NCBI RefSeq assembly: GCF_900115975.1 | Contig: NZ_FOYM01000007.1 | Span: forward strand, 1 to 64,000 | Reading direction: 5' to 3' | DNA length: 64,000 nt | Origin: Desulfoscipio geothermicus DSM 3669 | Lineage (GTDB): Bacteria > Bacillota > Desulfotomaculia > Desulfotomaculales > Desulfallaceae | In this document: piece by piece, positions 1 to 64,000 of the stretch | Layout: the number at the start of each line of letters is the position of its first letter | Numbering within the stretch: position 1 is the stretch's first letter | The notes under the pieces: generated by a model | Database searches by the model: none | What the model was told of the DNA's origin: nothing | What the model saw: only the letters and a program-made list of their open reading frames with translations | Translations under genes and position numbers: made by a program

Positions 1-289
1 ATTTGCCGATAATCCTCGGTTCAAATTCTCCGTTACGGTCGCGGGGAATCTCTATTTCTGTCTTGCCGAACTTGGTTTGGATAGTTTTTTTGTTGTAACC
101 GTTACGACTGTTTCCAGTATTATTGCCTTCGATGCTGTGTTTTTTATACCCGAGGTGCTCTTCAATTTCAGTCTCGAATATCTGTTGCAAAGTGTCCTTG
201 AATAGATTCTTGAGCATCTCATGTACGTCTTCTACACTGCGGCAATCCTTGGCTAATTCCTTGATTGTTTTGTCTTGCATGGCTTGCAT
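1..289 (-). CDS. IS256-family (mutator type) transposase, N-terminal part, cut by window edge
   Basis: The reverse strand from ATG at 289 gives about 96 residues, running off the left edge. It starts MQAMQDKTIKELAKDC and continues with EEHLGYKKHS, GNSRNGYNKK and EIEIPRDRNGEF. These are the N-terminal hallmarks of IS256/Mutator transposases: a helical DNA-binding start, the LGY..H segment, the RNG motif and the IPRDR.G.F motif. The catalytic DDE domain lies outside the window. A ribosome binding site (AAGGAG on the minus strand at about 302-307) supports ATG 289; ATG 280 is an alternative. The IS end should lie in the AT-rich stretch between about 310 and 375, but I cannot fix the terminal inverted repeat with only one end visible. 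Confidence 0.85.
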   Translation of the reverse strand, partial: MQAMQDKTIKELAKDCRSVEDVHEMLKNLFKDTLQQIFETEIEEHLGYKKHSIEGNNTGNSRNGYNKKTIQTKFGKTEIEIPRDRNGEFEPRIIGK

Positions 290-376
290 AAATGGTCAAC
301 TCCTTTAGTGGTAGTATTAACCATTTACACGTGATTTAATATATTCTCTCTTATGACACAATGGAGCTAAAAAATC

Positions 377-398
377 ACCCCCGATTTTCGGGGGTTTT
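377..398. terminator. bidirectional Rho-independent terminator
   Basis: ACCCCCG (377-383) pairs with CGGGGGT (389-395) around a five-base loop. It is followed by TTTT on the plus strand and a T-rich run on the minus strand. It sits just after the stop of the minus-strand nucleotidyltransferase gene, so it most likely ends the HEPN/MNT transcript, and it could also insulate against the IS transposase promoter. Confidence 0.7.
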
Positions 399-405
399 AC
401 GTTAG

Positions 406-747
406 TTAAAGCTGGTATTCTAAAGTCTGTGATTCATTTAGCACTTCATAAAGGAAGCTGGCTTTTTGTTTTGTAGCTTCGTTTATTTCTTCCGGTGTAT
501 AGCCGCGTACCTCAATCGGTTCCATTACTTCCGCGAGGGCGTCACCGAGTTTTTCGAATCGTTGCCAAAGGGGCATGCCAGCAAAAGCGGGTGATACAAC
601 AATAAGGTCTATATCACTATTAGGGCCGGCTGTACCTTTAGCCTGAGAACCGAATAAATATGCTTTTTGCACCGGAACACCTTTTCCAGCCAGAACAGTA
701 AGATAGGATTTTATTATTTGGCTTACTTGATTTGTTGTTTCAGGCAT
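406..747 (-). CDS. MNT-type minimal nucleotidyltransferase (antitoxin-like partner)
   Basis: 113 residues with the nucleotidyltransferase signature GSQAKGT followed by NSDIDLIVV (GSx10DxD; metal-binding Asp pair) at about residues 33-51. This is the short MNT fold used in HEPN/MNT toxin-antitoxin pairs, where MntA-type proteins AMPylate and silence the HEPN partner. The gene overlaps the end of the upstream HEPN gene by 25 bases in the same orientation, the usual HEPN-then-MNT arrangement, and has a good ribosome binding site (AAAGGAAG) before ATG 747. Location inside the accessory segment suits an element-stabilising module. Assignment to the MNT family is firm; activity as an antitoxin is inferred from pairing. 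Confidence 0.85.
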   Translation of the reverse strand: MPETTNQVSQIIKSYLTVLAGKGVPVQKAYLFGSQAKGTAGPNSDIDLIVVSPAFAGMPLWQRFEKLGDALAEVMEPIEVRGYTPEEINEATKQKASFLYEVLNESQTLEYQL

Positions 748-1106
748 TTTATCACTTCCTTTGTATTTTTCAGGTACTCACGAGCAACAGGTTGAGGATA
801 ATCACTGATTGCTTTCCTGAGATTTTCGGGATAACGCGTGACAACGCCAGCCAGACTTAAACGGCTTACGAATTTTAGTTGGTGAGAGCTTAATTTAGCG
901 TTTCCCAGTTTGATAAGGCGAATAAGATTGTGTATTTTGGGCGGCATTTTGCCGGTTTTTTCGACCATCAGAGCTTTAAGTGTTTTTTCAATAGCCAGGT
1001 GACACATAAAAATAGTGTAGACGTACCTGCCGGTTGTGAGCATGCTTTCAGCTGTATCCAGATCGTAATCAACTTGGTCAAGCCATTCAACGGTTTCTGG
1101 TTTCAT
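723..1106 (-). CDS. HEPN domain protein (toxin-like partner)
   Basis: 127 residues, all helical in character, matching the PF05168 HEPN pattern: WLDQVDYDLDTAESML at the start, then YVYTIFMCHLAIEKTLKAL in the centre and IHNLIRL after it. The classic RNase motif Rx4-6H is not clear here; the closest spacing is R(27)...H(36), so ribonuclease activity is uncertain. It is co-transcribed with, and overlaps, the MNT gene. HEPN/MNT pairs are known as toxin-antitoxin systems and are common on mobile islands. Start ATG 1106 is preceded by a GGTGG-type ribosome binding site. There is no close functional assignment beyond the family. Confidence 0.85.
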   Translation of the reverse strand: MKPETVEWLDQVDYDLDTAESMLTTGRYVYTIFMCHLAIEKTLKALMVEKTGKMPPKIHNLIRLIKLGNAKLSSHQLKFVSRLSLAGVVTRYPENLRKAISDYPQPVAREYLKNTKEVIKCLKQQIK

Positions 1107-1259
1107 ACAGTTTTTTCCACCCCTGTTGCTATTTTAGCATGTGGTGGAATTAAAATCAATGTATTATATCGTGATTTCTTGAAATTAATACCAGTTGTAG
1201 GACAATCTAGGGCTTGCGTAGAATATAACGAAAGGAGTTGAGAAGGTGGGGTGAAAGTA

Positions 1260-1430
1260 ATGGTGCAATTTCGGAATGACGAGCAGGGCCTTAAAAACCT
1301 TGATTCTGCCTATAAAACTGTTGCAAATATAATATTAAAGCGTATCCAGGATGAGAAAGCCAGGCAGGTAAAAGAGGTTGCGGAAGGGGAGAGGGAAATT
1401 GCTTGCAGCTATTTATACAAGAGTCAGTAG
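1260..1430 (+). CDS. small 56-residue protein overlapping the recombinase start
   Basis: ORF from ATG 1260 (or GTG 1251) to TAG 1428-1430, preceded by AAAGGAG and GGTGGGG ribosome-binding sequences. The product begins MVQFRNDEQGLKNLDSAY and is rich in charged residues (KRIQDEKARQVKEV), probably helical. It overlaps the recombinase reading frame by about 32 bases, so the two are translationally linked. I do not recognise the family. In other large-serine-recombinase elements a small protein encoded near the recombinase acts as directionality factor (for example SprB of SPbeta, 58 residues). A similar role here is a guess from size and position only. Confidence 0.5.
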   Translation: MVQFRNDEQGLKNLDSAYKTVANIILKRIQDEKARQVKEVAEGEREIACSYLYKSQ

Positions 1431-2952
1431 CGAAGAACAAGTTAAAGGTTATTCCCTGGCGGAGCAGGAGCAGGCGTGCAAGGAAAAGGCTCAAGAGTTG
1501 GGTGCAGACCATGTCGTTATATATTCTGATGAGGGCATTACCGGTAGCTTGTTGGAGCGGCCTGGCATGACTAAATTAAGGGATGCTATTTCCAGAAGAG
1601 AAGTAGATGTACTAATATGCCGCGATCCAGACCGGCTTGCCCGGAATCTTGCCCACCAGCTTATTATTGCTGACGAGTGTGAAAAGAACGGGACGGAATT
1701 AATATTTACCGGTTGGGATTGGCAGAAAACGCCGGAAGGGCAATTGTTCTTTGCTATCCGTGGCGCGGTAAGCCAGTATGAACGAGAAAAGATTCGAGAG
1801 CGGATGAAACGCGGTAAAATGCAAAAAGCAAGGAGTGGGTTGGAGCCTAACCGGATCAATATTTTCGGCTATCGGTATAATGAAACAGGACAAGCCTTCT
1901 TGGAAGAGCGGGAGGCGGGCATAGTCAGAGATATATTTCGTTGGTTTATCAGCGAAGATATTAGTTTGACGGCTTTGGCTTATCGTTTGGAGGATTTGGG
2001 CATCCCCGCGCCTGGCGGTCAAAAACGCTGGTATAAACAAACGGTACGCTATATTTTATCTAACTCAACATATATGGGAAAACATATTTTCAATAAAAGA
2101 AATGACAGTGGAATAAAAAACAACAAATATGCTAAAGAGAAGGCTCGGCGGATATTTCGACCGGAATCAGAATGGATTGAAATACCTTACCCTGAGATAA
2201 TAGATCCTGAGACATTCGGCCAGGCCCAGGAAAAACTGGCCCGGTGCAGACGGCTTTGGTCTGGTGACCCGAAATATGTTTATCTGTTATCCGGATTACT
2301 GCGATGTGGTAAATGCGGTAACACAATGATCGGTATGCGTACTAATTATCGAAGGCCCCATCATCCTGATAGCATTGTGTATTCTTGCCGGCGGGAGAAA
2401 GGTGGAAGGTGCTGCAAACCAAACCGATACATAAAAGGAGCACCTTTGGAACGTACTGTTTGGGAGTATGTTGTTGGCTGGATAAACAAGCCGGATAAGA
2501 TACTTGAACACATAAAAGATATTCACAACAATACTGTACCATTGGACGAACGCATTGATCACTTAGTTAAAGAATTACAAACTGTTGAAAAAGGGCGAAA
2601 AAATATCTTGGATGTGCTGGCCTCCGGCACGACCAATCTTGATGACAAAATAAAGCAAGTGTTAAAAGAGCTAACTGATAGAGAACAGAACATCAGGCGT
2701 CATATTAAGATGCTTCAAATGGAGAAATACCGGCAGGTGTCACATGAGGATATTAAGAGCATAGCTTATGCCGGTAAAATGTTAAGTAATTATTTAGATC
2801 GACTAACAATCCAGGAAAAAAGAGCTATAATAAGGGCTTTTATAAGTGAAATCACGGTTTATGGGCGTGATAAAGACATTACTATAAATATTTCAGCCAG
2901 TATACCTTCCGTGGAAATGATTAGTAAAATCGCTACAGATATTTGTAAGTAG
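1399..2952 (+). CDS. large serine site-specific recombinase, SpoIVCA-like
   Basis: 517 residues from TTG 1399 (MLAAIYTRVSSEEQ), chosen because a purine-rich AGGGGAGAGGG lies just upstream; TTG 1378 is a longer alternative. The resolvase domain (1-145) has the catalytic Ser in YTRVSS, the DEGITGSLLERPGM segment, PDRLARN and KTPEGQLFFAIRGAVSQYER. The last is strikingly like the KTPEG.LFFA.RGA block of B. subtilis SpoIVCA. A recombinase DNA-binding domain follows (about 160-270: RYILSNSTYMGK), then a zinc ribbon (LRCGKCGNT ... CRREKGGRCC) and a C-terminal coiled coil. The gene is more AT-rich than the housekeeping genes around it. Its stop abuts the broken 5' end of yhbH, which points to integration at that site. 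A plain phage or ICE integrase is the alternative. Confidence 0.92.
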   Translation: MLAAIYTRVSSEEQVKGYSLAEQEQACKEKAQELGADHVVIYSDEGITGSLLERPGMTKLRDAISRREVDVLICRDPDRLARNLAHQLIIADECEKNGTELIFTGWDWQKTPEGQLFFAIRGAVSQYEREKIRERMKRGKMQKARSGLEPNRINIFGYRYNETGQAFLEEREAGIVRDIFRWFISEDISLTALAYRLEDLGIPAPGGQKRWYKQTVRYILSNSTYMGKHIFNKRNDSGIKNNKYAKEKARRIFRPESEWIEIPYPEIIDPETFGQAQEKLARCRRLWSGDPKYVYLLSGLLRCGKCGNTMIGMRTNYRRPHHPDSIVYSCRREKGGRCCKPNRYIKGAPLERTVWEYVVGWINKPDKILEHIKDIHNNTVPLDERIDHLVKELQTVEKGRKNILDVLASGTTNLDDKIKQVLKELTDREQNIRRHIKMLQMEKYRQVSHEDIKSIAYAGKMLSNYLDRLTIQEKRAIIRAFISEITVYGRDKDITINISASIPSVEMISKIATDICK

Positions 2953-2965
2953 TCATGAGAGCATT
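2945..2965 (+). other. deduced attachment-site junction between element and yhbH
   Basis: Recombinase stop TAG at 2950-2952. From GAG at 2957 the yhbH frame reads ESIILSDGRKVVKVPI, which follows the family pattern (B. subtilis YhbH as I recall it: ESIIMSNGREVIKVPI). Upstream of 2957 the same frame no longer resembles YhbH. The crossover therefore lies within a few bases of 2950-2962. Only one of the two junctions is in the window, so the core sequence cannot be read off. Confidence 0.55.
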
Positions 2966-3979
2966 ATATTGTCGGACGGCCGCAAAGTGGTAAAAGTGCC
3001 CATCCGTTCCCTGGAAGAATATCATTTTCGCTTTGACACCGGCAAACAAAAACATGCCGGGCAGGGCCAGGGGGGCACCAAGGAAGGGGATGTGCTGGGC
3101 AGCGATAAAAAACAGGCCGGCCCGGGCAAGGGCAAGGGCGCCGGAGAGGAACCGGGCGTGGACTATTACGAGGCCGAGGTTACCATAGACGAACTGGCGC
3201 AATTGATCTTTGAAGACCTGGGCCTGCCCAACCTGCAGCAAAAGAAAAAACCTGAACTGGCCTCCGAAGCCTTGGAATTTAAGGATGTACGGAAAAAAGG
3301 CATTTCCAGCAACATCGACCGCAAGCGGACTATCATGGAGGCCATAAAGCGCAATGCCTTGAAAGGTAGAAAAGGTTTTCAAAACATTACCCGGGATGAC
3401 TTGCGCTACAAAACCTGGGATATCACTTATAAGTACGAGAGTAATGCGGTAGTAATGGCCATGATGGATACGTCCGGCTCGATGGGCCCTTATGAAAAGT
3501 ATATTGCCCGTAGTTTTTTCTTTTGGATGGTGCGGTTTTTACGTACCAAGTATCAAAACGTGCATATTGTCTTTCTGGCCCACCACGTGGAGGCCAAGGA
3601 GACCACCGAAGAAGAGTTCTTTACTAAAGGCGCCAGCGGGGGCACCCGCTGCTCGTCGGTTTACCAGTTGGGGCTCGATATAATTCAGAAACGTTATAGT
3701 CCTGAAGACTATAATATTTATGCCTTTCATTTTTCCGATGGGGATAACTTGACCTCGGATAATGAAAAATGTGTCAAGTTGGTCAATGAATTGCTTAAAG
3801 TGTGCAATTTAGTCGGTTACGGGGAAATTGAAGGACCTTATTACTATACCAGTACATTACGCAATGCGTTTAAAAAAATTAAGGACCCCAAATTCACCAG
3901 CGTGGGTATCAAGGGTAAAACTGATGTGTATCCAGCCCTGAAAGCATTTTTCAATCCCCATCCCCAAACCAGGACATGA
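2957..3979 (+). pseudogene. yhbH: yhbH 3' part (sporulation/stress protein YhbH), 5' end removed by the integrated element
   Basis: About 340 residues of the YhbH/YeaH family. Clear blocks are KVPIRSLEEY, HAGQGQGG, DYYEAEV, NIDRKRTIMEA and the von Willebrand-A-like MMDTSGSMG metal site, followed by RSFFFWMVRFLRTKY, FLAHHVEA and FHFSDGDNLTSDN. The family member of B. subtilis is about 390 residues, so roughly 47-50 N-terminal residues are absent. The frame is open upstream of TTG 2969 through ESII, homology included, and there is no ribosome binding site, so the break is real rather than a start misplacement. YhbH works with PrkA kinase and SpoVR; spoVR follows directly. The missing part should lie beyond the left edge, probably after prkA. 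Translation of this fragment alone looks doubtful. Confidence 0.8.
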
Positions 3980-3996
3980 CGGGGGGAGGTGCTCGC

Positions 3997-5493
3997 TTGC
4001 ATCCACAGGAAGAAACAAGACTGCTGGAGAAGGCCATTGAGGAAATAACCGCCATTGCTAAAGGATTTAACCTGGATTTTTATGATATGTATTTTGAAAT
4101 ATGCCCGGCCGACGTTATTTATTCCTTTGGCGCTTACGGCATGCCCACCAGATTTTCGCATTGGACTTTCGGCAAGGCCTATCATAAAATGAAAACCCAA
4201 TATGATTACAATCTAAGCCGGATTTATGAAATGGTGATCAATTCCGATCCCTGTTACGCCTTTTTGCTGGAAGGTAACTCCCTGGTACAAAATAAAATGG
4301 TTATCGCCCATGTTCTGGGGCATTGTGATTTTTTTAAAAATAACTATTACTTTAAAAGAACATCCAGGAAAATGGTGGAAAGCATGGCGGCGGCGGCTGA
4401 GCGGATCAGAGGTTACGAGTTTAAGTATGGCCGCGATAAAGTGGAAAAGTTTTTGGATTCCGTGATTTCGCTGCAGGAAAACATTGACCCGCAAAAACAT
4501 ATTATCGGTGACGCCGGTAATGGCCCCATAAATGCTACCCGCGAACATTCTTGCCAGGGCCATACCTGTTCTGAAGGCGGTAAATGCTGTCAGGGCGGAT
4601 GCCATAATCATGCCGGTCATTCCGGGCAGTCCACCCCGTATGACGATCTGTGGGACCTGGATAAACACGAATGCAGCGGGAAATGCGGCAAAGAAGAAAA
4701 TCATAGTAAAAATTTTCCTGAAAAGCCCGAGAAAGACTTGTTGCTTTTTATGATGCATCACGCCCGGGACCTTGAGAATTGGCAGCGGGACATCATATCC
4801 GTTATCAGGGAAGAAATGTTGTATTTTTGGCCGCAGATGCAGACCAAGATAATGAATGAGGGTTGGGCGACATACTGGCACATGCGGATTATGCGGGAAA
4901 TGGATTTAACAGAAGATGAAGCGTTGGAGTTCGCCAAAACCCATTCCGGGGTCATTCAGGCTTCAAAATACCGTATCAACTCTTACTATCTAGGGCTGAA
5001 AATATTTGAGGACATTGAAAAAAGATGGGATAATCCCACCGAGGAGGAAAAGCAGAAATTCGGTCGCCGGAGTGGGGAAGGAAAACGTAAAATTTTTGAT
5101 GTACGGGAGACGGAAAATGATATATCCTTTATCCGCAATTATTTAACCAAGGAACTGGTGGAAGAATTGGATTTGTATCTGTTTAAAAAAGTGGGCTACG
5201 ATTGGAAAGTTACCGACAAGGACTGGGAAAAAGTACGGGATGGTCTGGTGGCAAGCCTGTATAATTGCGGATTGCCATATATCGTGGTTGAGAGCGGCGA
5301 CTTTGGCAAAAGGGATGAATTATATTTAAAACATATGCATGAAGGAACCGACCTGGATATCTACTACCTGGAAAGAACCCTACCCCATGTTTATGCAGTC
5401 TGGGGCAGGACGACGCATCTGGAAACTATAGTGGACGGTAGAAGGGTGTTGTTTTCCTATAACGGGGAAAAAGTGAGTAAGAAATTTATTTAA
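3997..5493 (+). CDS. spoVR: SpoVR family protein (spore cortex formation)
   Basis: 498 residues from TTG 3997, preferred because GGGGGGAGG sits seven bases upstream; ATG 3976 overlaps the yhbH stop and would add seven residues. Family landmarks are FYDMYFEICPADVIYSFGAY, MPTRFSHWTFGK, VIAHVLGHCDFFKNN, FPEKPEKDLL, EEMLYFWPQMQTKIMNEGWA and YWH, then TENDISFIRNYLT near the C terminus. SpoVR is needed for normal cortex in B. subtilis. In many bacteria it is genetically linked to prkA/yeaG and yhbH/yeaH. An unusual Cys/His-rich stretch lies at about residues 183-232 (SCQGHTC, GGKCCQGGCHNH, HECSGKCGK). I do not expect it in the Bacillus protein; it looks like a metal-binding insert. Confidence 0.93.
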   Translation: MHPQEETRLLEKAIEEITAIAKGFNLDFYDMYFEICPADVIYSFGAYGMPTRFSHWTFGKAYHKMKTQYDYNLSRIYEMVINSDPCYAFLLEGNSLVQNKMVIAHVLGHCDFFKNNYYFKRTSRKMVESMAAAAERIRGYEFKYGRDKVEKFLDSVISLQENIDPQKHIIGDAGNGPINATREHSCQGHTCSEGGKCCQGGCHNHAGHSGQSTPYDDLWDLDKHECSGKCGKEENHSKNFPEKPEKDLLLFMMHHARDLENWQRDIISVIREEMLYFWPQMQTKIMNEGWATYWHMRIMREMDLTEDEALEFAKTHSGVIQASKYRINSYYLGLKIFEDIEKRWDNPTEEEKQKFGRRSGEGKRKIFDVRETENDISFIRNYLTKELVEELDLYLFKKVGYDWKVTDKDWEKVRDGLVASLYNCGLPYIVVESGDFGKRDELYLKHMHEGTDLDIYYLERTLPHVYAVWGRTTHLETIVDGRRVLFSYNGEKVSKKFI

Positions 5494-5522
5494 CGTAAAA
5501 AAACATACATTATGTGTTATTC

Positions 5523-5549
5523 AACTCGCTGTTTCAGGCGAGTTTTTTT
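5523..5549 (+). terminator. Rho-independent terminator after spoVR
   Basis: AACTCGC (5523-5529) and GCGAGTT (5538-5544) form a hairpin followed by a run of Ts, 30 bases after the spoVR stop. Confidence 0.85.
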
Positions 5550-5586
5550 GCTAAACATTTTGTATTGCAGCAAACTAACCCGGTTT

Positions 5587-5627
5587 GCGGGAAGGCGGGT
5601 GCGGGTCAGGGTCGCCTGCCTTCCCGC
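5587..5627. repeat. GC-rich inverted repeat in the spoVR/nitroreductase gap
   Basis: GCGGGAAGGC (5587-5596) is perfectly complementary to GCCTTCCCGC (5618-5627), with a G-rich loop. No T tract follows on the plus strand. It lies between convergent genes and might act as a minus-strand terminator or be a REP-like unit. Nothing else is recognisable between 5550 and 5709. Confidence 0.5.
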
Positions 5628-5709
5628 AGGCTAAGCATTACTTGTGGAAAATGAGGAATCGAGTTTTCGATACAATCCAAAAGGTAACCGTATAAAATTG
5701 GGAAATATG

Positions 5710-6282
5710 CTAATCAAATTTAAAAATAATCTCCTCAAGGGGGCGTTTGGGCACATGGTGTACTCCCTCCGTGTCACGCCAGTATTTTATATCTTTGTCG
5801 GCCGTTTCAATAACTACGGTTTCCTTGGGGTGGCCGAGGGCAATAACAGCCATTATTTCATGTTGCTCCGGAATGTTCAACAATTCCCTTAACTTTTTCC
5901 GTTTTAAACCGGCCAAGATACATCCTCCCAGACCTTTTTCCACCGCGCCGAGCAGTATGCTCTGGCAGGCGATGCCCAGGTCCACCTGTGGATAAGGGCT
6001 GCTTATGCCGGTATCATTAAGAATAATAATATAAGCCGCCGGTCTTTCGCCTTCCTCCGGTCCGGGCCAATCTTTAAGATACGCAGCCCACGCTAAATTA
6101 TCAAATATACGGGCATTCTTTTCCGGTTCAGAGGATAAAATAAATTTCAACGGTTGCTTGTTGGCCGCCGAAGCAGACAACCTGGCCAGATTAACCAAAT
6201 TCTTCAGCGTACTTTCGCTAATTGCTTTATCCTGGTAAAAACGGCGGTAGCTTCTGTTTTTGGTTATTAATTCATATAGCAT
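5710..6282 (-). CDS. nitroreductase family protein (FMN-dependent)
   Basis: 190 residues from ATG 6282, which has the ribosome binding site GGGGGAGA; the longer open frame up to 6351 lacks one. Family features are the N-terminal NRSYRRF (Arg residues that bind FMN phosphate), ARLSASAANKQPLKF (FMN loop), the VDLGIACQSILLGAVEKGLGGCIL segment and VIALGHPKE near the C terminus. Such proteins reduce nitro groups, quinones or flavins with NAD(P)H; the substrate cannot be told from sequence. It is transcribed alone, away from the ABC transporter genes. Confidence 0.9.
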   Translation of the reverse strand: MLYELITKNRSYRRFYQDKAISESTLKNLVNLARLSASAANKQPLKFILSSEPEKNARIFDNLAWAAYLKDWPGPEEGERPAAYIIILNDTGISSPYPQVDLGIACQSILLGAVEKGLGGCILAGLKRKKLRELLNIPEQHEIMAVIALGHPKETVVIETADKDIKYWRDTEGVHHVPKRPLEEIIFKFD

Positions 6283-6318
6283 TTTATCTCCCCCATGATA
6301 GATGGAAATTATTTTAAT

Positions 6319-6327
6319 ATTATAACA
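6319..6327 (-). promoter_or_regulatory. extended -10 promoter candidate for the nitroreductase gene
   Basis: On the minus strand the sequence reads TGTTATAAT, a TGn extended -10 with a perfect TATAAT, about 37 bases before the start codon. I see no good -35 at the normal distance. Confidence 0.4.
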
Positions 6328-6382
6328 TAAGTGGCTGTTTAATATTAACAATAGACGTAATTTATGCTTAAATAAAATACTA

Positions 6383-6411
6383 TTGACTTCAATTCTTTAG
6401 TTAGCTAAACT
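6383..6411 (+). promoter_or_regulatory. sigma-A type promoter for the amino acid transporter operon
   Basis: TTGACT (6383-6388), 17-base spacer, TAAACT (6406-6411). It lies 55 bases before the start of the binding protein gene. Confidence 0.55.
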
Positions 6412-6466
6412 GTTAGAGGAACATATTAATAAACTAATTTTTTTTTGGTGGAGGAGATGAGGGGTA

Positions 6467-7324
6467 TTGGTTAAAAAGTTTATATGGCTCGTGGTGCTTG
6501 TGCTGGGGTTGACCTTCACTGTCACGGGTTGCGGCGGTAACCAGCCGTCGGACAAGCCCGAAGGCGAAGCTGTGAGCGCCGATGCGGAAAAAACCACCTG
6601 GGAATTGATTCAGGAAAAAGGCGTTATGACAATCGGATTGGATGACACATTCAGACCGATGGGCTTTCGTGATGAAAACGGTCAACTCGTAGGTTTTGAC
6701 ATTGATATGGGTAAAGAATTTGAAAAGCGCCTGGGCGTTAAAATGGAATGGATTCCCACCGACTGGAGCGGTGTGACGGGCGCTTTGAATTCCAAGAAAT
6801 TTGACGTGGTAATTAATGGCATGAGTATCACCGAAGAGCGGAAAAAAGTGATTGACTTTTCCATACCGTACGTTAATGCCAGTATTGGTATGGCGGTGCA
6901 AAAAGATAACAATGATATTAAGACAAGGGACGATTTGAAAGGGAAAACAGTGGCTACTCAGGCCGGCAGTTCCGGATACGAAGCCTGCAAAAAACTGGTG
7001 GAAGATGGTATCATAGACGAGACAAACCTCAAGCAGTACAACCAGTATCCAGAAGCATTCCAGGACCTGGCATTTGGTCGTGTTGACGTAGTGGTGGTTG
7101 ACGTAACTACGGCGCAAGATTTTGTCAACAAAAGGCCTGATACTTATAAAGTTGTTGAAGAACCGTTAGTGGAAGACTTTTATGCCATTGGCCTGCGGAA
7201 AGAAGATAAGGACCTGAAAGAAGTGCTGGACAAAACATTAAGAGAAATGATGGAAGACGGAACGCTGGTTGAAATTTCCAAAAGATGGTTTGACGGCAAG
7301 GATATGACTGCCAAACCAGAATAA
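6467..7324 (+). CDS. polar amino acid ABC transporter, substrate-binding lipoprotein
   Basis: 285 residues from TTG 6467 with GGAGGAGATGAGGGG upstream. It starts with a lipoprotein signal peptide: KK, a hydrophobic core, then the lipobox TVTGCGG with Cys at about residue 22, followed by a short acidic linker. The mature part is a family-3 solute-binding protein (SBP_bac_3): GVMTIGLDDTFRPMGF, GFDIDMGKEF, INGMSITEERKKVIDFS and KGKTVATQAGSSG. It should bind an amino acid outside the membrane and deliver it to the permease encoded next. The family covers Glu, Gln, Arg, His and cystine, and the ligand is not determinable here. Confidence 0.93.
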   Translation: MVKKFIWLVVLVLGLTFTVTGCGGNQPSDKPEGEAVSADAEKTTWELIQEKGVMTIGLDDTFRPMGFRDENGQLVGFDIDMGKEFEKRLGVKMEWIPTDWSGVTGALNSKKFDVVINGMSITEERKKVIDFSIPYVNASIGMAVQKDNNDIKTRDDLKGKTVATQAGSSGYEACKKLVEDGIIDETNLKQYNQYPEAFQDLAFGRVDVVVVDVTTAQDFVNKRPDTYKVVEEPLVEDFYAIGLRKEDKDLKEVLDKTLREMMEDGTLVEISKRWFDGKDMTAKPE

Positions 7325-7328
7325 TAAC

Positions 7329-7350
7329 AGGGCGCGATTGTTCGCGCCCT
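7329..7350 (+). terminator. intercistronic hairpin after the binding-protein gene
   Basis: AGGGCGCG (7329-7336) pairs with CGCGCCCT (7343-7350), directly after the stop. The trailing sequence CAAAAACTTT is a poor terminator tail. Such hairpins often stabilise the binding-protein mRNA or only partly end transcription, giving more binding protein than permease. Confidence 0.6.
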
Positions 7351-7385
7351 CAAAAACTTTGCGCTGTTTTGTGGGGTGTTGAACA

Positions 7386-8057
7386 ATGCGCTTCGGTCCA
7401 ATCGATGTAGAATTCATCCTGGGCATTCTGCCGTTTCTTTTTAAAGGCGCCCTGATTACCATTGAATTAACTGTACAGGCTATAGTTTTTGGGACATTTA
7501 TCGGGTTATTTGTCGCTCTGATGAAAATATCCCGCTTTAAGGTATTATCAATACTGGGGGGTTTTTATACCTGGGTGATTCGCGGCATTCCCCTTCTGGT
7601 ACAGCTCTTTATTCTTTATTACGGTTTACCGCATATTGGCATACAATTAAGCCCTAAAGCAGCAGCAGTAATGGGGTTGAGTATTTGCGGCGGCGCGTAT
7701 ATAGCGGAAATAATCAGGGCAGGTATTCAGTCTATTGAAAAAGGGCAAATGGAAGCCGCTCTTTCCCTGGGCATGTCTTACGCCCAGGCCATGCGGCGAG
7801 TTATATTGCCCCAGGCGTACCGGCGTCTGTTGCCGCCCATGGGTAATGAATTCATTGCCTTAATGAAGGACACCTCACTGGTTTCGGTAATCACTATGGT
7901 GGAATTGATGCGTAGCGGGATACTGCTGAACACCACTTATTTCCGCCCAATGGAAATATACATAACTGTTGGTGTAGTTTACTTGATTATGACAACATTT
8001 TTTATCTATTTAATCAGTCTTTTGGAAAAACGTCTGGCCATATCAGACGGCGAATAA
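7386..8057 (+). CDS. polar amino acid ABC transporter, permease
   Basis: 223 residues, His/Glu/Gln/Arg/opine permease family. Membrane segments lie at about residues 15-38, 55-80, 87-105 and 185-208. The EAA loop that contacts the ATPase is present: [20 protein letters not shown] (about 120-139). [20 protein letters not shown] is typical of the N terminus. It lies between binding protein and ATPase genes on the same strand, with ATG 7386 as the only reasonable start. One permease gene implies a homodimer. Confidence 0.93.
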
Positions 8058-8067
8058 CGGGAGTGAA

Positions 8068-8829
8068 ATGTTGATGATTGTGGCGGAAAAAGTTAATAAA
8101 AGCTTTGGCAAGTTACATGTATTAAAAGACGTCAGCCTCACCGTTCAACAGGGGGAAGTGGTGGTAATCATCGGGCCCAGCGGGTCCGGTAAAAGTACTT
8201 TTTTACGCTGTCTGAATTATTTGGAACCCATTGACAATGGATATATTACCGTGGACGGCCAGCCGGTTGGTAAAAGGAGGTTGCCGAATGGGCGCCTGGT
8301 GGATGATAGCAGAAAAAATTTATACCGCCTGAGAAGCCGGATCGGCATGGTGTTTCAAAGGTTTAACCTTTTTCCTCACCAAACGGCTCTGCAAAATGTC
8401 ATGGAAGGCCCCATAACAGTATCCAGGATTCCGGTATCAGAGGCAAAGGCCCGGGCCGAGGCGCTGCTGGCCAAGGTGGGTTTGGCGGATAAAGCCCAAG
8501 CATACCCGGTCCAATTGTCCGGCGGCCAACAGCAACGGGTGGCCATTGCCAGGGCGCTAGCCATGCAGCCCAAGGTGATGTTGTTTGATGAACCCACCAG
8601 CGCCCTGGACCCGGAACTGGTGGGTGAAGTGCTGGAGGTCATTAAGGATTTGGCCAGGGATGGGATGACCATGGTGGTGGTGACTCATGAAATGGGTTTT
8701 GCCCGGGAGGTGGCTGACCGGGTAGTATTTATGGATGAAGGAAGCATTCTGGAAGATACCACGCCGCAGAATATTTTCACCAGGCCCGGGCATCCCCGGA
8801 CCAGAGAATTCTTAAGTAAAATATTATAG
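8068..8829 (+). CDS. polar amino acid ABC transporter, ATP-binding protein (GlnQ type)
   Basis: 253 residues. Walker [10 protein letters not shown] (about 38-46), Q-loop [10 protein letters not shown], signature [15 protein letters not shown], Walker [15 protein letters not shown] and the switch His in VVVTHEMGF. The VFQ.FNLFPH and [17 protein letters not shown] blocks are typical of the GlnQ/HisP branch. Ten bases separate it from the permease stop. ATG 8068 or ATG 8074 could start it; GGGAGTG upstream serves either. Confidence 0.94.
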
Positions 8830-8842
8830 ATTGATATCTTGA

Positions 8843-8866
8843 TGCCCCTTGCGAGGGGTATTTTTT
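8843..8866 (+). terminator. Rho-independent terminator of the amino acid transporter operon
   Basis: CCCCT (8845-8849) and AGGGG (8854-8858), extended by a TG/TA pair outside, followed by TATTTTTT. It lies 14 bases after the ATPase stop. Confidence 0.8.
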
Positions 8867-9007
8867 ATTACTGAAACGCTGGATGCCCGGTTGCTGCAGA
8901 CCTGAATGCGGGAACGAGAGAATTGTGTATAAATTTTGTCGACGCTGGTTTTTTTTAACCTAATTATTACTGATAGTTAACTAACAATTATCAATTTTAA
9001 TTATTAC

Positions 9008-9047
9008 TTGACAAGTGTAAAGTGAAAAAATACAATAAAATTGTCAA
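9008..9047 (+). promoter_or_regulatory. strong sigma-A promoter with overlapping inverted repeat (operator candidate)
   Basis: TTGACA (9008-9013), 17-base spacer, TACAAT (9031-9036). TTGACAA (9008-9014) and its exact inverted copy TTGTCAA (9041-9047) bracket the -10, so a dimeric repressor bound there would block transcription. The XRE/cupin gene starts about 85 bases downstream, which suggests autoregulation. The rest of the 8867-9130 gap is AT-rich and holds nothing else I can name. Confidence 0.65.
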
Positions 9048-9130
9048 ACAAGTTGGTTTACTTAAATAATATAAATTTCACATATTTTTAAAATTTTTTA
9101 AGTAGGACGGGCTTAATATGGAGGATAGCC

Positions 9131-9682
9131 ATGGATTTGGGTAGCCGGGTTAAGCAGTTACGTCAAAATAATAATCTCAGTGTCAGACAACTGGCCAAAA
9201 AAGTAGGAGTTACCGCCAGTTTTATCTATCAGCTGGAACAAAACAAAGTATCTCCTTCTTTTTCCACTTTAAAAAGCATTGCCAGTGCTTTAAATACCAG
9301 TATGACTTTGCTGGTTGAGGACGAACTGCCGGAAGAATGGGTCATCGTGCGCAAAGAAAAGCGCAAGAAAGTAGCGGCTGAAGATGTGGCATTGAACGTA
9401 CAATTGTTAACCTTTCTCGGCGCCAGGAACAAAAAAATGCAACCGCTGGTGTTTACAGTGGAGCCCGGTGATAAACAGGTGCAAATGCCCTCTTTTCCCG
9501 GGGAACATGAAGAATTTGTATACATTATACAGGGTGAGTTGGAGATCCGTACCGATAACGCAAAATACAAACTGAAGGCGGGTGATGCGGCATATTTTAT
9601 GTTTGACAAACCGGTTACAGTTATCAACGTGGGACAGGATATGGTTGAGGGTCTGTGGCTGATTTGTCCGCCTGGGGTTTGA
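9131..9682 (+). CDS. XRE-family transcriptional regulator with cupin sensor domain
   Basis: 183 residues. The N-terminal helix-turn-helix of the Cro/XRE type is at about 3-60 (LGSRVKQLRQNNNLSVRQLA, GVTASFIYQLEQNKVSPSFS), followed by a linker and a C-terminal cupin barrel at about 110-180 (FPGEHEEFVYIIQGELEIR, LKAGDAAYFMF). Proteins of this layout (PuuR/SinR-cupin type) sense small ligands with the cupin and repress nearby promoters. GGAGG lies nine bases before ATG 9131. It is monocistronic between the ABC importer and the hydrogenase operon; either could be its target. The ligand is unknown. Confidence 0.92.
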   Translation: MDLGSRVKQLRQNNNLSVRQLAKKVGVTASFIYQLEQNKVSPSFSTLKSIASALNTSMTLLVEDELPEEWVIVRKEKRKKVAAEDVALNVQLLTFLGARNKKMQPLVFTVEPGDKQVQMPSFPGEHEEFVYIIQGELEIRTDNAKYKLKAGDAAYFMFDKPVTVINVGQDMVEGLWLICPPGV

Positions 9683-9703
9683 GAATAAGTTATTTTTTTA
9701 GCA

Positions 9704-9725
9704 ATATGTTACCGACATATATAAT
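9704..9725 (+). promoter_or_regulatory. -10 element with inverted repeat ahead of the hydrogenase operon
   Basis: ATATGT (9704-9709) and ACATAT (9715-9720) form an inverted repeat that runs into TATAAT (9720-9725). A convincing -35 is missing at 17 bases (TTTAGC), which fits an activated or repressed promoter. The first operon gene starts at 9758. Confidence 0.4.
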
Positions 9726-9757
9726 CAATCATCGATAAACAGGGGGTTTACAGGGAA

Positions 9758-10255
9758 ATGCAACCTAGAAAATTTGAAAAATTGCAAGAAATCATCAACA
9801 AGCATGAAGGGAAAGTATCGCACCTGATTGCCATCCTGCAGGAAGTGCAGGCGGAATACCGTTACCTGCCCGAAGAAGTGCTTACTTACGTGGCCACCGC
9901 CATGGGCGTTTCCCCGGCCACTGTCTACGGCGTAGCCACCTTTTACGCCCAATTCTCCCTGGTGCCCAAGGGCAAATACATTATCCGGGTTTGCGACGGC
10001 ACTGCCTGCCATGTGCGCGGCGCGGCACCCATTAACTTCGCCCTGCGCAAAGAACTGGCCCTGCCCGACCAGCAACAAACCACCGACGACCTGCAGTTCA
10101 CCGTTGAAACAGTATCCTGCCTGGGCGCCTGCGGTCTGGCCCCGGTAGTAACCATCAACGACCAGGAAGTACACGGCCAGATGACTCCGGAAGGGGTCCT
10201 CGCAGTGCTCGCAAAACTGCAGGCCCGGGAACAGCAACCGGCTGAACAAGCTTAA
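9758..10255 (+). CDS. hydC: NAD-linked [FeFe]-hydrogenase, NuoE-like [2Fe-2S] subunit
   Basis: 165 residues of the thioredoxin-like [2Fe-2S] ferredoxin family (24 kDa subunit of complex I). The four cluster cysteines are in CDGTACHVRG (about 85-90) and CLGACGLAP (about 125-129). The helical N terminus EVQAEYRYLPEEVL followed by VYGVATFYAQFSLVPKGKY is typical of HydC/HndA. It forms the electron-transfer partner of the NuoF-like subunit. First gene of the hydrogenase operon, 22 bases before the next gene. Confidence 0.93.
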   Translation: MQPRKFEKLQEIINKHEGKVSHLIAILQEVQAEYRYLPEEVLTYVATAMGVSPATVYGVATFYAQFSLVPKGKYIIRVCDGTACHVRGAAPINFALRKELALPDQQQTTDDLQFTVETVSCLGACGLAPVVTINDQEVHGQMTPEGVLAVLAKLQAREQQPAEQA

Positions 10256-10277
10256 CGGGTAAGGAGGATAAGAGGAC

Positions 10278-12161
10278 ATGATTAAAACAAGACAAGAATA
10301 TACCACCTACCAGACCAAACTGAAGGCCGAACTGGCCCGGGAAAAAATGCGCGTTCTGGTTTGTGCAGGCACAGGCTGCGTCGCCAACGGCTCTTTAACA
10401 GTGTACGAGGCATTTGAACAAAAAATAAAAGCCAAGGGCCTTCCCGTTAAAGCACAGCTGCTGGAAGAAGCGGGCGGACACGAACCATACGCAGTCAATA
10501 TCAGCGGGTGCCACGGTTTCTGCCAGATGGGGCCGCTGGTGCGCATCGAGCCGAGCGGCGTATTCTATCACCATGTCAAGCCCGGCGACGTTGATGAAAT
10601 AATTGAAAAACACATATTAAACAACCAGTTGGTTGAAAGATTATTATATCATCACCCGGCCACCGGCCAGGCTGTAACAACCCAGGACCAAATCCCATTT
10701 TACCAGAAACAAACCCGGGTAGCTCTGGAACACTGCGGGCGCATCAACCCCGACGACATCAACGATTACATCGCACATGGGGGCTATAAAGCCATAACTG
10801 AAATATTATTTGAAAAGACCCCCGAACAAATCATTGACGAAGTCTTGGCCTCCGGTCTGCGCGGTCGGGGCGGAGGCGGCTTTCCCACCGGGAAAAAATG
10901 GCAATTTGCCCGGGCTGCCACAAGCGACAAAAAATATATTATCTGCAACGGCGACGAAGGCGACCCCGGAGCCTTCATGGATCGCAGCGTCATGGAAGGC
11001 GACCCGCACCGGGTCCTGGAAGGCATGATGATTGCCGGTTACGCCATCGGCGCCGACGAAGGCTACATCTACGTCCGCGCCGAATACCCCCTGGCTGTAA
11101 AGCGTCTTAAGCGCGCCGTCGTCGCAGCAGAAGAGATGGGCCTTTTGGGCTATAACATCCTTGGTACTGGCTTCTCTTTTAAAATCAACATCAAAGAAGG
11201 CGCGGGGGCCTTTGTCTGTGGCGAAGAAACCGCCCTGATAGCTTCCATCGAAGGCCAGCGCGGTATGCCCCGGCCGCGGCCGCCTTTCCCGGCCAATAAA
11301 GGCTTGTGGGGCTGCCCCACCATCATTAACAATGTTGAAACTCTGGCCAACCTGCCCCCCATCATCATTAACGGCGGCCAGTGGTTCCGGGGTTTCGGCA
11401 CCGCCGGCAGCCCGGGCACCAAAACCTTTGCCCTGGCCGGCCAGGTGGCGCATACCGGTCTCGTCGAAATTCCCATGGGCATGAGCCTGCGGGAAATGGT
11501 CTTCGAAATCGGCGGGGGATTAAGGGACGGCAAACAATTCAAAGCCGTACAGATCGGCGGCCCCTCCGGCGGCTGCCTCACCGAAGCGCACCTCGACCTG
11601 CCCCTCGACTACGAAGCCCTGAAACAAGTCGGGGCCATGATTGGCTCCGGGGGTCTGGTCGTCATGGGCCAGGACACCTGCATGGTGGAAGTGGCTAAAT
11701 TCTTCATGGGCTTTGTCCAAAACGAATCCTGCGGCAAATGTGTTCCCTGCCGGGAAGGTACCAGGCGCATGCTCGAACTGTTGACTAAAATCACCCGGGG
11801 GCAGGCCGGGGAAGAAGACCTGGCGCTTTTGGAAGAACTGGCTTTGGTTGTCCAGGACGGTTCATTATGCGGGCTGGGCAAAACCGCGCCCAACCCCGTG
11901 CTTACCACCTTGCGTTACTTCCGGCACGAATACGAAGCCCACGTTCGGGATAAAAAATGCCCGGCCGGGGTTTGCAAAGCCCTACAGGATTATTATATCA
12001 ACCAGGAAAAATGCAAGGGCTGCGGCCTGTGCGCCAAAGTATGCCCCGCCGAAGCCATCGCCGGGGCCAAAAAAGAACCGCACGCCATCGACACCGCCAG
12101 GTGCTTAAAGTGCGGCACCTGCATCGAAAAGTGCAAATTTAACGCTATCTATACGGCCTAA
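10278..12161 (+). CDS. hydB: NAD-linked [FeFe]-hydrogenase, NuoF-like flavoprotein subunit
   Basis: 627 residues in three parts. First comes an N-terminal [2Fe-2S] thioredoxin-like domain (CAGTGC at about 29-34, CHGFC at about 78-82). Next is a NuoF core with FMN/NADH-binding glycine loops GRGGGGFPTGKKW and GDEGDPGAFMDR and the [4Fe-4S] motif ESCGKCVPCREGTRR (about 482-496). Last is a C-terminal pair of [4Fe-4S] ferredoxin clusters (CKGCGLCAKVCPAEA, CLKCGTCIEKC). This is the HydB/HndC layout of hydrogenases that couple NADH and ferredoxin oxidation to H2 formation. AAGGAGG precedes ATG 10278. Bifurcation itself cannot be proven by sequence. Confidence 0.95.
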   Translation: MIKTRQEYTTYQTKLKAELAREKMRVLVCAGTGCVANGSLTVYEAFEQKIKAKGLPVKAQLLEEAGGHEPYAVNISGCHGFCQMGPLVRIEPSGVFYHHVKPGDVDEIIEKHILNNQLVERLLYHHPATGQAVTTQDQIPFYQKQTRVALEHCGRINPDDINDYIAHGGYKAITEILFEKTPEQIIDEVLASGLRGRGGGGFPTGKKWQFARAATSDKKYIICNGDEGDPGAFMDRSVMEGDPHRVLEGMMIAGYAIGADEGYIYVRAEYPLAVKRLKRAVVAAEEMGLLGYNILGTGFSFKINIKEGAGAFVCGEETALIASIEGQRGMPRPRPPFPANKGLWGCPTIINNVETLANLPPIIINGGQWFRGFGTAGSPGTKTFALAGQVAHTGLVEIPMGMSLREMVFEIGGGLRDGKQFKAVQIGGPSGGCLTEAHLDLPLDYEALKQVGAMIGSGGLVVMGQDTCMVEVAKFFMGFVQNESCGKCVPCREGTRRMLELLTKITRGQAGEEDLALLEELALVVQDGSLCGLGKTAPNPVLTTLRYFRHEYEAHVRDKKCPAGVCKALQDYYINQEKCKGCGLCAKVCPAEAIAGAKKEPHAIDTARCLKCGTCIEKCKFNAIYTA

Positions 12162-12203
12162 CCATAAACCAACCACAAACAAAAAACGAGGGGTGTGTGA
12201 AAA

Positions 12204-14228
12204 ATGCAAACAGGCCAGGTATATATAGACGGACAGGCGGTGCCCGTGGGCGACGCTCAAAACATACTGGAAGTGGTCAGAAAGGCCGGCATCGAACTGC
12301 CCACCTTCTGCTATCATTCTGAATTAAGCGTATACGGCGCCTGCCGCCTCTGCATGGTGGAAGTGGAAAGCATGGGTCTCGTGGCCTCCTGCTCCACTCC
12401 GCCCGCCGATGGTATGATAATACATACCAATACCCGGCGAACCCGGCGCCTGCGCCGGATGATTCTGGAGTTGCTTTTAGCCAACCATGACCGGGAATGT
12501 CCCACCTGCGCCAAGAACACTGGCTGCAAGCTGCAGAAACTGGCCCGGCAGTACGGGGTGAATACTATCCGCTTCGGTAACCGGGATGAAAAACTACCCA
12601 TAGACGCCTCCGGCAGCAGTATTGTCAAGGATCCCAACAAATGCATTCTTTGCGGTGATTGTGTGCGCATGTGCAGAGAAGTGCAGGGGCTGGGTATTTG
12701 GGACTTTGCCCACCGGGGCAGCAAAACACAGGTCACCACCGCCTTTGGCAAAGACCTGGCTGATGTGGCCTGCGTCAACTGCGGCCAGTGCGTGGCTGTC
12801 TGTCCTACCGGCGCACTGACCGTAAAATCGGAAATCGACCGGGCTTGGTCGGCCATCCACGACCCGGCGAAAACCGTGGTGGTGCAGATCGCCCCGGCGG
12901 TGCGTGTAGCCCTGGGCGAAGAATTCGGTCTGGCGGCGGGCTCGGCCGTCACCGGCAAGATCGTGGCTGCCTTGAAGAAAATGGGGGTGGACCGGGTATT
13001 CGACACCCTTATCGCCGCCGACCTCACCACAATTGAAGAATCCATGGAATTTATGAGCCGCATGGAAAACGGCGGCAAGTTGCCGTTGTTTACCTCCTGC
13101 TGTCCAGGCTGGATCAAGTACTGTGAGCAAATGCACGGCGAACTTCTGGAGAACCTTTCCAGCTGCCGCTCCCCCCAACAGATGTTTGGCTCGTTGGTCA
13201 AAAAACATTATGCCAAAAAGATCGGTAAAACTTCCGGTGAGGTGGTCTGTATTTCGGTGATGCCCTGTACGGCCAAAAAATTTGAGGCCCAAAGGCCGGA
13301 ATTTACCACCGACGGGGTATACGACGTGGATATCGTGCTTACCACGGTGGAGTTGGCCCAGATGATCAAGGAAGCGGGCCTGGTATTCGACGACCTGGAA
13401 CCTGCGGGCTTTGACAACCCATTGGGCATGGGCTCGGGCGGCGCCCTGATCTTCGGTGCCTCCGGGGGTGTGATGGAATCGGTGGTGCGCTTTGTGTCCG
13501 GTTACCTGGGTGGCCCCGAGGTGGGCCGGGTAGACTACCATCCCGCGCGGGGGATTGAGGGTATCAAGGAAGCCGCAGTGACGGTTAAGGATAAGACGCT
13601 CAAAGTGGCTGTAGTCAACGGCCTGGCCAACGCCGAAAATCTGCTGCAGCGCATCAAAAACGGCGAGGCCGATTATCACTTGGTGGAAGTTATGGCCTGC
13701 CCCGGCGGCTGCGTGGGTGGCGGCGGTCAGCCCGACGCAAACGATACTGCGGCCCGGGTGCAGCGGCTAAAATCCATCTACCGGTTGGATGCCGTGGAGC
13801 AGGTGCACAAGGCCCAGGACAATGTGTACGTGAACAAGATCATCAACGAGTGGCTGCAAGGCCCCGGCTCCCACGCGGCACACCACGACTTGCATACTGG
13901 GTATGTGCACCGGCGCCGGATTACTGGCAAACCGATGGAGATAACGGGCGATGCTGGGAACGGTCAGGTGGATGTTTCGGTGTGCATCGGCACGGGGTGT
14001 TACTTGCGCGGTTCTTACGAGGTGCTGACCCGGTTTACCGACCTGGTACGGGTGTGCGGGCTGGAAGGGTATGTACGGCTGAACGGCACTTTTTGCCTGG
14101 AACACTGTGACCAGGGTGTTTCGGTGCGGGTGAACGATGAGATCATCACCGGGGTAACACCGGAGAATGCGGAAGAAGTATTTAGAAACAAAATTGCCGT
14201 CCGGTGCGGAACAACAGTGCAAGTGTGA
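12204..14228 (+). CDS. hydA: [FeFe]-hydrogenase catalytic subunit with C-terminal [2Fe-2S] domain
   Basis: 674 residues. N-terminal part: plant-type [2Fe-2S] (CYHSELSVYGACRLC), His/Cys-ligated [4Fe-4S] (HDRECPTCAKNTGC) and two [4Fe-4S] clusters (CILCGDCVRMC, CVNCGQCVAVC). The H-cluster domain has L1 TSCCPGW (about 296), L2 MPCTAKKFE (about 351) and L3 MACPGGCVGGGGQP (about 496), all with intact ligands. This includes the second Cys of TSCCP used in proton transfer. The C-terminal extension (about 585-674) is another thioredoxin-like [2Fe-2S] domain (CIGTGCYLRGS, CLEHC). This corresponds to group A3-type trimeric hydrogenases. It acts in the cytoplasm, with no signal peptide or membrane segment. 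Confidence 0.96.
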   Translation: MQTGQVYIDGQAVPVGDAQNILEVVRKAGIELPTFCYHSELSVYGACRLCMVEVESMGLVASCSTPPADGMIIHTNTRRTRRLRRMILELLLANHDRECPTCAKNTGCKLQKLARQYGVNTIRFGNRDEKLPIDASGSSIVKDPNKCILCGDCVRMCREVQGLGIWDFAHRGSKTQVTTAFGKDLADVACVNCGQCVAVCPTGALTVKSEIDRAWSAIHDPAKTVVVQIAPAVRVALGEEFGLAAGSAVTGKIVAALKKMGVDRVFDTLIAADLTTIEESMEFMSRMENGGKLPLFTSCCPGWIKYCEQMHGELLENLSSCRSPQQMFGSLVKKHYAKKIGKTSGEVVCISVMPCTAKKFEAQRPEFTTDGVYDVDIVLTTVELAQMIKEAGLVFDDLEPAGFDNPLGMGSGGALIFGASGGVMESVVRFVSGYLGGPEVGRVDYHPARGIEGIKEAAVTVKDKTLKVAVVNGLANAENLLQRIKNGEADYHLVEVMACPGGCVGGGGQPDANDTAARVQRLKSIYRLDAVEQVHKAQDNVYVNKIINEWLQGPGSHAAHHDLHTGYVHRRRITGKPMEITGDAGNGQVDVSVCIGTGCYLRGSYEVLTRFTDLVRVCGLEGYVRLNGTFCLEHCDQGVSVRVNDEIITGVTPENAEEVFRNKIAVRCGTTVQV

Positions 14229-14285
14229 CAATAATATACTTTTGCCAAATCAAGAAAAATATAATATAAAGGGAACCGGGACATT

Positions 14286-14293
14286 TTGTCGAA
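14286..14293 (+). promoter_or_regulatory. perfect 0A-box-like octamer upstream of the sensory hydrogenase
   Basis: TTGTCGAA lies in the 154-base gap between hydA and the sensory hydrogenase gene. It equals the Spo0A box core. One octamer is expected about once or twice by chance in a window of this size, so the weight is low. The gap is AT-rich, with no other clear element. Confidence 0.25.
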
Positions 14294-14382
14294 TTCGAAA
14301 AACATATTTATTCTTTGAAAACAAACAAAAGGGCCAAAGTTTAATAAGCATCTAATTGCGGGCAGGGAAAAGGGGTATGGTT

Positions 14383-16113
14383 ATGGGTTTGATTACCACC
14401 AATGAAGCCAGGTGCCGGGACTGTTACCGCTGCTTGCGGGCATGCCCCGTCAAGGCCATACGCATTCGTACCGGCGATGGTGCAGACAATCTGTATGCCC
14501 AGGTGATGGCGGAATTGTGCGTGCAGGATGCCCGCTGTGTGCTGGCCTGCCCGCAAAAGGCCAAAAAGGTGGCTTCGGACCTGAAGCAGGTAAAGCAGCA
14601 ATTAAAACAAGGCGTACCCATGGCCGCCGGGGTGGCCCCGTCCTTTGTGGCGGGGCTGCCCCTGCATAAGCCGGGGCAAATGCCCGCCCTGCTCCGGCGT
14701 CTCGGGTTCAGCAGGGTGCAAGAAACAGCCCTGGGCGCGGAACTGGTAGCGATGGCGCACCGGCGGATGGGTTTATCCGAACCGGTGATCAGCAGCGCCT
14801 GCCCGGTAGTGGTCAATTTAATTGAGCGACATTACCCGGAGCTGTTGCCTTTGTTGGCGCCGGTGGTTTCGCCGATGGTTGCCCACGGTCGCTATATGAA
14901 AAAAATGTACCCGGGCCACCGGACGGTTTTTATCGGCCCGTGTGCGGCCAAAAAGGAAGAGGCCCGGACATCCGGAATAGAAGATGCCGTTGATTTTGTA
15001 CTCGGGTTTGACGAATTCTGGGAATGGGTGCAGGATGAAGGCCTGGACTGTGACGGACTTGCCGAGACGGCATTTGATGGTCCCCGGCCCGGGCCGGCCC
15101 GGCTTTTCCCCATCGAGGGGGGATTGTTCAAGACCATATATGCCGGCGGGTCGGCGAAAAAAGAGCATATTACCGTTACCGGCCTGCAAAACTGCATTGA
15201 CTTTTTAAAACACCTTTCCCGGGATAAAGCTTCCGTCCCGGGGTTGATGGAACTTCTGGCCTGTCGGGGCGGGTGCATAGACGGCCCATTGGCTTTATGC
15301 CGGGAGGACGACATTTTTGCACGCCGTCGCCGGGTTATCAACTATTATAAAGAAACGGCCCGGCAGGCAGAAGATACCGGTAACGTCAATGTTGAGGAAT
15401 TGCCTGTTGCTCTCATGCAGCGGCAGTTTACCAGCCGTCAAATCACGATGCCCATACCCGATGATGACGCCATCAAACATATTCTGGCCCGCACCGGCAA
15501 ATACCGGCCCGAGGATGAGCTGAACTGCGGAGCCTGCGGTTATGAAACCTGCCGGGACAAAGCCGTGGCAGTTTACCGGGGTAACGCAGAAGTGCAAATG
15601 TGCATTCCCTACATGCGTAAACGGGCGGAGTCCATGTCCAACCAGGTGCTGACCGCCATGCCCAACGCCGTGATTATCGTCAACGGCAATTTGGTGGTCA
15701 AGGAAGTCAATCCGGCGGCTGAGCGCATGTTCAAATGTGCGGCCGGGGAAATTACCGGCAAAAAGCTGGACCAATTTATGAACCCCGCCAATTTTATAAA
15801 GGTCATGGAGAGCGGGGAGATGTTGAACAGCATCAACACGTATCCTGAAATGGATATGATAACCAGGGAAATTATTTTTCCGCTGGAAAACGGCCGTGTT
15901 ATTGTGGGTATCCTGGTGGATATTACGGCGGAAAAAAGACAGCGCGAGCAGTTTGAACTAGTCAAGGGGCAGACCATAGCCCGGGCACAGGAAGTAATCA
16001 CCAAACAAATGCAGGTAGCTCAGGAAATTGCCGGCCTGCTGGGGGAAACCACCGCGGAGACCAAGGTTTTATTAAGCAAGTTAATTGAATTAATGCGGCA
16101 GGAGCCTTTTTAG
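14383..16113 (+). CDS. sensory [FeFe]-hydrogenase-like protein with PAS domain (HydS type)
   Basis: 576 residues from ATG 14383; AAAAGGGG is seven bases upstream, whereas TTG 14356 and ATG 14377 are badly spaced. Ferredoxin-like start (CRDCYRCLRACPVKAI), then an H-cluster-like domain with SSACPVVVN (about 136), GPCAAKKEE (about 185) and LACRGGCIDGP (about 291). It continues with an extra [4Fe-4S] motif (CGACGYETC, about 381), a PAS domain (about 425-530) and a coiled tail. L1 has Ala where catalytic enzymes have the proton-relay Cys (TSCCP to SSACP), the usual sign of slow sensory hydrogenases (group C). The neighbouring PP2C gene matches the phosphatase-linked subgroup. It probably senses H2 and controls hydrogenase expression. 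Confidence 0.88.
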   Translation: MGLITTNEARCRDCYRCLRACPVKAIRIRTGDGADNLYAQVMAELCVQDARCVLACPQKAKKVASDLKQVKQQLKQGVPMAAGVAPSFVAGLPLHKPGQMPALLRRLGFSRVQETALGAELVAMAHRRMGLSEPVISSACPVVVNLIERHYPELLPLLAPVVSPMVAHGRYMKKMYPGHRTVFIGPCAAKKEEARTSGIEDAVDFVLGFDEFWEWVQDEGLDCDGLAETAFDGPRPGPARLFPIEGGLFKTIYAGGSAKKEHITVTGLQNCIDFLKHLSRDKASVPGLMELLACRGGCIDGPLALCREDDIFARRRRVINYYKETARQAEDTGNVNVEELPVALMQRQFTSRQITMPIPDDDAIKHILARTGKYRPEDELNCGACGYETCRDKAVAVYRGNAEVQMCIPYMRKRAESMSNQVLTAMPNAVIIVNGNLVVKEVNPAAERMFKCAAGEITGKKLDQFMNPANFIKVMESGEMLNSINTYPEMDMITREIIFPLENGRVIVGILVDITAEKRQREQFELVKGQTIARAQEVITKQMQVAQEIAGLLGETTAETKVLLSKLIELMRQEPF

Positions 16114-16136
16114 AGGAAAGGAGACCCGCGAAAAAT

Positions 16137-17276
16137 ATGGAATATTGCGTGGACATCGGCCTGGCGCAGTTGAATAAAGAGGGTGAAGAACTGTGCGGCG
16201 ACAGCGTGGAGGTCGTTAGCACCGCCAGCGACCATATCGTGGTGGTTGCGGACGGCCTCGGCAGCGGGGTAAAAGCCAATATCCTTTCCCGCCTGACCAT
16301 TAAAACAGCCGGTACCATGCTAAAAATGGGTGGTCGGATTGATGATGTGATGGAAACCCTGGCACATACGCTGCCCATTTGTAAAGTGCGTAAACTTGCT
16401 TATAGCACCTTCACCATTTTACAGGTTAAAAGGGACGGGCAGGCCTACCTTTTAGAATATGAAAACCCGCCGTCTTTTTGGGGCAACCGGCATAATTTGC
16501 ACAGTTTGCACACAACGGAGAGAGTTATTGGTGATAAAACTATCAGGGAAAGTTATTTATCCCTGCAGGAAAATGACTGGTTGGTCATCATTACTGACGG
16601 CGTGTTGTATGCCGGTACCGGAAAGACCTGGAACATGGGGTGGGGCCGGGACCGCGTGGGCGAATACCTGGCCCGGTCCTATGCGCCGGATAAGAGCGCT
16701 GCCCAGTGGTCGGCCGAAATCGTCAGGTTATGCAACAATATTTACGGCGGCAAGCCGGGAGACGATGCCAGCGTGGCGGTGGTCAAAGTGCGCAGGCCGC
16801 GGCTTGTGACGGTGTTGATCGGGCCTCCCCGCAACAAGGCCGATGACGCCCTGGTGGTAGATAAATTAATGCGGGCGGACGGCATTAAAATAGTATGCGG
16901 CGGCACCACAGGCAACATGGTGGGCCGCGTTTTGGGCAGGAATGTGCGTGTGGATCTGTCGTCCCGCACGGAAAGGATTCCGCCCGTGGGCATAATTCCC
17001 GGCATTGACCTGGTCACCGAGGGCGCTATTACACTGGTGGACGCCCTGGAACATTTAAAAGAGCAAGGCGAACTTGCCGGAAGAGATGGGGCGAGCCGGC
17101 TGGCCGCCGCGTTGCTGGCTGCCGATAGCGTGCACTTTATTGTTGGCATGGCGGCCAATCAGGCCCAGCACGGGGAGGGCATGCCCAGCATTTATATATA
17201 CAAGCAGTATATAATCCGTGATTTGATTCGGCTGTTGAAGGAATCCGGGAAACATGTGACTGAGGAATACTACTAG
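16137..17276 (+). CDS. SpoIIE/PP2C-type serine phosphatase with extra C-terminal domain
   Basis: 379 residues. The first 225 residues match the SpoIIE-like PPM phosphatase fold: EELCGDSVEVV, VVVADGLGSGVKA (metal-binding Asp and Gly), NDWLVIITDGVLYAG and GDDASVAVVKVR. The last 150 residues (LVTVLIGPPRNKADDALVV ... IVCGGTTGNMVGRVLGR ... GAITLVDALEH) are a separate conserved-looking domain I cannot name. AAAGGAG precedes ATG 16137. The gene follows the sensory hydrogenase by 23 bases, so it is its likely signalling partner, dephosphorylating an unknown protein. Confidence 0.88.
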   Translation: MEYCVDIGLAQLNKEGEELCGDSVEVVSTASDHIVVVADGLGSGVKANILSRLTIKTAGTMLKMGGRIDDVMETLAHTLPICKVRKLAYSTFTILQVKRDGQAYLLEYENPPSFWGNRHNLHSLHTTERVIGDKTIRESYLSLQENDWLVIITDGVLYAGTGKTWNMGWGRDRVGEYLARSYAPDKSAAQWSAEIVRLCNNIYGGKPGDDASVAVVKVRRPRLVTVLIGPPRNKADDALVVDKLMRADGIKIVCGGTTGNMVGRVLGRNVRVDLSSRTERIPPVGIIPGIDLVTEGAITLVDALEHLKEQGELAGRDGASRLAAALLAADSVHFIVGMAANQAQHGEGMPSIYIYKQYIIRDLIRLLKESGKHVTEEYY

Positions 17277-17301
17277 AGAACCGTACTGGGGAGAGGTAAA
17301 A

Positions 17302-17811
17302 ATGAATGAAAAACACTACCAGTGCAATTGCAGTCTGGCAGGGGCAAAAAAATTAGATGAGCAAGCTGTAGATAAGATACTGCAAAAACACCGGGGCAAG
17401 CCCGACGCTTTGTTACAAGTGCTTTTGGAGATGCATTCATTGATTGATTATATCCCCGAGAACATTGTTTTTCAGATAGCCGAAGGACTGGACATTCCCC
17501 CGGCGGATGTTTTCGGCATGCTTACTTATTATCCGTCCTTTAAAACCGCGCCCCCGGGGAAGTATAAGATTTCCGTATGCCTGGGCACCAATTGTTACTT
17601 GCGGGGCTCTTCCCGAATACTGGAGCGTCTGTGCCAGGTACTGAACATAGAGCCGGGCGATACCACCCCGGACGGCAAGTTTTCCCTGGAAGCGGTTCGT
17701 TGCCTGGGGGCTTGCGCCCTGAGCCCGGTGATCATGATTAATGAAGTGGTATATCCTCAGGTGGAACCCCAAAAGATTCCGGACATATTGATTAGTTGTG
17801 AAAAACCATAA
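17302..17811 (+). CDS. second NuoE-like [2Fe-2S] protein
   Basis: 169 residues of the same family as the first operon gene, with cluster motifs CLGTNCYLRGS (about 93-98) and CLGACALSP (about 134-138). It has a distinct N terminus with CNC at residues 8-10 and FGMLTYYPSFKTAPPGKYK. Last gene of the hydrogenase cluster. It might pass electrons between the sensory hydrogenase and the enzyme complex, or be an alternative HydC; that is speculation. GGGAGAGG precedes ATG 17302. Confidence 0.9.
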   Translation: MNEKHYQCNCSLAGAKKLDEQAVDKILQKHRGKPDALLQVLLEMHSLIDYIPENIVFQIAEGLDIPPADVFGMLTYYPSFKTAPPGKYKISVCLGTNCYLRGSSRILERLCQVLNIEPGDTTPDGKFSLEAVRCLGACALSPVIMINEVVYPQVEPQKIPDILISCEKP

Positions 17812-17842
17812 ATGACTGTCTTTGGTGTTAGAGGCATAATTT

Positions 17843-17869
17843 ACCCCGCGTCCGCGGGGTTATTTTTTT
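17843..17869 (+). terminator. Rho-independent terminator of the hydrogenase operon
   Basis: ACCCCGCG (17843-17850) and CGCGGGGT (17853-17860) followed by TATTTTTTT, 32 bases after the last stop. Confidence 0.9.
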
Positions 17870-18001
17870 AGACACGTAAGAATAATAAAATTTGAACATT
17901 ATTGTCGTTTCCCCGGGCCGGTTGCTCTCGGCTATGTTTTCAATATTTACGCGCCGGTGGAGCATATCCTACGCGCTTTGCTGTAAAGGACGGTGAAATC
18001 T

Positions 18002-18838
18002 ATGCGGGCCATGTGGAAAGGCGCCGTCACGTTTGGCCTGATTTACGTTCCCGTAAAAATGTATGCCGCCACGGAAAAAAAGGATGTCAGGTTCAACTAC
18101 CTGCATGATAAATGCAATACTCCCATTCGTTATACCCGTTACTGTCCCTATTGTGACGAGGAAGTTAAGAATGAGGAAATAATACGCGGCTATGAATATG
18201 AAAAGGGCAAATATATCACCATCACGGAGGATGACCTGGACAGTATAGCCGGGGAAAAGAATCGCAGCGTGGACATTATTGATTTTGTTGATATGCAGCA
18301 AATCGACCCGGTTTATTATGACCGCTCCTATTATCTGGCCCCGGGGGAAGGCGGCAACAAGGTTTATGAACTGCTGCGGCGGGCCATGCAGGAGACCGGC
18401 CGGGCAGCCGTCGCCCTCATTACCATCAGGAGCAGGGAGTCTCTGGCGATTATCCGGCCCACCGGCAAGGCGCTGATCATGGAAACCATGTTTTACGCCG
18501 ATGAAGTGCGCGCGGTGGATAAAATCGATGAAATCGGCGGTGAGGTGAAGCTGCACGACAACGAACTGAAGATGGCGGTAAACCTGGTGAACAACCTGTC
18601 CACTGATTTTGACCCGGCCAAGTACACCAGTGCTTACCGGGAAAAACTGCACGAAATGATCCGGGCCAAAATTGCCGGTGAAGCCGTGGTGGAGAAGCCG
18701 GCCGCACCGGCCGCCGAAAACGTGGTTGATCTCATGTCGGCGCTTAAGGCCAGCATTGAAATGACCCAGGAACAGCGGGGGAAAAAGCAGCGCGCCAGCA
18801 AGGCCAAAACACGTAAACGGAAAGTGGCCGAAAAGTAG
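18002..18838 (+). CDS. ku: Ku protein, non-homologous end joining
   Basis: 278 residues from ATG 18002 (MRAMWKGAVTFGLIYVPVKM, the standard bacterial Ku start). AAAGGA is 11 bases upstream; GTG 17993 would place it too close. Ku core blocks are YLHDKCNTPIRY, YCPYCDEEV, EYEKGKYITITEDDL and ETGRAAVALITIRSRESLAI. The C terminus is a Lys/Arg-rich tail (KKQRASKAKTRKRK), known in Ku proteins to help DNA binding. Ku forms a ring-shaped homodimer on double-strand ends and recruits LigD. The ligase and polymerase genes follow. The gap 17870-18001 shows no obvious promoter, though a sporulation sigma factor promoter would suit the known role of NHEJ in spores. Confidence 0.94.
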   Translation: MRAMWKGAVTFGLIYVPVKMYAATEKKDVRFNYLHDKCNTPIRYTRYCPYCDEEVKNEEIIRGYEYEKGKYITITEDDLDSIAGEKNRSVDIIDFVDMQQIDPVYYDRSYYLAPGEGGNKVYELLRRAMQETGRAAVALITIRSRESLAIIRPTGKALIMETMFYADEVRAVDKIDEIGGEVKLHDNELKMAVNLVNNLSTDFDPAKYTSAYREKLHEMIRAKIAGEAVVEKPAAPAAENVVDLMSALKASIEMTQEQRGKKQRASKAKTRKRKVAEK

Positions 18839-18841
18839 CCG

Positions 18842-19834
18842 GTGCAAGAACAGCGGTTTCATGCCCCTCCCCTGTGGAAGCCCATGCTGGCGGTCCCGGC
18901 TGATCCCTTTGACCACCCGGATTACTTTTTTGAGGTGAAGTGGGACGGCTACCGGTGCCTGGCCTATATTGAACAGCAAAGCATAAAACTGATCTCCAGA
19001 AACGCCAAAAACATTACCGCCGCTTTCCCCGACCTGGAAGATTTGTACAGACGCGCCGCCAAGGCGCCCGCCGTGCTGGACGGGGAAATAATCGTGCTGC
19101 AACAGGGCAAGCCATCCTTTGACGCCCTGCAATCCCGGGCCGGGCTGGAGGACAAGGACCGCGTCAGGCGGGCGGCGCTTAGCCTGCCGGCCATATATAT
19201 GGCTTTTGATATTTTATATTGTGCAGGCCGGCCGCTGCTGGACCGACCCCTGTATGAGCGCCGCGCCAGGTTGCAGGAAGTGGTCCGCGCCGGACACAAC
19301 TTTTTAATTTCTGAACAGGTGCAGGAGCACGGGGTGCTATTTTACCGGGCGTGCGTAGAAAAAGGTCTTGAAGGCGCCATGGCCAAAAAAATGGACAGCA
19401 AATACCGGCCTGGTGCCCGGTCCGCTTTATGGAAGAAAATACGCCATACCCGGGAGGCGGACCTGGTTATCTGCGGCTACAGGGCAGGCCGGGGAAAAAG
19501 GCTCCTGGGTTCGCTGGTGCTGGCTGCCTGGGACGGGGCGAGGTATGTATACCAGGGTATGGTGGGTAGCGGTCTGAGCCGGGATGAGGAGCAAGAGCTG
19601 CTGCAAAAGTTGGCCGCCTGGCGGATTGACAGACCCTTGCTGGAAAATGACGCGTTGCCCGGCGCCATTACCTGGGTGCTGCCGCGGCTGGTTTGCCGGG
19701 TGGAATATTTGACCATCACCAGGGATGGTATTTTGCGACATCCGGTATATCAAGGGCTGCGGGCGGATAAGGCGCCTGAGGAGTGTGCGCCGGCAAAGAT
19801 GCAAAATACTGCGGAAAAATTTAAGGATGAATAA
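18842..19834 (+). CDS. ligD: ATP-dependent DNA ligase (LigD ligase domain as separate protein)
   Basis: 330 residues from GTG 18842, three bases after the ku stop. Adenylation motif EVKWDGYRC with the nucleotidyl Lys at about residue 30, RNAKNI, LDGEIIV (motif III), LEGAMAKKMDSKYRPG (motif IV) and WKKIRH (motif V), then an OB-fold domain. In Pseudomonas and Mycobacterium the ligase is fused to polymerase and nuclease domains. Here it stands alone, the polymerase is the next gene, and no phosphoesterase domain is present. Confidence 0.92.
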   Translation: MQEQRFHAPPLWKPMLAVPADPFDHPDYFFEVKWDGYRCLAYIEQQSIKLISRNAKNITAAFPDLEDLYRRAAKAPAVLDGEIIVLQQGKPSFDALQSRAGLEDKDRVRRAALSLPAIYMAFDILYCAGRPLLDRPLYERRARLQEVVRAGHNFLISEQVQEHGVLFYRACVEKGLEGAMAKKMDSKYRPGARSALWKKIRHTREADLVICGYRAGRGKRLLGSLVLAAWDGARYVYQGMVGSGLSRDEEQELLQKLAAWRIDRPLLENDALPGAITWVLPRLVCRVEYLTITRDGILRHPVYQGLRADKAPEECAPAKMQNTAEKFKDE

Positions 19835-19880
19835 ATTTTTGATAACCTTGTAGATTAACCGGCAAAGCGAGGTGTCTCCC

Positions 19881-20831
19881 TTGAACGCATCAGACAAGGA
19901 AATGGTCGAGATTGCAGGGCGTGTGTTAACCCTGACCAATCTGGATAAGACTTTTTGGCCGGAGCAGCAACTGACCAAGTCCCATTTAATAAAATATTAT
20001 CTGGACATAGCCCCTGTTTTATTGCCATATATTAACAATAGGCCGCTGGTGATGAAAAGGTATCCGGACGGCATTACCGGTGAATATTTTTATCAGAAGG
20101 AATGTCCCGCCTATGCACCGGACTGGGTGGCAACCCACCCGGTAAAACACAGCCGCAAGGTAACCAATTATATTGTATGTAACGATGCCGCCACCCTGGT
20201 CTGGCTGGCGGGGCAGGGCTGCCTGGAAATCCACGCTTGGCTCAGCCGGGTGGAGGACATTGACTACCCCGATCTGGCTGTCTTTGATCTGGACCCGGCC
20301 GAGGGGGTTGATTTTAATGAAGTGCTGCAGGTGGCGCTGCTGGTGCGTGAGGTGCTGCAGGCCTATGGCATCAAGGGCTTTCCCAAAACTTCGGGGGCCA
20401 GCGGATTGCATATTTTTATTCCGCTGGAAACAAAGTATACATTTCCAGAGGTTACTGCAGCCATGAAATTTCTGGCGGAAATAATCGTGAGAGCTTACCC
20501 CCGGGGGGTAACTACTGAACGAAGCATTTCCAAACGCCGGGGTAAAGTATATCTTGATTATTTGCAAAATGGCCGGGGTAAAACCATGGCCTTTCCCTAT
20601 AGTCTGAGGCCGCTGCCCGGTGCGCCCGCATCAGCCCCTTTAACCTGGGGTGAGGTGGCGGAAAGACGATTTTCCCCTGCGGACTTTAATATGCGAAATA
20701 TTCTCGCCAGGGTAAAAAATGTTGGTGATTTATATGCCGGTCTCTTTAATGAAAAAAACAGTCTAAACCGGGTTATTCGGAACCAATCTGTCGTCAAAGA
20801 CCGGGTAACAGTCCGGCCCGGTGGGCCATAA
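19881..20831 (+). CDS. ligD: LigD-type primase/polymerase domain protein
   Basis: 316 residues from TTG 19881 with GAGGTG seven bases before; GTG 19872 overlaps that site. LigD PolDom family (AEP superfamily): LTNLDKTFWPEQQLTKSHLI, YYLDIAP, RPLVMKRYPDG, QKECP, LAVFDLDPAEG with the two metal-binding Asp (FDLDP), KTSGASGLHIFIP and STTERSISKRRGKVYLDYLQN-like (here VTTERSIS, RRGKVYLDYLQN). It fills in ends and adds nucleotides before ligation. The separate-protein layout with ligase and Ku adjacent is found in several Firmicutes. Confidence 0.92.
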   Translation: MNASDKEMVEIAGRVLTLTNLDKTFWPEQQLTKSHLIKYYLDIAPVLLPYINNRPLVMKRYPDGITGEYFYQKECPAYAPDWVATHPVKHSRKVTNYIVCNDAATLVWLAGQGCLEIHAWLSRVEDIDYPDLAVFDLDPAEGVDFNEVLQVALLVREVLQAYGIKGFPKTSGASGLHIFIPLETKYTFPEVTAAMKFLAEIIVRAYPRGVTTERSISKRRGKVYLDYLQNGRGKTMAFPYSLRPLPGAPASAPLTWGEVAERRFSPADFNMRNILARVKNVGDLYAGLFNEKNSLNRVIRNQSVVKDRVTVRPGGP

Positions 20832-20944
20832 AATAATTAAAACACAATTGAAATTTTTGGGAACAAGCAGGAAAAGACATTTTTTTCTTGAACATGAGCA
20901 TAAATAATGAGAAAATATGCCGGTAAACAAGACCCGGGTTGGTG

Positions 20945-22042
20945 ATGATATTGAAAAGCGAGGTTTACTGGCTTGCATGGCATCTGATTTTGGCCGGGCA
21001 GGCCCGCAAGTTCTGGGTAATAATGGATCATTTCGGCACGCCGGAAGAGGCGTGGCGTGCGCCGGACAAAGAATTTAATTTCCTGGCCGGCCAGCGTTCC
21101 TTTAATTTAGGCGAATTGTTAGCCAGGCGCAGGCATACAGATTTATCAAAAGTGGCTAACTATTTAAAGGATGGAGAAATAATCACGTTATTATTTAATG
21201 ATTCCGGCTACCCCGAACCATTGAAAAACATCTATGACCCGCCGCCGGTTTTATTTCTCAGGGGCAAGGCTGCTTGCTTGCAAGGCAATGCTGTGGCTAT
21301 AGTTGGCTCCAGGCGCGCTACCCCTTACGGTTTGAGTGTAGCGGAAAGGCTGGGTTATGACCTGGCCGGCGCCGGCATCAACGTGATCAGCGGCATGGCC
21401 CGTGGGATAGATACCGCCGCCCACCGTGGGGCCTTGGACGCCGGCGGTAAAACCATGGCCGTGCTGGGTTGCGGCGTTGATGTTATTTACCCCAGGGAAA
21501 ACGGTAGGATTATGCGCAGCATTATGCAGCAGGGTGCGGTGGTGAGCGAATTTCCGCCGGGTTCACCACCGGAACCCTGGCATTTCCCGGTGCGCAACCG
21601 CATTATCAGCGGGCTCAGCAAGGTGGTGGTGGTAGTGGAGGCGGCGGAACGCAGCGGCGCTTTGATAACAGCCCATGTGGCGTTGGAACAGGGGCGGGAT
21701 GTCATGGCGGTTCCGGGCAACATTACCGGCAAGTTGAGTAAAGGACCCAACAATTTAATCAAGCAGGGGGCGGCCCCGGTGCTTGACGCTGCGGACATCC
21801 TGGAAGAAATGGGCGTAGGCGTATTGTTTGCGCCTCAATCCACTGACCCCGCCGGAGGTTTAAAATTAGGTGATGATGAAAAACTATTGCTCAAGTTGTT
21901 GGATTACGACCCCGTTTCATTGGAGGCGATGGTGCAGCGGTCCGGTTTACCCGCCGGGCAGGTAATGTCGGCCTTGATGTTCTTGGAGATGAAGGGGCTC
22001 GTAAGGCAAATGCCCGGCCGGCTGTACGCCCGGGCTCGGTAA
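20945..22042 (+). CDS. dprA: DNA-processing protein DprA (Smf)
   Basis: 365 residues. Rossmann-fold DprA core with AIVGSRRATPYG, ISGMARGIDTAAHRGAL, MAVLGCGVDVIYPREN, SEFPPGSPPEPWHFPVRNRIISGLS, VVEAAERSGALITA and PGNI. A C-terminal winged-helix-like domain starts around residue 300. It loads RecA on incoming single-stranded DNA. ATG 20945 is taken as start; TTG 20939 and TTG 20951 are also possible and no ribosome binding site decides. It precedes topA, as in Bacillus. Confidence 0.94.
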   Translation: MILKSEVYWLAWHLILAGQARKFWVIMDHFGTPEEAWRAPDKEFNFLAGQRSFNLGELLARRRHTDLSKVANYLKDGEIITLLFNDSGYPEPLKNIYDPPPVLFLRGKAACLQGNAVAIVGSRRATPYGLSVAERLGYDLAGAGINVISGMARGIDTAAHRGALDAGGKTMAVLGCGVDVIYPRENGRIMRSIMQQGAVVSEFPPGSPPEPWHFPVRNRIISGLSKVVVVVEAAERSGALITAHVALEQGRDVMAVPGNITGKLSKGPNNLIKQGAAPVLDAADILEEMGVGVLFAPQSTDPAGGLKLGDDEKLLLKLLDYDPVSLEAMVQRSGLPAGQVMSALMFLEMKGLVRQMPGRLYARAR

Positions 22043-22055
22043 TAGCCGACCCACA

Positions 22056-22083
22056 TGCTGCGGGGGCGCAGCACCTGTAATTT
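22056..22083 (+). terminator. hairpin after dprA, probable terminator
   Basis: TGCTGCG (22056-22062) and CGCAGCA (22067-22073) with a GGGG loop, followed by CCTGTAATTTTG. The T stretch is short, so termination may be partial. Confidence 0.5.
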
Positions 22084-22124
22084 TGTTTAACCGACTTCGT
22101 TACCTTAAACTGAGGTGAACTATA

Positions 22125-24263
22125 GTGGCGAAAACTCTGGTAATTGTAGAGTCACCGGCTAAAGCTAAAAGTCTTGGAAAATTTCTCGGTAAAAAGTATG
22201 CCGTCAAGGCTTCCATGGGGCATATCAGGGATTTGCCCAAGAGCCAGTTTGGCGTTGCTGTGGAAGAAGGGTTCAAACCCAAGTATATTACCATCAGGGG
22301 CAAAGGAGATATCATCAAGGAATTAAAGGCGGCCACCAAAAAGGCGGACAGGGTGCTGCTGGCTTCCGACCCCGACCGGGAAGGGGAGGCCATTGCCTGG
22401 CACCTGGCCAATATCCTGGATATCAATGAAGATACCCCTTGTCGCATCGAATTCAACGAAATTACCAAGCAGGCAGTCCAGCAAGCCGTCAAGCACCCGC
22501 GCCGCGTGGACTTGCGCAAGGTCGACGCCCAGCAGGCCAGGCGGATTCTGGACAGGTTGGTGGGCTATAATTTAAGTCCGTTATTGTGGCGCAAAGTTAA
22601 AAAAGGTCTCAGTGCCGGGCGGGTGCAATCGGTGGCCATGCGGCTGATTTGCGACCGGGAGGAAGAGATTCAGGCTTTTGTGCCCGAGGAATACTGGTCC
22701 ATACTGGCCAAACTGGTTAAAGGCAAAGGCAACTTTGAGGCCAAACTGCATAAAATAGCCGGTAAAAAAGCTCATGTCCCGGATGAAGCCCAGGCCAAGC
22801 AAATATTAAATGATTTGGCTGGAGAAACTTTTGAGGTCGCCGGTGTTACCAGGCGTGAAAAGAAAAGGCAGCCCTCGGCGCCTTTTACCACCAGCAGCAT
22901 GCAGCAGGAAGCCTACCGCAAATTGAATTTTACGGCCCGCAAGACCATGATGGTAGCTCAGCAGCTTTACGAAGGTCTGGATCTGGGCAAGGAAGGCCCG
23001 GTGGGTCTGGTTACTTATATCCGCACGGATTCAACCCGGATTGCGGAAACCGCGGAAAAAGAGGCGGCGGAGTTTATCAGAGAACGCTTTGGGGCCGATT
23101 ATGTTTCGGCGGAAAAACGCCGGGTGGCGCCCAAAGGGCGGGCCCAGGACGCCCATGAGGCCATCAGGCCCACGTCTGTAGGCCGGGAACCGGACAGCAT
23201 CAAGAATTTCTTGACCCGGGACCAATACCGGTTATACAAGTTAATCTGGGAAAGATTCGTAGCCAGCCAGATGAGTCCGGCAGTTATCGATACCACCAGC
23301 GTAGATATCAAGGCTGGTAAATATATTTTCCGGGCTACAGGCTCAATTATTAAATTCCCAGGCTTTATGCAAGTTTACATTGAGGGGCGCGACGACGAAG
23401 AAGAGAATAACGATGCCAAAACATTACCCGAATTAAATAAGGGTGACGTTTTGAAGCTACGTTCCATAGTACCCAAGCAGCACTTCACGCAGCCGCCGCC
23501 GCGGTATACCGACGCCACCCTGATCAAGACGCTGGAAGAAAAAGGGGTTGGGCGGCCCAGTACCTACGCGCCCATTGTGGACACCATCCTCAAACGGGGC
23601 TATGTAGTCAGGGAGAATAAAAACTTTTACCCCACGGAACTGGGTTTTGTAGTAGTTGATTTGCTGAAAAGGTATTTTCCCAACATCATTGATGTGGAGT
23701 TTACAGCGGACATGGAACAGAAGCTGGACAGTATTGAAGAAGGGGATATCAACTGGGTGGAAATTTTGGAAGATTTCTATAACCCCTTTCGCCAACTGCT
23801 TTCCGTGGCCGAGCAGGAAATTGAGCGGGTCAAGGTGGAGGATGAAGTTACCGATGAAGTTTGTGAGCACTGCGGCCGAAACCTGGTAACTAAAATGGGC
23901 AAGTACGGTAAGTTTTTGGCCTGCCCCGGGTTTCCGGAATGTAGAAACACCCGGCCGCTGCTGGAACCTACCGGCGTACCCTGCCCCGAGTGCGACGGGG
24001 AACTGGTTCTGCGGCGCAGCAAAAAGGGCAGAAAATTTTACGGCTGCAGCAATTACCCGGATTGTGAATTTGTGGTTTGGGATAAGCCCACCAAACAGAA
24101 GTGTCCCCAATGTGACAGCATGATGGTACTAAAAGAAAACAAGAGTGGCAAGGTTTACCGCTGCAGCAACAAGAATTGCGGCGGTAAGATCACCGCGTCG
24201 GATCACGTGGAAGAAAACGACAGGACCGCTGACGGTGAAAGCAGCACCCTGGGTGCTTATTAA
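22125..24263 (+). CDS. topA: DNA topoisomerase I
   Basis: 712 residues from GTG 22125. Toprim domain (LVIVESPAKAKSL; ASDPDREGEAIAWHL with the acidic DxDxE-type site), catalytic Tyr in YIRTDSTRIA (about residue 300), and EGLDLGKEGPVGLVTY. There are three C-terminal Cys4 zinc ribbons at about 580-690 (CEHCGRN...CPGFPEC, CPECDGE...CSNYPDC, CPQCDSM...CSNKNC). It relaxes negative supercoils. Typical bacterial length and layout; gene order dprA-topA-trmFO as in Bacillus. Confidence 0.97.
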   Translation: MAKTLVIVESPAKAKSLGKFLGKKYAVKASMGHIRDLPKSQFGVAVEEGFKPKYITIRGKGDIIKELKAATKKADRVLLASDPDREGEAIAWHLANILDINEDTPCRIEFNEITKQAVQQAVKHPRRVDLRKVDAQQARRILDRLVGYNLSPLLWRKVKKGLSAGRVQSVAMRLICDREEEIQAFVPEEYWSILAKLVKGKGNFEAKLHKIAGKKAHVPDEAQAKQILNDLAGETFEVAGVTRREKKRQPSAPFTTSSMQQEAYRKLNFTARKTMMVAQQLYEGLDLGKEGPVGLVTYIRTDSTRIAETAEKEAAEFIRERFGADYVSAEKRRVAPKGRAQDAHEAIRPTSVGREPDSIKNFLTRDQYRLYKLIWERFVASQMSPAVIDTTSVDIKAGKYIFRATGSIIKFPGFMQVYIEGRDDEEENNDAKTLPELNKGDVLKLRSIVPKQHFTQPPPRYTDATLIKTLEEKGVGRPSTYAPIVDTILKRGYVVRENKNFYPTELGFVVVDLLKRYFPNIIDVEFTADMEQKLDSIEEGDINWVEILEDFYNPFRQLLSVAEQEIERVKVEDEVTDEVCEHCGRNLVTKMGKYGKFLACPGFPECRNTRPLLEPTGVPCPECDGELVLRRSKKGRKFYGCSNYPDCEFVVWDKPTKQKCPQCDSMMVLKENKSGKVYRCSNKNCGGKITASDHVEENDRTADGESSTLGAY

Positions 24264-24296
24264 CCATTGACTGCCTTTTGTACAGGGGTGGAGATA

Positions 24297-25607
24297 TTGA
24301 CTGAACATACACTGACCATCATAGGCGCGGGGCTGGCCGGTTCCGAGGCGGCCTGGCAGGCGGCCCGCAGAGGGGTGTCGGTGCGGCTTTATGAAATGCG
24401 ACCGGAAAAAAGCACTCCCGCCCACCAAACGAGCTTTTTTGCCGAACTGGTTTGTAGCAATTCATTGCGGGCCAGGGCTCTGGAAAACGCTGTAGGGCTT
24501 TTGAAGGAAGAGATGCGCAGGCTGAATTCCATCATCATGCGCTGCGCGGATGAATACAGCGTACCGGCCGGCGGCGCGCTGGCCGTGGACCGGGAAGGGT
24601 TTGCCGGAGCCGTTACCGATCTCCTGGAGCGCCATCCATTGATTGAAGTGTGCCGGCGTGAATATACTGATATAGGCGATGGTTTTATTATAATAGCCTC
24701 GGGGCCGTTGACTTCGGACCGGTTGGCAGAAAAAATAAAGGAATTTACCGGCCGGGAATATATGTATTTTTACGATGCCGTGGCTCCGATAGTAACCCTG
24801 GAATCCATTAATATGCAAAAAGTTTTTTGGTCTTCCCGCTACGGTAAGGGTGAGGACGATTATTTAAATTGCCCCATGAATGAGGTGGAATATGAAGCTT
24901 TCTGGCAGGCCCTGACCGGGGCCGAGCGGGCGCCGCGCAAAAAATTTGAGCAAGAGAAGAATTTTGAGGGGTGCATGCCCATAGAAATACTGGCCCGCCG
25001 GGGGCGGGACACCATGCGTTTCGGGCCGTTAAAGCCGGTGGGCTTGATTGACCCGCGTACGGGTAAAAGACCTTACGCCGTGGTGCAATTGCGCCGGGAT
25101 AACGCCGCCGGCACGCTGTTTAACATGGTGGGTTTTCAAACGCACCTGAAATGGAGCGAGCAGAAGCGGGTTTTCCAAATGATTCCTGGTTTGGAGCGGG
25201 CTGAATTTGTGCGTTACGGGGTTATGCACCGGAATACATATATTAACTCCCCGGTTCTTTTACGACCTACATACCAGTGCAAAATCAGTCAGAATCTTTT
25301 CTTCGCCGGTCAAATAACCGGGGTGGAAGGTTATGTGGAATCCGCCGCCTCGGGCTTGGTGGCGGGCATAAACGCCGCATTGCTGGTACAGGGGCACGAG
25401 CCCAAAGTGCCGCCGCCGGAAACCGCCCATGGCGCCCTGGCCCATTACATCACTGCGGCGGATCCCCGCAATTTCCAGCCCATGAACGTGACCTTCGGGC
25501 TGTTTCCGCCGCTGCCGGAAAAAATACGGGACAAAAAAAGGCGGAATGCCATGTACGCTCAGAGGGCCCTGGAAAAACTGGACCGGTGGCAGATGTCCCT
25601 GGTCTAA
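24297..25607 (+). CDS. trmFO: methylenetetrahydrofolate-tRNA-(uracil-5-)-methyltransferase TrmFO
   Basis: 436 residues from TTG 24297 ([20 protein letters not shown]), placed so that the FAD-binding GxGxxG motif begins near residue 10; GGGGTGGAG lies just upstream. Other landmarks: [24 protein letters not shown] (Cys conserved in the family), [26 protein letters not shown] and [17 protein letters not shown]. It makes ribothymidine at tRNA position 54 with folate and FADH2. Confidence 0.96.
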
Positions 25608-25625
25608 CAGAATACGAGGTAGTTT

Positions 25626-26534
25626 ATGTACGGTTACATTGACAGTTTCATTGTTTATTTACAAACAGAAAAAAATGCATCCCAACATACTATAAAGAAT
25701 TATAGCAATGATTTATTTGACGGCCTTGCTTATTTTGCCCGGGAACTGGGCAAGCAAGACTTTGCCTTGCATCCCGTTGAAGCAAACGCCGCTCTTTTTA
25801 GAAGCTATCTGGCCTTTCTCAGGCAACGGAAAAAATCAGGCGCCACCATATCCAGGCGCATGTCCGCCTGGCGGTCTTTTTACCGGTTTTTATGCCGGGA
25901 AGGGGTGGTGGAGGTCAATCCCCTTTTAAGAGTCGGCATTCCGAAACGGGACAGGAAATTACCCCGTTTTTTAACGCTGCAGGAAATGGAGGCCGTAATC
26001 AAGCATCCCGACCGGAAAAAAATTCTGGGCGCCCGGGACCGGGCCGTGCTGGAAACGCTGTACGGCGCCGGTATCCGGGTTAGCGAACTGGTGGGGCTGG
26101 ATATCACAGATGTCGACCTGAACCGGGCATTGATAAAGGTTACGGCCAAAGGAAACCGGGAGCGTATTCTGCCCCTGGGTGATTACGCTGTTGAGGCGCT
26201 GCGTTTTTATATGCACCGAATTAGACCGCAGTTAATGGAAAAGAAACCGGGGCGCATCGACGCCCTGTTCCTCAATAACCGGGGCGGGCGTCTAACAGAC
26301 CGGGGCGTGCGCTGGCTGGTAAAGCGGTATACCAAAATGTTGGGCTTAAACGCGCAAACGTGTCCGCATACATTCCGCCATTCATACGCCACGCATATGC
26401 TGGACAACGGGGCGGACCTGCGGGCGGTGCAGGAACTGCTGGGCCACGCGCGGCTGTCCACCACTCAGATATACACGCACTTGAGCAAGGAACGGGTGAA
26501 GCGGGTTTACGACAAATCCCACCCGCGGGCTTGA
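25626..26534 (+). CDS. xerC: tyrosine recombinase XerC/CodV
   Basis: 302 residues. N-terminal SAM-like core-binding domain ([20 protein letters not shown]). Catalytic domain with Arg in [12 protein letters not shown], Lys in [12 protein letters not shown], the HxxR motif [28 protein letters not shown] (second His) and the nucleophile Tyr in IYTH. It resolves chromosome dimers at dif. Position between trmFO and hslV equals that of codV in B. subtilis. Confidence 0.95.
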
Positions 26535-26562
26535 TCGGATTTTGGCAAAGGAGAATAAGATT

Positions 26563-27093
26563 ATGTTTCACGCAACTACCATCGTTGCCGTAAAAAAAGG
26601 CAAAGAAGTGGCCATGGCCGGGGACGGCCAGGTCACCTTCGGGCAGAACACCGTGCTAAAACACAACGCCCGCAAATTGCGGCACCTGCACGGAGGGGCC
26701 GTACTGGCCGGGTTTGCCGGTTCAGTGGCCGACGCCATCACCCTGTTTGAAAAATTTGAGGGCAAGCTGGATGCCTATCAGGGCAACATGAAACGGGCGG
26801 CGGTTGAACTGGCCAAGGAGTGGCGGACCGACAAATTTTTACGCCGCCTGGAAGCCCTGCTGGTAGTGGCTGATAAAGAGTGCTTGCTGGTGGTCAGCGG
26901 CAGCGGGGAAGTAATTGAACCGGACGACGGCGTAACCGCCATAGGTTCAGGAGGGCCTTACGCTCTGGCGGCAGCCCGGGCAATGCTCAAACATACGCCT
27001 CTAAGCGCCGGCGAAATAGCCAGAGAAGCCTTGGCCATAGCTGCCGACATTTGTGTTTATACTAATAACCAGATTACCGTGGAAACATTATGA
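26563..27093 (+). CDS. hslV: ATP-dependent protease, peptidase subunit HslV (ClpQ)
   Basis: 176 residues from ATG 26563 ([13 protein letters not shown]) with AAAGGAG nine bases upstream. Removal of the first residues would expose the N-terminal catalytic Thr, as in HslV generally. Family blocks: [54 protein letters not shown]. It assembles into a double hexamer capped by HslU. B. subtilis ClpQ uses Ser; here the classic Thr is present. Confidence 0.96.
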
Positions 27094-27113
27094 AATCGCC
27101 GGAGGTGGATCGG

Positions 27114-28514
27114 GTGAGTTCCCTAACGCCAAAACAAATCGTGGCTGAATTGGATAAATATGTTGTGGGTCAGGCCCAGGCCAAAAAAGCGGTGGCCGTT
27201 GCCCTGCGCAACCGGTACCGGAGAAGCAAACTACCCGAAGATTTGCGGGACGAGGTAATGCCGAAAAATATTTTGATGATCGGGCCTACCGGCGTGGGTA
27301 AAACGGAAATTGCCCGGCGCCTGGCCAGGCTGGTGAACGCCCCCTTTATCAAGGTGGAAGCCACTAAATTCACCGAGGTTGGTTACGTGGGGCGTGATGT
27401 GGAGTCCATGGTGCGTGACCTGGTGGAAACCTCCATTAGGATGGTGCGCCAGGAAAAAATTACACGGGTGGAAGAAAAAGCCAAAACAATGGCTGAAGAA
27501 CGTATTATAGAATTACTAGCGCCCATGCCCAAAGAAGATAAGGCGGCGCGTAACCCGCTGGAAATGCTTTTCGGCGCCAACCGTCAGGCGGACCAGGCGG
27601 ATAATACGCAATACCAGCAAATGGCCAGCCGGGTTAAATTTGAACGGGAGACGTTGCGGGAAAAAATGGCCCGGGGAGAACTGGAGAAAGAGTACGTGGA
27701 AATAGAAGTGGAAGACAATAAACCCCCGGTCATGGAGGTTTTTACCGGTTCCGGCGTCGAGGAGATGGGTATAAATATCAGCGATATGCTGGGTAATATT
27801 TTGCCCAAGAAAAAACATCTACGCCGGGTTACCGTCGGCGAAGCGCGTAAAATTTTAACCCAACAGGAAGCCCAAAAGTTGATTGATATGGATGAAGTCA
27901 CGGCCACCGCGGTGCAACGGGCGGAAAATGACGGCATTATCTTTTTGGATGAAATAGATAAAATCGCGGTGCGGGAAGGCGGCTCCGGACCTGATGTTTC
28001 CCGGGGCGGGGTGCAAAGAGACATCCTGCCTGTTGTTGAAGGGTCCACCGTGATGACTAAATACGGGCCGGTCAAGACGGATCACATATTGTTTATTGCC
28101 GCCGGAGCTTTCCACATGTCCAAACCTTCAGACCTGATACCAGAGCTGCAGGGGCGTTTTCCCATCAGGGTCGAACTGGCCAGTCTAAACCGGGAAGATT
28201 TTTTGCAAATATTAACGGAACCGAAAAATTCTTTAATCAGACAATACGTCGAATTATTACGTACAGAGGGGCTTAAGGTCAAATTTTCACAAAACTCACT
28301 TGAGAAAATTGCCGAAATAGCGTATACTGTTAATGAGCAAACAGAAAACATCGGGGCCAGAAGACTGCATACCATTATGGAGAAACTTTTGGAGGATATT
28401 TCTTTTGAAGCCAGCGATTTAAGCGGCGCTTCATATGAAATTGATGAACATTACGTGGCGGAAAAGCTTGATGGAGTAGTTAAAAACCAGGATTTGAGCA
28501 GGTATATCTTATAA
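27114..28514 (+). CDS. hslU: ATP-dependent protease, ATPase subunit HslU (ClpY)
   Basis: 466 residues from GTG 27114 ([20 protein letters not shown]), chosen for GGAGGT eight bases upstream; ATG 27090 overlaps the hslV stop and is possible. Walker [15 protein letters not shown], central pore GYVGRD, Walker [26 protein letters not shown], and the C-terminal sensor-2 region [21 protein letters not shown]. The C-terminal SRYIL tail inserts into HslV. Unfolds substrates for HslV. Confidence 0.96.
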
Positions 28515-28674
28515 AGTTTTTATCAGTATATGTGTTAATTTATCAATATTTTCAATATAAAGCTATAAATTGGTTGTTGATTTAATTAAAAATATTATGT
28601 AAATATATATTTATTAAAGTTGTTCTACATTTATTAATTTTGATGGAACTAGTATAAGAAAGAGGCGATGTAGC

Positions 28675-29457
28675 ATGCGTAATTTGCTGGAAAAGGTGCG
28701 TTCAATTAACAAGGTGCTGCAAAAATCCGCTGGCTACCCGGTTGATTTTAAAGAAATAGCCGCCATTTTAAGTGAAAATATTGAATGCAGCGTATACATC
28801 TTGGACCGCCGGGGAAAGGTATTGGGATATAGCTACTTGAGGGGCTTTGTCTGTGAAATTATGGAAGGCATAGTGGAGTCGCCGGCCGGTTTCCCCGAAG
28901 AATATAACGAAAACCTGCTGCGGATCAATGAGACCCACGCCAATATATGTCAAACTGCTAAGGATTGCGCTTTCCATCACGAAAAGCGTTGCAAATTTAA
29001 CAAAATTACTACTGTTGTGCCTATAGTGGGTGCGGGGACCAGGTTGGGTACCCTGGTGCTGGCCAAATTTGATAATAATTTTATGAACGAAGACTTGATT
29101 TTGGCCGAGTTGGGCGCCACCGTGGTGGGCATGGAAATACTGCGGGCGCGTCAAGACCGGATGGAAGAAGAAGCCCGTAAGCGGGCCGCTGTGCAAATCG
29201 CCCTGGGTACTCTGTCTTATTCGGAATTGGATGCGGTGCATCACATATTCAAGCAGCTTGACGGCGATGAAGGTCTGTTGGTGGCAAGCAAAATTGCCGA
29301 CCGGGTGGGTATCACCAGGTCCGTCATTGTTAACGCTCTGCGTAAATTTGAAAGCGCCGGGGTTATCGAGTCCAAATCCCTGGGCATGAAAGGCACCTTC
29401 ATTAAAGTTTTGAACGACCGGTTACTGGAAGAATTGGAACGTCTCAGACAGCATTAA
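28675..29457 (+). CDS. codY: GTP- and branched-chain-amino-acid-sensing repressor CodY
   Basis: 260 residues. GAF sensor domain (about 1-150: [54 protein letters not shown]) and a C-terminal winged helix with the nearly invariant block [21 protein letters not shown]. The loop [19 protein letters not shown] has three Cys and two His where B. subtilis CodY has none, a possible metal or redox site. The gene ends the codV-clpQY-codY series. The upstream 160 bases are very AT-rich; I could not single out a promoter or a CodY box. Confidence 0.96.
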
Positions 29458-29473
29458 AAACAAAACCGGCCCC

Positions 29474-29506
29474 AAGCAGCCACAGTTAAAAGTGGCTGCT
29501 TTTTTG
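29474..29506 (+). terminator. Rho-independent terminator after codY
   Basis: AAGCAGCCAC (29474-29483) pairs perfectly with GTGGCTGCTT (29492-29501), followed by TTTTT. Confidence 0.92.
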
Positions 29507-29527
29507 TGAGGTATATTTTATTTATCC

Positions 29528-29556
29528 TTGCCACTGGTTAAACTTTATGTTAGAAT
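29528..29556 (+). promoter_or_regulatory. sigma-A promoter for rpsB-tsf
   Basis: TTGCCA (29528-29533), 17 bases, TAGAAT (29551-29556); each hexamer differs from consensus in one base. Confidence 0.65.
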
Positions 29557-29562
29557 ACTTGC

Positions 29563-29671
29563 TGGTGCGAAATACACACGTTGCCGGATTTCAGCAGGTG
29601 GTTCCCCTGTGGGGGTCCTGCGGAATGATGATGGTGGCGGAGGGAAAAAACCGAGGGAGGAGGTGGAACCA
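29563..29671 (+). ncRNA. structured 5' leader of rpsB (possible S2 autoregulatory element)
   Basis: About 110 bases between the promoter and the rpsB start. A two-step hairpin is visible: GCAGG (29594-29598) with CCTGC (29617-29621), and inside it CCCC (29604-29607) with GGGG (29611-29614) closing a three-base loop. No separate ORF is convincing. Leaders of this kind often bind the ribosomal protein encoded downstream; that role is inferred. Confidence 0.45.
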
Positions 29672-30370
29672 GTGGCGGTTATTTCCATGAAGCAATTACT
29701 GGAGGCGGGTGTCCATTTCGGTCACCAGACCCGGAGATGGAATCCGAAAATGGCTCCTTACATTTTTACCGATCGTAACGGCATTTACATTATCGATCTG
29801 CAAAAAACCGTCAAAAAGGTGGAAGAAGCCTATAATTTCGTGAAGTCCGTTGTCCAGGAAGGCGGTTCCGTCCTGTTCGTGGGCACCAAGAAGCAGGCGC
29901 AGGAATCAGTCCGCGAAGAATGTGAACGGTGCGGTATGTTCTATGTCAATCAGCGTTGGCTGGGGGGAATGTTGACCAACTTCCAGACTATCCGCAAACG
30001 CATTGACAGGCTGCATGAACTGGAAAGAATGGAACAGGACGGCACCATGGCAATGTTACCCAAAAAGGAAGTTGCCGAACTGCTGCATGAAAAGGAAAGG
30101 CTGAATAAGTTCCTGGGCGGCATTAAGGATATGCGCCGGTTGCCGCAGGCAATGTTTGTCATTGACCCGCGCAAAGAAAGGATCGCCGTAGCCGAGGGGC
30201 GCAAGTTGGGCATCCCTATTATCGCGATTGTCGATACCAACTGCGATCCCGATGAAGTGGATTACGTGATCCCGGGCAATGATGACGCCATTAGAGCGGT
30301 CAGGCTGTTGACCAGTAAGATGGCTGATGCTGTGTTGGAAGGCAAACAGGGAGAACAAGTTGCCGAATAA
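29672..30370 (+). CDS. rpsB: 30S ribosomal protein S2
   Basis: 232 residues from GTG 29672 ([20 protein letters not shown]), with GGGAGGAGG upstream. S2 blocks: [50 protein letters not shown] and [13 protein letters not shown]. The open frame runs 144 bases further upstream, but only as read-through of the leader. Confidence 0.97.
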
Positions 30371-30376
30371 AATGCC

Positions 30377-30418
30377 GGTGGGGGATTAACCTGAATATGG
30401 GTAACCCCTGCCTTTTTT
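30377..30418 (+). terminator. attenuator-like terminator between rpsB and tsf
   Basis: GGTGGGGGATTAACC (30377-30391) pairs, with G-U pairs and two bulges, with GGTAACCCCTGCC (30400-30412), followed by six Ts. It would reduce tsf transcription relative to rpsB. Confidence 0.7.
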
Positions 30419-30487
30419 CTATGTTTTTGGATATATTAAAAACGGTTATAATATTAAATTACCAGGGAAAAATGAGGAGGATGTCTT

Positions 30488-31144
30488 ATGGCTGAAGTAA
30501 CTGCAGCAATGGTTAAAGAACTGCGGGAAAAAACCGGCGCCGGAATGATGGATTGTAAAAAGGCGCTTAAGGAAACCGAAGGGGATATGGAAAAAGCCGT
30601 TGATTACCTGCGTGAAAAGGGGTTGTCGGCGGCAGCCAAAAAAGCGGGTCGGGTTACCGCCGAGGGACTGGTGGATTCCTACATCCATGCCGGTGGTAAA
30701 ATCGGCGTGCTGATAGAAGTTAACTGTGAAACCGACTTTGTGGCTAAAACCGGTGAATTTAAGGAACTGGTAAGAGATATTGCCATGCAGGTCGCCGCCG
30801 CCCGCCCGGAATATGTAAGCCGGGAAGAGGTTCCGGAACATGTGGTGGCTAAAGAAAGGGATATTTTGGCCGCCCAGGCGGCTAATGAAGGAAAACCGGA
30901 AAAGATTATCCAGAAAATGGTTGAAGGCCGCCTGGAGAAATTTTATAAAGAAATTTGTTTGCTGGAACAGCCTTTTATCAAGGATACCGATAAAACCGTC
31001 AAACAATTGGTCACGGAAAAGATCGCTAAAATAGGGGAGAACATTTCCATTCGCAGGTTCGTACGTTACGAATTAGGCGAAGGTCTGGAGAAAAGAAAAG
31101 ATGACTTTGCCGCCGAGGTTATGGCTCAGGCAGGGAAAAAGTAG
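30488..31144 (+). CDS. tsf: translation elongation factor Ts
   Basis: 218 residues, the short form. EF-Ts starts [34 protein letters not shown], and core block [14 protein letters not shown], followed by the dimerisation domain and LLEQPFIKD. Nucleotide exchange factor for EF-Tu. GAGGAGG precedes ATG 30488. Confidence 0.97.
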
Positions 31145-31205
31145 GTTTTAGGAATAAATTTGATATGCAATCAACCTAAAAAAAGGAATTAACAGACTTG
31201 TGTAG

Positions 31206-32520
<1,315 letters not shown>

Positions 32521-32522
32521 TT

Positions 32523-32726
32523 ATGCATAAAAATGAACTTTTGGTGAAAGAACTGGATGCGGCGCTGGATTTGTGCCGGTCCAGGGGATGGAAAGCGGAA
32601 GTGGAATACACCTCGCCGCCCCGCGATGCCGCACAGGGCAAACAAAGGGTTATTCGTTGCCGCCGGCTGGCTGATAACAAGCTTGTCCTAACGGTAGCAA
32701 GAGAAGTTCCAGGGAAGGAGGTGTAA
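32523..32726 (+). CDS. small protein of unknown function between frr and the ferredoxin gene
   Basis: 67 residues, MHKNELLVKELDAALDLC start, then a basic, beta-like second half (VIRCRRLADNKLVLTVAREV). I do not recognise it. It lies two bases after frr and four bases before the ferredoxin gene, so it is co-transcribed. Codon usage resembles its neighbours. It has no clear ribosome binding site; translation may be coupled to frr. Confidence 0.6.
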   Translation: MHKNELLVKELDAALDLCRSRGWKAEVEYTSPPRDAAQGKQRVIRCRRLADNKLVLTVAREVPGKEV

Positions 32727-32730
32727 ACAA

Positions 32731-32898
32731 GTGGCCTTTAAAATTACTGACGAATGTCTGGCATGCGGAACCTGTCTTGAATCCTGCCCCAACGAAGCAA
32801 TTATCGAAGGTGATATTTACAAGATCGACGCGGATAAATGTGAAGATTGTGGAACATGTATCGAGGAATGCCCCACCGGTGCCATTATCGAAGAATAA
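32731..32898 (+). CDS. 2[4Fe-4S] ferredoxin
   Basis: 55 residues from GTG 32731 (AAGGAGGTG upstream). Two complete clostridial cluster motifs: CLACGTCLESCP and CEDCGTCIEECP, each CxxCxxCxxxCP. Small acidic electron carrier, length typical of clostridial ferredoxin. Location in the frr-uppS interval is not that of Bacillus. It could feed ispG or hydrogenase chemistry, but nothing in the sequence fixes the partner. Confidence 0.93.
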   Translation: MAFKITDECLACGTCLESCPNEAIIEGDIYKIDADKCEDCGTCIEECPTGAIIEE

Positions 32899-32905
32899 TG
32901 GATTG

Positions 32906-32936
32906 AACCCCCTCGTTTCCGGAGGGGGTTGTTTTA
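32906..32936 (+). terminator. terminator/attenuator after the ferredoxin gene
   Basis: AACCCCCTC (32906-32914) and GAGGGGGTT (32922-32930) followed by GTTTTAT. The uppS ribosome binding site begins eight bases on, so uppS must be expressed by read-through or from a promoter I cannot see. Confidence 0.75.
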
Positions 32937-32955
32937 TAGGAAAGGGGGCCGTAAT

Positions 32956-33753
32956 TTGTTTAAACGTCTGATGGGTAACCGCCGTAATGCTGTTTCCGGG
33001 TGTAACGAGTTGAGTGAACAGGAAATGCTGCAGCAGTTGGACCCTGCCAGGATGCCGCAGCATGTGGCCATTATCATGGACGGCAACGGGCGCTGGGCGA
33101 CCCAAAGGGGAGCGCTTAGGTCGCTTGGACATAGGGCCGGCGTAAAAGCTTTGCGTGAAGTAGTCAAATTAGGCGTAGAAATCAAGTTAAAATATTTGAC
33201 GGTATACGCCTTTTCCACGGAAAATTGGAAAAGGCCGCGCGAGGAAGTCAATACCCTGATGGATTTGCTGGTAGAATACATATATAAGGAAATAGATGAG
33301 TTATGCGCCAATAACGTAAGAATACACCCGATGGGCTTGTTATCCGAATTGCCGGCCAGGGCGCAGGAGGCGGTGGCCCTGGCCATTGACCGAAGCAAAA
33401 ACAATACCGGCCTGGTATTTAATATAGCGCTAAATTACGGCGGCCGAGCGGAATTGCTCAGGGCGGTGCATTTGATCGGGCGTAAAATAGAGCGCGGCGA
33501 GTTAGAGGTGGAGCAAATCACCGAACAAGTTATCGCAGACCATTTATTTACCGCAGGCCAGCCTGATCCTGACTTGTTGATTAGACCTTCGGGCGATTAC
33601 CGGGTAAGCAATTTTTTACTCTGGCAGTTGGCTTATACGGAATTTTGGCTCACCAACACCATGTGGCCGGATTTTGGCCGAAAGAATTTTTTAAAAGCCC
33701 TGCTGGATTTTCAGCACAGGGAAAGGCGTTTTGGCGGGTTGGTGCATGATTAG
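32956..33753 (+). CDS. uppS: isoprenyl (undecaprenyl) diphosphate synthase
   Basis: 265 residues from TTG 32956 with AAAGGGGG upstream. Blocks: HVAIIMDGNGRWATQRG (catalytic Asp), GHRAGVKALREVV, YAFSTENWKRP, LNYGGRAEL, DLLIRPSGDYRVSNFLLWQ, EFWLTNTMWPDF. Makes the lipid carrier for peptidoglycan. The N-terminal 40 residues before HVAIIM are longer than usual (a basic FKRLMGNRRN start). Confidence 0.95.
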   Translation: MFKRLMGNRRNAVSGCNELSEQEMLQQLDPARMPQHVAIIMDGNGRWATQRGALRSLGHRAGVKALREVVKLGVEIKLKYLTVYAFSTENWKRPREEVNTLMDLLVEYIYKEIDELCANNVRIHPMGLLSELPARAQEAVALAIDRSKNNTGLVFNIALNYGGRAELLRAVHLIGRKIERGELEVEQITEQVIADHLFTAGQPDPDLLIRPSGDYRVSNFLLWQLAYTEFWLTNTMWPDFGRKNFLKALLDFQHRERRFGGLVHD

Positions 33754-33774
33754 TTGTCGCAGGTTGGTGATTAG

Positions 33775-34563
33775 GTGTTCTGGCATAGGTTTTTGAGCGC
33801 GTTGGTCGGGATTCCCCTGCTAATTGTTGCCGTTCGGTACGGAGGTGTTCTGTTGCTTGCCGTTACCGCGGCATTAATGCTGCTGGCGGCCCGGGAAATC
33901 AATCATATTTTTTCCCGGCTGAATTTGCAGGTTCCTTTGTTTCTGGTTATTCCCGGTTGTTTTATTTTATTATTGACGGCATATTTATTTAAAGAAGGAT
34001 ATCATGGCGCCGCCGTGATTATTGTATTATTCGCCTGTTTCCTGTCGGTGATATTGTATTACCCGCGGTTTACGCCGCTGGACGCTTCGGTTACTTTCCT
34101 GAGTATCATGTATCTGGGGCTTTTTCTTTATTTTTTTCTACTCAGCACGCTGGATAACGGGTGGATATGGCTCATAGTGATGCTGGTATGCACCTGGGCC
34201 AATGATACTGCGGCCTATCTGGTCGGCCGGCAGTGGGGCAGGCGGCGGCTGGCCCCGGCCGTCAGTCCGGGGAAAACTGTCGAGGGAGCGGTTGGCGGGG
34301 TTTCAGGCAGTATTATGGCAGCATTTTTGGTGACGTTGTTTTACCCCGCTCTGCCGGTGGGGGATCTGCTGGTTTTAGGCGCGCTGGCGGGTTTGGCGGC
34401 GCAGGTCGGCGATTTGGTGGAATCGGCCATAAAACGCCAGGCCTGTATTAAAGATGCCGGCAGACTGATCCCCGGGCATGGGGGTATCCTTGACCGGTTC
34501 GACAGTATGCTGTTTACGGCTCCCCTGGTATACTACTATGTGGGTTTGATTAAAATAAGCTGA
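33775..34563 (+). CDS. cdsA: phosphatidate cytidylyltransferase
   Basis: 262 residues, about seven to eight membrane segments. C-terminal signature of the family: NDTAAYLVGRQWGRR, SPGKTVEGAVGG, LIPGHGGILDRFDSML. Makes CDP-diacylglycerol in the membrane. GTG 33775 start; weak ribosome binding site. Confidence 0.95.
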   Translation: MFWHRFLSALVGIPLLIVAVRYGGVLLLAVTAALMLLAAREINHIFSRLNLQVPLFLVIPGCFILLLTAYLFKEGYHGAAVIIVLFACFLSVILYYPRFTPLDASVTFLSIMYLGLFLYFFLLSTLDNGWIWLIVMLVCTWANDTAAYLVGRQWGRRRLAPAVSPGKTVEGAVGGVSGSIMAAFLVTLFYPALPVGDLLVLGALAGLAAQVGDLVESAIKRQACIKDAGRLIPGHGGILDRFDSMLFTAPLVYYYVGLIKIS

Positions 34564-34573
34564 GGTGAATGCC

Positions 34574-35656
34574 GTGCCGCAAGCGGTAAAGAATATTTTG
34601 TATGTTCTGGCGGGAGCGGTAACGCTGCTGGCCATCTATCTGGCCATGAAATACGTGGTGCCCGAAGCGTTTTCCTGGCTGGGCAGTTTGCTGGCTGTAT
34701 TGTTTCCATTTCTGCTGGCCGCTATATTCAGCATTTTTATGGAACCGGTGGTTATCCTTTTCAGCAATAAAGGCAAGATATCCAGAATCATAGCGGTTCC
34801 CGCGGCCATGATTGTGTTTTTCGGCGTGATCGGCACTGCTTTAACCTTGATTATTTTAAGACTGGTTAAGGAATTAAACGATCTTTCAGCAATGCTACCC
34901 CAAAAGGTGGAGGAGGCCCAGTATTTAATTGATATTTGGGTAAAAAAAGGGGTGCTGTTTTACGGCACTTTACCCAAGAGTGTGACCAGCAACCTGCATG
35001 AAGCCATATACAGCGTAACCGTTAATATTCAACACTGGGCCCGGGACCTGGTAAATTCCCTGCTGTATGTTCTGAGTGGGATACCGGGCGCCATTATGAT
35101 CATTATTATTAGTTTGATTGCCACTTATTTTTTCAGCAAGGACAGGGAAAAAATAATCGAAATGTGGTTGAGACTGGTCCCCCCGCCGTGGGGAGAGCGG
35201 GTGCTGGCGGTCAGCAGGCAGGTTGCCGGTGCCTTTCAATCTTACGTACGTGCGCAATTTATTTTAATTACCATTACCACTACCATCAGCATTATCGGTT
35301 TATACTTTATCGGCACGGAATATGCGCTGACTCTGGGGTTGATCATAGGCTTTTTTGATATGATACCGGTTTTGGGTCCGGGTACTATTTATATTCCCTG
35401 GGCCGCCTGGTCCTTTGTCACCTCCAATGTTATGCTTGGATTAAAGTTAACGGCGTTATATCTACTGGTCATGGTGGTCAGGGCGGTGCTGGAGGCCAAG
35501 GTAGTGGCGGCCAATTTAGGGCTACATCCCCTGGCGGTATTGATTGCCATGTATGTGGGGCTCAAGACGCTGGGCGTGTTGGGCCTGATTATCGGCCCCA
35601 TTTTGGTGATTGCTATTCAAGCCACTATAAGATCTGGAAATTACATACATAAATAA
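34574..35656 (+). CDS. AI-2E family membrane protein, YtvI-like
   Basis: 360 residues from GTG 34574 (GAGGTG upstream); GTG 34565 is alternative. About eight membrane segments in the PF01594 arrangement: paired N-terminal helices, a soluble stretch (about 100-165), then the conserved half FSKDREKIIEMW, SYVRAQFILITITTTISIIG, DMIPVLGPGTIYIPWA and LGLHPLAVLIAMYVGLKTLG. It resembles the sporulation membrane protein YtvI more than TqsA. Lies between cdsA and dxr, where Bacillus has nothing of this kind. Confidence 0.85.
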   Translation: MPQAVKNILYVLAGAVTLLAIYLAMKYVVPEAFSWLGSLLAVLFPFLLAAIFSIFMEPVVILFSNKGKISRIIAVPAAMIVFFGVIGTALTLIILRLVKELNDLSAMLPQKVEEAQYLIDIWVKKGVLFYGTLPKSVTSNLHEAIYSVTVNIQHWARDLVNSLLYVLSGIPGAIMIIIISLIATYFFSKDREKIIEMWLRLVPPPWGERVLAVSRQVAGAFQSYVRAQFILITITTTISIIGLYFIGTEYALTLGLIIGFFDMIPVLGPGTIYIPWAAWSFVTSNVMLGLKLTALYLLVMVVRAVLEAKVVAANLGLHPLAVLIAMYVGLKTLGVLGLIIGPILVIAIQATIRSGNYIHK

Positions 35657-35688
35657 TTAAATTTAACCATAGTATTATAGGGATTATC

Positions 35689-36852
35689 ATGAAAAAAATT
35701 GCTATTTTGGGCAGTACAGGTTCTATTGGGCGTAAAACATTGCAAGTCGCCGACAATTTTCCGGCGGAGATACAGGTGCTGGCCCTGGCGGCCGGCCGGA
35801 ACAGGGAATTACTGCTGGAGCAGGTGAAAAGGTATAAGCCGCGATTAATTTCCGTCCACCGGGAAGAAGATGCCCGTTGGCTGCGTGATAAGCTGGGCGA
35901 ATACCGGGAGGTTGAGGTCCTCAGCGGTCGGGAGGGTTTGCTGGCTGTAGCCATTTTTCCCGGCACGGACACTGTTTTGACCGCCATATCCGGCGCGGCG
36001 GGACTGGAGCCCACCATAAACGCCATCCGGGCGGGGAAGCATATTGCCCTGGCCAACAAGGAAACCCTGGTGGCGGCCGGTGAATTGGTTACCGGCTTGG
36101 CGCGGCAATACGGCGTCAGTATCATCCCCGTCGACAGCGAGCATTCGGCGGTCTGGCAGTGCCTCAACGGGGAAGACATCGCCAGCGTGGCCCGCATTAT
36201 CCTTACTGCTTCGGGAGGACCCTTTCGAAATTTTTCTCCTGGACAGATGGCCGGTATATCACCGGCTATGGCGCTCAAGCACCCCAACTGGCAAATGGGC
36301 GCGAAAATTACCGTTGATTCGGCCACTTTAATGAATAAAGGGCTTGAGGTTATTGAGGCCAGGTGGTTGTTTGATGTGGATTATGATAAAATTGATGTGG
36401 TAATTCACCCGCAGAGCATCATTCATTCCATGGTGGAGTTTGTTGACGGTTCAGTACTGGCGCAGATGGGAGTGCCCGACATGGCGCTGCCTATTCAATA
36501 CGCGCTTTTGCATCCCCGGCGCGTTGACGGAAGCGTGCCAGGGTTGCAATGGCCCGTCCGGGATTTAACCTTTGAGGAACCTGACCGGGAACGTTTTCCG
36601 TCTCTGGCCCTGGCTTATGAGGCGGGGCGTGCCGGCGGCACCATGCCGGCGGTTATGAACGCCGCCAACGAAGTGGCGGTGGCGGCCTTTTTGGCGGGAA
36701 AAATATGCTTTACCGCCATACCGGAGATAGTGGCGACGGTGATGCACGGGCACAGCCCGCAACAATACTGTTCTCTGGAGGAAATACTGGACGTGGACAG
36801 CCGGGCGCGCCGGAAAGCGGCGGGGTTGGTGGACTTGTGGCGTGCCAGGTAA
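35689..36852 (+). CDS. dxr: 1-deoxy-D-xylulose 5-phosphate reductoisomerase
   Basis: 387 residues. NADPH-binding start KKIAILGSTGSIGRKTL, ANKETLVAAGELV, PVDSEHSAVWQCL, LTASGGPFR, HPNWQMGAKITVDSATLMNK (metal and substrate residues) and HPQSIIHSMVEF. Second step of the MEP isoprenoid pathway; ispG and uppS are close by. Its end overlaps the longest reading of rseP. Confidence 0.97.
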   Translation: MKKIAILGSTGSIGRKTLQVADNFPAEIQVLALAAGRNRELLLEQVKRYKPRLISVHREEDARWLRDKLGEYREVEVLSGREGLLAVAIFPGTDTVLTAISGAAGLEPTINAIRAGKHIALANKETLVAAGELVTGLARQYGVSIIPVDSEHSAVWQCLNGEDIASVARIILTASGGPFRNFSPGQMAGISPAMALKHPNWQMGAKITVDSATLMNKGLEVIEARWLFDVDYDKIDVVIHPQSIIHSMVEFVDGSVLAQMGVPDMALPIQYALLHPRRVDGSVPGLQWPVRDLTFEEPDRERFPSLALAYEAGRAGGTMPAVMNAANEVAVAAFLAGKICFTAIPEIVATVMHGHSPQQYCSLEEILDVDSRARRKAAGLVDLWRAR

Positions 36853-36901
36853 AACGCCGCAGCCGAAGAAATTTTCTAATTATCCGAAAAGGATGGAGTT
36901 T

Positions 36902-37936
36902 ATGGCTACATTTTGGGCATCGATATTCGTTTTCGGCATATTGATATTCTTTCACGAACTTGGCCATTTTACCGTGGCTAAAGCGGTGGGGATAAAGGTC
37001 TACGAATTCAGCATGGGCTTTGGACCCAAATTGTTGGGCTTGTCCCGGGGTGGAACCAACTATAACCTGCGCCTGCTTCCCCTGGGCGGTTTCGTGCGCA
37101 TGGCCGGCATGGACCCCGAGGAAGAGGATGTCGAGGCCGGCAAGGGGTTTGGTGATAAAACAATCCTGCAGCGGGTGGCCGTAATTATGGCCGGGCCCTT
37201 GATGAACTTTTTACTGGCGGCGCTATTGCTGGCTTTGATATTCATGCTGCAGGGACTGCCCACGCCCGGCACCACCATTGGGGATATTGTGCCGGGACAG
37301 CCGGCGGAGAAGGCGGGGTTAAAGCCTGGGGACGTCATTTATTCCATTGACGGCCGGAAAGTTGACAGTAAGGAAGAGATAACCAGGCTGGTAAGCGCCC
37401 GCACGGGACAACCGACCACCCTGGTGGTGATCAGGGACGGTCGTGAGATGGCGTTTGAAATCACGCCCGCAGCCGCGGAAGGCGGCCGGGGAATGATCGG
37501 TATTTACTGGGTTAAAAAACTCAACCCGCTGGCGGCCCTGATAAGCGGTTTTGAATATACTTTCCGGGTCACGGTTTTGATATTGCAGTTCATCGGTAAA
37601 ATGGTTGCCGGCCAGGCGCCGGCTGACCTGGGCGGGCCGGTGCGGGTTATCTGGGAAATCGACAAGGCCGTGCAGACGGGATTCTTTTACCTGCTGCAGC
37701 TGGCAGCTTTCCTGAGTATTAACCTGGGGTTGTTCAACCTGTTCCCCATCCCGGCCCTGGACGGTAGCAGAATCATGTTTCTGGGCTTCGAGGGTTTCCG
37801 GGGACGACCGGTGGATCCCACCAAGGAAAACTTGATTCATTTGGTGGGCTTCGGGTTTTTGCTGCTTCTGATAGTGTTTATCACCTATAACGATATATTG
37901 CAGCTGTTTGTGCAAAGCCCGCAAAGCAGTCCATAG
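36902..37936 (+). CDS. rseP: site-2 intramembrane metalloprotease RseP/RasP
   Basis: 344 residues from ATG 36902; the frame is open further up to 36842, but the hydrophobic first segment begins here. Zinc site FHELGHF (HExxH) in the first membrane helix, GFVRMAGMDPEEED, a PDZ domain (about 115-190: GDIVPGQPAEKAGLKPGDVI) and the second zinc ligand region NLFPIPALDGSR. Cuts anti-sigma factors and signal peptide remnants in the membrane. Confidence 0.95.
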   Translation: MATFWASIFVFGILIFFHELGHFTVAKAVGIKVYEFSMGFGPKLLGLSRGGTNYNLRLLPLGGFVRMAGMDPEEEDVEAGKGFGDKTILQRVAVIMAGPLMNFLLAALLLALIFMLQGLPTPGTTIGDIVPGQPAEKAGLKPGDVIYSIDGRKVDSKEEITRLVSARTGQPTTLVVIRDGREMAFEITPAAAEGGRGMIGIYWVKKLNPLAALISGFEYTFRVTVLILQFIGKMVAGQAPADLGGPVRVIWEIDKAVQTGFFYLLQLAAFLSINLGLFNLFPIPALDGSRIMFLGFEGFRGRPVDPTKENLIHLVGFGFLLLLIVFITYNDILQLFVQSPQSSP

Positions 37937-37943
37937 GTACTTG

Positions 37944-37975
37944 CCCCGGCAAAGTTTGCCGGGGTATAATTTTGG
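37944..37975 (+). terminator. Rho-independent terminator after rseP
   Basis: CCCCGGCAA (37944-37952) and TTGCCGGGG (37956-37964) with tail TATAATTTT, eight bases after the stop. Confidence 0.85.
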
Positions 37976-38060
37976 ATTTACCGGGTAAGCACCAGACACG
38001 CCGGTAAGGAATTATAGTGGGAACTGCCGATCCTGAAATAAACACTTACCCACCAAAGGA

Positions 38061-38090
38061 TTGGCAAAATTTTTATGACAGTGTTATAAT
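38061..38090 (+). promoter_or_regulatory. sigma-A promoter for ispG-proS
   Basis: TTGGCA (38061-38066), 18 bases, TATAAT (38085-38090). The ispG start lies 65 bases on. Confidence 0.65.
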
Positions 38091-38154
38091 TACCCTGATT
38101 TAGCTTTATTCGAGCCAATCATTAAAATACCGGGTTATACTGGAGGCGACAATT

Positions 38155-39213
38155 GTGCAGCGCAGGAAAAGCAGGCCGGTGCGTTTGGGCAGCGTCACGG
38201 TAGGTGGCGGCGCCCCGGTCTCGGTTCAATCCATGACCAATACCGACACCAGGGATGTTGCGGCCACCAGGGCGCAAATTAAGCGGCTCGTAAAGGCCGG
38301 ATGCGAAATTGTGCGGGTGGCGGTACCGGACTGGGAAGCTGCCCGCGCGCTGCCGGAAATTAAAAAAGGCCTCTCCGTCCCACTGGTGGCGGATGTCCAC
38401 TTCAACTACCGCCTGGCCCTGGCGGCCATTGAGGCCGGTGTGGACGGCTTGCGCATCAACCCCGGCAACATCGGAGGTCGGGACAAGGTGGCGGCGGTGG
38501 TCGAGGCGGCCGCGCAGAAACGAGTACCGATCCGTATCGGCGTGAATGCCGGCTCCCTGGAGAAAGATTTGCTGCGGGACGGCATAACGCCGGAAGCCAT
38601 GGTGGAAAGCGCTCTGCGGCACGTGGCAATGCTGGAAGAGATGGGCTTTTTCGACATTAAAATATCCCTTAAAGCCTCGGATGTACCGTTGATGGCCGCC
38701 GCTTACCGCATGCTGGCAGACAAAGTGGACTACCCCCTGCATATCGGCGTTACCGAAGCCGGTACGGCATTTGCCGGGAGCGTTAAGTCAGCGGTGGGTA
38801 TCGGCATACTGCTCTGGGAAGGTATTGGGGATACCGTGCGGGTCTCCCTGACCGGCGACCCCGTCCAGGAGGTACGGGTGGCCTACGAAATATTGAAAAC
38901 GTTGGGGCTCAGGCGGCGGGGCGCGGAATTGATCTCCTGCCCCACTTGCGGCCGGACGCAAATTGACTTAATCAAAATTGCCGGCGAGGTGGAGGAGCGT
39001 CTAGCCGAACTGGACCGGCCGCTCAAAGTGGCGGTTATGGGCTGTGTGGTCAACGGCCCCGGGGAAGCCAGACATGCCGATGTCGGTATTGCCGGGGGCA
39101 AGGGAGAGGGCTTGATCTTCCGCAAAGGTCAGGTTATCCGGAAAGTACCGGAGAATTTGCTGGTGGAGGAACTGATGAAAGAAATTGATAATTTGGTCAA
39201 TGGAGGGAACTAG
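38155..39213 (+). CDS. ispG: (E)-4-hydroxy-3-methylbut-2-enyl-diphosphate synthase
   Basis: 352 residues from GTG 38155 (TGGAGG upstream). TIM-barrel blocks [47 protein letters not shown] and [10 protein letters not shown]-terminal [4Fe-4S] domain with CPTCGRTQ and [11 protein letters not shown]. Late MEP pathway step that needs reduced ferredoxin or flavodoxin. ProS starts four bases after its stop. Confidence 0.96.
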
Positions 39214-39217
39214 CTGA

Positions 39218-40936
39218 ATGAGAGTTTCGCAACTACTGCTGCCGACATTGCGGGAGGTGCCCGCGGAAGCAGAGGTGATCAGTCACCGGTTGTTATTGCG
39301 GGCCGGCTTTATGCGCAAGGCGGCGGCCGGTATTTATACCCTGCTGCCCCTGGCCTGGCGGGTGATTCTCAAAATTGAACGCATTATCAGAGAAGAATTG
39401 GACAGGCAGGGCGGGCAGGAGATCATGATGCCGATCATGCAACCGGCCGAATTGTGGCAGGAGTCCGGGCGCTGGGATGTTTACGGGCCCGAGTTGTTCA
39501 GGCTCAAGGACAGGCACGGACGGGACTTTTGTCTGGGACCCACGCACGAGGAAATAATCACCGCCCTGGTTCGGGGAGAGGTTAATTCATACAAGCAGTT
39601 GCCGCTCTTGCTATATCAGATTCAAAACAAGTACCGGGACGAGCGGCGCCCGCGGTTTGGCTTGATGCGCGGCCGGGAATTTATCATGAAGGACTTGTAT
39701 TCCTTTGACCGCGATGAGGCGGGTTTGGACGTAAGCTATAATAAAATGTTTGAAGCCTACACCAATGTTTTCCGACGCTGCGGTTTACAGTTCCGGCCCG
39801 TGGTGGCCGACTCCGGGGCCATCGGCGGCAGTGACACGCACGAATTCATGGTGCTGGCCGAATCGGGTGAAGCTACTATTGTATATTGCACCGATGAACA
39901 GTGCGGCTACGCCGCCAATGAGGAGCGGGCCGAGGCGGTACCGCCCGCTGAAAAGGATGACGCAGCCGCGCTGGAACCGAAAAAGGTGCACACGCCCGAC
40001 TGCCGTACCATGGCGGAAGTGGCCACATTTTTCAAGATTTCACCCGCCAGGATGATTAAAACCATTATTTATACCACCGAAAAAGAAACCGTGGCTGCCA
40101 TGGTCAGGGGTGACCGGGAGATTAATGAAATTAAACTGTATAACGCTTTGGACTGCATAAGGCTGGAGATGGCGGGCGAAGAAACGGTGCGCAAAGCAAC
40201 CGGCGCATCCGCCGGTTACGCCGGACCGGTTAACTTGACCGGCGTACGCCTGGTGGCCGACCCCGAGGTGATGGCTCTGGCAAATGCCGTTTGCGGAGCC
40301 AATGAAAACGATCACCACCTGGTCAATATCAACCCCGGGAGGGATTTCACACCGGATCTAGTCACGGACATTCGCCTGGTCAAAGCCGGTGAACCTTGTC
40401 CGGTTTGCGGCACTGCTTTGCAGGGGGCCCGGGGCATTGAAGTGGGCCAGATATTCAAGCTGGGCGACAAGTACAGCAAGGCGCTGGGGGCTACCTTCCT
40501 GGATGAAAACGGCAAGGCCCGGCCTTTCATCATGGGTTGCTACGGGATCGGCGTGACCAGGACCATGGCCGCCGCAGTTGAGCAGAACCATGATGAACGA
40601 GGTATAATCTGGCCGGTGCAGATAGCGCCTTTCCATGTGATTGTGGTGCCGGTAAGCCATAAGGACCAGAACCTGATGGAGACGGCGGAAAAAATATATC
40701 ATGCCCTGAACCGGGCCGGAGTGGAATCCGTTGTCGACGACCGTCCGGACCGCGCCGGGGTAAAATTCAATGATGCCGACCTGGTGGGTTATCCTATCCG
40801 CATTACCGTGGGAGCAAAGGGATTGGCCGCCGGGAAAGTGGAACTCTACCTGCGGCGCCAAGGGGAAACGATTATGGTGCCGCTGGACGAAGTGGTTGAG
40901 ACGGTAAAAGCAAAGTTGCAGGTAATGGGGCATTAA
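39218..40936 (+). CDS. proS: prolyl-tRNA synthetase, bacterial type with editing domain
   Basis: 572 residues. Class II motifs: [63 protein letters not shown], and motif 3 [13 protein letters not shown]. The INS editing domain (about 230-380) is present, marking the long bacterial form. C-terminal anticodon-binding domain includes [21 protein letters not shown] see no T-box leader; it is expressed with ispG. In B. subtilis polC follows; here it does not. Confidence 0.97.
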
Positions 40937-40977
40937 ACGGATTGCAGTGTAAAATGTCCCGGGCGGCGGGCTGCGCC

Positions 40978-41006
40978 TTGTCAAACGATGCCTTTTATGT
41001 TACTAT
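40978..41006 (+). promoter_or_regulatory. sigma-A promoter of the rimP-nusA operon
   Basis: TTGTCA (40978-40983), 17 bases, TACTAT (41001-41006), 190 bases before rimP. The 260-base gap otherwise holds only the hairpin at 41117 and a GC-rich leader. Confidence 0.6.
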
Positions 41007-41116
41007 TAATTTGCGTTTGTGCTCGATTGCGATGGCGTGACTTTTGCCTACAGCCGCTGCAGGGCGGCTCGCCGAGGGCTCCATTGCCGGCGACTATTTG
41101 CGAACTGTTTTTAAAG

Positions 41117-41135
41117 GAGTGGGTAATACCCACTC
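41117..41135 (+). promoter_or_regulatory. leader hairpin ahead of rimP
   Basis: GAGTGGGTA (41117-41125) and TACCCACTC (41127-41135) are an almost perfect palindrome followed by TTTCGTCTT. It could be an attenuator (NusA controls termination in its own operon in other bacteria) or an operator; the T run is interrupted, so termination would be weak. Confidence 0.55.
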
Positions 41136-41196
41136 TTTCGTCTTATACTAAAGGAAATATCAATGAAGCTTTAAATATGCAGGAGGATAAGACCTG

Positions 41197-41658
41197 ATGA
41201 ACAAAGGAAAAGTCGTGAGCACGGTGGAAAAAATAGTCGCTTCCCCGATAGCGGAATTGGGCATGGAACTGGTTGATATAGAGTATGTGAAAGAAGGAGG
41301 GAGATGGTTTTTAAGGGTTTTTATAGATAAGCCCGGCGGTGTCGGATTGGAGGACTGCCAGCGCGTATCGGAAAGCATTGACCCGTTGCTGGACGCAACG
41401 GACCCGATTCCCCACTCGTACACCTTGGAGGTTTCATCACCGGGTTTAAATAGACCACTAAAAAAGTTGGCCGACTTTGAACGGTTTACCGGGGAGAAAA
41501 TCAGCCTTACCACCTATGTGCCGGTGGAAAACCGGCGCAAGTTCAAGGGCAAGCTTATCGCGGCAAGCAATCATGCCGTTACGCTGGACGTGGACGGGAA
41601 CAGCGTCGTCATCCCCATGGAACAGGTGGCTTTTGCCCGCCTGGCGGCCGAGTTATGA
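41197..41658 (+). CDS. rimP: ribosome maturation factor RimP
   Basis: 153 residues. IASPIAELGMELVDIEYVKE-like start (here VASPIAELGMELVDIEYVKE), RVFIDKPGGVGLEDCQRVS, LEVSSPGLNRPLK and the C-terminal SH3-like domain. Needed for 30S maturation. First gene of the nusA operon; AGGAGG before ATG 41197. Confidence 0.95.
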   Translation: MNKGKVVSTVEKIVASPIAELGMELVDIEYVKEGGRWFLRVFIDKPGGVGLEDCQRVSESIDPLLDATDPIPHSYTLEVSSPGLNRPLKKLADFERFTGEKISLTTYVPVENRRKFKGKLIAASNHAVTLDVDGNSVVIPMEQVAFARLAAEL

Positions 41659-41708
41659 CACCGGTAAATATGTTCAAGGGAATAGTGATTTGTGGAGGGA
41701 CACGGTAA

Positions 41709-42791
41709 ATGAATACCGAATTTTTGGAGGCCCTGAGGGACCTCGAAAAGGAAAAAGGAATTACCGTAGATGTATTACTGGAGGCGATAGAAGCCGCGCT
41801 GCTTTCGGCATATAAAAGGAATTTCGGGTCGCTGCAAAACGCCAAGGTGCACATAGACCGGGAAACTGGTGATTGCAAGGTTTATGCGCAGCGAAACGTT
41901 GTTGAAACTATGGAGGACCCGCGCCTGGAAATATCTCTGGCGGAAGCCCAGGCCGTCGATCCCCGTTATGAAATAGGCGATGTGGTGGAAACCGAGGTCA
42001 CACCGCGCAATTTCGGCCGGATTGCCGCCCAGACCGCCAAGCAAGTGGTGGTACAACGCATCCGCGAGGCCGAACGCAATATTATTTACGAAGAGTTCGC
42101 CAACCGGGAAGGAGATATTATCAACGGGGTAGTGCAGCGGATAGAGAATAAAAACGTATTTATTGAACTGGGTAAAACCGAGGCCATCCTTACCCCGTCG
42201 GAACAGATGCCCGGGGAAACTTACCACCAGGGGGAACGGATCAAGGCTTATATAGTCGAGGTTAAAAAGACCACCAAAGGACCGCAAATTTTTGTTTCCA
42301 GAACGCACCCCGGTTTGTTAAAAAGGCTTTTTGAGCTGGAAGTGCCGGAATTGCAGGAAGGCGTGGTGGAACTTAAATCCGTGGCCCGGGAGGCCGGGTA
42401 CCGGTCCAAAATCGCCGTTTATTCACGGGATGAAAATGTCGACCCCGTAGGCGCCTGTGTGGGCCCGAAGGGCATGCGCGTACAAACCATAGTTAACGAA
42501 CTGCGTGGGGAAAAAATTGATATCATTAAATGGGATGCAGATTCTTCCAAATATGTGGCCAGTTCGCTCAGCCCGGCCAAAGTTGTGGCGGTGGAGATAT
42601 GGGAGGATGAAAAAGTGGCCCGGGTTATTGTGCCCGATTACCAGCTTTCGCTGGCTATCGGCAAGGAAGGACAAAACGCTCGTTTGGCGGCCAAATTGAC
42701 GGGCTGGAAGATAGATATCAAGAGCGAAAGCCAGATGGCTGAACTATACCCGGATTATCAGGACTTGTTTGACGAAGAGTTTGTTGAATAG
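41709..42791 (+). CDS. nusA: transcription termination/antitermination factor NusA
   Basis: 360 residues, the short Gram-positive form. N-terminal RNA polymerase-binding domain ([13 protein letters not shown]), S1 domain ([27 protein letters not shown]), and two KH domains ([42 protein letters not shown]). No acidic repeat domain as in E. coli. GGAGG upstream. Confidence 0.97.
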
Positions 42792-42802
42792 GGGGTATCG
42801 AC

Positions 42803-43072
42803 TTGCCCAGAGTAAGAAAGATACCACAGCGCATGTGTATCGGCTGTCAGGAAATGAAAGCCAAGAAAGAATTGATCAGGGTGGTGCGAACACCGGAGGA
42901 ATACATTGAAATAGACAGCACCGGCAAGCGTTCGGGCCGCGGCGCCTACATCTGCCCCAGTGAGGCATGTTTGGAAAAAGCCATCAAGGGCAAAAGGCTG
43001 GAAAAGGCGTTAAAACAGCCCATTGCCCGGGAAATCAAGGATGAGCTACTGGAAAGGATGAAACAAATATGA
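42803..43072 (+). CDS. ylxR: YlxR family RNA-binding protein
   Basis: 89 residues from TTG 42803. YlxR signature RMCIGCQEMKAKKELIRVV and GRGAYICPSEACLEKA. Small basic nucleic-acid-binding protein of the nusA-infB operon; in clostridia RnpM (YlxR) is reported to modulate RNase P. Confidence 0.93.
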   Translation: MPRVRKIPQRMCIGCQEMKAKKELIRVVRTPEEYIEIDSTGKRSGRGAYICPSEACLEKAIKGKRLEKALKQPIAREIKDELLERMKQI

Positions 43073-43395
43073 CCGGTGTGGTTGCCCAGATGCTGGGGTT
43101 GTGCAGGCGCGCCGGGAAAGTGATCAGCGGCGATACCGCTGTGCGCAACGGTTTTTTAAAAGACGAAGTTAAGTTGTTGATACTGGCACGAGACGCAAGC
43201 GAGCGCAGCAAGGATGACTTTGTACATTTGGCTAAGGAAAAGAATGTCCCTGTTTTCTACTATGCTTCCAAGAACGAACTGGGTATTTTGCTGGGAAAAG
43301 CGCCACGTACCGTGGCTGCGATAACGGATGAACAGCTGGCCCGGGGTGTCGCCGGAGCTATGGAAAGGGGAGAGGCCGACTTGTCTACGCGTTAA
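43069..43395 (+). CDS. ylxQ: L7Ae-family ribosomal-like protein YlxQ
   Basis: 108 residues, L7Ae/L30e fold: QMLGLCRRAGKVISGDTAV, LLILARDASERSKDDFVHL, VPVFYYASKNELGILLGKAPRTVAAI. K-turn RNA-binding protein. Start ATG 43069 overlaps the ylxR stop by four bases. Confidence 0.93.
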   Translation: MTGVVAQMLGLCRRAGKVISGDTAVRNGFLKDEVKLLILARDASERSKDDFVHLAKEKNVPVFYYASKNELGILLGKAPRTVAAITDEQLARGVAGAMERGEADLSTR

Positions 43396-43413
43396 TTTTT
43401 CGGAGGTGATTGT

Positions 43414-46071
43414 ATGGTGAAAAAACGGGTCCATGAACTTGCCAAGGAGCTTAACATAGAAAGTAAGGAAATGGTAAATAAGCTGCATAATATGGGCATC
43501 AACGTCAAATCCCACATGAGCACGCTGGATGAAAAAGACATTGTGCGCATCAGGGAGCATTACCTGGGGCGCAAAACCCGGGCCGAACAGGCGGAAAAAA
43601 ACGGAGCTGCCCACGGCGCGAAGGAAACAGGCAAACGGGGTGCCGGCCAGCGCAAAAGGGATAATCATCACGATCGCGGGCCGGGATTGGTCGACCGGGT
43701 TCCCGACAGGCCGCCCGATCGCCGGTTTACTGAAAAACCGCTGCGCGGTGCCGGCGGCGGGGGACGGGGCGGCGCGCAGCGCCATAAAAAGCAAAATCCC
43801 CCGCACCGGAACGATCAGCCCAGGGCAGCCGGGCGGGGACAGCAAACGCCGGCGCCGCCCGCTCGCCAGGGCCAGCAGGTGGAGAAACAGCCTGCCGCCA
43901 GGCCGGCGGGTAATATCGATTACACTGCCCAGCGCGGCCAACAGACCAGGCCGGCCGACCGTTATCAGCCTGCCAAATCCAACACCGGCGGCAACAAGCA
44001 GCAAAGGCCCCCCAGGCCCGCGGCACGCGGCGGAAAAGATGCCCGGCAGATACTGCATAAAGATGATAACAGTAAGCTAAAATTTGCCCAAAAAGGCAAG
44101 CCCGACCAAGTTAAGGCCATGGAAAAAACCAAGGCGCAGGAACGGGTCAAACAGGTTGAAAAGCACGCCTTCAAGGGCAAAGGCGATAAGGATAAAAAAG
44201 ACAGGTTCCAAAAAGAGACCTACCGGGGTAACCGCCCGGAAAAAATGGTGTTTAACAAAAAGGGCGGCAAACCGGTCAAGAAGAAAACCCAGCCGGTGCT
44301 TGTCCGCGAACGAAAACCGATTACCATTGGAGAAAATATCACTATAAAATCACTGGCGGAAAAGATGGCCATTAATGCTGCCGAAGTGATTAAAAAGCTG
44401 ATGGAACTGGGGACCATGGCCACGATAAATCAGGAAATCGACTCTGACACGGCGACGATAGTGGCCAACGAACTGGGTTACGAAGTCAATGTCAAGGTTG
44501 AGGAGGATAAGGAAGCTCTGCTGATGCAGGACCATGAAGACACCCCGGCCGACCTGGAGCCCCGTCCGTGCGTGGTCACTATCATGGGGCATGTGGACCA
44601 CGGTAAAACCTCCCTGCTGGACGCCATCCGGCATACCAACGTCACCGCGTCAGAAGCGGGAGGCATTACCCAGCACATTGGCGCGTACCAGGTGGAACAC
44701 AACGGGAAAAAGATTACCTTTGTGGATACGCCCGGCCACGCGGCTTTCACGGCCATGCGGGCCCGGGGAGCCAAGGTTACCGATATCGCCATCCTGGTGG
44801 TGGCCGCCGACGACGGGGTTATGCCCCAGACCGTGGAAGCGATCAACCACGCCCGTGCGGCGGAGGTCCCGATTATTGTGGCCATTAATAAGATAGATAA
44901 ACCCGAAGCCGACCCGGCAAAGGTAAAGCGCGAGTTGACGGAACACAATCTCGTCGCCGAGGAATGGGGCGGCGATACCATATTTGTCGAGGTTTCCGCT
45001 AAAAACAGGGAAAATCTTACCGAACTTCTGGAAATGATCTTGCTGGTGGCGGAAATCGGTGAATATAAGGCCAATCCCAACCGGCCTGCCCGGGGCACTG
45101 TTATTGAGGCGGAGCTGGATAAGGGCCGGGGGCCGGTGGCAACAGTACTGGTGCAAAACGGCACCCTTCGGGTGGGAAATTTCATAATTGCCGGGGTGGC
45201 TTACGGAAAAGTGCGGGCCATGATGGACCATGCCGGACGCAGGGTGAAAAAGGCCGGGCCGTCCATGCCGGTGGAGGTGCTTGGTTTTTCGGAAGTCCCA
45301 CCGGCGGGTGAGCTTTTCTTCGCCGTGGAGGACGAGAAACTGGGCAAGCAAATAATCGATGAACGGCACAATAAAAAGCGTGAACTGGAATTGAAGGCCA
45401 CTGCGCCCAGGGTTTCGCTGGACGATTTGTTTAGCCAGATCCAGGATGGACAGGTCAAGGAACTCAGCATAATTATCAAGGCTGATGTGCAGGGTTCGGT
45501 AGAGGCCGTGCGCCAGGCGCTGGAGCAAATCGGTACCGAAGAGGTGCGGGTAAACGTTATCCACGGCGGCGTCGGCGCGATTACCGAAACGGACATCATG
45601 CTGGCTTCGGCATCCAACGCCATAGTCATAGGATTTAACGTGCGCCCGGATGTTAACGCCAGGAAGGCCGTGGAAACGGAAAAAGTGGATATCCGGTTAT
45701 ACCGGGTTATTTACGATGCCATTGAAGATATTAAGGCGGCCATGAGCGGTCTTTTGGACCCCGAGTACAAAGAGGTGGTTATTGGCCGGGCCGAAGTGCG
45801 TAAAACTTTCAAAGTGTCCAAGGTGGGCACCATTGCCGGTAGCTATGTAACTGAAGGAAAGATAACCAGGGATGCCGGTGTTCGGGTCATCAGGGACGGC
45901 ATTGTTATACATGAAGGAACACTGGATTCCCTGAAACGCTTTAAAGATGACGTGCGCGAAGTGGCCCAGGGCTATGAATGCGGCATGACCGTGGAAAAGT
46001 TTAACGATATAAGGGAAGGAGACCAGATCGAGGCTTATACTGTGGAGGCAGTTAAGCGTGAATTGGCTTGA
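43414..46071 (+). CDS. infB: translation initiation factor IF-2
   Basis: 885 residues. IF2_N segment at 3-52, then a long disordered Lys/Arg/Pro/Gln/Gly-rich region (about 55-300) and a second IF2_N segment (about 310-360). The GTPase domain has [29 protein letters not shown] and [10 protein letters not shown] (about 385-555); domains II-IV end at [26 protein letters not shown] before ATG 43414. The YlxP gene that often follows infB is absent; rbfA comes next. Confidence 0.97.
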
Positions 46072-46104
46072 TTTTGGTATAATAATGTCAAAGGGGGGAT
46101 TTAT

Positions 46105-46452
46105 ATGTCCCACCGGCCCGAAAGGTTGGCCGAGGCAATCAAGCAGGAAGTATCCGATTTGCTCAGAGATGAAATAAAAGATCCGCGCATTGGCTTTGCA
46201 ACCATTACCGGGGTAGACGTATCCAGTGATTTAAAGTATGCCAAAATCCATGTCAGTATTTTGGGCAATGCTGACGTGCGGGGGCAAGCAATGACCGCCT
46301 TAAAAAAAGCGACGGGCTTTATCCGTACCGAACTGGGTCGTCGCATCAGGCTGCGGCATGTACCCGAAATATCCTTTAAACTTGATGAATCTCTGGATCA
46401 CGGAGATAAGGTGCTTAAATTATTGGACGAGGTAAGTAGTAACGATGCCTGA
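46105..46452 (+). CDS. rbfA: ribosome-binding factor A
   Basis: 115 residues. KH-like RbfA fold: [70 protein letters not shown]. 30S maturation. Ends by overlapping the next start. Confidence 0.96.
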
Positions 46453-47431
46453 ACGGTCGAAGCTGTATTTCACTGTGGCGGAAACCCTGCGCCGGGCCAG
46501 GAACATAGCATTGTGCGGGCATGTTATGCCCGACGGCGATTGCCTGGGGTCTGTGCTTGCCCTTGGCCGGGCACTCAAGATAATGGGGAAAGAGGTATTG
46601 ATGTTGAGCCCCGACCCGGTGCCGGAGATGTATGCCTTTTTGCCCGGGGCGAGTGAAATCACGGTGACCGGCAACGGGTACAAGGCTGTTGATGTGTTTG
46701 TTTCCGTGGACTGCTCGGTTCCCGACCGGTTGGGGTGCCATCATAGTTTTCTGGAACGGGCGGGCCGGGTAATTGTCCTGGACCATCATGCCGGCGCCAC
46801 CGTTTTTGGGCACATTTACCTTAATGAGCCAGGTTACGCGGCGGCAGGTGAGATGGTTTACGAACTGCTGCGGTTACTGCCCGTTTCCTTGGACCCCGAG
46901 ATGGCCGCGTGCCTTTACGTGGCCATTATTACCGACACGGGATCTTTTCGCTATGACAATACAGGGCCGCAAACGCATATCAGGGTGGCGGAACTGATCA
47001 AGTTGGGGATTGATGCTGCCCGGATCAATAAATTATTATACGAGGAAAAATCCCTGGTCAGCATGAAAGTGCTCGGTCGGGTGCTGCAATCATTGCGTAT
47101 CAGTGATTGCGGCAGGGTGGCGTGGATGTCCGTCAGACAAGATACGCTGCGTGAGTTGAACGCCCGTAATGAACACGTGGATGGGGTTATCAATTACCCC
47201 CGGGCGATCAAGGGTGTGGAACTGGCCCTGTTTTATCGCGAAATAGAAGCAAATAAATATAAAGTCAGCTTGCGTTCCAAGTACTTTCTGGACGTCAATA
47301 AACTGGCGGCGCAGTTCGGGGGGGGCGGTCATCAGCGCGCTGCCGGGTGCATCATGGAGGGCGATCTGGCCGAAATCCAGCGGCGTATGTTGGAGGCGGC
47401 GCTTACTGCTTTAAAGGATGAACACACATGA
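46445..47431 (+). CDS. nrnA: DHH/DHHA1 phosphoesterase NrnA (oligoribonuclease / pAp phosphatase)
   Basis: 328 residues. DHH motifs: [26 protein letters not shown] and VLDHHAGAT (DHH), [15 protein letters not shown]1 end [14 protein letters not shown]. Degrades short RNAs and dephosphorylates pAp in Firmicutes. It sits between rbfA and truB with eight-base and four-base overlaps, as in many clostridia. Confidence 0.95.
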
Positions 47432-48351
47432 ACGGTATTTTAAATATCCTCAAGCCGCCGGGGATGACCAGCCACGATGTGGTGAATTTTGTCAGGAATA
47501 CTATCAGCGTAAAAAAGGCCGGTCATACCGGAACACTGGACCCGGGGGCCGCCGGGGTGTTGCCCGTATGTGTGGGCAAAGCCACGCGTATCATCCAGTA
47601 CCTGCCCGATGATAAAAAATACAGGGTGGAGGTAACTTTCGGCCTGTCCACCACCACCCAGGACGCATTTGGCGACGTTGTTCGGCGCACCGGTGCGAAC
47701 GGGCTTGCGGCGGGCGACGTAGCAAGGCACCTGGTGCATTTTGCCGGCCAAATTGAACAGGTGCCGCCCATGACCTCAGCCGTCAAATACCAAGGGAAAA
47801 AGTTATATGAGCTGGCCAGGGCCGGCATGGAAGTGGAAAGAAAATCCCGCTCTGTTTATATATATGACATATTACTGGTTGACTTTTATCATGATGGCGC
47901 CGGTACGCCGCGGGCGGTGCTGGATATTCACTGTTCCGCCGGGACATATATCCGCACTATATGCCATGAACTGGGGGAGAGGCTGGGTTGCGGCGCCTAC
48001 ATGTCATTTTTATTGCGCACCCGGGCCGGGCTGTTTAGTCTGGATAATACAATAACCCTGGAGCAGTTGCGCGGTATGCAGGAGCAGGGGGCCCTGCGGT
48101 CGTCCGCCCTGGTACCCATGCATAAAGCCTTGGAAAACCTGCCCCGCGTTGAAATCCAGGGAGCGGCGGTGCAAGCGGCCAGCTGCGGAAATCGCCTGAG
48201 ATTACCTACAATTGCGGTGGGGCAAAAGATTGCCGCAGACCAGCTGGTGCGCCTGGAAGACCCGAACGGTTTACTGGCCCTGGCTGTTACCCGGCACGAT
48301 CCCGAAGCGCCGGACTATTATCTGTTTCAACCAGTGAAGGTGTTAGTGTAA
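47428..48351 (+). CDS. truB: tRNA pseudouridine-55 synthase
   Basis: 307 residues. NILKPPGMTSHDVVNFVR start, catalytic Asp in GHTGTLDPGAAGVLPVCVG, KKYRVEVTFGLSTTTQD, YELARAG, CSAGTYIRTICHELGE and a C-terminal PUA-like domain. Overlaps the nrnA stop by four bases. Confidence 0.96.
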   Translation: MNGILNILKPPGMTSHDVVNFVRNTISVKKAGHTGTLDPGAAGVLPVCVGKATRIIQYLPDDKKYRVEVTFGLSTTTQDAFGDVVRRTGANGLAAGDVARHLVHFAGQIEQVPPMTSAVKYQGKKLYELARAGMEVERKSRSVYIYDILLVDFYHDGAGTPRAVLDIHCSAGTYIRTICHELGERLGCGAYMSFLLRTRAGLFSLDNTITLEQLRGMQEQGALRSSALVPMHKALENLPRVEIQGAAVQAASCGNRLRLPTIAVGQKIAADQLVRLEDPNGLLALAVTRHDPEAPDYYLFQPVKVLV

Positions 48352-48377
48352 GCATAAATTGTGGAGGTTATTCAGCG

Positions 48378-49316
48378 GTGCAAGTTTACAGTAACTGGAT
48401 AAACTTACATAAAAAACATGATAATTTGGTTGTTGGACTGGGCAATTTTGATGGCATACACCTGGGACACCAGAAACTGATTGGTGATCTTGTGTCCAGG
48501 GCGCGGGCGGCCGGGGCGACACCGGCCGTTTTCACCTTTGTTCCCCACCCCTTGACGGTGTTGAATCCCGAAGGCGCGCCGCCGATGCTTTTGCCACAGG
48601 ATCTGAAACAGGAGATGTTTGCCGGACTGGGCGTAGAAGTGCTTGTTGTCATTCCGTTCACCCGCGAATTTGCCCGTATGTACCCCGAAGACTTTATTAC
48701 CACGGTATTGCACCGGCACTTGGCGGCTCGGGCCGTATACGTGGGGTACAATTATACATTTGGCCACATGGGCCGGGGTACGCCGGAACTGTTAAAGCAA
48801 TACGGCGATGAACTGGGTTTTGCCGTGGAAGTGATCAAGCCCGTTACCGTGGACGGCAAGCCGGTGAGCAGCACTTTAATCAGGAGCCTGCTGGCTGACG
48901 GTGAAATTGCCCAGGCCAGAAAATACCTTGGCTATTGTCCGATTGTTGAGGGCGAAGTGGTTTACGGTGAAAGACGCGGCAATACCCTTGGTTTTCCCAC
49001 GGCCAACTTGGAAGTAGAAAGCAACTTGTTGGTTCCGGCCAACGGGGTTTACTCGGTCAAAGTCAGGGTGGGTCGGGAAATCTACTGGGGTGTGACCAAT
49101 ATCGGCATCAAACCCACGTTTCACGGTAATGCGTATGCACGGACCATCGAGGTGCATTTACTGGACTTTTGCGGTAATTTATACGGAAGAAAAATGAGGG
49201 TATATTTTATTCGCCGCTTGCGGGAAGAAAAAAGGTTCCACTCGGTTGGAGAACTGGTAAAGCAAATTCAAAGGGATATCAACGAAGCCCGGGTGGATGC
49301 CGCCGGGCAAGTATAA
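48378..49316 (+). CDS. ribF: bifunctional riboflavin kinase / FAD synthetase
   Basis: 312 residues from GTG 48378 (GTGGAGG upstream). FAD synthetase part: VGLGNFDGIHLGHQKLI (HxGH) and SSTLIRSLLADGEIAQA (ISSTLIR-like). Riboflavin kinase part: GNTLGFPTANLE, VTNIGIKPTF, EVHLLDF. Makes FMN and FAD. End of the rimP-ribF operon; no clear terminator follows. Confidence 0.96.
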   Translation: MQVYSNWINLHKKHDNLVVGLGNFDGIHLGHQKLIGDLVSRARAAGATPAVFTFVPHPLTVLNPEGAPPMLLPQDLKQEMFAGLGVEVLVVIPFTREFARMYPEDFITTVLHRHLAARAVYVGYNYTFGHMGRGTPELLKQYGDELGFAVEVIKPVTVDGKPVSSTLIRSLLADGEIAQARKYLGYCPIVEGEVVYGERRGNTLGFPTANLEVESNLLVPANGVYSVKVRVGREIYWGVTNIGIKPTFHGNAYARTIEVHLLDFCGNLYGRKMRVYFIRRLREEKRFHSVGELVKQIQRDINEARVDAAGQV

Positions 49317-49369
49317 AGCGTTTGTAAAGGTAATATATATTATTAAGTAAGGTTATGCAGTGGTTATTT

Positions 49370-49489
49370 CAGAATACAGAAGTCAGAAGTCAGAATTTAG
49401 TAGTATATTTTAGAATACAGAACTAAGAAATCAGAAATCAGAATTCAGTATAAGAATATATTTTTATTATTCTGACTTCTGAATTCTAT
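49370..49489. repeat. cluster of direct and inverted AGAAGTCAGAATTC-like repeats
   Basis: CAGAAGTCAGAAGTCAGAATT (first copy near 49376-49396), a second copy with AAATC instead of AAGTC (about 49421-49448), and inverted counterparts at 49470-49488: CAGAAGTCAGA against TCTGACTTCTG, and AGAATTCAG (49440-49448) against CTGAATTCT (49480-49488). The array fills most of the 290-base gap after ribF and can fold into long hairpins. Low-complexity repeats of this wording occur in other bacterial genomes, so this is probably a dispersed repeat and not a gene. Confidence 0.75.
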
Positions 49490-49605
49490 TACGAACAAGT
49501 TTACTTGTAAGATGTAATGTGCTAAAATATACTAGGTTTCCGGTAAAAATAGTGCTTTTTTTTCATAATAACGTCCCGAAATGAAAGAAGGGAGACGTTA
49601 GGTTA

Positions 49606-49833
49606 ATGGGGGTACCCAAATTCGATTCGCCGGAAGAAGAAATCAAAAAATGGCTGAATCACATTGCCCTTATTTGTTTAAGCGAAGATTTTCAGGATTT
49701 GAAGAAAGAATTAGAAAAAATATACATGCAGTCAGATGTAGAAAACGTACAAGTAGCAGCCTTTCAGGATGCCCTTTATGCTTTTTTGGCGCAAGAAGAA
49801 GATGAACTTGCCTGCCAAACGGGAGCAAACTGA
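49606..49833 (+). CDS. small acidic protein of unknown function
   Basis: 75 residues, MGVPKFDSPEEEIKKWLNHI start, predicted mostly helical and acidic (EEDELACQTGAN end). Not recognised. Its end approaches the next small gene closely, so the two form a bicistron between ribF and rpsO. GGGAG upstream. Could be the antidote of a toxin-antitoxin-like pair, but there is no motif for that. Confidence 0.6.
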   Translation: MGVPKFDSPEEEIKKWLNHIALICLSEDFQDLKKELEKIYMQSDVENVQVAAFQDALYAFLAQEEDELACQTGAN

Positions 49834-49840
49834 TTTTACC

Positions 49841-50068
49841 ATGGAAATTAAAGTGATTATAACGGAACATGCGCGCAAGCGGTTGCGTGATTTTCGGCAG
49901 GATAAAATTACCACCGCGGATATTATAACGGCCGCCAACAGCATACCGGGCCGGATACCTACGGCGACGCGGTTCAGGGGGTTCTTCGCTAAGTCAGGGC
50001 GTATGTTTGATATTGTAGCCAAGGATATTGAGGTTGGCCGGTTGGTTATAACTATTATAGGCAAGTAA
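49841..50068 (+). CDS. DUF4258-like small protein
   Basis: 75 residues from ATG 49841 (ATG 49802 would add 13). ITEHARKRLRDFRQDKITTADII followed by FRGFFAKSGRMFDIVAKDIEVGRLVITII resembles the DUF4258 pattern: His-Ala-x-x-Arg near the N terminus, an acidic loop, then beta strands. Proteins of this RelE-like fold are often toxins or phage-linked. Paired with the preceding small gene. Function unknown; no ribosome binding site decides the start. Confidence 0.6.
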   Translation: MEIKVIITEHARKRLRDFRQDKITTADIITAANSIPGRIPTATRFRGFFAKSGRMFDIVAKDIEVGRLVITIIGK

Positions 50069-50088
50069 TACAAATTTTTATATATGAA

Positions 50089-50138
50089 CTGTTAGCTAGG
50101 GGATACGCTTATCTCCGGCGATTTTACTTGGCTAGCAG
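50089..50138 (+). ncRNA. structured leader of rpsO (S15 autoregulation candidate)
   Basis: CTGTTAGCTAGG (50089-50100) pairs over twelve positions, with three G-U pairs, with CTTGGCTAGCAG (50127-50138). Inside, GGATA and TATCT form a smaller stem. The rpsO ribosome binding site starts 15 bases after the long stem. S15 is known to bind its own mRNA leader in several bacteria; whether this structure does so is inferred. Confidence 0.55.
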
Positions 50139-50167
50139 CGATTACAAAATGCAAGGAGGTGAGCACC

Positions 50168-50437
50168 GTGGCTTTGTCAACGACTGATAAACAGTCCGTT
50201 ATTGACAGCTTCAAGCTGCATGAAAACGATACCGGGTCCCCTGAGGTGCAAGTGGCGATATTGACCAAACGCATAAACCACCTGACGGAGCATCTTAAGA
50301 TTCATAAAAAGGATCACCATTCACGGCGCGGGCTGCTTAAAATGGTCGGTCAGCGCCGGGCCCTGTTGAATTATCTTAAGGACTGCGATTTTAATCGTTA
50401 CCGTGAGTTAATCGACAAATTGGGTTTGCGCAAATAA
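50168..50437 (+). CDS. rpsO: 30S ribosomal protein S15
   Basis: 89 residues from GTG 50168 ([15 protein letters not shown]) with AAGGAGGTG upstream; GTG 50159 would overlap that site. S15 blocks: [23 protein letters not shown]-like, [21 protein letters not shown] and [12 protein letters not shown]. Normal length. Confidence 0.97.
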
Positions 50438-50461
50438 AAAGCGGGCTAGTCCCCGCTTTTT
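50436..50461 (+). terminator. Rho-independent terminator after rpsO
   Basis: AAAAAGCGGG (50436-50445) and CCCGCTTTTT (50452-50461) with a six-base loop, overlapping the stop codon. It separates rpsO from pnp. Confidence 0.88.
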
Positions 50462-50607
50462 ACATTTTATGCCAGGAATTTTGTGTCGGGGACTGATGTC
50501 AGATGTTTTTTTATATTCCAGGCAGGATATAATACTGAATATGTAGAATGATCTTATTTTATTGTAAAAAAATACTATAACCAGTTTTTAATCTTAATTG
50601 GACGAAG

Positions 50608-50667
50608 AAAGGAGGTTATTCGGTTTTATTTTCGGAAAATCAACAGATGACCGAATGTAAGGCCGAA
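50608..50667 (+). promoter_or_regulatory. pnp leader with remote Shine-Dalgarno sequence and nested TTCGG/CCGAA hairpins
   Basis: AAAGGAGG (50608-50615) is 66 bases before the pnp ATG, and no ribosome binding site lies at the usual place. ATTCGGT (50618-50624) pairs with ACCGAAT (50650-50656), or TTCGG copies at 50619 and 50631 pair with CCGAA copies at 50663 and 50651 in a nested fold. Folding would bring the site to about 16 bases from the ATG. Pnp leaders are autoregulated through structured RNA in E. coli. A TATAAT at 50528-50533 may be the -10 of the promoter, with no good -35. Confidence 0.4.
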
Positions 50668-50680
50668 ATATAAGCAAAAT

Positions 50681-52903
50681 ATGCAGCAGCAAATATTAAG
50701 TAAAGATATTGAAATTGGTGGCAGGATAATGACAGTGGAAACGGGCCGGGTGGCCAAGCAGGCCGGGGGCGCCGTACTGGTGCGTTATGGAGATACTGTC
50801 GTTCTCGTCACCGCCACTATGGCCAGGCGGATCAGGGAAGGCATAGATTTTTTTCCGCTGACCGTTGATTACGAGGAACGCCTTTATGCAGTGGGTAAAA
50901 TACCGGGGGGGTTTATTAAAAGGGAAGGGCGCCCCAGTGAAAAGGCCACCCTTACGTCAAGGCTGATCGACAGGCCCATCCGCCCTCTGTTCCCCAAAAA
51001 TATGCGCAATGAAGTGCAGGTAATCGCCCTGGTATTATCTGTGGACCAGGATAACCCGCCGGAAATGGCAGCCATGGTGGGTGCTTCGGCGGCTCTGCAC
51101 ATTTCCGAAATTCCCTTTAACGGCCCCATCGGCGGTGTTATTGTCGGGCGGGTGGGTGGTAATTTTATCATCAACCCAAATGTGCAAGATATGGAAAAGA
51201 GTGATATGCATCTGGTTGTAGCCGGTACCAGGGATGCGGTGATGATGGTAGAGGCCGGCGCCAAAGAAGTGCCGGAAGAAACGATGTTGGAAGGCATCAT
51301 ACACGGCCACGAAAAAATCAAGGAAATTGTACAGTTTATCGAAGATTTCCGCCGGGAAGCGCTGGAAATGGGACTGGCCAAGGAAAAATATGAACCGGCT
51401 CTGGTGGAAATTGAAGAAGAGATGGAAAACGCCATTACGGCCAGAATTACCGAAGATATCAAGTCGGCTGTTCAAGAATGCATCGTCAAACAGCTAGCCA
51501 AGAAAGAACGGGAGGCCTTACTGGACGAGGTTAAAGAAAAACTGGCGACGGAATTGCTGGAAGAATACCCGGAACAGGAACAAGCCATCGCCAAGGTTAT
51601 AGAAAACGTAGAAAAGAAAATAGTACGCCGCTATATACTGGTAGACCGGGTGCGCGTGGATGGCCGGGCCCTTAATGAGATAAGGCCTATCAACGTGGAA
51701 GTGGGACTATTGCCGCGTACTCACGGGTCGGGCCTGTTCACCCGCGGACAAACCCAGGTTCTTTCCATAGTTACGCTGGGTGCCATATCCGATGAACAAA
51801 TCCTGGACGGTCTTGGTATAGAAGAAAGAAAACGCTTTATGCACCATTATAATTTTCCGCCTTTCAGTACCGGAGAGACTAAACCGATGCGTTCCCCGGG
51901 CAGGCGGGAAATCGGTCACGGCGCGCTGGCCGAGCGGGCCCTGGAGCCGCTGATTCCACCGGAAGAAAAATTTCCCTATACTCTTCGGATTGTTTCGGAG
52001 GTAGTGGAAAGCAACGGCTCCACTTCCATGGGGAGCGTTTGTGCCAGTTGCTTGGCCCTGATGGATGCCGGCGTACCCATCAAGGCTCCCGTAGCCGGCG
52101 TGGCCATGGGTTTAATTAAAGAGGGCGATGAATTTGCCGTGCTGACGGACATTCAGGGACTGGAGGACCATCTGGGGGATATGGACTTCAAGGTAGCCGG
52201 TACGGCAAAAGGTGTCACGGCGCTGCAAATGGACATCAAAATTGCCGGCATCAACCGGAACATTCTGCAGGTGGCCCTGGGGCAGGCCCATGAAGGGCGT
52301 ATGCACATTCTGGGTAAAATGACCGAGGTAATAGCCAAGCCCAGGGTGGAAATGTCGCCTTATGCGCCCAGGATTATCCAGACCTCCATCCATCCGGATA
52401 AAATCAGAGACGTTATCGGGCCCGGAGGGAAAATTATTAGAAAAATTATTGAGGAAACCGGCGTAGATATCGACATTGAAGATGACGGCAGGGTATTCAT
52501 TGCAGCAGTTGACCCCGCAGCCGGTCAAAGTGCTTTATCTATTATCGAAAAGTTGACCAAGGAAGTAGAAAGCGGGCAGATTTACCTGGGCAAAGTGGTA
52601 AAAGTAACCGACTTCGGCTGTTTTGTCGAGATCATACCCGGAGTACTCGGTTTGCCGGGCAAAGAAGGTCTGGTGCATATTTCACAATTGGCCCATGAAC
52701 GGGTAAACAAGGTGGAGGACGTAGTTAAAGAAGGAGATATGATTGAAGTTAAAGTAATCGGCTACGATAACCAGGGGCGGTTAAAGCTGTCCCGCAAGGA
52801 CGTCACCCCGGCCCCCGAAGGCGCCAAGGAGAATCAAGATAAGCCCCGGGAGCTACGCCGGCCGCACCGCAACCAGCGTCGCCAGCACCACAAGAGCAAC
52901 TAA
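50681..52903 (+). CDS. pnp: polyribonucleotide nucleotidyltransferase
   Basis: 740 residues. Two RNase PH-like halves: first [55 protein letters not shown]; second [51 protein letters not shown]. Then a KH domain ([23 protein letters not shown]) and an S1 domain ([18 protein letters not shown]). Short basic tail. 3'-5' phosphorolytic RNA decay. Confidence 0.97.
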
Positions 52904-52910
52904 GTTTGAT

Positions 52911-52943
52911 AACCCCTTAAACTAAATTAGGGGTTTATTTTTT
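52911..52943 (+). terminator. Rho-independent terminator after pnp
   Basis: AACCCCT (52911-52917) and AGGGGTT (52929-52935) followed by TATTTTTT. Confidence 0.85.
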
Positions 52944-52957
52944 GGAGGTCGGGAAGC

Positions 52958-53635
52958 ATGTCACTGGAATTGTTTGGATATAAAAGCGTGCGCGAAAAGA
53001 TTGACCGGGAAAAACAATGGATGAAGAATAATTTCGCCGATTGTCCGGTGCAGTATCACCCGGAGGCTGCCTGGCGGGACAACGCGGTTATTTGCCGGCT
53101 ATCGTTGTTAAAACAGTATTGTGATACGTTTGGAATCTACCAGATACTGAATAAGGAATTTAATGACGCTTTGGCGTGGGAAATAAAACAACTGGCATTA
53201 TCGCCGGTGCTGGAGGTCGGGGCCGGCCGCGGCGATCTGGCGGCTGCATTGCGCGCTCGGGGAATTGAAGTGACGGCCGTGGATAATTACTCAGAGTTTT
53301 CGGCCGGCGCCGGGGGCAGTAATGATTGCCGGCCGTTAAACATGGATTTCCGGGAAGCGCTGGAACAATACCAGCCCCGTCTGGTATTATGCAGCTGGAT
53401 GCCCGAAGGGCAGGATTGGACCCGGGATTTTAGGGAGGCCGAATCTGTCAAGGCGTATATATTAATCGGTGAGGAAGAAAAAAATATTTGGTTTGAATTT
53501 ACGGGTTGGCGCAGTAGAATTCTCAAGGGGCCAAATAAATGGTCCCTCTGCAGACTTGACCACGGAGTGGATTTTGACAAGCCGGAACTCTGGTGGAGGC
53601 ACTCCAAAATTATACTATACGAGCGGATAGAGTGA
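52958..53635 (+). CDS. class I SAM-dependent methyltransferase-like protein
   Basis: 225 residues. The glycine-rich motif I VLEVGAGRGDLAAALRA with the acidic end of strand 2 (IEVTAVDN) indicates a Rossmann-type SAM-binding fold (about 88-120), followed by LVLCSWMPEGQDW (about 140-152). Residues around are not family-diagnostic and the substrate is unknown. GGAGGT precedes ATG 52958. The gene sits between pnp and ylxY, where Bacillus has none. Confidence 0.75.
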   Translation: MSLELFGYKSVREKIDREKQWMKNNFADCPVQYHPEAAWRDNAVICRLSLLKQYCDTFGIYQILNKEFNDALAWEIKQLALSPVLEVGAGRGDLAAALRARGIEVTAVDNYSEFSAGAGGSNDCRPLNMDFREALEQYQPRLVLCSWMPEGQDWTRDFREAESVKAYILIGEEEKNIWFEFTGWRSRILKGPNKWSLCRLDHGVDFDKPELWWRHSKIILYERIE

Positions 53636-53670
53636 ATGGGGATTTAAAAAATTAAAAACAATCTGTGATG

Positions 53671-53706
53671 AAAACCTGTCTTTGGTGAGACGGGTTTTTG
53701 TTTTTT
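53671..53706 (+). terminator. Rho-independent terminator after the methyltransferase gene
   Basis: AAAACCTGTCT (53671-53681) and AGACGGGTTTT (53688-53698), one G-U pair, followed by TGTTTTTTG. Confidence 0.85.
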
Positions 53707-53770
53707 GTGCATTGGCGGGTGTCGGGTTGAATAAATTTAAAGCGAACATTATTCAAGGGGGGAATAAACA

Positions 53771-54502
53771 ATTTTTATTTTAATTGATCGCTTTCGGTTA
53801 TTAAAAAATTTAATTATCGTCGGTGCGATCTTTTTGGCGGTGCTGCTCGGGTGGACCTGCATTCGCCAGGGCAAAGTTTCGGCTATGGTCGCTGAGCCGG
53901 TGTACCAGGGCAATGAAGAGGTCAAGGCCGTTGCTTTAACCTGTAATGTGTTCTGGGGTGAAGAATATATCGGCCGTATGCTGGAAATTTTGGAAGAAAA
54001 AAATGTGCGGATGACTTTTTTTATCGGGGGCACCTGGGCAGAGAAGTTTCCTGATTTGGTGCGCAAGATTCACGCCGGGGACCACGAGATTGGCAGCCAT
54101 GGTTATGCTCACCCGCACCCGGACCAAATATCCCGCGAAGCCAATAAACGTGACATTGCCAAGGCAGAGAAGGTTATTCAGGATATCACCGGCGAAAAAC
54201 CGGTTTTATACGCTCCGCCTTACGGGGAAAGGGGAACCGCAGTGCTGCAGGCTGCTAGAGATATGGGTTATCGCACCATACTGTGGAGTATCGACACCAT
54301 TGACTGGCAGCGACCTGCCCCGGAAGTAATCAGGGACCGGGTAATGGGTAGAATCCACAATGGCGCAATCGTGCTCATGCACCCCACCGCTCCCACGGCG
54401 CACGCCCTACCGGACATCATTGCCGGTTTGCAGGGGCGGGGGTACCGGCTGGTGCCGGTAGGAGAATTGTTAAAAGAGTCACCTCATAAAAATGAAGGTT
54501 AG
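53771..54502 (+). CDS. ylxY: YlxY-type polysaccharide deacetylase family protein, catalytic Asp pair replaced
   Basis: 243 residues if translation starts at ATT 53771, where AAGGGGGG lies about eight bases upstream. The first standard start (TTG 53834) would cut the membrane anchor in half. From ATT the start reads M-F-I-L-I-DRFRLLKN followed by a hydrophobic helix, a good signal anchor. NodB fold: VALTCNVFWGEEYIGRMLEIL in place of the usual TFDDG, TFFIGGTWAEKFPDLV, EIGSHGYAHPHPD, APPYGERG, TILWSIDTIDWQ, IVLMHPT. The DD metal/catalytic pair is missing, as in YlxY/PdaB-like sporulation proteins. The place after pnp matches ylxY of Bacillus. Confidence 0.85.
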   Translation: MFILIDRFRLLKNLIIVGAIFLAVLLGWTCIRQGKVSAMVAEPVYQGNEEVKAVALTCNVFWGEEYIGRMLEILEEKNVRMTFFIGGTWAEKFPDLVRKIHAGDHEIGSHGYAHPHPDQISREANKRDIAKAEKVIQDITGEKPVLYAPPYGERGTAVLQAARDMGYRTILWSIDTIDWQRPAPEVIRDRVMGRIHNGAIVLMHPTAPTAHALPDIIAGLQGRGYRLVPVGELLKESPHKNEG

Positions 54503-54549
54503 GGGTAAATCTAAAGACAACATCAATCATAGTATGGGGTGAGATAATA

Positions 54550-55689
54550 TTGCGTTTTAAAACTGCCGTCGCGTGGGGTTTATTTTTTTGCCTGTCCCTT
54601 GTGTTTTTGGGGCCCCGGGCAGGGTGGGGGAACCGCGCTTTCCTGCCGGTCATCAGCGCTGAATCCGCCGTATTGATGGATGTTGATACCGGTCAGATAT
54701 TATACAGCAAGAACCACCTGCAGCAAAGACCCATGGCCAGTACCACCAAGGTCATGACGGCGCTGATAGCCCTGGCGGCCGCGGATACGGACGGCATTAT
54801 CAAGATAAGCCCCCGGGCTGCGGCGGTGGGTGAGTCGTCCATGTACCTACGGGAGGGGGAAGCCCTTGCGCTGAAACATGTCTTGTACGGCGCGCTCTTA
54901 CGCTCCGGCAACGATGCCTGTGTGGCCATAGCGGAACACGCGGCCGGGTCGGAGGAAGCGTTTGTTTTACTGATGAATGAAAAGGCTGCGCTGATCGGTG
55001 CCGACAGCACCCATTTTTGCAATACCAACGGCCTACCAGCGCCGGGTCATTATTCAACTGCCCAGGACCTGGCGCTTATTGCGCGTAACGCCTTGCACGA
55101 CCCGTTGTTCTGTCGGATTGTCAAAACGCGTTTTAAAACTGTTAAAGGGTTGGGAGGGGTAACGCATTACTTGAAAAATACCAATAAATTACTCTGGCAG
55201 TACCCGGGGGCTGACGGTGTCAAGACCGGAACCACCATGGAAGCGGGAAAATGTTTGATAGCTTCGGCCACCGTTGATGACAGGCGTTTATTGGCCGTAA
55301 TATTAAACGGCCCCGACCGGTTCAGGGACGCTGAGAACTTGCTGGACTACGGGTTTAATGAATTCAAAGCGGTAAGGGCGGCTTATGCGGGAGAAATTTA
55401 CGGGCGTGTTCAGGTTTTAAATGGCTTAAGTGAATCGGTGCCGGCCAGGATAGCGAATGATATAACAATCAATATACATAGCGATGGGGTAGATGAGGTG
55501 GAAAAAAAAGTAACCATGCTGCGCAGTGTGCAGGCGCCGGTACGGGAAGGCCAATTACTGGGTAAAATAACGGTGATTGTAAACGGTGCTGCAGTGGATT
55601 CGAGCTTAATCGTAGCGGAAAGCGCGGTTGGCAACTTGAGTCCGGTGCGCAAACTGACAAATAAAGTCATAAATACAGTAATAAGGTAG
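54550..55689 (+). CDS. dacF: D-alanyl-D-alanine carboxypeptidase, DacF/S11 family
   Basis: 379 residues from TTG 54550. N-terminal signal peptide (FKTAVAWGLFFCLSLVFLG). Penicillin-binding motifs: MASTTKVMTAL (SxxK, about 58-63), LLRSGNDACVA (SxN), GADGVKTGTT (KTG). C-terminal PBP5-like beta domain (about 275-360). Exported; trims peptidoglycan stem peptides, and DacF-type enzymes act in cortex synthesis during sporulation. Confidence 0.94.
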   Translation: MRFKTAVAWGLFFCLSLVFLGPRAGWGNRAFLPVISAESAVLMDVDTGQILYSKNHLQQRPMASTTKVMTALIALAAADTDGIIKISPRAAAVGESSMYLREGEALALKHVLYGALLRSGNDACVAIAEHAAGSEEAFVLLMNEKAALIGADSTHFCNTNGLPAPGHYSTAQDLALIARNALHDPLFCRIVKTRFKTVKGLGGVTHYLKNTNKLLWQYPGADGVKTGTTMEAGKCLIASATVDDRRLLAVILNGPDRFRDAENLLDYGFNEFKAVRAAYAGEIYGRVQVLNGLSESVPARIANDITINIHSDGVDEVEKKVTMLRSVQAPVREGQLLGKITVIVNGAAVDSSLIVAESAVGNLSPVRKLTNKVINTVIR

Positions 55690-55703
55690 TAAATCGATTG
55701 TTA

Positions 55704-56006
55704 TAACTATTCGCCAAAACATTTGACTGCTGTGGTATTGCTCATAAGCGAACGACTTGCGTAGCGCCGGTATCAGCACCCGGGAAAAGCTTTTAGGTAA
55801 CCGGATAGCGGCGCGAAACCAGTGGCTCACCAACAGTGTGCGATTAAACAGATGAGCTTTAAAGTCGATGTGTCAGAAATAGAAAACATATCGCGCCGCC
55901 TTTGCAGCGCCGCTAATTCGGTCCGAAGCAAGGCGTGGTGCGCATCACGCGCGGAGCACTGGAGTGAGCGCTCTAGCAATACTACAGCGGGCTTGCTGAA
56001 TAGTTA
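55704..56006. mobile_element. MITE-like non-coding element with imperfect terminal inverted repeats
   Basis: Ends TAACTATTC (55704-55712) and GAATAGTTA (55998-56006) are exact inverted copies. Further in, GCTGTGGTATTGCT (55730-55743) faces AGCAATACTACAGC (55973-55986) with one mismatch. A second inner pair is GCGGCGCGA (55808-55816) with TCGCGCCGC (55891-55899). TTGTTA occurs on both sides (55698-55703 and 56011-56016), a possible target duplication remnant. No credible gene lies inside. It fills most of the 460-base gap between dacF and mlpA. The parent transposon is not identified. Confidence 0.55.
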
Positions 56007-56152
56007 CCGGTTGTTAATAGAAATGTGTTGTTCGTTAGTTCTTTGACACAAAAACAAGGAATTTTGGTTATTGGCAAGAACATATATACAACGGAAAACA
56101 TTTAAATTCATTTTACGGGTTGTTTATTATAAATGGTACAGGGGGTAAATGT

Positions 56153-57412
56153 GTGATAAATGTAGCCGAACTGGCTAACGGGGTCAGAATACTTACCGAG
56201 CACATTCCGCATGTGCGTTCAGTTGCCGTAGGGGTTTGGGTGAATGTTGGCTCTCGGGATGAAAGCCAGCGCCTGGCCGGTATTTCACATTTTATTGAAC
56301 ACCTGATGTTTAAAGGAACCGAGAAGCGCAGCGCGAAAGACATCGCCGAAGAACTGGACGCGGTAGGCGGGCATTTGAACGCTTTCACCACCAAGGAATA
56401 TACTTGTTACTACGCCAAGGTGTTGGACGAACATTTTGGGCTGGCTGTGGATTTACTCAGCGACATGTTGTTTAATTCCCTTTTTGATAAAAAGGATATA
56501 GACCGGGAGCGTAATGTTATTTTAGAAGAGTTAAAAATGTATGAAGACGCGCCGGACGAGCTGGTGCATGATGTGTTTGCCGGCACCATCTGGAGTGGCC
56601 ACCCGCTGGGCAGGCCGATAATCGGTGATGAAAAAACTGTCCAGGAACTGACCCGGGAGGATTTACTGGACTTTTACAATAAATATTACACCCCGGGCAA
56701 TATAGTGGTCGCTGTGGCCGGTAGCTTTGACCGGGAACAGGTTATGGAGGCATTGACTGCAACGTTCGGCAAGTTGACCGGTCAGGGAAATGAACGGTTG
56801 CTGACCGCGCCTGAACCGGCCCGCCAGGTGGTCTGCCGGTATAAGGATACCGAGCAGGTTCATTTATGTATTGGCACGCCCGGTTTGGCCCTGGATAATG
56901 AAAAGATTTATGTTTTTCAAATCATAAACACCATCCTGGGCGGGGGATTGAGTTCCAGGCTGTTTCAGGAGATCAGGGAACAGCGTGGCCTGGTTTATTC
57001 GGTGTTCTCCTATCATAGTTCTTATCATGATTCCGGCCTTTTTTGCATTTATACCGGGCTGAGCAAGCAAAACGTGCGCGCCGCCCTGGAACTGGTCATT
57101 AAAGAGATTTATGACATCCGGACCAACGGGGTTCAGGCCAGGGAATTGCAACGGGCCAAAGACCAGTTGAAAGGTAATTTGCTGCTCAGCCTGGAGAATG
57201 TGAGTACCCGGATGAGTCGTTTGGGTAAATCACAACTTTATTTGGGCAAAGTTGTTTCGCCGGATGAAATCGTACGCCGCATCATGGCTGTGTCGGACAG
57301 TGATATAAGGGAATTGGCTAGAACCATGCTGAATCCTGAAAACTTCTGCCTGGCCAGCGTGGGCCCGTGGGATGACGGCGATATTTTGCGGGAAATACTC
57401 AACCAGGCGTAG
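56153..57412 (+). CDS. mlpA: M16 family zinc peptidase (MlpA/YmxG)
   Basis: 419 residues from GTG 56153 with AGGGGG upstream. Inverted zinc motif HFIEHLMFKGT (HxxEH, about 50-54) and downstream Glu in RNVILEELKMYEDAP. C-terminal domain with GGGLSSRLFQEIREQRGLVYSV (the R-Y pair of pitrilysins). Single-unit bacterial processing-peptidase-like protein. Same place as mlpA in Bacillus. Confidence 0.95.
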   Translation: MINVAELANGVRILTEHIPHVRSVAVGVWVNVGSRDESQRLAGISHFIEHLMFKGTEKRSAKDIAEELDAVGGHLNAFTTKEYTCYYAKVLDEHFGLAVDLLSDMLFNSLFDKKDIDRERNVILEELKMYEDAPDELVHDVFAGTIWSGHPLGRPIIGDEKTVQELTREDLLDFYNKYYTPGNIVVAVAGSFDREQVMEALTATFGKLTGQGNERLLTAPEPARQVVCRYKDTEQVHLCIGTPGLALDNEKIYVFQIINTILGGGLSSRLFQEIREQRGLVYSVFSYHSSYHDSGLFCIYTGLSKQNVRAALELVIKEIYDIRTNGVQARELQRAKDQLKGNLLLSLENVSTRMSRLGKSQLYLGKVVSPDEIVRRIMAVSDSDIRELARTMLNPENFCLASVGPWDDGDILREILNQA

Positions 57413-57421
57413 GGATCCGGT

Positions 57422-57880
57422 ATGACGAAAGTAGCTATTAAATTTAAGAAAATCAACCCTGATATTGGCCTCAAAATACCCGAACCGGGTTACGCCACCC
57501 CCGGCGCGGCCGGGATTGATCTGGCGGCTTCATTGCAAGAGCCGCTGGTGGTGCTCCCGCGAGAGAGGGCGCTGGTACCCACCGGGCTGGCGCTGGATAT
57601 TCCTGATCGTGGCGTGGTGGGTCTGATTTTCCCCCGCAGCGGCCTGGCGGCCAAACATGGCATCACCCTGGCCAACGCCGTGGGGGTGATTGACAGCGAT
57701 TACAAGGGGGAAATAATGTGCCCGGTGCAGAATAACGGTGACCGGCCTTACGAAATCAGGCCGGGCGACCGAATAGCCCAGCTGGTATTTTTGCCGGTTT
57801 TACAAGTCAAAATTGATTATACCGACGTTTTGAACCCGTCCGCTCGGGGCGCGGGCGGTTTCGGTTCCACCGGCAGGTAA
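57422..57880 (+). CDS. dut: dUTP diphosphatase
   Basis: 152 residues, trimeric dUTPase with all five motifs: AAGIDLAAS, PRSGLAAKHG, GVIDSDYKGEI, RPGDRIAQLVF and the C-terminal ARGAGGFGSTG. Removes dUTP. Nine bases after mlpA. Confidence 0.96.
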   Translation: MTKVAIKFKKINPDIGLKIPEPGYATPGAAGIDLAASLQEPLVVLPRERALVPTGLALDIPDRGVVGLIFPRSGLAAKHGITLANAVGVIDSDYKGEIMCPVQNNGDRPYEIRPGDRIAQLVFLPVLQVKIDYTDVLNPSARGAGGFGSTGR

Positions 57881-57901
57881 AGATCGCAGCCGGTCTTTTT
57901 T
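57869..57901 (+). terminator. Rho-independent terminator after dut
   Basis: ACCGGC (57869-57874) and GCCGGT (57889-57894) followed by CTTTTTTG; the stem starts inside the last dut codons. Confidence 0.7.
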
Positions 57902-57987
57902 GAAACAATCAGTTTCCGGATAAATTGTCCAATTCCAGGAATATTTCGCCTTCTGTGCAATATAAATTTGGTACAGGAGGTGAAAAT

Positions 57988-58323
57988 ATGAAACTGGGTG
58001 TGCTGCTGTTTGTTTTAATTGTACTATTGCTGGTTATCTTATCTTTACGGGAGCGTATAAGGCTGCGAACCATGCGGGACAAGGACTGGGAAACGATCGG
58101 TGAGGCCAAGGCGTCTCCGTTATCCCAGGCTATCACCGGCATGGTCGGTACGGCGGGCGGTATTTATTTGTCGCTGATTCTGGTGCAGACTTTTTTGGAA
58201 CTGGAATTACCCCGTTTCATACATGTCAGTGGAATATCCCTGGAACCCATGGCCACCGTATCTATAGCCCTGGCCATCATCCAGCCCTTTGCACAGCGTT
58301 ATTTAATCGGGCGCAGGTATTGA
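57988..58323 (+). CDS. small membrane protein of unknown function
   Basis: 111 residues from ATG 57988 (AGGAGGTG upstream). One membrane helix at the N terminus (MKLGVLLFVLIVLLLVIL), a charged stretch (RERIRLRTMRDKDWE), then a second hydrophobic part (about 50-70) and a third (about 85-100). Not recognised. Co-oriented with ymxH. Confidence 0.75.
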   Translation: MKLGVLLFVLIVLLLVILSLRERIRLRTMRDKDWETIGEAKASPLSQAITGMVGTAGGIYLSLILVQTFLELELPRFIHVSGISLEPMATVSIALAIIQPFAQRYLIGRRY

Positions 58324-58349
58324 TCATAACGTTAAGGGGGAAAATCGCA

Positions 58350-58619
58350 ATGAAACTGGGCGAGCTGGCCGGCAAGGAGATCATCAATTTGAACGACGGC
58401 GCCCGGCTGGGCGTGATTGGTGAAACCGATCTGGCCATTGATGATGAAACGGGTAAGATACAGTCCATCATAATACCACGCAAAGGCAATATCATAAGTT
58501 TCTGGGCGGAAAAAAACGAACTGGTTATTCCATGGGAAGCGGTCAAGAAAATTGGGTTTGAAGTGATTATCGTGGAACTGGATCAGGCTGTTCCCAGGTA
58601 CGGTAAATACATGATTTGA
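58350..58619 (+). CDS. ymxH: YlmC/YmxH family PRC-barrel protein
   Basis: 89 residues from ATG 58350 (AAGGGGG upstream). MKLGELAGKEIINLNDGARLG, DLAIDDETGKIQSIIIP and IPWEAVKKIGFEVIIVEL are the family pattern. A sporulation-linked family in Firmicutes; role not known. Located before spoVF in Bacillus as well. Confidence 0.92.
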   Translation: MKLGELAGKEIINLNDGARLGVIGETDLAIDDETGKIQSIIIPRKGNIISFWAEKNELVIPWEAVKKIGFEVIIVELDQAVPRYGKYMI

Positions 58620-58622
58620 ATG

Positions 58623-58648
58623 ATCCGTCTTAGCGCGGATTTTTTTTC
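58623..58648 (+). terminator. Rho-independent terminator after ymxH
   Basis: ATCCG (58623-58627) and CGGAT (58636-58640) followed by eight Ts. Confidence 0.75.
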
Positions 58649-58714
58649 TGGCATAATTTTAGATAATGTGCTGAGCGTCGGGCCATAATAATCGAAAAAA
58701 CAAGGAGGCAATTT

Positions 58715-59707
58715 ATGGCCCGGCCGCAAAGATTGGACCTCATGCAAAAAATCGGCCGTAAACGCGAATCAATTGTGTTAACCTATGTTACCGGTGACCG
58801 GGAAAACGTGAGCACCAGGATCGCTCCGGATGTGGTGCAGGTAATTTATAAGCATCTGGAAATGGTGGGCAACAATCCGCGGATTGATTTGTTCCTCTAT
58901 ACCAGGGGGGGTGACGTGCTCACCCCATGGCGTCTGGTCAATCTATTTCGCGAATACACGGCCCATTTTTCGGTATTGATACCTTTTCGGGCTTACAGCG
59001 CCGGAACATTGTTATGTTTGGGCGCCGATGAAATAGTAATGGGTAAAATGGGTGAACTGGGTCCCATTGACCCCAGTGTGATCAATGCCTTTAATCCCCA
59101 GGACCCGTCCAACCCATCCGCCAGGTTACCGGTCAATATCGAAGATGTTTATTCTTACATGAACCTTATCGCGGAAAAAATGGGTATTTATGACGAGAGT
59201 GTCATGTCACGGGCTTTTTTATTGTTGGCTGAAAAAATTCACCCGCTGGCGCTTGGTAATGTGCACCGGAACTGGATGTTGATCAGGTCGTTGGCCAATA
59301 AAATGTTGGGGCTGCGCCGGGAAAGTCTGCCCCAGGCCAAGGTGCAGAATATTGTCGATTACCTGACCGAAAAGCTTTACGCCCATAACCACATGATTCC
59401 CCGCCGCGAAGCTATTGAGGAACTGGGCTTGCCGGTGGTGTGCGCCGATGATGAATTAAATACCCTGTTGTGGGCTTTGTATGAGGATATCGCGGTGGAA
59501 TTAAAGCTGGGGGAACCTTTTAACCCCACTACCATTTTAAGGGGGAACAGGACAGAATTCGAGGTAGCCAGCGGTCTGGTGGAATCCAATGTAAGCGTAG
59601 ATTATTTTGTTTTTTCCGGAATTGTGGAGCGCAAGGATTACCCGGAAACCGGACAGATTAACGTGAATATTAATAAGCAAGGTTGGTATGCTTATGGAGC
59701 GCCGTAA
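58715..59707 (+). CDS. SDH-family Clp-fold serine proteinase
   Basis: 330 residues. PF01972-type: LFLYTRGGDVLTPWRLVNLF (oxyanion glycine region), FRAYSAGTLLCLGADEIVMG with the likely nucleophile Ser in YSAGT (about residue 96), and MGELGPIDPS. Related to SppA/ClpP crotonase-fold proteases. No signal peptide, so cytoplasmic. Stands where Bacillus has the ClpP-like tepA further along the cluster. CAAGGAGG upstream. Confidence 0.88.
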   Translation: MARPQRLDLMQKIGRKRESIVLTYVTGDRENVSTRIAPDVVQVIYKHLEMVGNNPRIDLFLYTRGGDVLTPWRLVNLFREYTAHFSVLIPFRAYSAGTLLCLGADEIVMGKMGELGPIDPSVINAFNPQDPSNPSARLPVNIEDVYSYMNLIAEKMGIYDESVMSRAFLLLAEKIHPLALGNVHRNWMLIRSLANKMLGLRRESLPQAKVQNIVDYLTEKLYAHNHMIPRREAIEELGLPVVCADDELNTLLWALYEDIAVELKLGEPFNPTTILRGNRTEFEVASGLVESNVSVDYFVFSGIVERKDYPETGQINVNINKQGWYAYGAP

Positions 59708-59873
59708 CGGCCAAAGCGCAGGAGTAAAAATAAACTTTCAAACAATCGGGAAGAAGTATTGTGTGGTAACGCAATGTTCGGGCGCGCCCGCGGCGGATTT
59801 TTACAACCCGAAACTGACCGGAGGTATAATTGTGCCGCAGGACCGGGAAAGTTCCGCCAACATAGATAAATGA
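59688..59873 (+). CDS. possible small protein overlapping the protease gene end
   Basis: 61 residues, overlapping the previous gene by 20 bases. Codons look like those of neighbouring genes and the product (VKINFQTIGKKYCVVTQCSG) has a beta-like, two-Cys stretch. No strong ribosome binding site and no family recognised. The remainder of the 59708-60043 gap holds only the dapB promoter. Confidence 0.35.
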   Translation: MLMERRNGQSAGVKINFQTIGKKYCVVTQCSGAPAADFYNPKLTGGIIVPQDRESSANIDK

Positions 59874-59915
59874 ACGTTCGGTGGCAGGTGATTCCAACCG
59901 GTTAAGGTTTTTTTC

Positions 59916-59945
59916 TTGACATCATTAAGGCAGTATATGTTAAAT
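59916..59945 (+). promoter_or_regulatory. promoter candidate for dapB
   Basis: TTGACA (59916-59921), 18 bases, TTAAAT (59940-59945). Confidence 0.5.
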
Positions 59946-60043
59946 TATTAAAAACATTCTTTTGTATAAAGTTAAGAATGCCAGGAAGGGAGGAAAAAAC
60001 CGGTAAACTATCCAGGTGTTTTCGATATTACCGGGAAATTATT

Positions 60044-60844
60044 GTGATTAAAGTTGCAGTTAGCGGTGCATCAGGACGTATGGGACAGGAAGTGCTCAAG
60101 ACTGTCTTGAATGCTGAAGACACTGAGTTATGCGCGGCTATTGATTTTTATAACGAAGGGCAGGATGTCGGCACATTGCTGGGCACCGGGCCGCAGGGTG
60201 TGCAGATAACATCCGATCTGGCCGAAGCCCTTGCTACGTCCGGGGCGGATGTACTAGTTGATTTTACCAGACCCCAATCGGTAGCCGCCAATACTATTAC
60301 GGCCCTGCAAGCGGGCGTACGTCCGGTGGTCGGCACCACCGGCATGTCCCGGGAAGATTTTGAGCAGGTGGTTGATTTGGCTCAAAAAAAGCGTTTGGGT
60401 TGCGTTATTGCCCCAAATTTTGCCATTGGGGCATTGTTAATGATTAAGTTCGCTGCCGAAGCGGCCAAATATCTACCGCATGTAGAGATAATTGAAAAAC
60501 ACCACGACCAGAAACTGGACGCCCCGTCCGGGACGGCCGTGAAAACCGCGGAAGCCATTTTGGAACAACGCGGTGAATTTAAGCAGGGTTTGGATGTCGA
60601 GGAAGAGAAAATTGAGGGAGCCAGGGGAGGTAAAATGCCTGGCGGATTACGTATCCACAGCGTTAGATTGCCCGGATTTGTCGCCCATCAGGAAGTTATT
60701 TTCGGCGGCGTGGGGCAGACGTTGACCATAAGACATGATTCCATTTCCAGGGAATCTTTTATGTCCGGTGTATTGCTGGCCGTGCGCGCGGTAATGCGCC
60801 TGGAAGGAGTGGTGTATGGTTTAGAGAACCTGTTGTTTGAATAA
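60044..60844 (+). CDS. dapB: 4-hydroxy-tetrahydrodipicolinate reductase
   Basis: 266 residues from GTG 60044 (MIKVAVSGASGRMGQEV, the usual DapB start); the frame is open to ATG 59978, which would add 22 unrelated residues. GASGRMG nucleotide motif, VDFTRPQSV, VVGTTGMS, IAPNFAIGALLM, IEKHHDQKLDAPSGTA (catalytic His/Lys) and HSVRLPGFVAHQEVIFGGVGQTL. Lysine/diaminopimelate branch that also supplies the dipicolinate precursor pathway. Confidence 0.96.
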   Translation: MIKVAVSGASGRMGQEVLKTVLNAEDTELCAAIDFYNEGQDVGTLLGTGPQGVQITSDLAEALATSGADVLVDFTRPQSVAANTITALQAGVRPVVGTTGMSREDFEQVVDLAQKKRLGCVIAPNFAIGALLMIKFAAEAAKYLPHVEIIEKHHDQKLDAPSGTAVKTAEAILEQRGEFKQGLDVEEEKIEGARGGKMPGGLRIHSVRLPGFVAHQEVIFGGVGQTLTIRHDSISRESFMSGVLLAVRAVMRLEGVVYGLENLLFE

Positions 60845-60870
60845 TTTTGTCCCATCAATTGCAAACAAGC

Positions 60871-60898
60871 ACCTATAAAACCGGCATTTCATATATTG
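60871..60898 (+). promoter_or_regulatory. sigma-K-like promoter candidate for dpaAB
   Basis: AC (60871-60872), 17 bases, CATATATTG (60890-60898), near the mother-cell consensus AC-N16-CATANNNTA. It lies 38 bases before dpaA. The B. subtilis spoVF operon is under sigma-K. Short motif, low weight. Confidence 0.35.
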
Positions 60899-60936
60899 GT
60901 GTAAGTACAAGAAGGTTAGAGGAGGGTTAGCCGTCC

Positions 60937-61818
60937 ATGCAATATTTGGCGGGTCTAACGTTGGCAGTAATGGGCGGGGATGCCAGGGAAGTCACTTTGG
61001 TGGAACATCTGGCTGGTGCCGGTGCAATAGTCCAAACCTTTGGATTGCCAGTGCAAGGTGATAATATTATAACCTGCGGGGAACCGGATAAATGTTTGGC
61101 CGGGGTGCAGGCTCTCATTTTACCGGTTCCGGGAGTTAATGAAAACATGCAGCTCCATTCGACATATCAGGAGGAGAAGGTAACAATTACCGGGGAACTG
61201 CTGGCACCGCTTCCCGCCGGTACTCCGGTTCTGGTGGGCATGGCCAGGAAACCGCTGCGTGAGTTGCTGGAACAGTGCGGGCTGGAGCTCGTGGAAGTAA
61301 TGAAACTTGACGAGGTGGCCATCCTGAACTCCATTCCCTCGGCTGAAGGAGCCGTGCAAATGGCCATGGAAAGGCTGCCCATCACCATCCACGGCAGTCG
61401 TGCTGTGGTGCTGGGTTTTGGCCGTACCGGCCAGACGCTGGCCCAACTGCTTGCGGCCATGCACGCCCGTACGACGGTAATCGCCCGTAACCCGGCCCAG
61501 CTGGCCAGAGCATCGGCCATGGGTTTACAAGCAGCGCATTTTCAAGAATTAGTAGATTATTTACGCGATGTAGATGTTATATTCAATACCATTCCCGCAC
61601 CGGTGATCACCGCGAATATTTTGCAAAAACTGCCACCGGCAACCCTTATCATTGACCTTGCTTCTGCACCCGGAGGCACTGACTTTGCCAGGGCCCGTGA
61701 ACTGGGTATTCAAGCAGTTCTGGCGCCGGGCCTGCCCGGCAAAGTGGCACCGAAAACCGCCGGCACGATACTGGCGCGGGTGGTGCCTCGTCTTTTGCTG
61801 CAGAAGGTAAAACCTTAG
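60937..61818 (+). CDS. dpaA: dipicolinate synthase subunit A
   Basis: 293 residues. N-terminal TLAVMGGDAREVTLVEHLAGAG, then a Rossmann domain with VVLGFGRTGQTLAQLLAA (about 152-169), IFNTIPAPV and DLASAPGGTDF, and LAPGLPGKVAPKTAGTI at the C terminus. Makes spore dipicolinic acid together with subunit B in the mother cell. AGAGGAGGG before ATG 60937. Confidence 0.96.
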   Translation: MQYLAGLTLAVMGGDAREVTLVEHLAGAGAIVQTFGLPVQGDNIITCGEPDKCLAGVQALILPVPGVNENMQLHSTYQEEKVTITGELLAPLPAGTPVLVGMARKPLRELLEQCGLELVEVMKLDEVAILNSIPSAEGAVQMAMERLPITIHGSRAVVLGFGRTGQTLAQLLAAMHARTTVIARNPAQLARASAMGLQAAHFQELVDYLRDVDVIFNTIPAPVITANILQKLPPATLIIDLASAPGGTDFARARELGIQAVLAPGLPGKVAPKTAGTILARVVPRLLLQKVKP

Positions 61819-61852
61819 TTTTTCCGGTTTTGCTTTAGGAGGTGCTTGTTTG

Positions 61853-62440
61853 ATGAGGTTGAAGGGTGTTAAGGTGGGATTTGCTTTAACAGGTTCTCAT
61901 TGTACCCTGGATGAGGTACTGGTGGAAATGAAAAGGGTTGCTGATGAGGGTGCGATACTGTATCCTATTATTAGCGCGGCTGTTGATGAAACGGATACCA
62001 GATTTGGGGCGTCCGACCGTTGGAAAAGCCAAATAATGGAAATAACCGGGCAGAAAATTATCAAAAGCATCGTCGGTGCTGAGCCGTTCGGTCCGGAAAA
62101 GACTCTGGATGTACTGGTGGTGGCTCCCTGTACCGGCAATACCTTGGCCAAATTGGCCAATGCCATTACCGACGGGCCGGTGCTGATGGCCATCAAGGCG
62201 CACCTGCGCAACCAGCGCCCGGTGGTGCTGGCCGTTTCTACCAATGACGGCCTGTCCATGAACGCGAAAAATATTGGTTTGCTATTAAACTGCAAAAATA
62301 TATATATGGTTCCATTTGGACAGGATAATCCCGCCGGCAAACCAAATTCGTTGAAGGCCCAGATTAGCAAGTTGGTGGATACCATTGAACATGCTTTGCA
62401 GGGTAGGCAGATTCAACCTGTTTTAGTAGCTTATGAATAA
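61853..62440 (+). CDS. dpaB: dipicolinate synthase subunit B (flavoprotein)
   Basis: 195 residues from ATG 61853 (or TTG 61850). Flavoprotein fold: GFALTGSHCTLDEVL, PIISAAVDETDTRFG, VVAPCTGNTLAKLANAITD, VSTNDGLS and NIGLLLNCKNIYMVPFGQD. AGGAGGTG upstream. Follows dpaA as in the spoVF operon. Confidence 0.95.
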   Translation: MRLKGVKVGFALTGSHCTLDEVLVEMKRVADEGAILYPIISAAVDETDTRFGASDRWKSQIMEITGQKIIKSIVGAEPFGPEKTLDVLVVAPCTGNTLAKLANAITDGPVLMAIKAHLRNQRPVVLAVSTNDGLSMNAKNIGLLLNCKNIYMVPFGQDNPAGKPNSLKAQISKLVDTIEHALQGRQIQPVLVAYE

Positions 62441-62481
62441 AATGCGCGCCGGCGGAAGATTAAGAATGGAGGGATAGATTC

Positions 62482-63501
62482 TTGGCCGATTATAAAGTAG
62501 TGATTGTAGGTGCAACCGGAGCAGTGGGGCAGGAGATATTGCAGGTTTTGGCAGAAAGGAATTTCCCGGTAGGCGAATTGAAACTTTGTGCTACCGCTCG
62601 TTCCGCCGGCAAGGAGATTTTTTTCAAAGGTAAAAGTTATACTGTGGAGGAAACCACGCCCGCTTCCTTTGACGGCATGGATATAGCTTTGTTCGCAGGT
62701 GGCGCGGCAAGTAAGGAATTCGGCCCCCTGGCGGCGGAAAAGGGCGTGGTGGTAATTGATAACAGCAGTCATTTCCGCCTGGACCCTCAGGTGCCGCTGG
62801 TAGTCCCGGAAGTTAACCCTGAGGATGTAAAAGAACACCGGGGCATAATCGCCAACCCGAACTGCTCGACCATCATTATGGTGGTGCCGTTGAAAGCGAT
62901 TTATGACGCCGCCGGCATCAAGCGGGTGGTGGTTTCCACCTACCAGGCGGTCAGCGGTGCCGGGGCCGAGGGTATCACGGAATTAACCGAACATACCCGG
63001 GCCGTTCTGGATGGTAAAGAGGTAATACCTGCCAAGTTCCAGTATCAGATCGCCTTTAACCTGATTCCCCATATTGATGTCTTCCAGGAAATGGACTACA
63101 CGAAGGAAGAATGGAAAATGGTAAAGGAAACCCGCAAAATATTACACGACGATACTGTCGGCATTACGGCGACCACTGTTCGGGTGCCGGTCTACAGAAG
63201 CCATTCGGAATCCATTAACGTAGAAACCAAACGCAAAATCACCGTGGATGAGGCGAAAAAGGTTCTGGCAGATTTTCCGGGTGTGGTGGTGGAAGATGAT
63301 CCGGCCAACAAGAAGTATCCCATGCCCCTCTTTACATCAGAGAAGGATGATGTGTTTGTCGGTAGAATCAGGCAGGATAATTCCCTGGACAATGCGCTTA
63401 ACATGTGGGTGGTAGCTGACCAGCTGCGCAAGGGAGCGGCTACCAATGCGGTGCAAATCGCCGAATTGGTGATTAAATACGGGTGTCTGGGAAAGAGGTA
63501 G
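62482..63501 (+). CDS. asd: aspartate-semialdehyde dehydrogenase
   Basis: 339 residues from TTG 62482. NADP motif VGATGAVGQEILQVL, FAGGAASKEFGPLAAEKG, NPNCSTIIMVVPL with catalytic Cys (about 132), and active-site His in RVPVYRSHSESINVET (RVPVxxGHS-like; here RSHS). Supplies aspartate semialdehyde to dapA/dapB. Genes dpaA-dpaB-asd-dapG in this order as in Bacillus. Confidence 0.96.
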   Translation: MADYKVVIVGATGAVGQEILQVLAERNFPVGELKLCATARSAGKEIFFKGKSYTVEETTPASFDGMDIALFAGGAASKEFGPLAAEKGVVVIDNSSHFRLDPQVPLVVPEVNPEDVKEHRGIIANPNCSTIIMVVPLKAIYDAAGIKRVVVSTYQAVSGAGAEGITELTEHTRAVLDGKEVIPAKFQYQIAFNLIPHIDVFQEMDYTKEEWKMVKETRKILHDDTVGITATTVRVPVYRSHSESINVETKRKITVDEAKKVLADFPGVVVEDDPANKKYPMPLFTSEKDDVFVGRIRQDNSLDNALNMWVVADQLRKGAATNAVQIAELVIKYGCLGKR

Positions 63502-63507
63502 TATGAG

Positions 63508-64000
63508 ATGAAATACATCGTTCTCAAGTTCGGGGGGACTTCGCTGGTATCTCCCGAACTTAGGGAAAGGGTGGCGGGCAAGATCATTGCCGCCAAAGAT
63601 GAAGGTTACGTTCCCGTGGTGGTGGTATCGGCCATCGGGCGGGAAGGTGATCCTTACGCTACCGACACATTGATCAGCCTGGTCAAACAAACATATCACG
63701 ATCTACCCGCCCGTGAAATGGATATGCTAATGTCCTGTGGGGAAATTATCTCCGGGGTGGTCATGGCCGCAACTTTACAAGCCATGGGGTACCCGGCCGT
63801 TTTTCTAACCGGGGCCCAGGCGGGGATAATTACCGATCGCAATTATTCCGGAGCCAGGATTTTACAGGTGCAGGCCAAAAATGTCACCAGGTATACCCAG
63901 GAAGGTTATATAGTAGTGGTGGCCGGATTTCAGGGCACCACGGAAGACGGTGAAATCACTACACTGGGCCGGGGCGGCAGCGATACTACCGCGGCGGCGT
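63508..64000 (+). CDS. dapG: aspartate kinase, N-terminal part, cut by window edge
   Basis: 164 residues visible from ATG 63508. KYIVLKFGGTSLVSPELRER (phosphate loop KFGGTS), VVVVSAIGREGDPYATDTLI, MLMSCGEIISGVVMA, GAQAGIITDRNYSGA and VVAGFQGTTEDGEITTLGRG are aspartokinase landmarks. By position after asd it corresponds to DapG, the diaminopimelate-sensitive isozyme; the ACT domains are outside the window. It overlaps no neighbour and starts six bases after the asd stop. Confidence 0.93.
   Translation, partial: MKYIVLKFGGTSLVSPELRERVAGKIIAAKDEGYVPVVVVSAIGREGDPYATDTLISLVKQTYHDLPAREMDMLMSCGEIISGVVMAATLQAMGYPAVFLTGAQAGIITDRNYSGARILQVQAKNVTRYTQEGYIVVVAGFQGTTEDGEITTLGRGGSDTTAAA

Follow-up and report, generated by a model that had tools for sequence, protein, structure and literature searches.

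Gene content and motifs of the hydrogenase locus

We analysed a stretch of 64,000 nt from Desulfoscipio geothermicus DSM 3669 (the window), in which the ORF list and Pfam matches delineate an operon-like run of plus-strand genes: the HydABC-type hydrogenase genes nuoE1, nuoF and hydA (9758-14228), followed by hydS, a PP2C-type phosphatase gene and nuoE2. All features described below lie on the + strand. NuoE1/HydC (9758..10255; PF01257 6.4e-51) is the TRX-like [2Fe-2S] subunit of the catalytic complex, NuoF/HydB (10278..12161) carries an N-terminal [2Fe-2S] domain and C-terminal 2x[4Fe-4S] (Complex1_51K 8.4e-49, NADH_4Fe-4S 3.3e-34, Fer4 at 572-625), and HydA (12204..14228) is a group A catalytic [FeFe]-hydrogenase of 674 aa (Fe_hyd_lg_C 1.4e-97). 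By domain content the three form a complete HydABC set. The subunits have the hallmarks of bifurcating (group A3) HydABC, namely a HydB with [2Fe-2S], FMN domain and 2x[4Fe-4S], a HydC and a group A HydA, and we class the enzyme from sequence as a putative bifurcating type of group A3; against NCBIfam NF040763, a model named group A6, HydA scores 762.7 bits with a cut-off of 765. The HydA C-terminus holds a TRX-like [2Fe-2S] domain (13968..14198; 7p5h_A residues 570-641, E 2.6e-15; 128.6 bits with the A2 profile), which had been overlooked in the first-pass annotation.

That annotation had placed a sensory hydrogenase, a PP2C-type phosphatase and a second NuoE-like protein behind these genes, and all three are present, with their domains borne out by Pfam. 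HydS (14383..16113), a putative sensory group C3 [FeFe]-hydrogenase, has two N-terminal 4Fe-4S motifs, an H domain (Fe_hyd_lg_C 1.8e-49), a C-terminal [4Fe-4S] domain (PF04060 2.9e-11) and a PAS domain (PAS_8 8.8e-6); we prefer the ATG at 14383 as its start, the mechanical ORF beginning at TTG 14356. Its H-cluster motifs read SSACP, FIGPC and LLAC where HydA has TSCCP, VMPC and VMAC. The loss of the proton-relay Cys, noticed earlier as SSACP in place of TSCCP, holds up in the alignment: in 12 aligned HydS the position is Ala, Ser or Tyr and never Cys, and one further row has Thr-Ala. The Cys ligands of the H-cluster are invariant in the 12 HydS homologues, and positions C299/M353/M497 (CpI numbering) are altered. 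The altered H domain, the C-terminal FeS and then PAS domains and the adjoining Ser/Thr phosphatase gene place HydS in group C3, and it probably senses H2.

The phosphatase (16137..17276) is of the SpoIIE/PP2C type, as had been proposed (PF07228 7.7e-14; AF2 pLDDT 90.6; VIA Z 25.7 to 3pu9 and 24.9 to SpoIIE 5ucg), and its metal-site Asp residues (D39, D154, D210) and Gly are invariant in 41 relatives. Behind the catalytic fold lies a Rossmann-like C-terminal domain (16797..17273; AF2 pLDDT 91.5) with GPP, CGGTT and DLVTEG motifs, which has no Pfam family. Structure searches with this domain gave no clear fold match, only weak Rossmann-type ones, the best being Z 9.1 to 6s6y chain F, 8.5 to a chain of a formylmethanofuran dehydrogenase complex and 8.4 to NuoG, with methylglyoxal synthase best in Foldseek (E 7.6e-3); because these matches are weak, we draw no function from them. 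A stand-alone homologue of the domain lies behind HydA bearing the C-terminal [2Fe-2S] domain in the five f8/g27 genomes examined. The run closes with nuoE2 (17302..17811; 2Fe-2S_thioredx PF01257 2.6e-44).

Intergenic distances are short at the 3′ end of the run (hydS-PP2C, 23 bp; PP2C-nuoE2, 25 bp). A promoter-like TTAGCA-16-TATAAT lies upstream of nuoE1 (9698..9725), with 10/12 matches in a consensus scan, a match score that says nothing on function, and a strong terminator-like stem-loop with a T run lies at the operon end (17843..17860; ACCCCGCGTCCGCGGGGT TATTTTTTTA; 7 pairs, 6 GC). An Rfam scan of the whole window gave no matches, and hence the gaps hold no known riboswitch. The AT-rich, 154-bp hydA-hydS gap (14229..14382) is a candidate internal promoter region. 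If the sensory genes were driven by a promoter of their own in this gap, they would not be co-regulated with hydABC. A TATAAT within the gap and the occurrence of hydS-PP2C alone in some relatives are consistent with such an arrangement, which we nonetheless doubt: the scan finds no -35 partner and no consensus promoter on the + strand, a scan of the same strand for terminator-like sites between hydA and hydS found none, and where close relatives share this order, the gap measures just 12 to 160 bp. A single transcript spanning hydABC and the sensory genes is likely, judging from this layout. The earlier proposal that an H2-sensing module is co-transcribed with the enzyme it could regulate stands as to the position of the putative module within that operon; its co-transcription is predicted.

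Partners of HydS across genomes

The first-pass annotation had suggested a comparison of operon structure in other genomes as a check, and this upheld the linkage of sensor and phosphatase as near-universal and found NuoE2 to be restricted to certain lineages. The hydS-PP2C pairing is present at 39/39 loci in the class and at 77/80 named loci, with 2 of the 3 exceptions at contig ends. This order of genes is found again in related genomes, so the arrangement is not due to chance. Orthologues of the XRE-cupin regulator are likewise linked: of the 17 in the class, 14 belong to hydS operons, and in five cases the gene sits directly upstream of hydS. Gene content, motifs, domain homology and this conserved linkage are established here.

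NuoE2 behaves differently from the phosphatase. It is limited to some relatives, several of which have a truncated form (95-126 aa in one related family), and many hydS loci lack it. The tree places NuoE2 with the post-PP2C NuoE-like proteins of loci L042 and L043, apart from nuoE1, and rules out a recent duplication of nuoE1. An exchange of NuoE2 for HydC within the HydABC complex would suit its full-length NuoE fold and its best PDB matches, which are HydC subunits of bifurcating hydrogenases; its separation from nuoE1 and its grouping with post-PP2C proteins, some of which lack much of the N-terminal domain, make this very unlikely. Also quite unlikely, in our view, is an enzyme of the 'dimeric' M2f type, in which HydS would be a slow catalyst served by NuoE2 as electron-transfer subunit, electrons would pass to or from ferredoxin or NAD(H), and the phosphatase would regulate something else. 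The intact H-cluster ligands of HydS, a NuoE2 that is a complete NuoE-like protein and the entry of group C as 'dimeric sensory' enzymes in PMC3561251 fit such a role. Against it, HydS has lost the relay Cys and the two flanking Met, a change that it shares with slow sensory enzymes (PMC10055695); a PAS domain and a phosphatase almost always accompany it; and many hydS loci have no NuoE2, while a related family has a truncated one.

By this comparison, the partner that recurs with the sensor is a different small [2Fe-2S] protein rather than NuoE2. Among 398 genomes, the 102 strongest free small thioredoxin-like [2Fe-2S] proteins listed all lie in hydS-PP2C loci (102/102); four loci have the small protein beside PP2C without hydS, and most hydS-PP2C loci of Lachnospiraceae have neither the small protein nor the HydA C-terminal domain. 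The second NuoE-like protein had been singled out as a notable electron path between sensor and complex; its restricted distribution and the recurrence of the other protein speak against this. The first-pass annotation knew of no description of such a path; the characterisation of a [2Fe-2S] protein from the hydrogenase operon of Thermotoga maritima has been published (Pan et al. 2003, cited in PMC10055695).

The C-terminal domain of HydA is homologous both to the free small protein found at hydS loci and to domain A5 of HydA from T. maritima, and in the tree the HydA domains and the free proteins form one clade. Among the matches listed, HydA with this domain lies in hydS loci in 40/48 cases, outside them in 6, and 2 are uncalled. 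We had expected the domain to track HydS linkage independently; on the HydA tree it does not. The domain is a one-clade trait with 2 changes, against 13 for HydS linkage, and none of 10 independent pairs with differing linkage shows a change in the domain. We accordingly lower the claim to a clade-level association of the HydA domain with HydS loci, and its company with hydS may be owed to shared descent. Genomes G414 and G474 keep the domain, and no HydS was found there.

The lability of HydS-HydA linkage on the tree also bears on what the module controls. It could sense H2 or redox state and have its main targets elsewhere (e.g. alcohol dehydrogenase, other hydrogenases), co-location with hydABC being mostly inherited. 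Many genomes with hydS-PP2C have no adjoining HydA, and adhE expression is altered in hfs mutants (PMC5707799). We regard this as unlikely, since co-location with bifurcating hydrogenases is repeated in distant lineages and the XRE-cupin regulator is common to sensor and enzyme operons.

Relation to known group C systems

The arrangement is not new in kind and is already known from other anaerobes. HydDB lists group C3 as 'phosphatase-linked (putative)' [FeFe]-hydrogenases, in which a Ser/Thr phosphatase comes after a PAS-containing hydrogenase and the proposed role is the same (PMC5037454); nothing decisive sets the D. geothermicus member apart, which follows a hydABC operon and is itself followed by a NuoE-like protein. 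That an H2-sensing hydrogenase and a phosphatase regulate a neighbouring enzyme is how the literature already views group C (PMC5037454, PMC6776011, PMC10055695), and the idea is therefore not new. A literature search returned nothing specific on group C3 with phosphatase, XRE-cupin with FeFe hydrogenase or SpoIIE with sensory hydrogenase.

Published descriptions of T. maritima TM1420-TM1426 likewise have a sensory hydrogenase and a [2Fe-2S] protein beside bifurcating HydABC, TM1420-TM1422 being listed as a 'dimeric sensory' hydrogenase (PMC3561251). Its HydA has the same C-terminal [2Fe-2S] domain as that of D. geothermicus (7p5h_A), whereas the post-phosphatase NuoE-like protein is full length in D. 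geothermicus. In Thermoanaerobacterium saccharolyticum, hfsABCD has the same order of hfsA, the PAS-hydrogenase hfsB and the serine phosphatase hfsC (PMC11837493), hfsA being, from position and description, what we infer to be the small [2Fe-2S] protein; hfsD, unlike HydABC, is a ferredoxin-linked [FeFe]-hydrogenase. Ethanol rises about 1.8-fold when Thermoanaerobacterium hfsA or hfsB is deleted, a gain that depends on hfsC and hfsD, which puts hfsA and hfsB upstream of the phosphatase HfsC and the hydrogenase HfsD (PMC5707799). By analogy with these and other published systems, the present genes may share the genetic role of their hfs homologues, and HydS may have slow or atypical chemistry. 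The Ruminococcus albus hydS cluster also has a group C sensor and a phosphatase, co-transcribed there with a catalytic hydrogenase, but its partner is a group A1 enzyme and an alcohol dehydrogenase is included; the cluster (sensor, hydrogenase, alcohol dehydrogenase) is down 111-fold in co-culture (PMC6776011). With the SpoIIE and RsbU partner-switching phosphatases, the D. geothermicus phosphatase shares the fold (Z about 22-26) and metal-site residues; it differs in its distinct Rossmann-like C-terminal domain and in an operon without an anti-anti-sigma or anti-sigma partner, no gene for an anti-anti-sigma factor or anti-sigma kinase having been found among the operon ORFs (9131-17811).

A candidate signalling route

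We favour, with a probability of roughly 0.6, a phosphatase-linked (HydDB group C3) H2/redox-sensing module behind the HydABC that it probably regulates, acting by the following route, in which signal, direction, phosphatase target, electron flow and the contact of HydA's domain with HydS or the phosphatase are what we infer. Through its H-cluster, FeS relay and PAS domain, HydS would take on a redox state or conformation set by H2 or by the state of the ferredoxin pool. HydS would then control the SpoIIE-type phosphatase jointly with a TRX-like [2Fe-2S] partner, a part most likely played here by the C-terminal domain of HydA itself and perhaps also by NuoE2. The phosphatase would dephosphorylate a regulator, the best candidate close by being the XRE-cupin protein of the operon, and the dephosphorylated regulator would adjust expression of the operon and possibly of other fermentation genes. 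Several observations weigh against this route: the shared descent of the HydA domain seen on the tree, its presence in G414 and G474, the Lachnospiraceae loci that mostly have neither domain nor small protein, and an operon with no anti-anti-sigma or kinase partner. H2 does not reduce the C-terminal cluster of TamHydS, a group D sensor (PMC13104023), and this speaks against electrons being simply relayed to PAS.

One elaboration of this route is tentative and rather improbable as a whole: that the C-terminal [2Fe-2S] domain of HydA (A5) would be a docking or electron contact to HydS and the phosphatase, the same domain acting as a free adaptor in other genomes, with the C-terminal domain of the phosphatase binding the hydrogenase. 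If true, the catalytic enzyme and gene regulation would be physically wired together. In T. maritima HydA the structure shows an electronically isolated A5 cluster, and the elaboration offers a testable role for this isolated cluster of bifurcating hydrogenases. Candidate partners for group C signalling beyond PAS and phosphatase become concrete: the small [2Fe-2S] protein or HydA C-terminal domain, the distinct C-terminal phosphatase domain and the XRE-cupin protein. Control of H2 versus ethanol or acetate is relevant to syntrophy, rumen methane and biofuel strains.

The XRE-cupin transcriptional regulator is encoded by the module's first gene (9131..9682; HTH_3 2.6e-14, Cupin_2 1.1e-10) and had escaped notice in the earlier description of the locus.

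The hydS operon and its known counterparts

Open reading frames and domain matches bear out the sensor-phosphatase-NuoE gene trio claimed in the first-pass annotation. The gene for the putative H2 sensor, hydS (14383-16113), encodes a 576-aa [FeFe]-hydrogenase: two 4Fe-4S sites at the N-terminus precede an H domain, and an FeS domain (PF04060) and PAS make up the C-terminal part. Behind hydS come genes for a SpoIIE-type phosphatase (PP2C, 16137-17276) and a NuoE-like [2Fe-2S] protein (NuoE2, 17302-17811). Upstream lie nuoE1 (9758-10255), nuoF (10278-12161) and hydA (12204-14228) of a HydABC-type enzyme. Scanning the window revealed a promoter-like site at 9698-9725 and a strong terminator-like hairpin at 17843-17860; the hydA-hydS interval is free of terminator-like sites on its + strand. 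Judging from its sequence, this AT-rich 154-bp gap could possibly hold an internal promoter. Directly behind the operon (17993-20831) are a Ku gene and two ORFs that by eye resemble a split LigD-type ligase/polymerase pair.

The proton-relay Cys is indeed absent from window HydS, which reads SSACP, and Gly and Leu replace the two Met flanking the diiron site (FIGPC, LLAC). In an alignment of 12 HydS homologues, the relay position lacks Cys throughout and cluster ligands are invariant. The second N-terminal 4Fe-4S motif, CVQDARC, has Asp for one usual Cys (14527-14529), a position that is Asp, Cys or Gly among aligned relatives; P. furiosus ferredoxin likewise has Asp at one usual Cys position.

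Neither the sensor-phosphatase arrangement nor the function proposed for it is new, since several such systems have been published. HydDB group C3 is phosphatase-linked and may sense H2 and regulate via serine/threonine phosphatases (PMC5037454). The HydS of T. maritima is presumed to control its operon's other hydrogenase; a [2Fe-2S] protein from that operon has been characterised, according to the cited title of Pan et al. 2003 (PMC10055695). TM1420-TM1422 are listed as a dimeric sensory hydrogenase adjoining bifurcating TM1424-TM1426, and such pairs are called usual (PMC3561251). In R. albus, a group A1 hydrogenase and an alcohol dehydrogenase are co-transcribed with the sensor, and the proposal includes a phosphatase (PMC6776011). 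Deleting either hfsA or hfsB in the hfsABCD cluster of T. saccharolyticum increases ethanol yield ~1.8-fold, a gain that requires wild-type hfsC and hfsD; hfsA deletion also reduces downstream expression (PMC5707799). HfsC is described as phosphatase-like and hfsA as giving poor matches, part of it resembling [FeFe] large subunits (PMC11837493).

Linkage of hydS and phosphatase across genomes

HydS-like matches (E 1e-20) occur in 68/113 genomes of the class, many being other hydrogenases. The comparison with other phosphatase-linked hydrogenases suggested in the first-pass annotation upheld the linkage: PP2C lies directly behind full HydS in all 39 class loci read around it and in 77 of 80 named loci, as judged by coordinates or mechanically called ORFs in genomes that are often MAGs. 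Two exceptions stop at a contig edge (L108, L149) and in the third two HydS in tandem precede PP2C (L134). The window order (XRE-cupin, nuoE, nuoF, hydA, hydS, PP2C, NuoE-like) recurs in loci L042, L043, L044, L045, L046, L051 and L052, the NuoE-like protein being merely 95-126 aa in the last five; in other loci, hydS-PP2C is solitary or precedes nuoE-nuoF-hydA. A second nuoE-nuoF-hydA set follows hydS-PP2C in L054, L060, L062 and L075; in L054 and L075 the HydA matches are divided between one ORF of about 310 aa and another of 350-380 aa.

The XRE-cupin protein (9131-9682) has 17 orthologues in the class (at least 53% identity). Nine, counting the window, are upstream of nuoE in hydS operons (genome G013 on a broken contig), five are directly upstream of hydS and three are elsewhere; most positions were checked against locus readings. 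It is the best local candidate, unproven, for the output of the module.

A small [2Fe-2S] protein as recurrent partner

In many genomes an 80-145 aa protein (CVGSSCFLRG...FCxExC), alignable with HydA's own C-terminal domain, is encoded directly upstream of hydS. A profile built from both these small proteins and HydA C-terminal domains was run against 398 genomes of the phylum, and its matches were set beside the HydS positions. Among the strongest ~150 matches, those listed, 102 are free-standing proteins; by coordinates 84 lie directly upstream of hydS, as do 14 of the remaining 18 when their loci were examined. One follows a HydA without the C-terminal domain at an operon end (L184), and three have PP2C on one side and another [FeFe]-hydrogenase on the other (L189, L190, L200). 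Therefore all 102 listed are in hydS-PP2C loci, a few of which contain a contig end. Four further copies in the class precede a hydS-type PP2C in a two-gene unit with no hydS (L160:6241-7744; L161:2-1315; L163:7512-9020; L164:5847-7355).

Among the matches listed, HydA with the C-terminal domain is in hydS loci in 40 of 48 cases, at contig edges in two and unlinked in six; HydS is elsewhere in four of the latter genomes and was not found in the other two (G414, G474). In T. maritima HydA the window domain has its counterpart at residues 570-641 (7p5h_A, E 2.6e-15); the A5 cluster of that enzyme is >30 A from any other (PMC9499530). As a control for descent, a tree of 105 HydA was built with C-terminal-domain columns left out. 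Domain presence changes 2 times on it versus 13 for HydS linkage, and none of 10 independent pairs differing in linkage differs in the domain. Domain and linkage thus co-occur mainly through one HydA clade having both, which lowers the claim for the HydA domain; the association of the free small protein with hydS-PP2C is untouched by this control. In Deltaproteobacterial loci L110, L112 and L113, a 1144-1145 aa HydA-like ORF upstream of hydS ends in a weak [2Fe-2S]-domain match.

In a quick tree from a short alignment, small proteins and HydA C-termini form one clade with NuoE-like proteins apart, and NuoE2 groups with the post-PP2C proteins of L042 and L043, not with nuoE1.

The predicted phosphatase structure (pLDDT 90.6) combines a domain of the SpoIIE/RsbU type (Z 25.7 to 3pu9, 24.9 to 5ucg) with a Rossmann-like C-terminal domain, for which family and fold searches gave no Pfam family and no clear fold match. 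Within the class, this domain is on phosphatases linked to hydS or, where hydS is absent, to the small protein, and on one partial phosphatase ORF adjoining nuoE-like and nuoF-like genes (G090, L229). A stand-alone 152-176 aa form occurs in f8/g27 genomes, directly behind domain-bearing HydA in 5/5 examined loci with no adjoining hydS or phosphatase (L221:3875-4336; L222:7395-7853; L223:7249-7719; L224:3623-4102; L225:3445-3915). Because the free [2Fe-2S] domain adjoins PP2C and the free PP2C domain adjoins HydA, these observations suggest that the [2Fe-2S] domain, PP2C and HydA parts meet in one functional unit.

Proposed mechanism and a second sensor locus

Most likely, HydS and its [2Fe-2S] partner would read H2 or redox state; this reading would alter PP2C activity on a regulator, and expression of hydrogenase and fermentation genes would change. 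The parts and their linkage come from the present analysis, and the upstream role of hfsA/hfsB relative to hfsC/hfsD and the slow chemistry of HydS from published papers; we infer signal direction and contacts throughout. Data on the related group D sensor (PMC13104023) do not favour electrons passing straight to the PAS region.

A second bifurcating-type operon lies in the same genome (L037, contig C48:1-15000, - strand, 3004-10612). Its putative sensor is a different one, an [FeFe]-hydrogenase of 447 aa that lacks PAS but likewise has SSACP, and PF04060. The operon's other genes encode two HATPase and two DRTGG proteins, NuoE, a small TRX-like protein, NuoF and a HydA of 573 aa. The two putative sensor loci differ in having kinase-like partners at L037 versus a phosphatase in the window.
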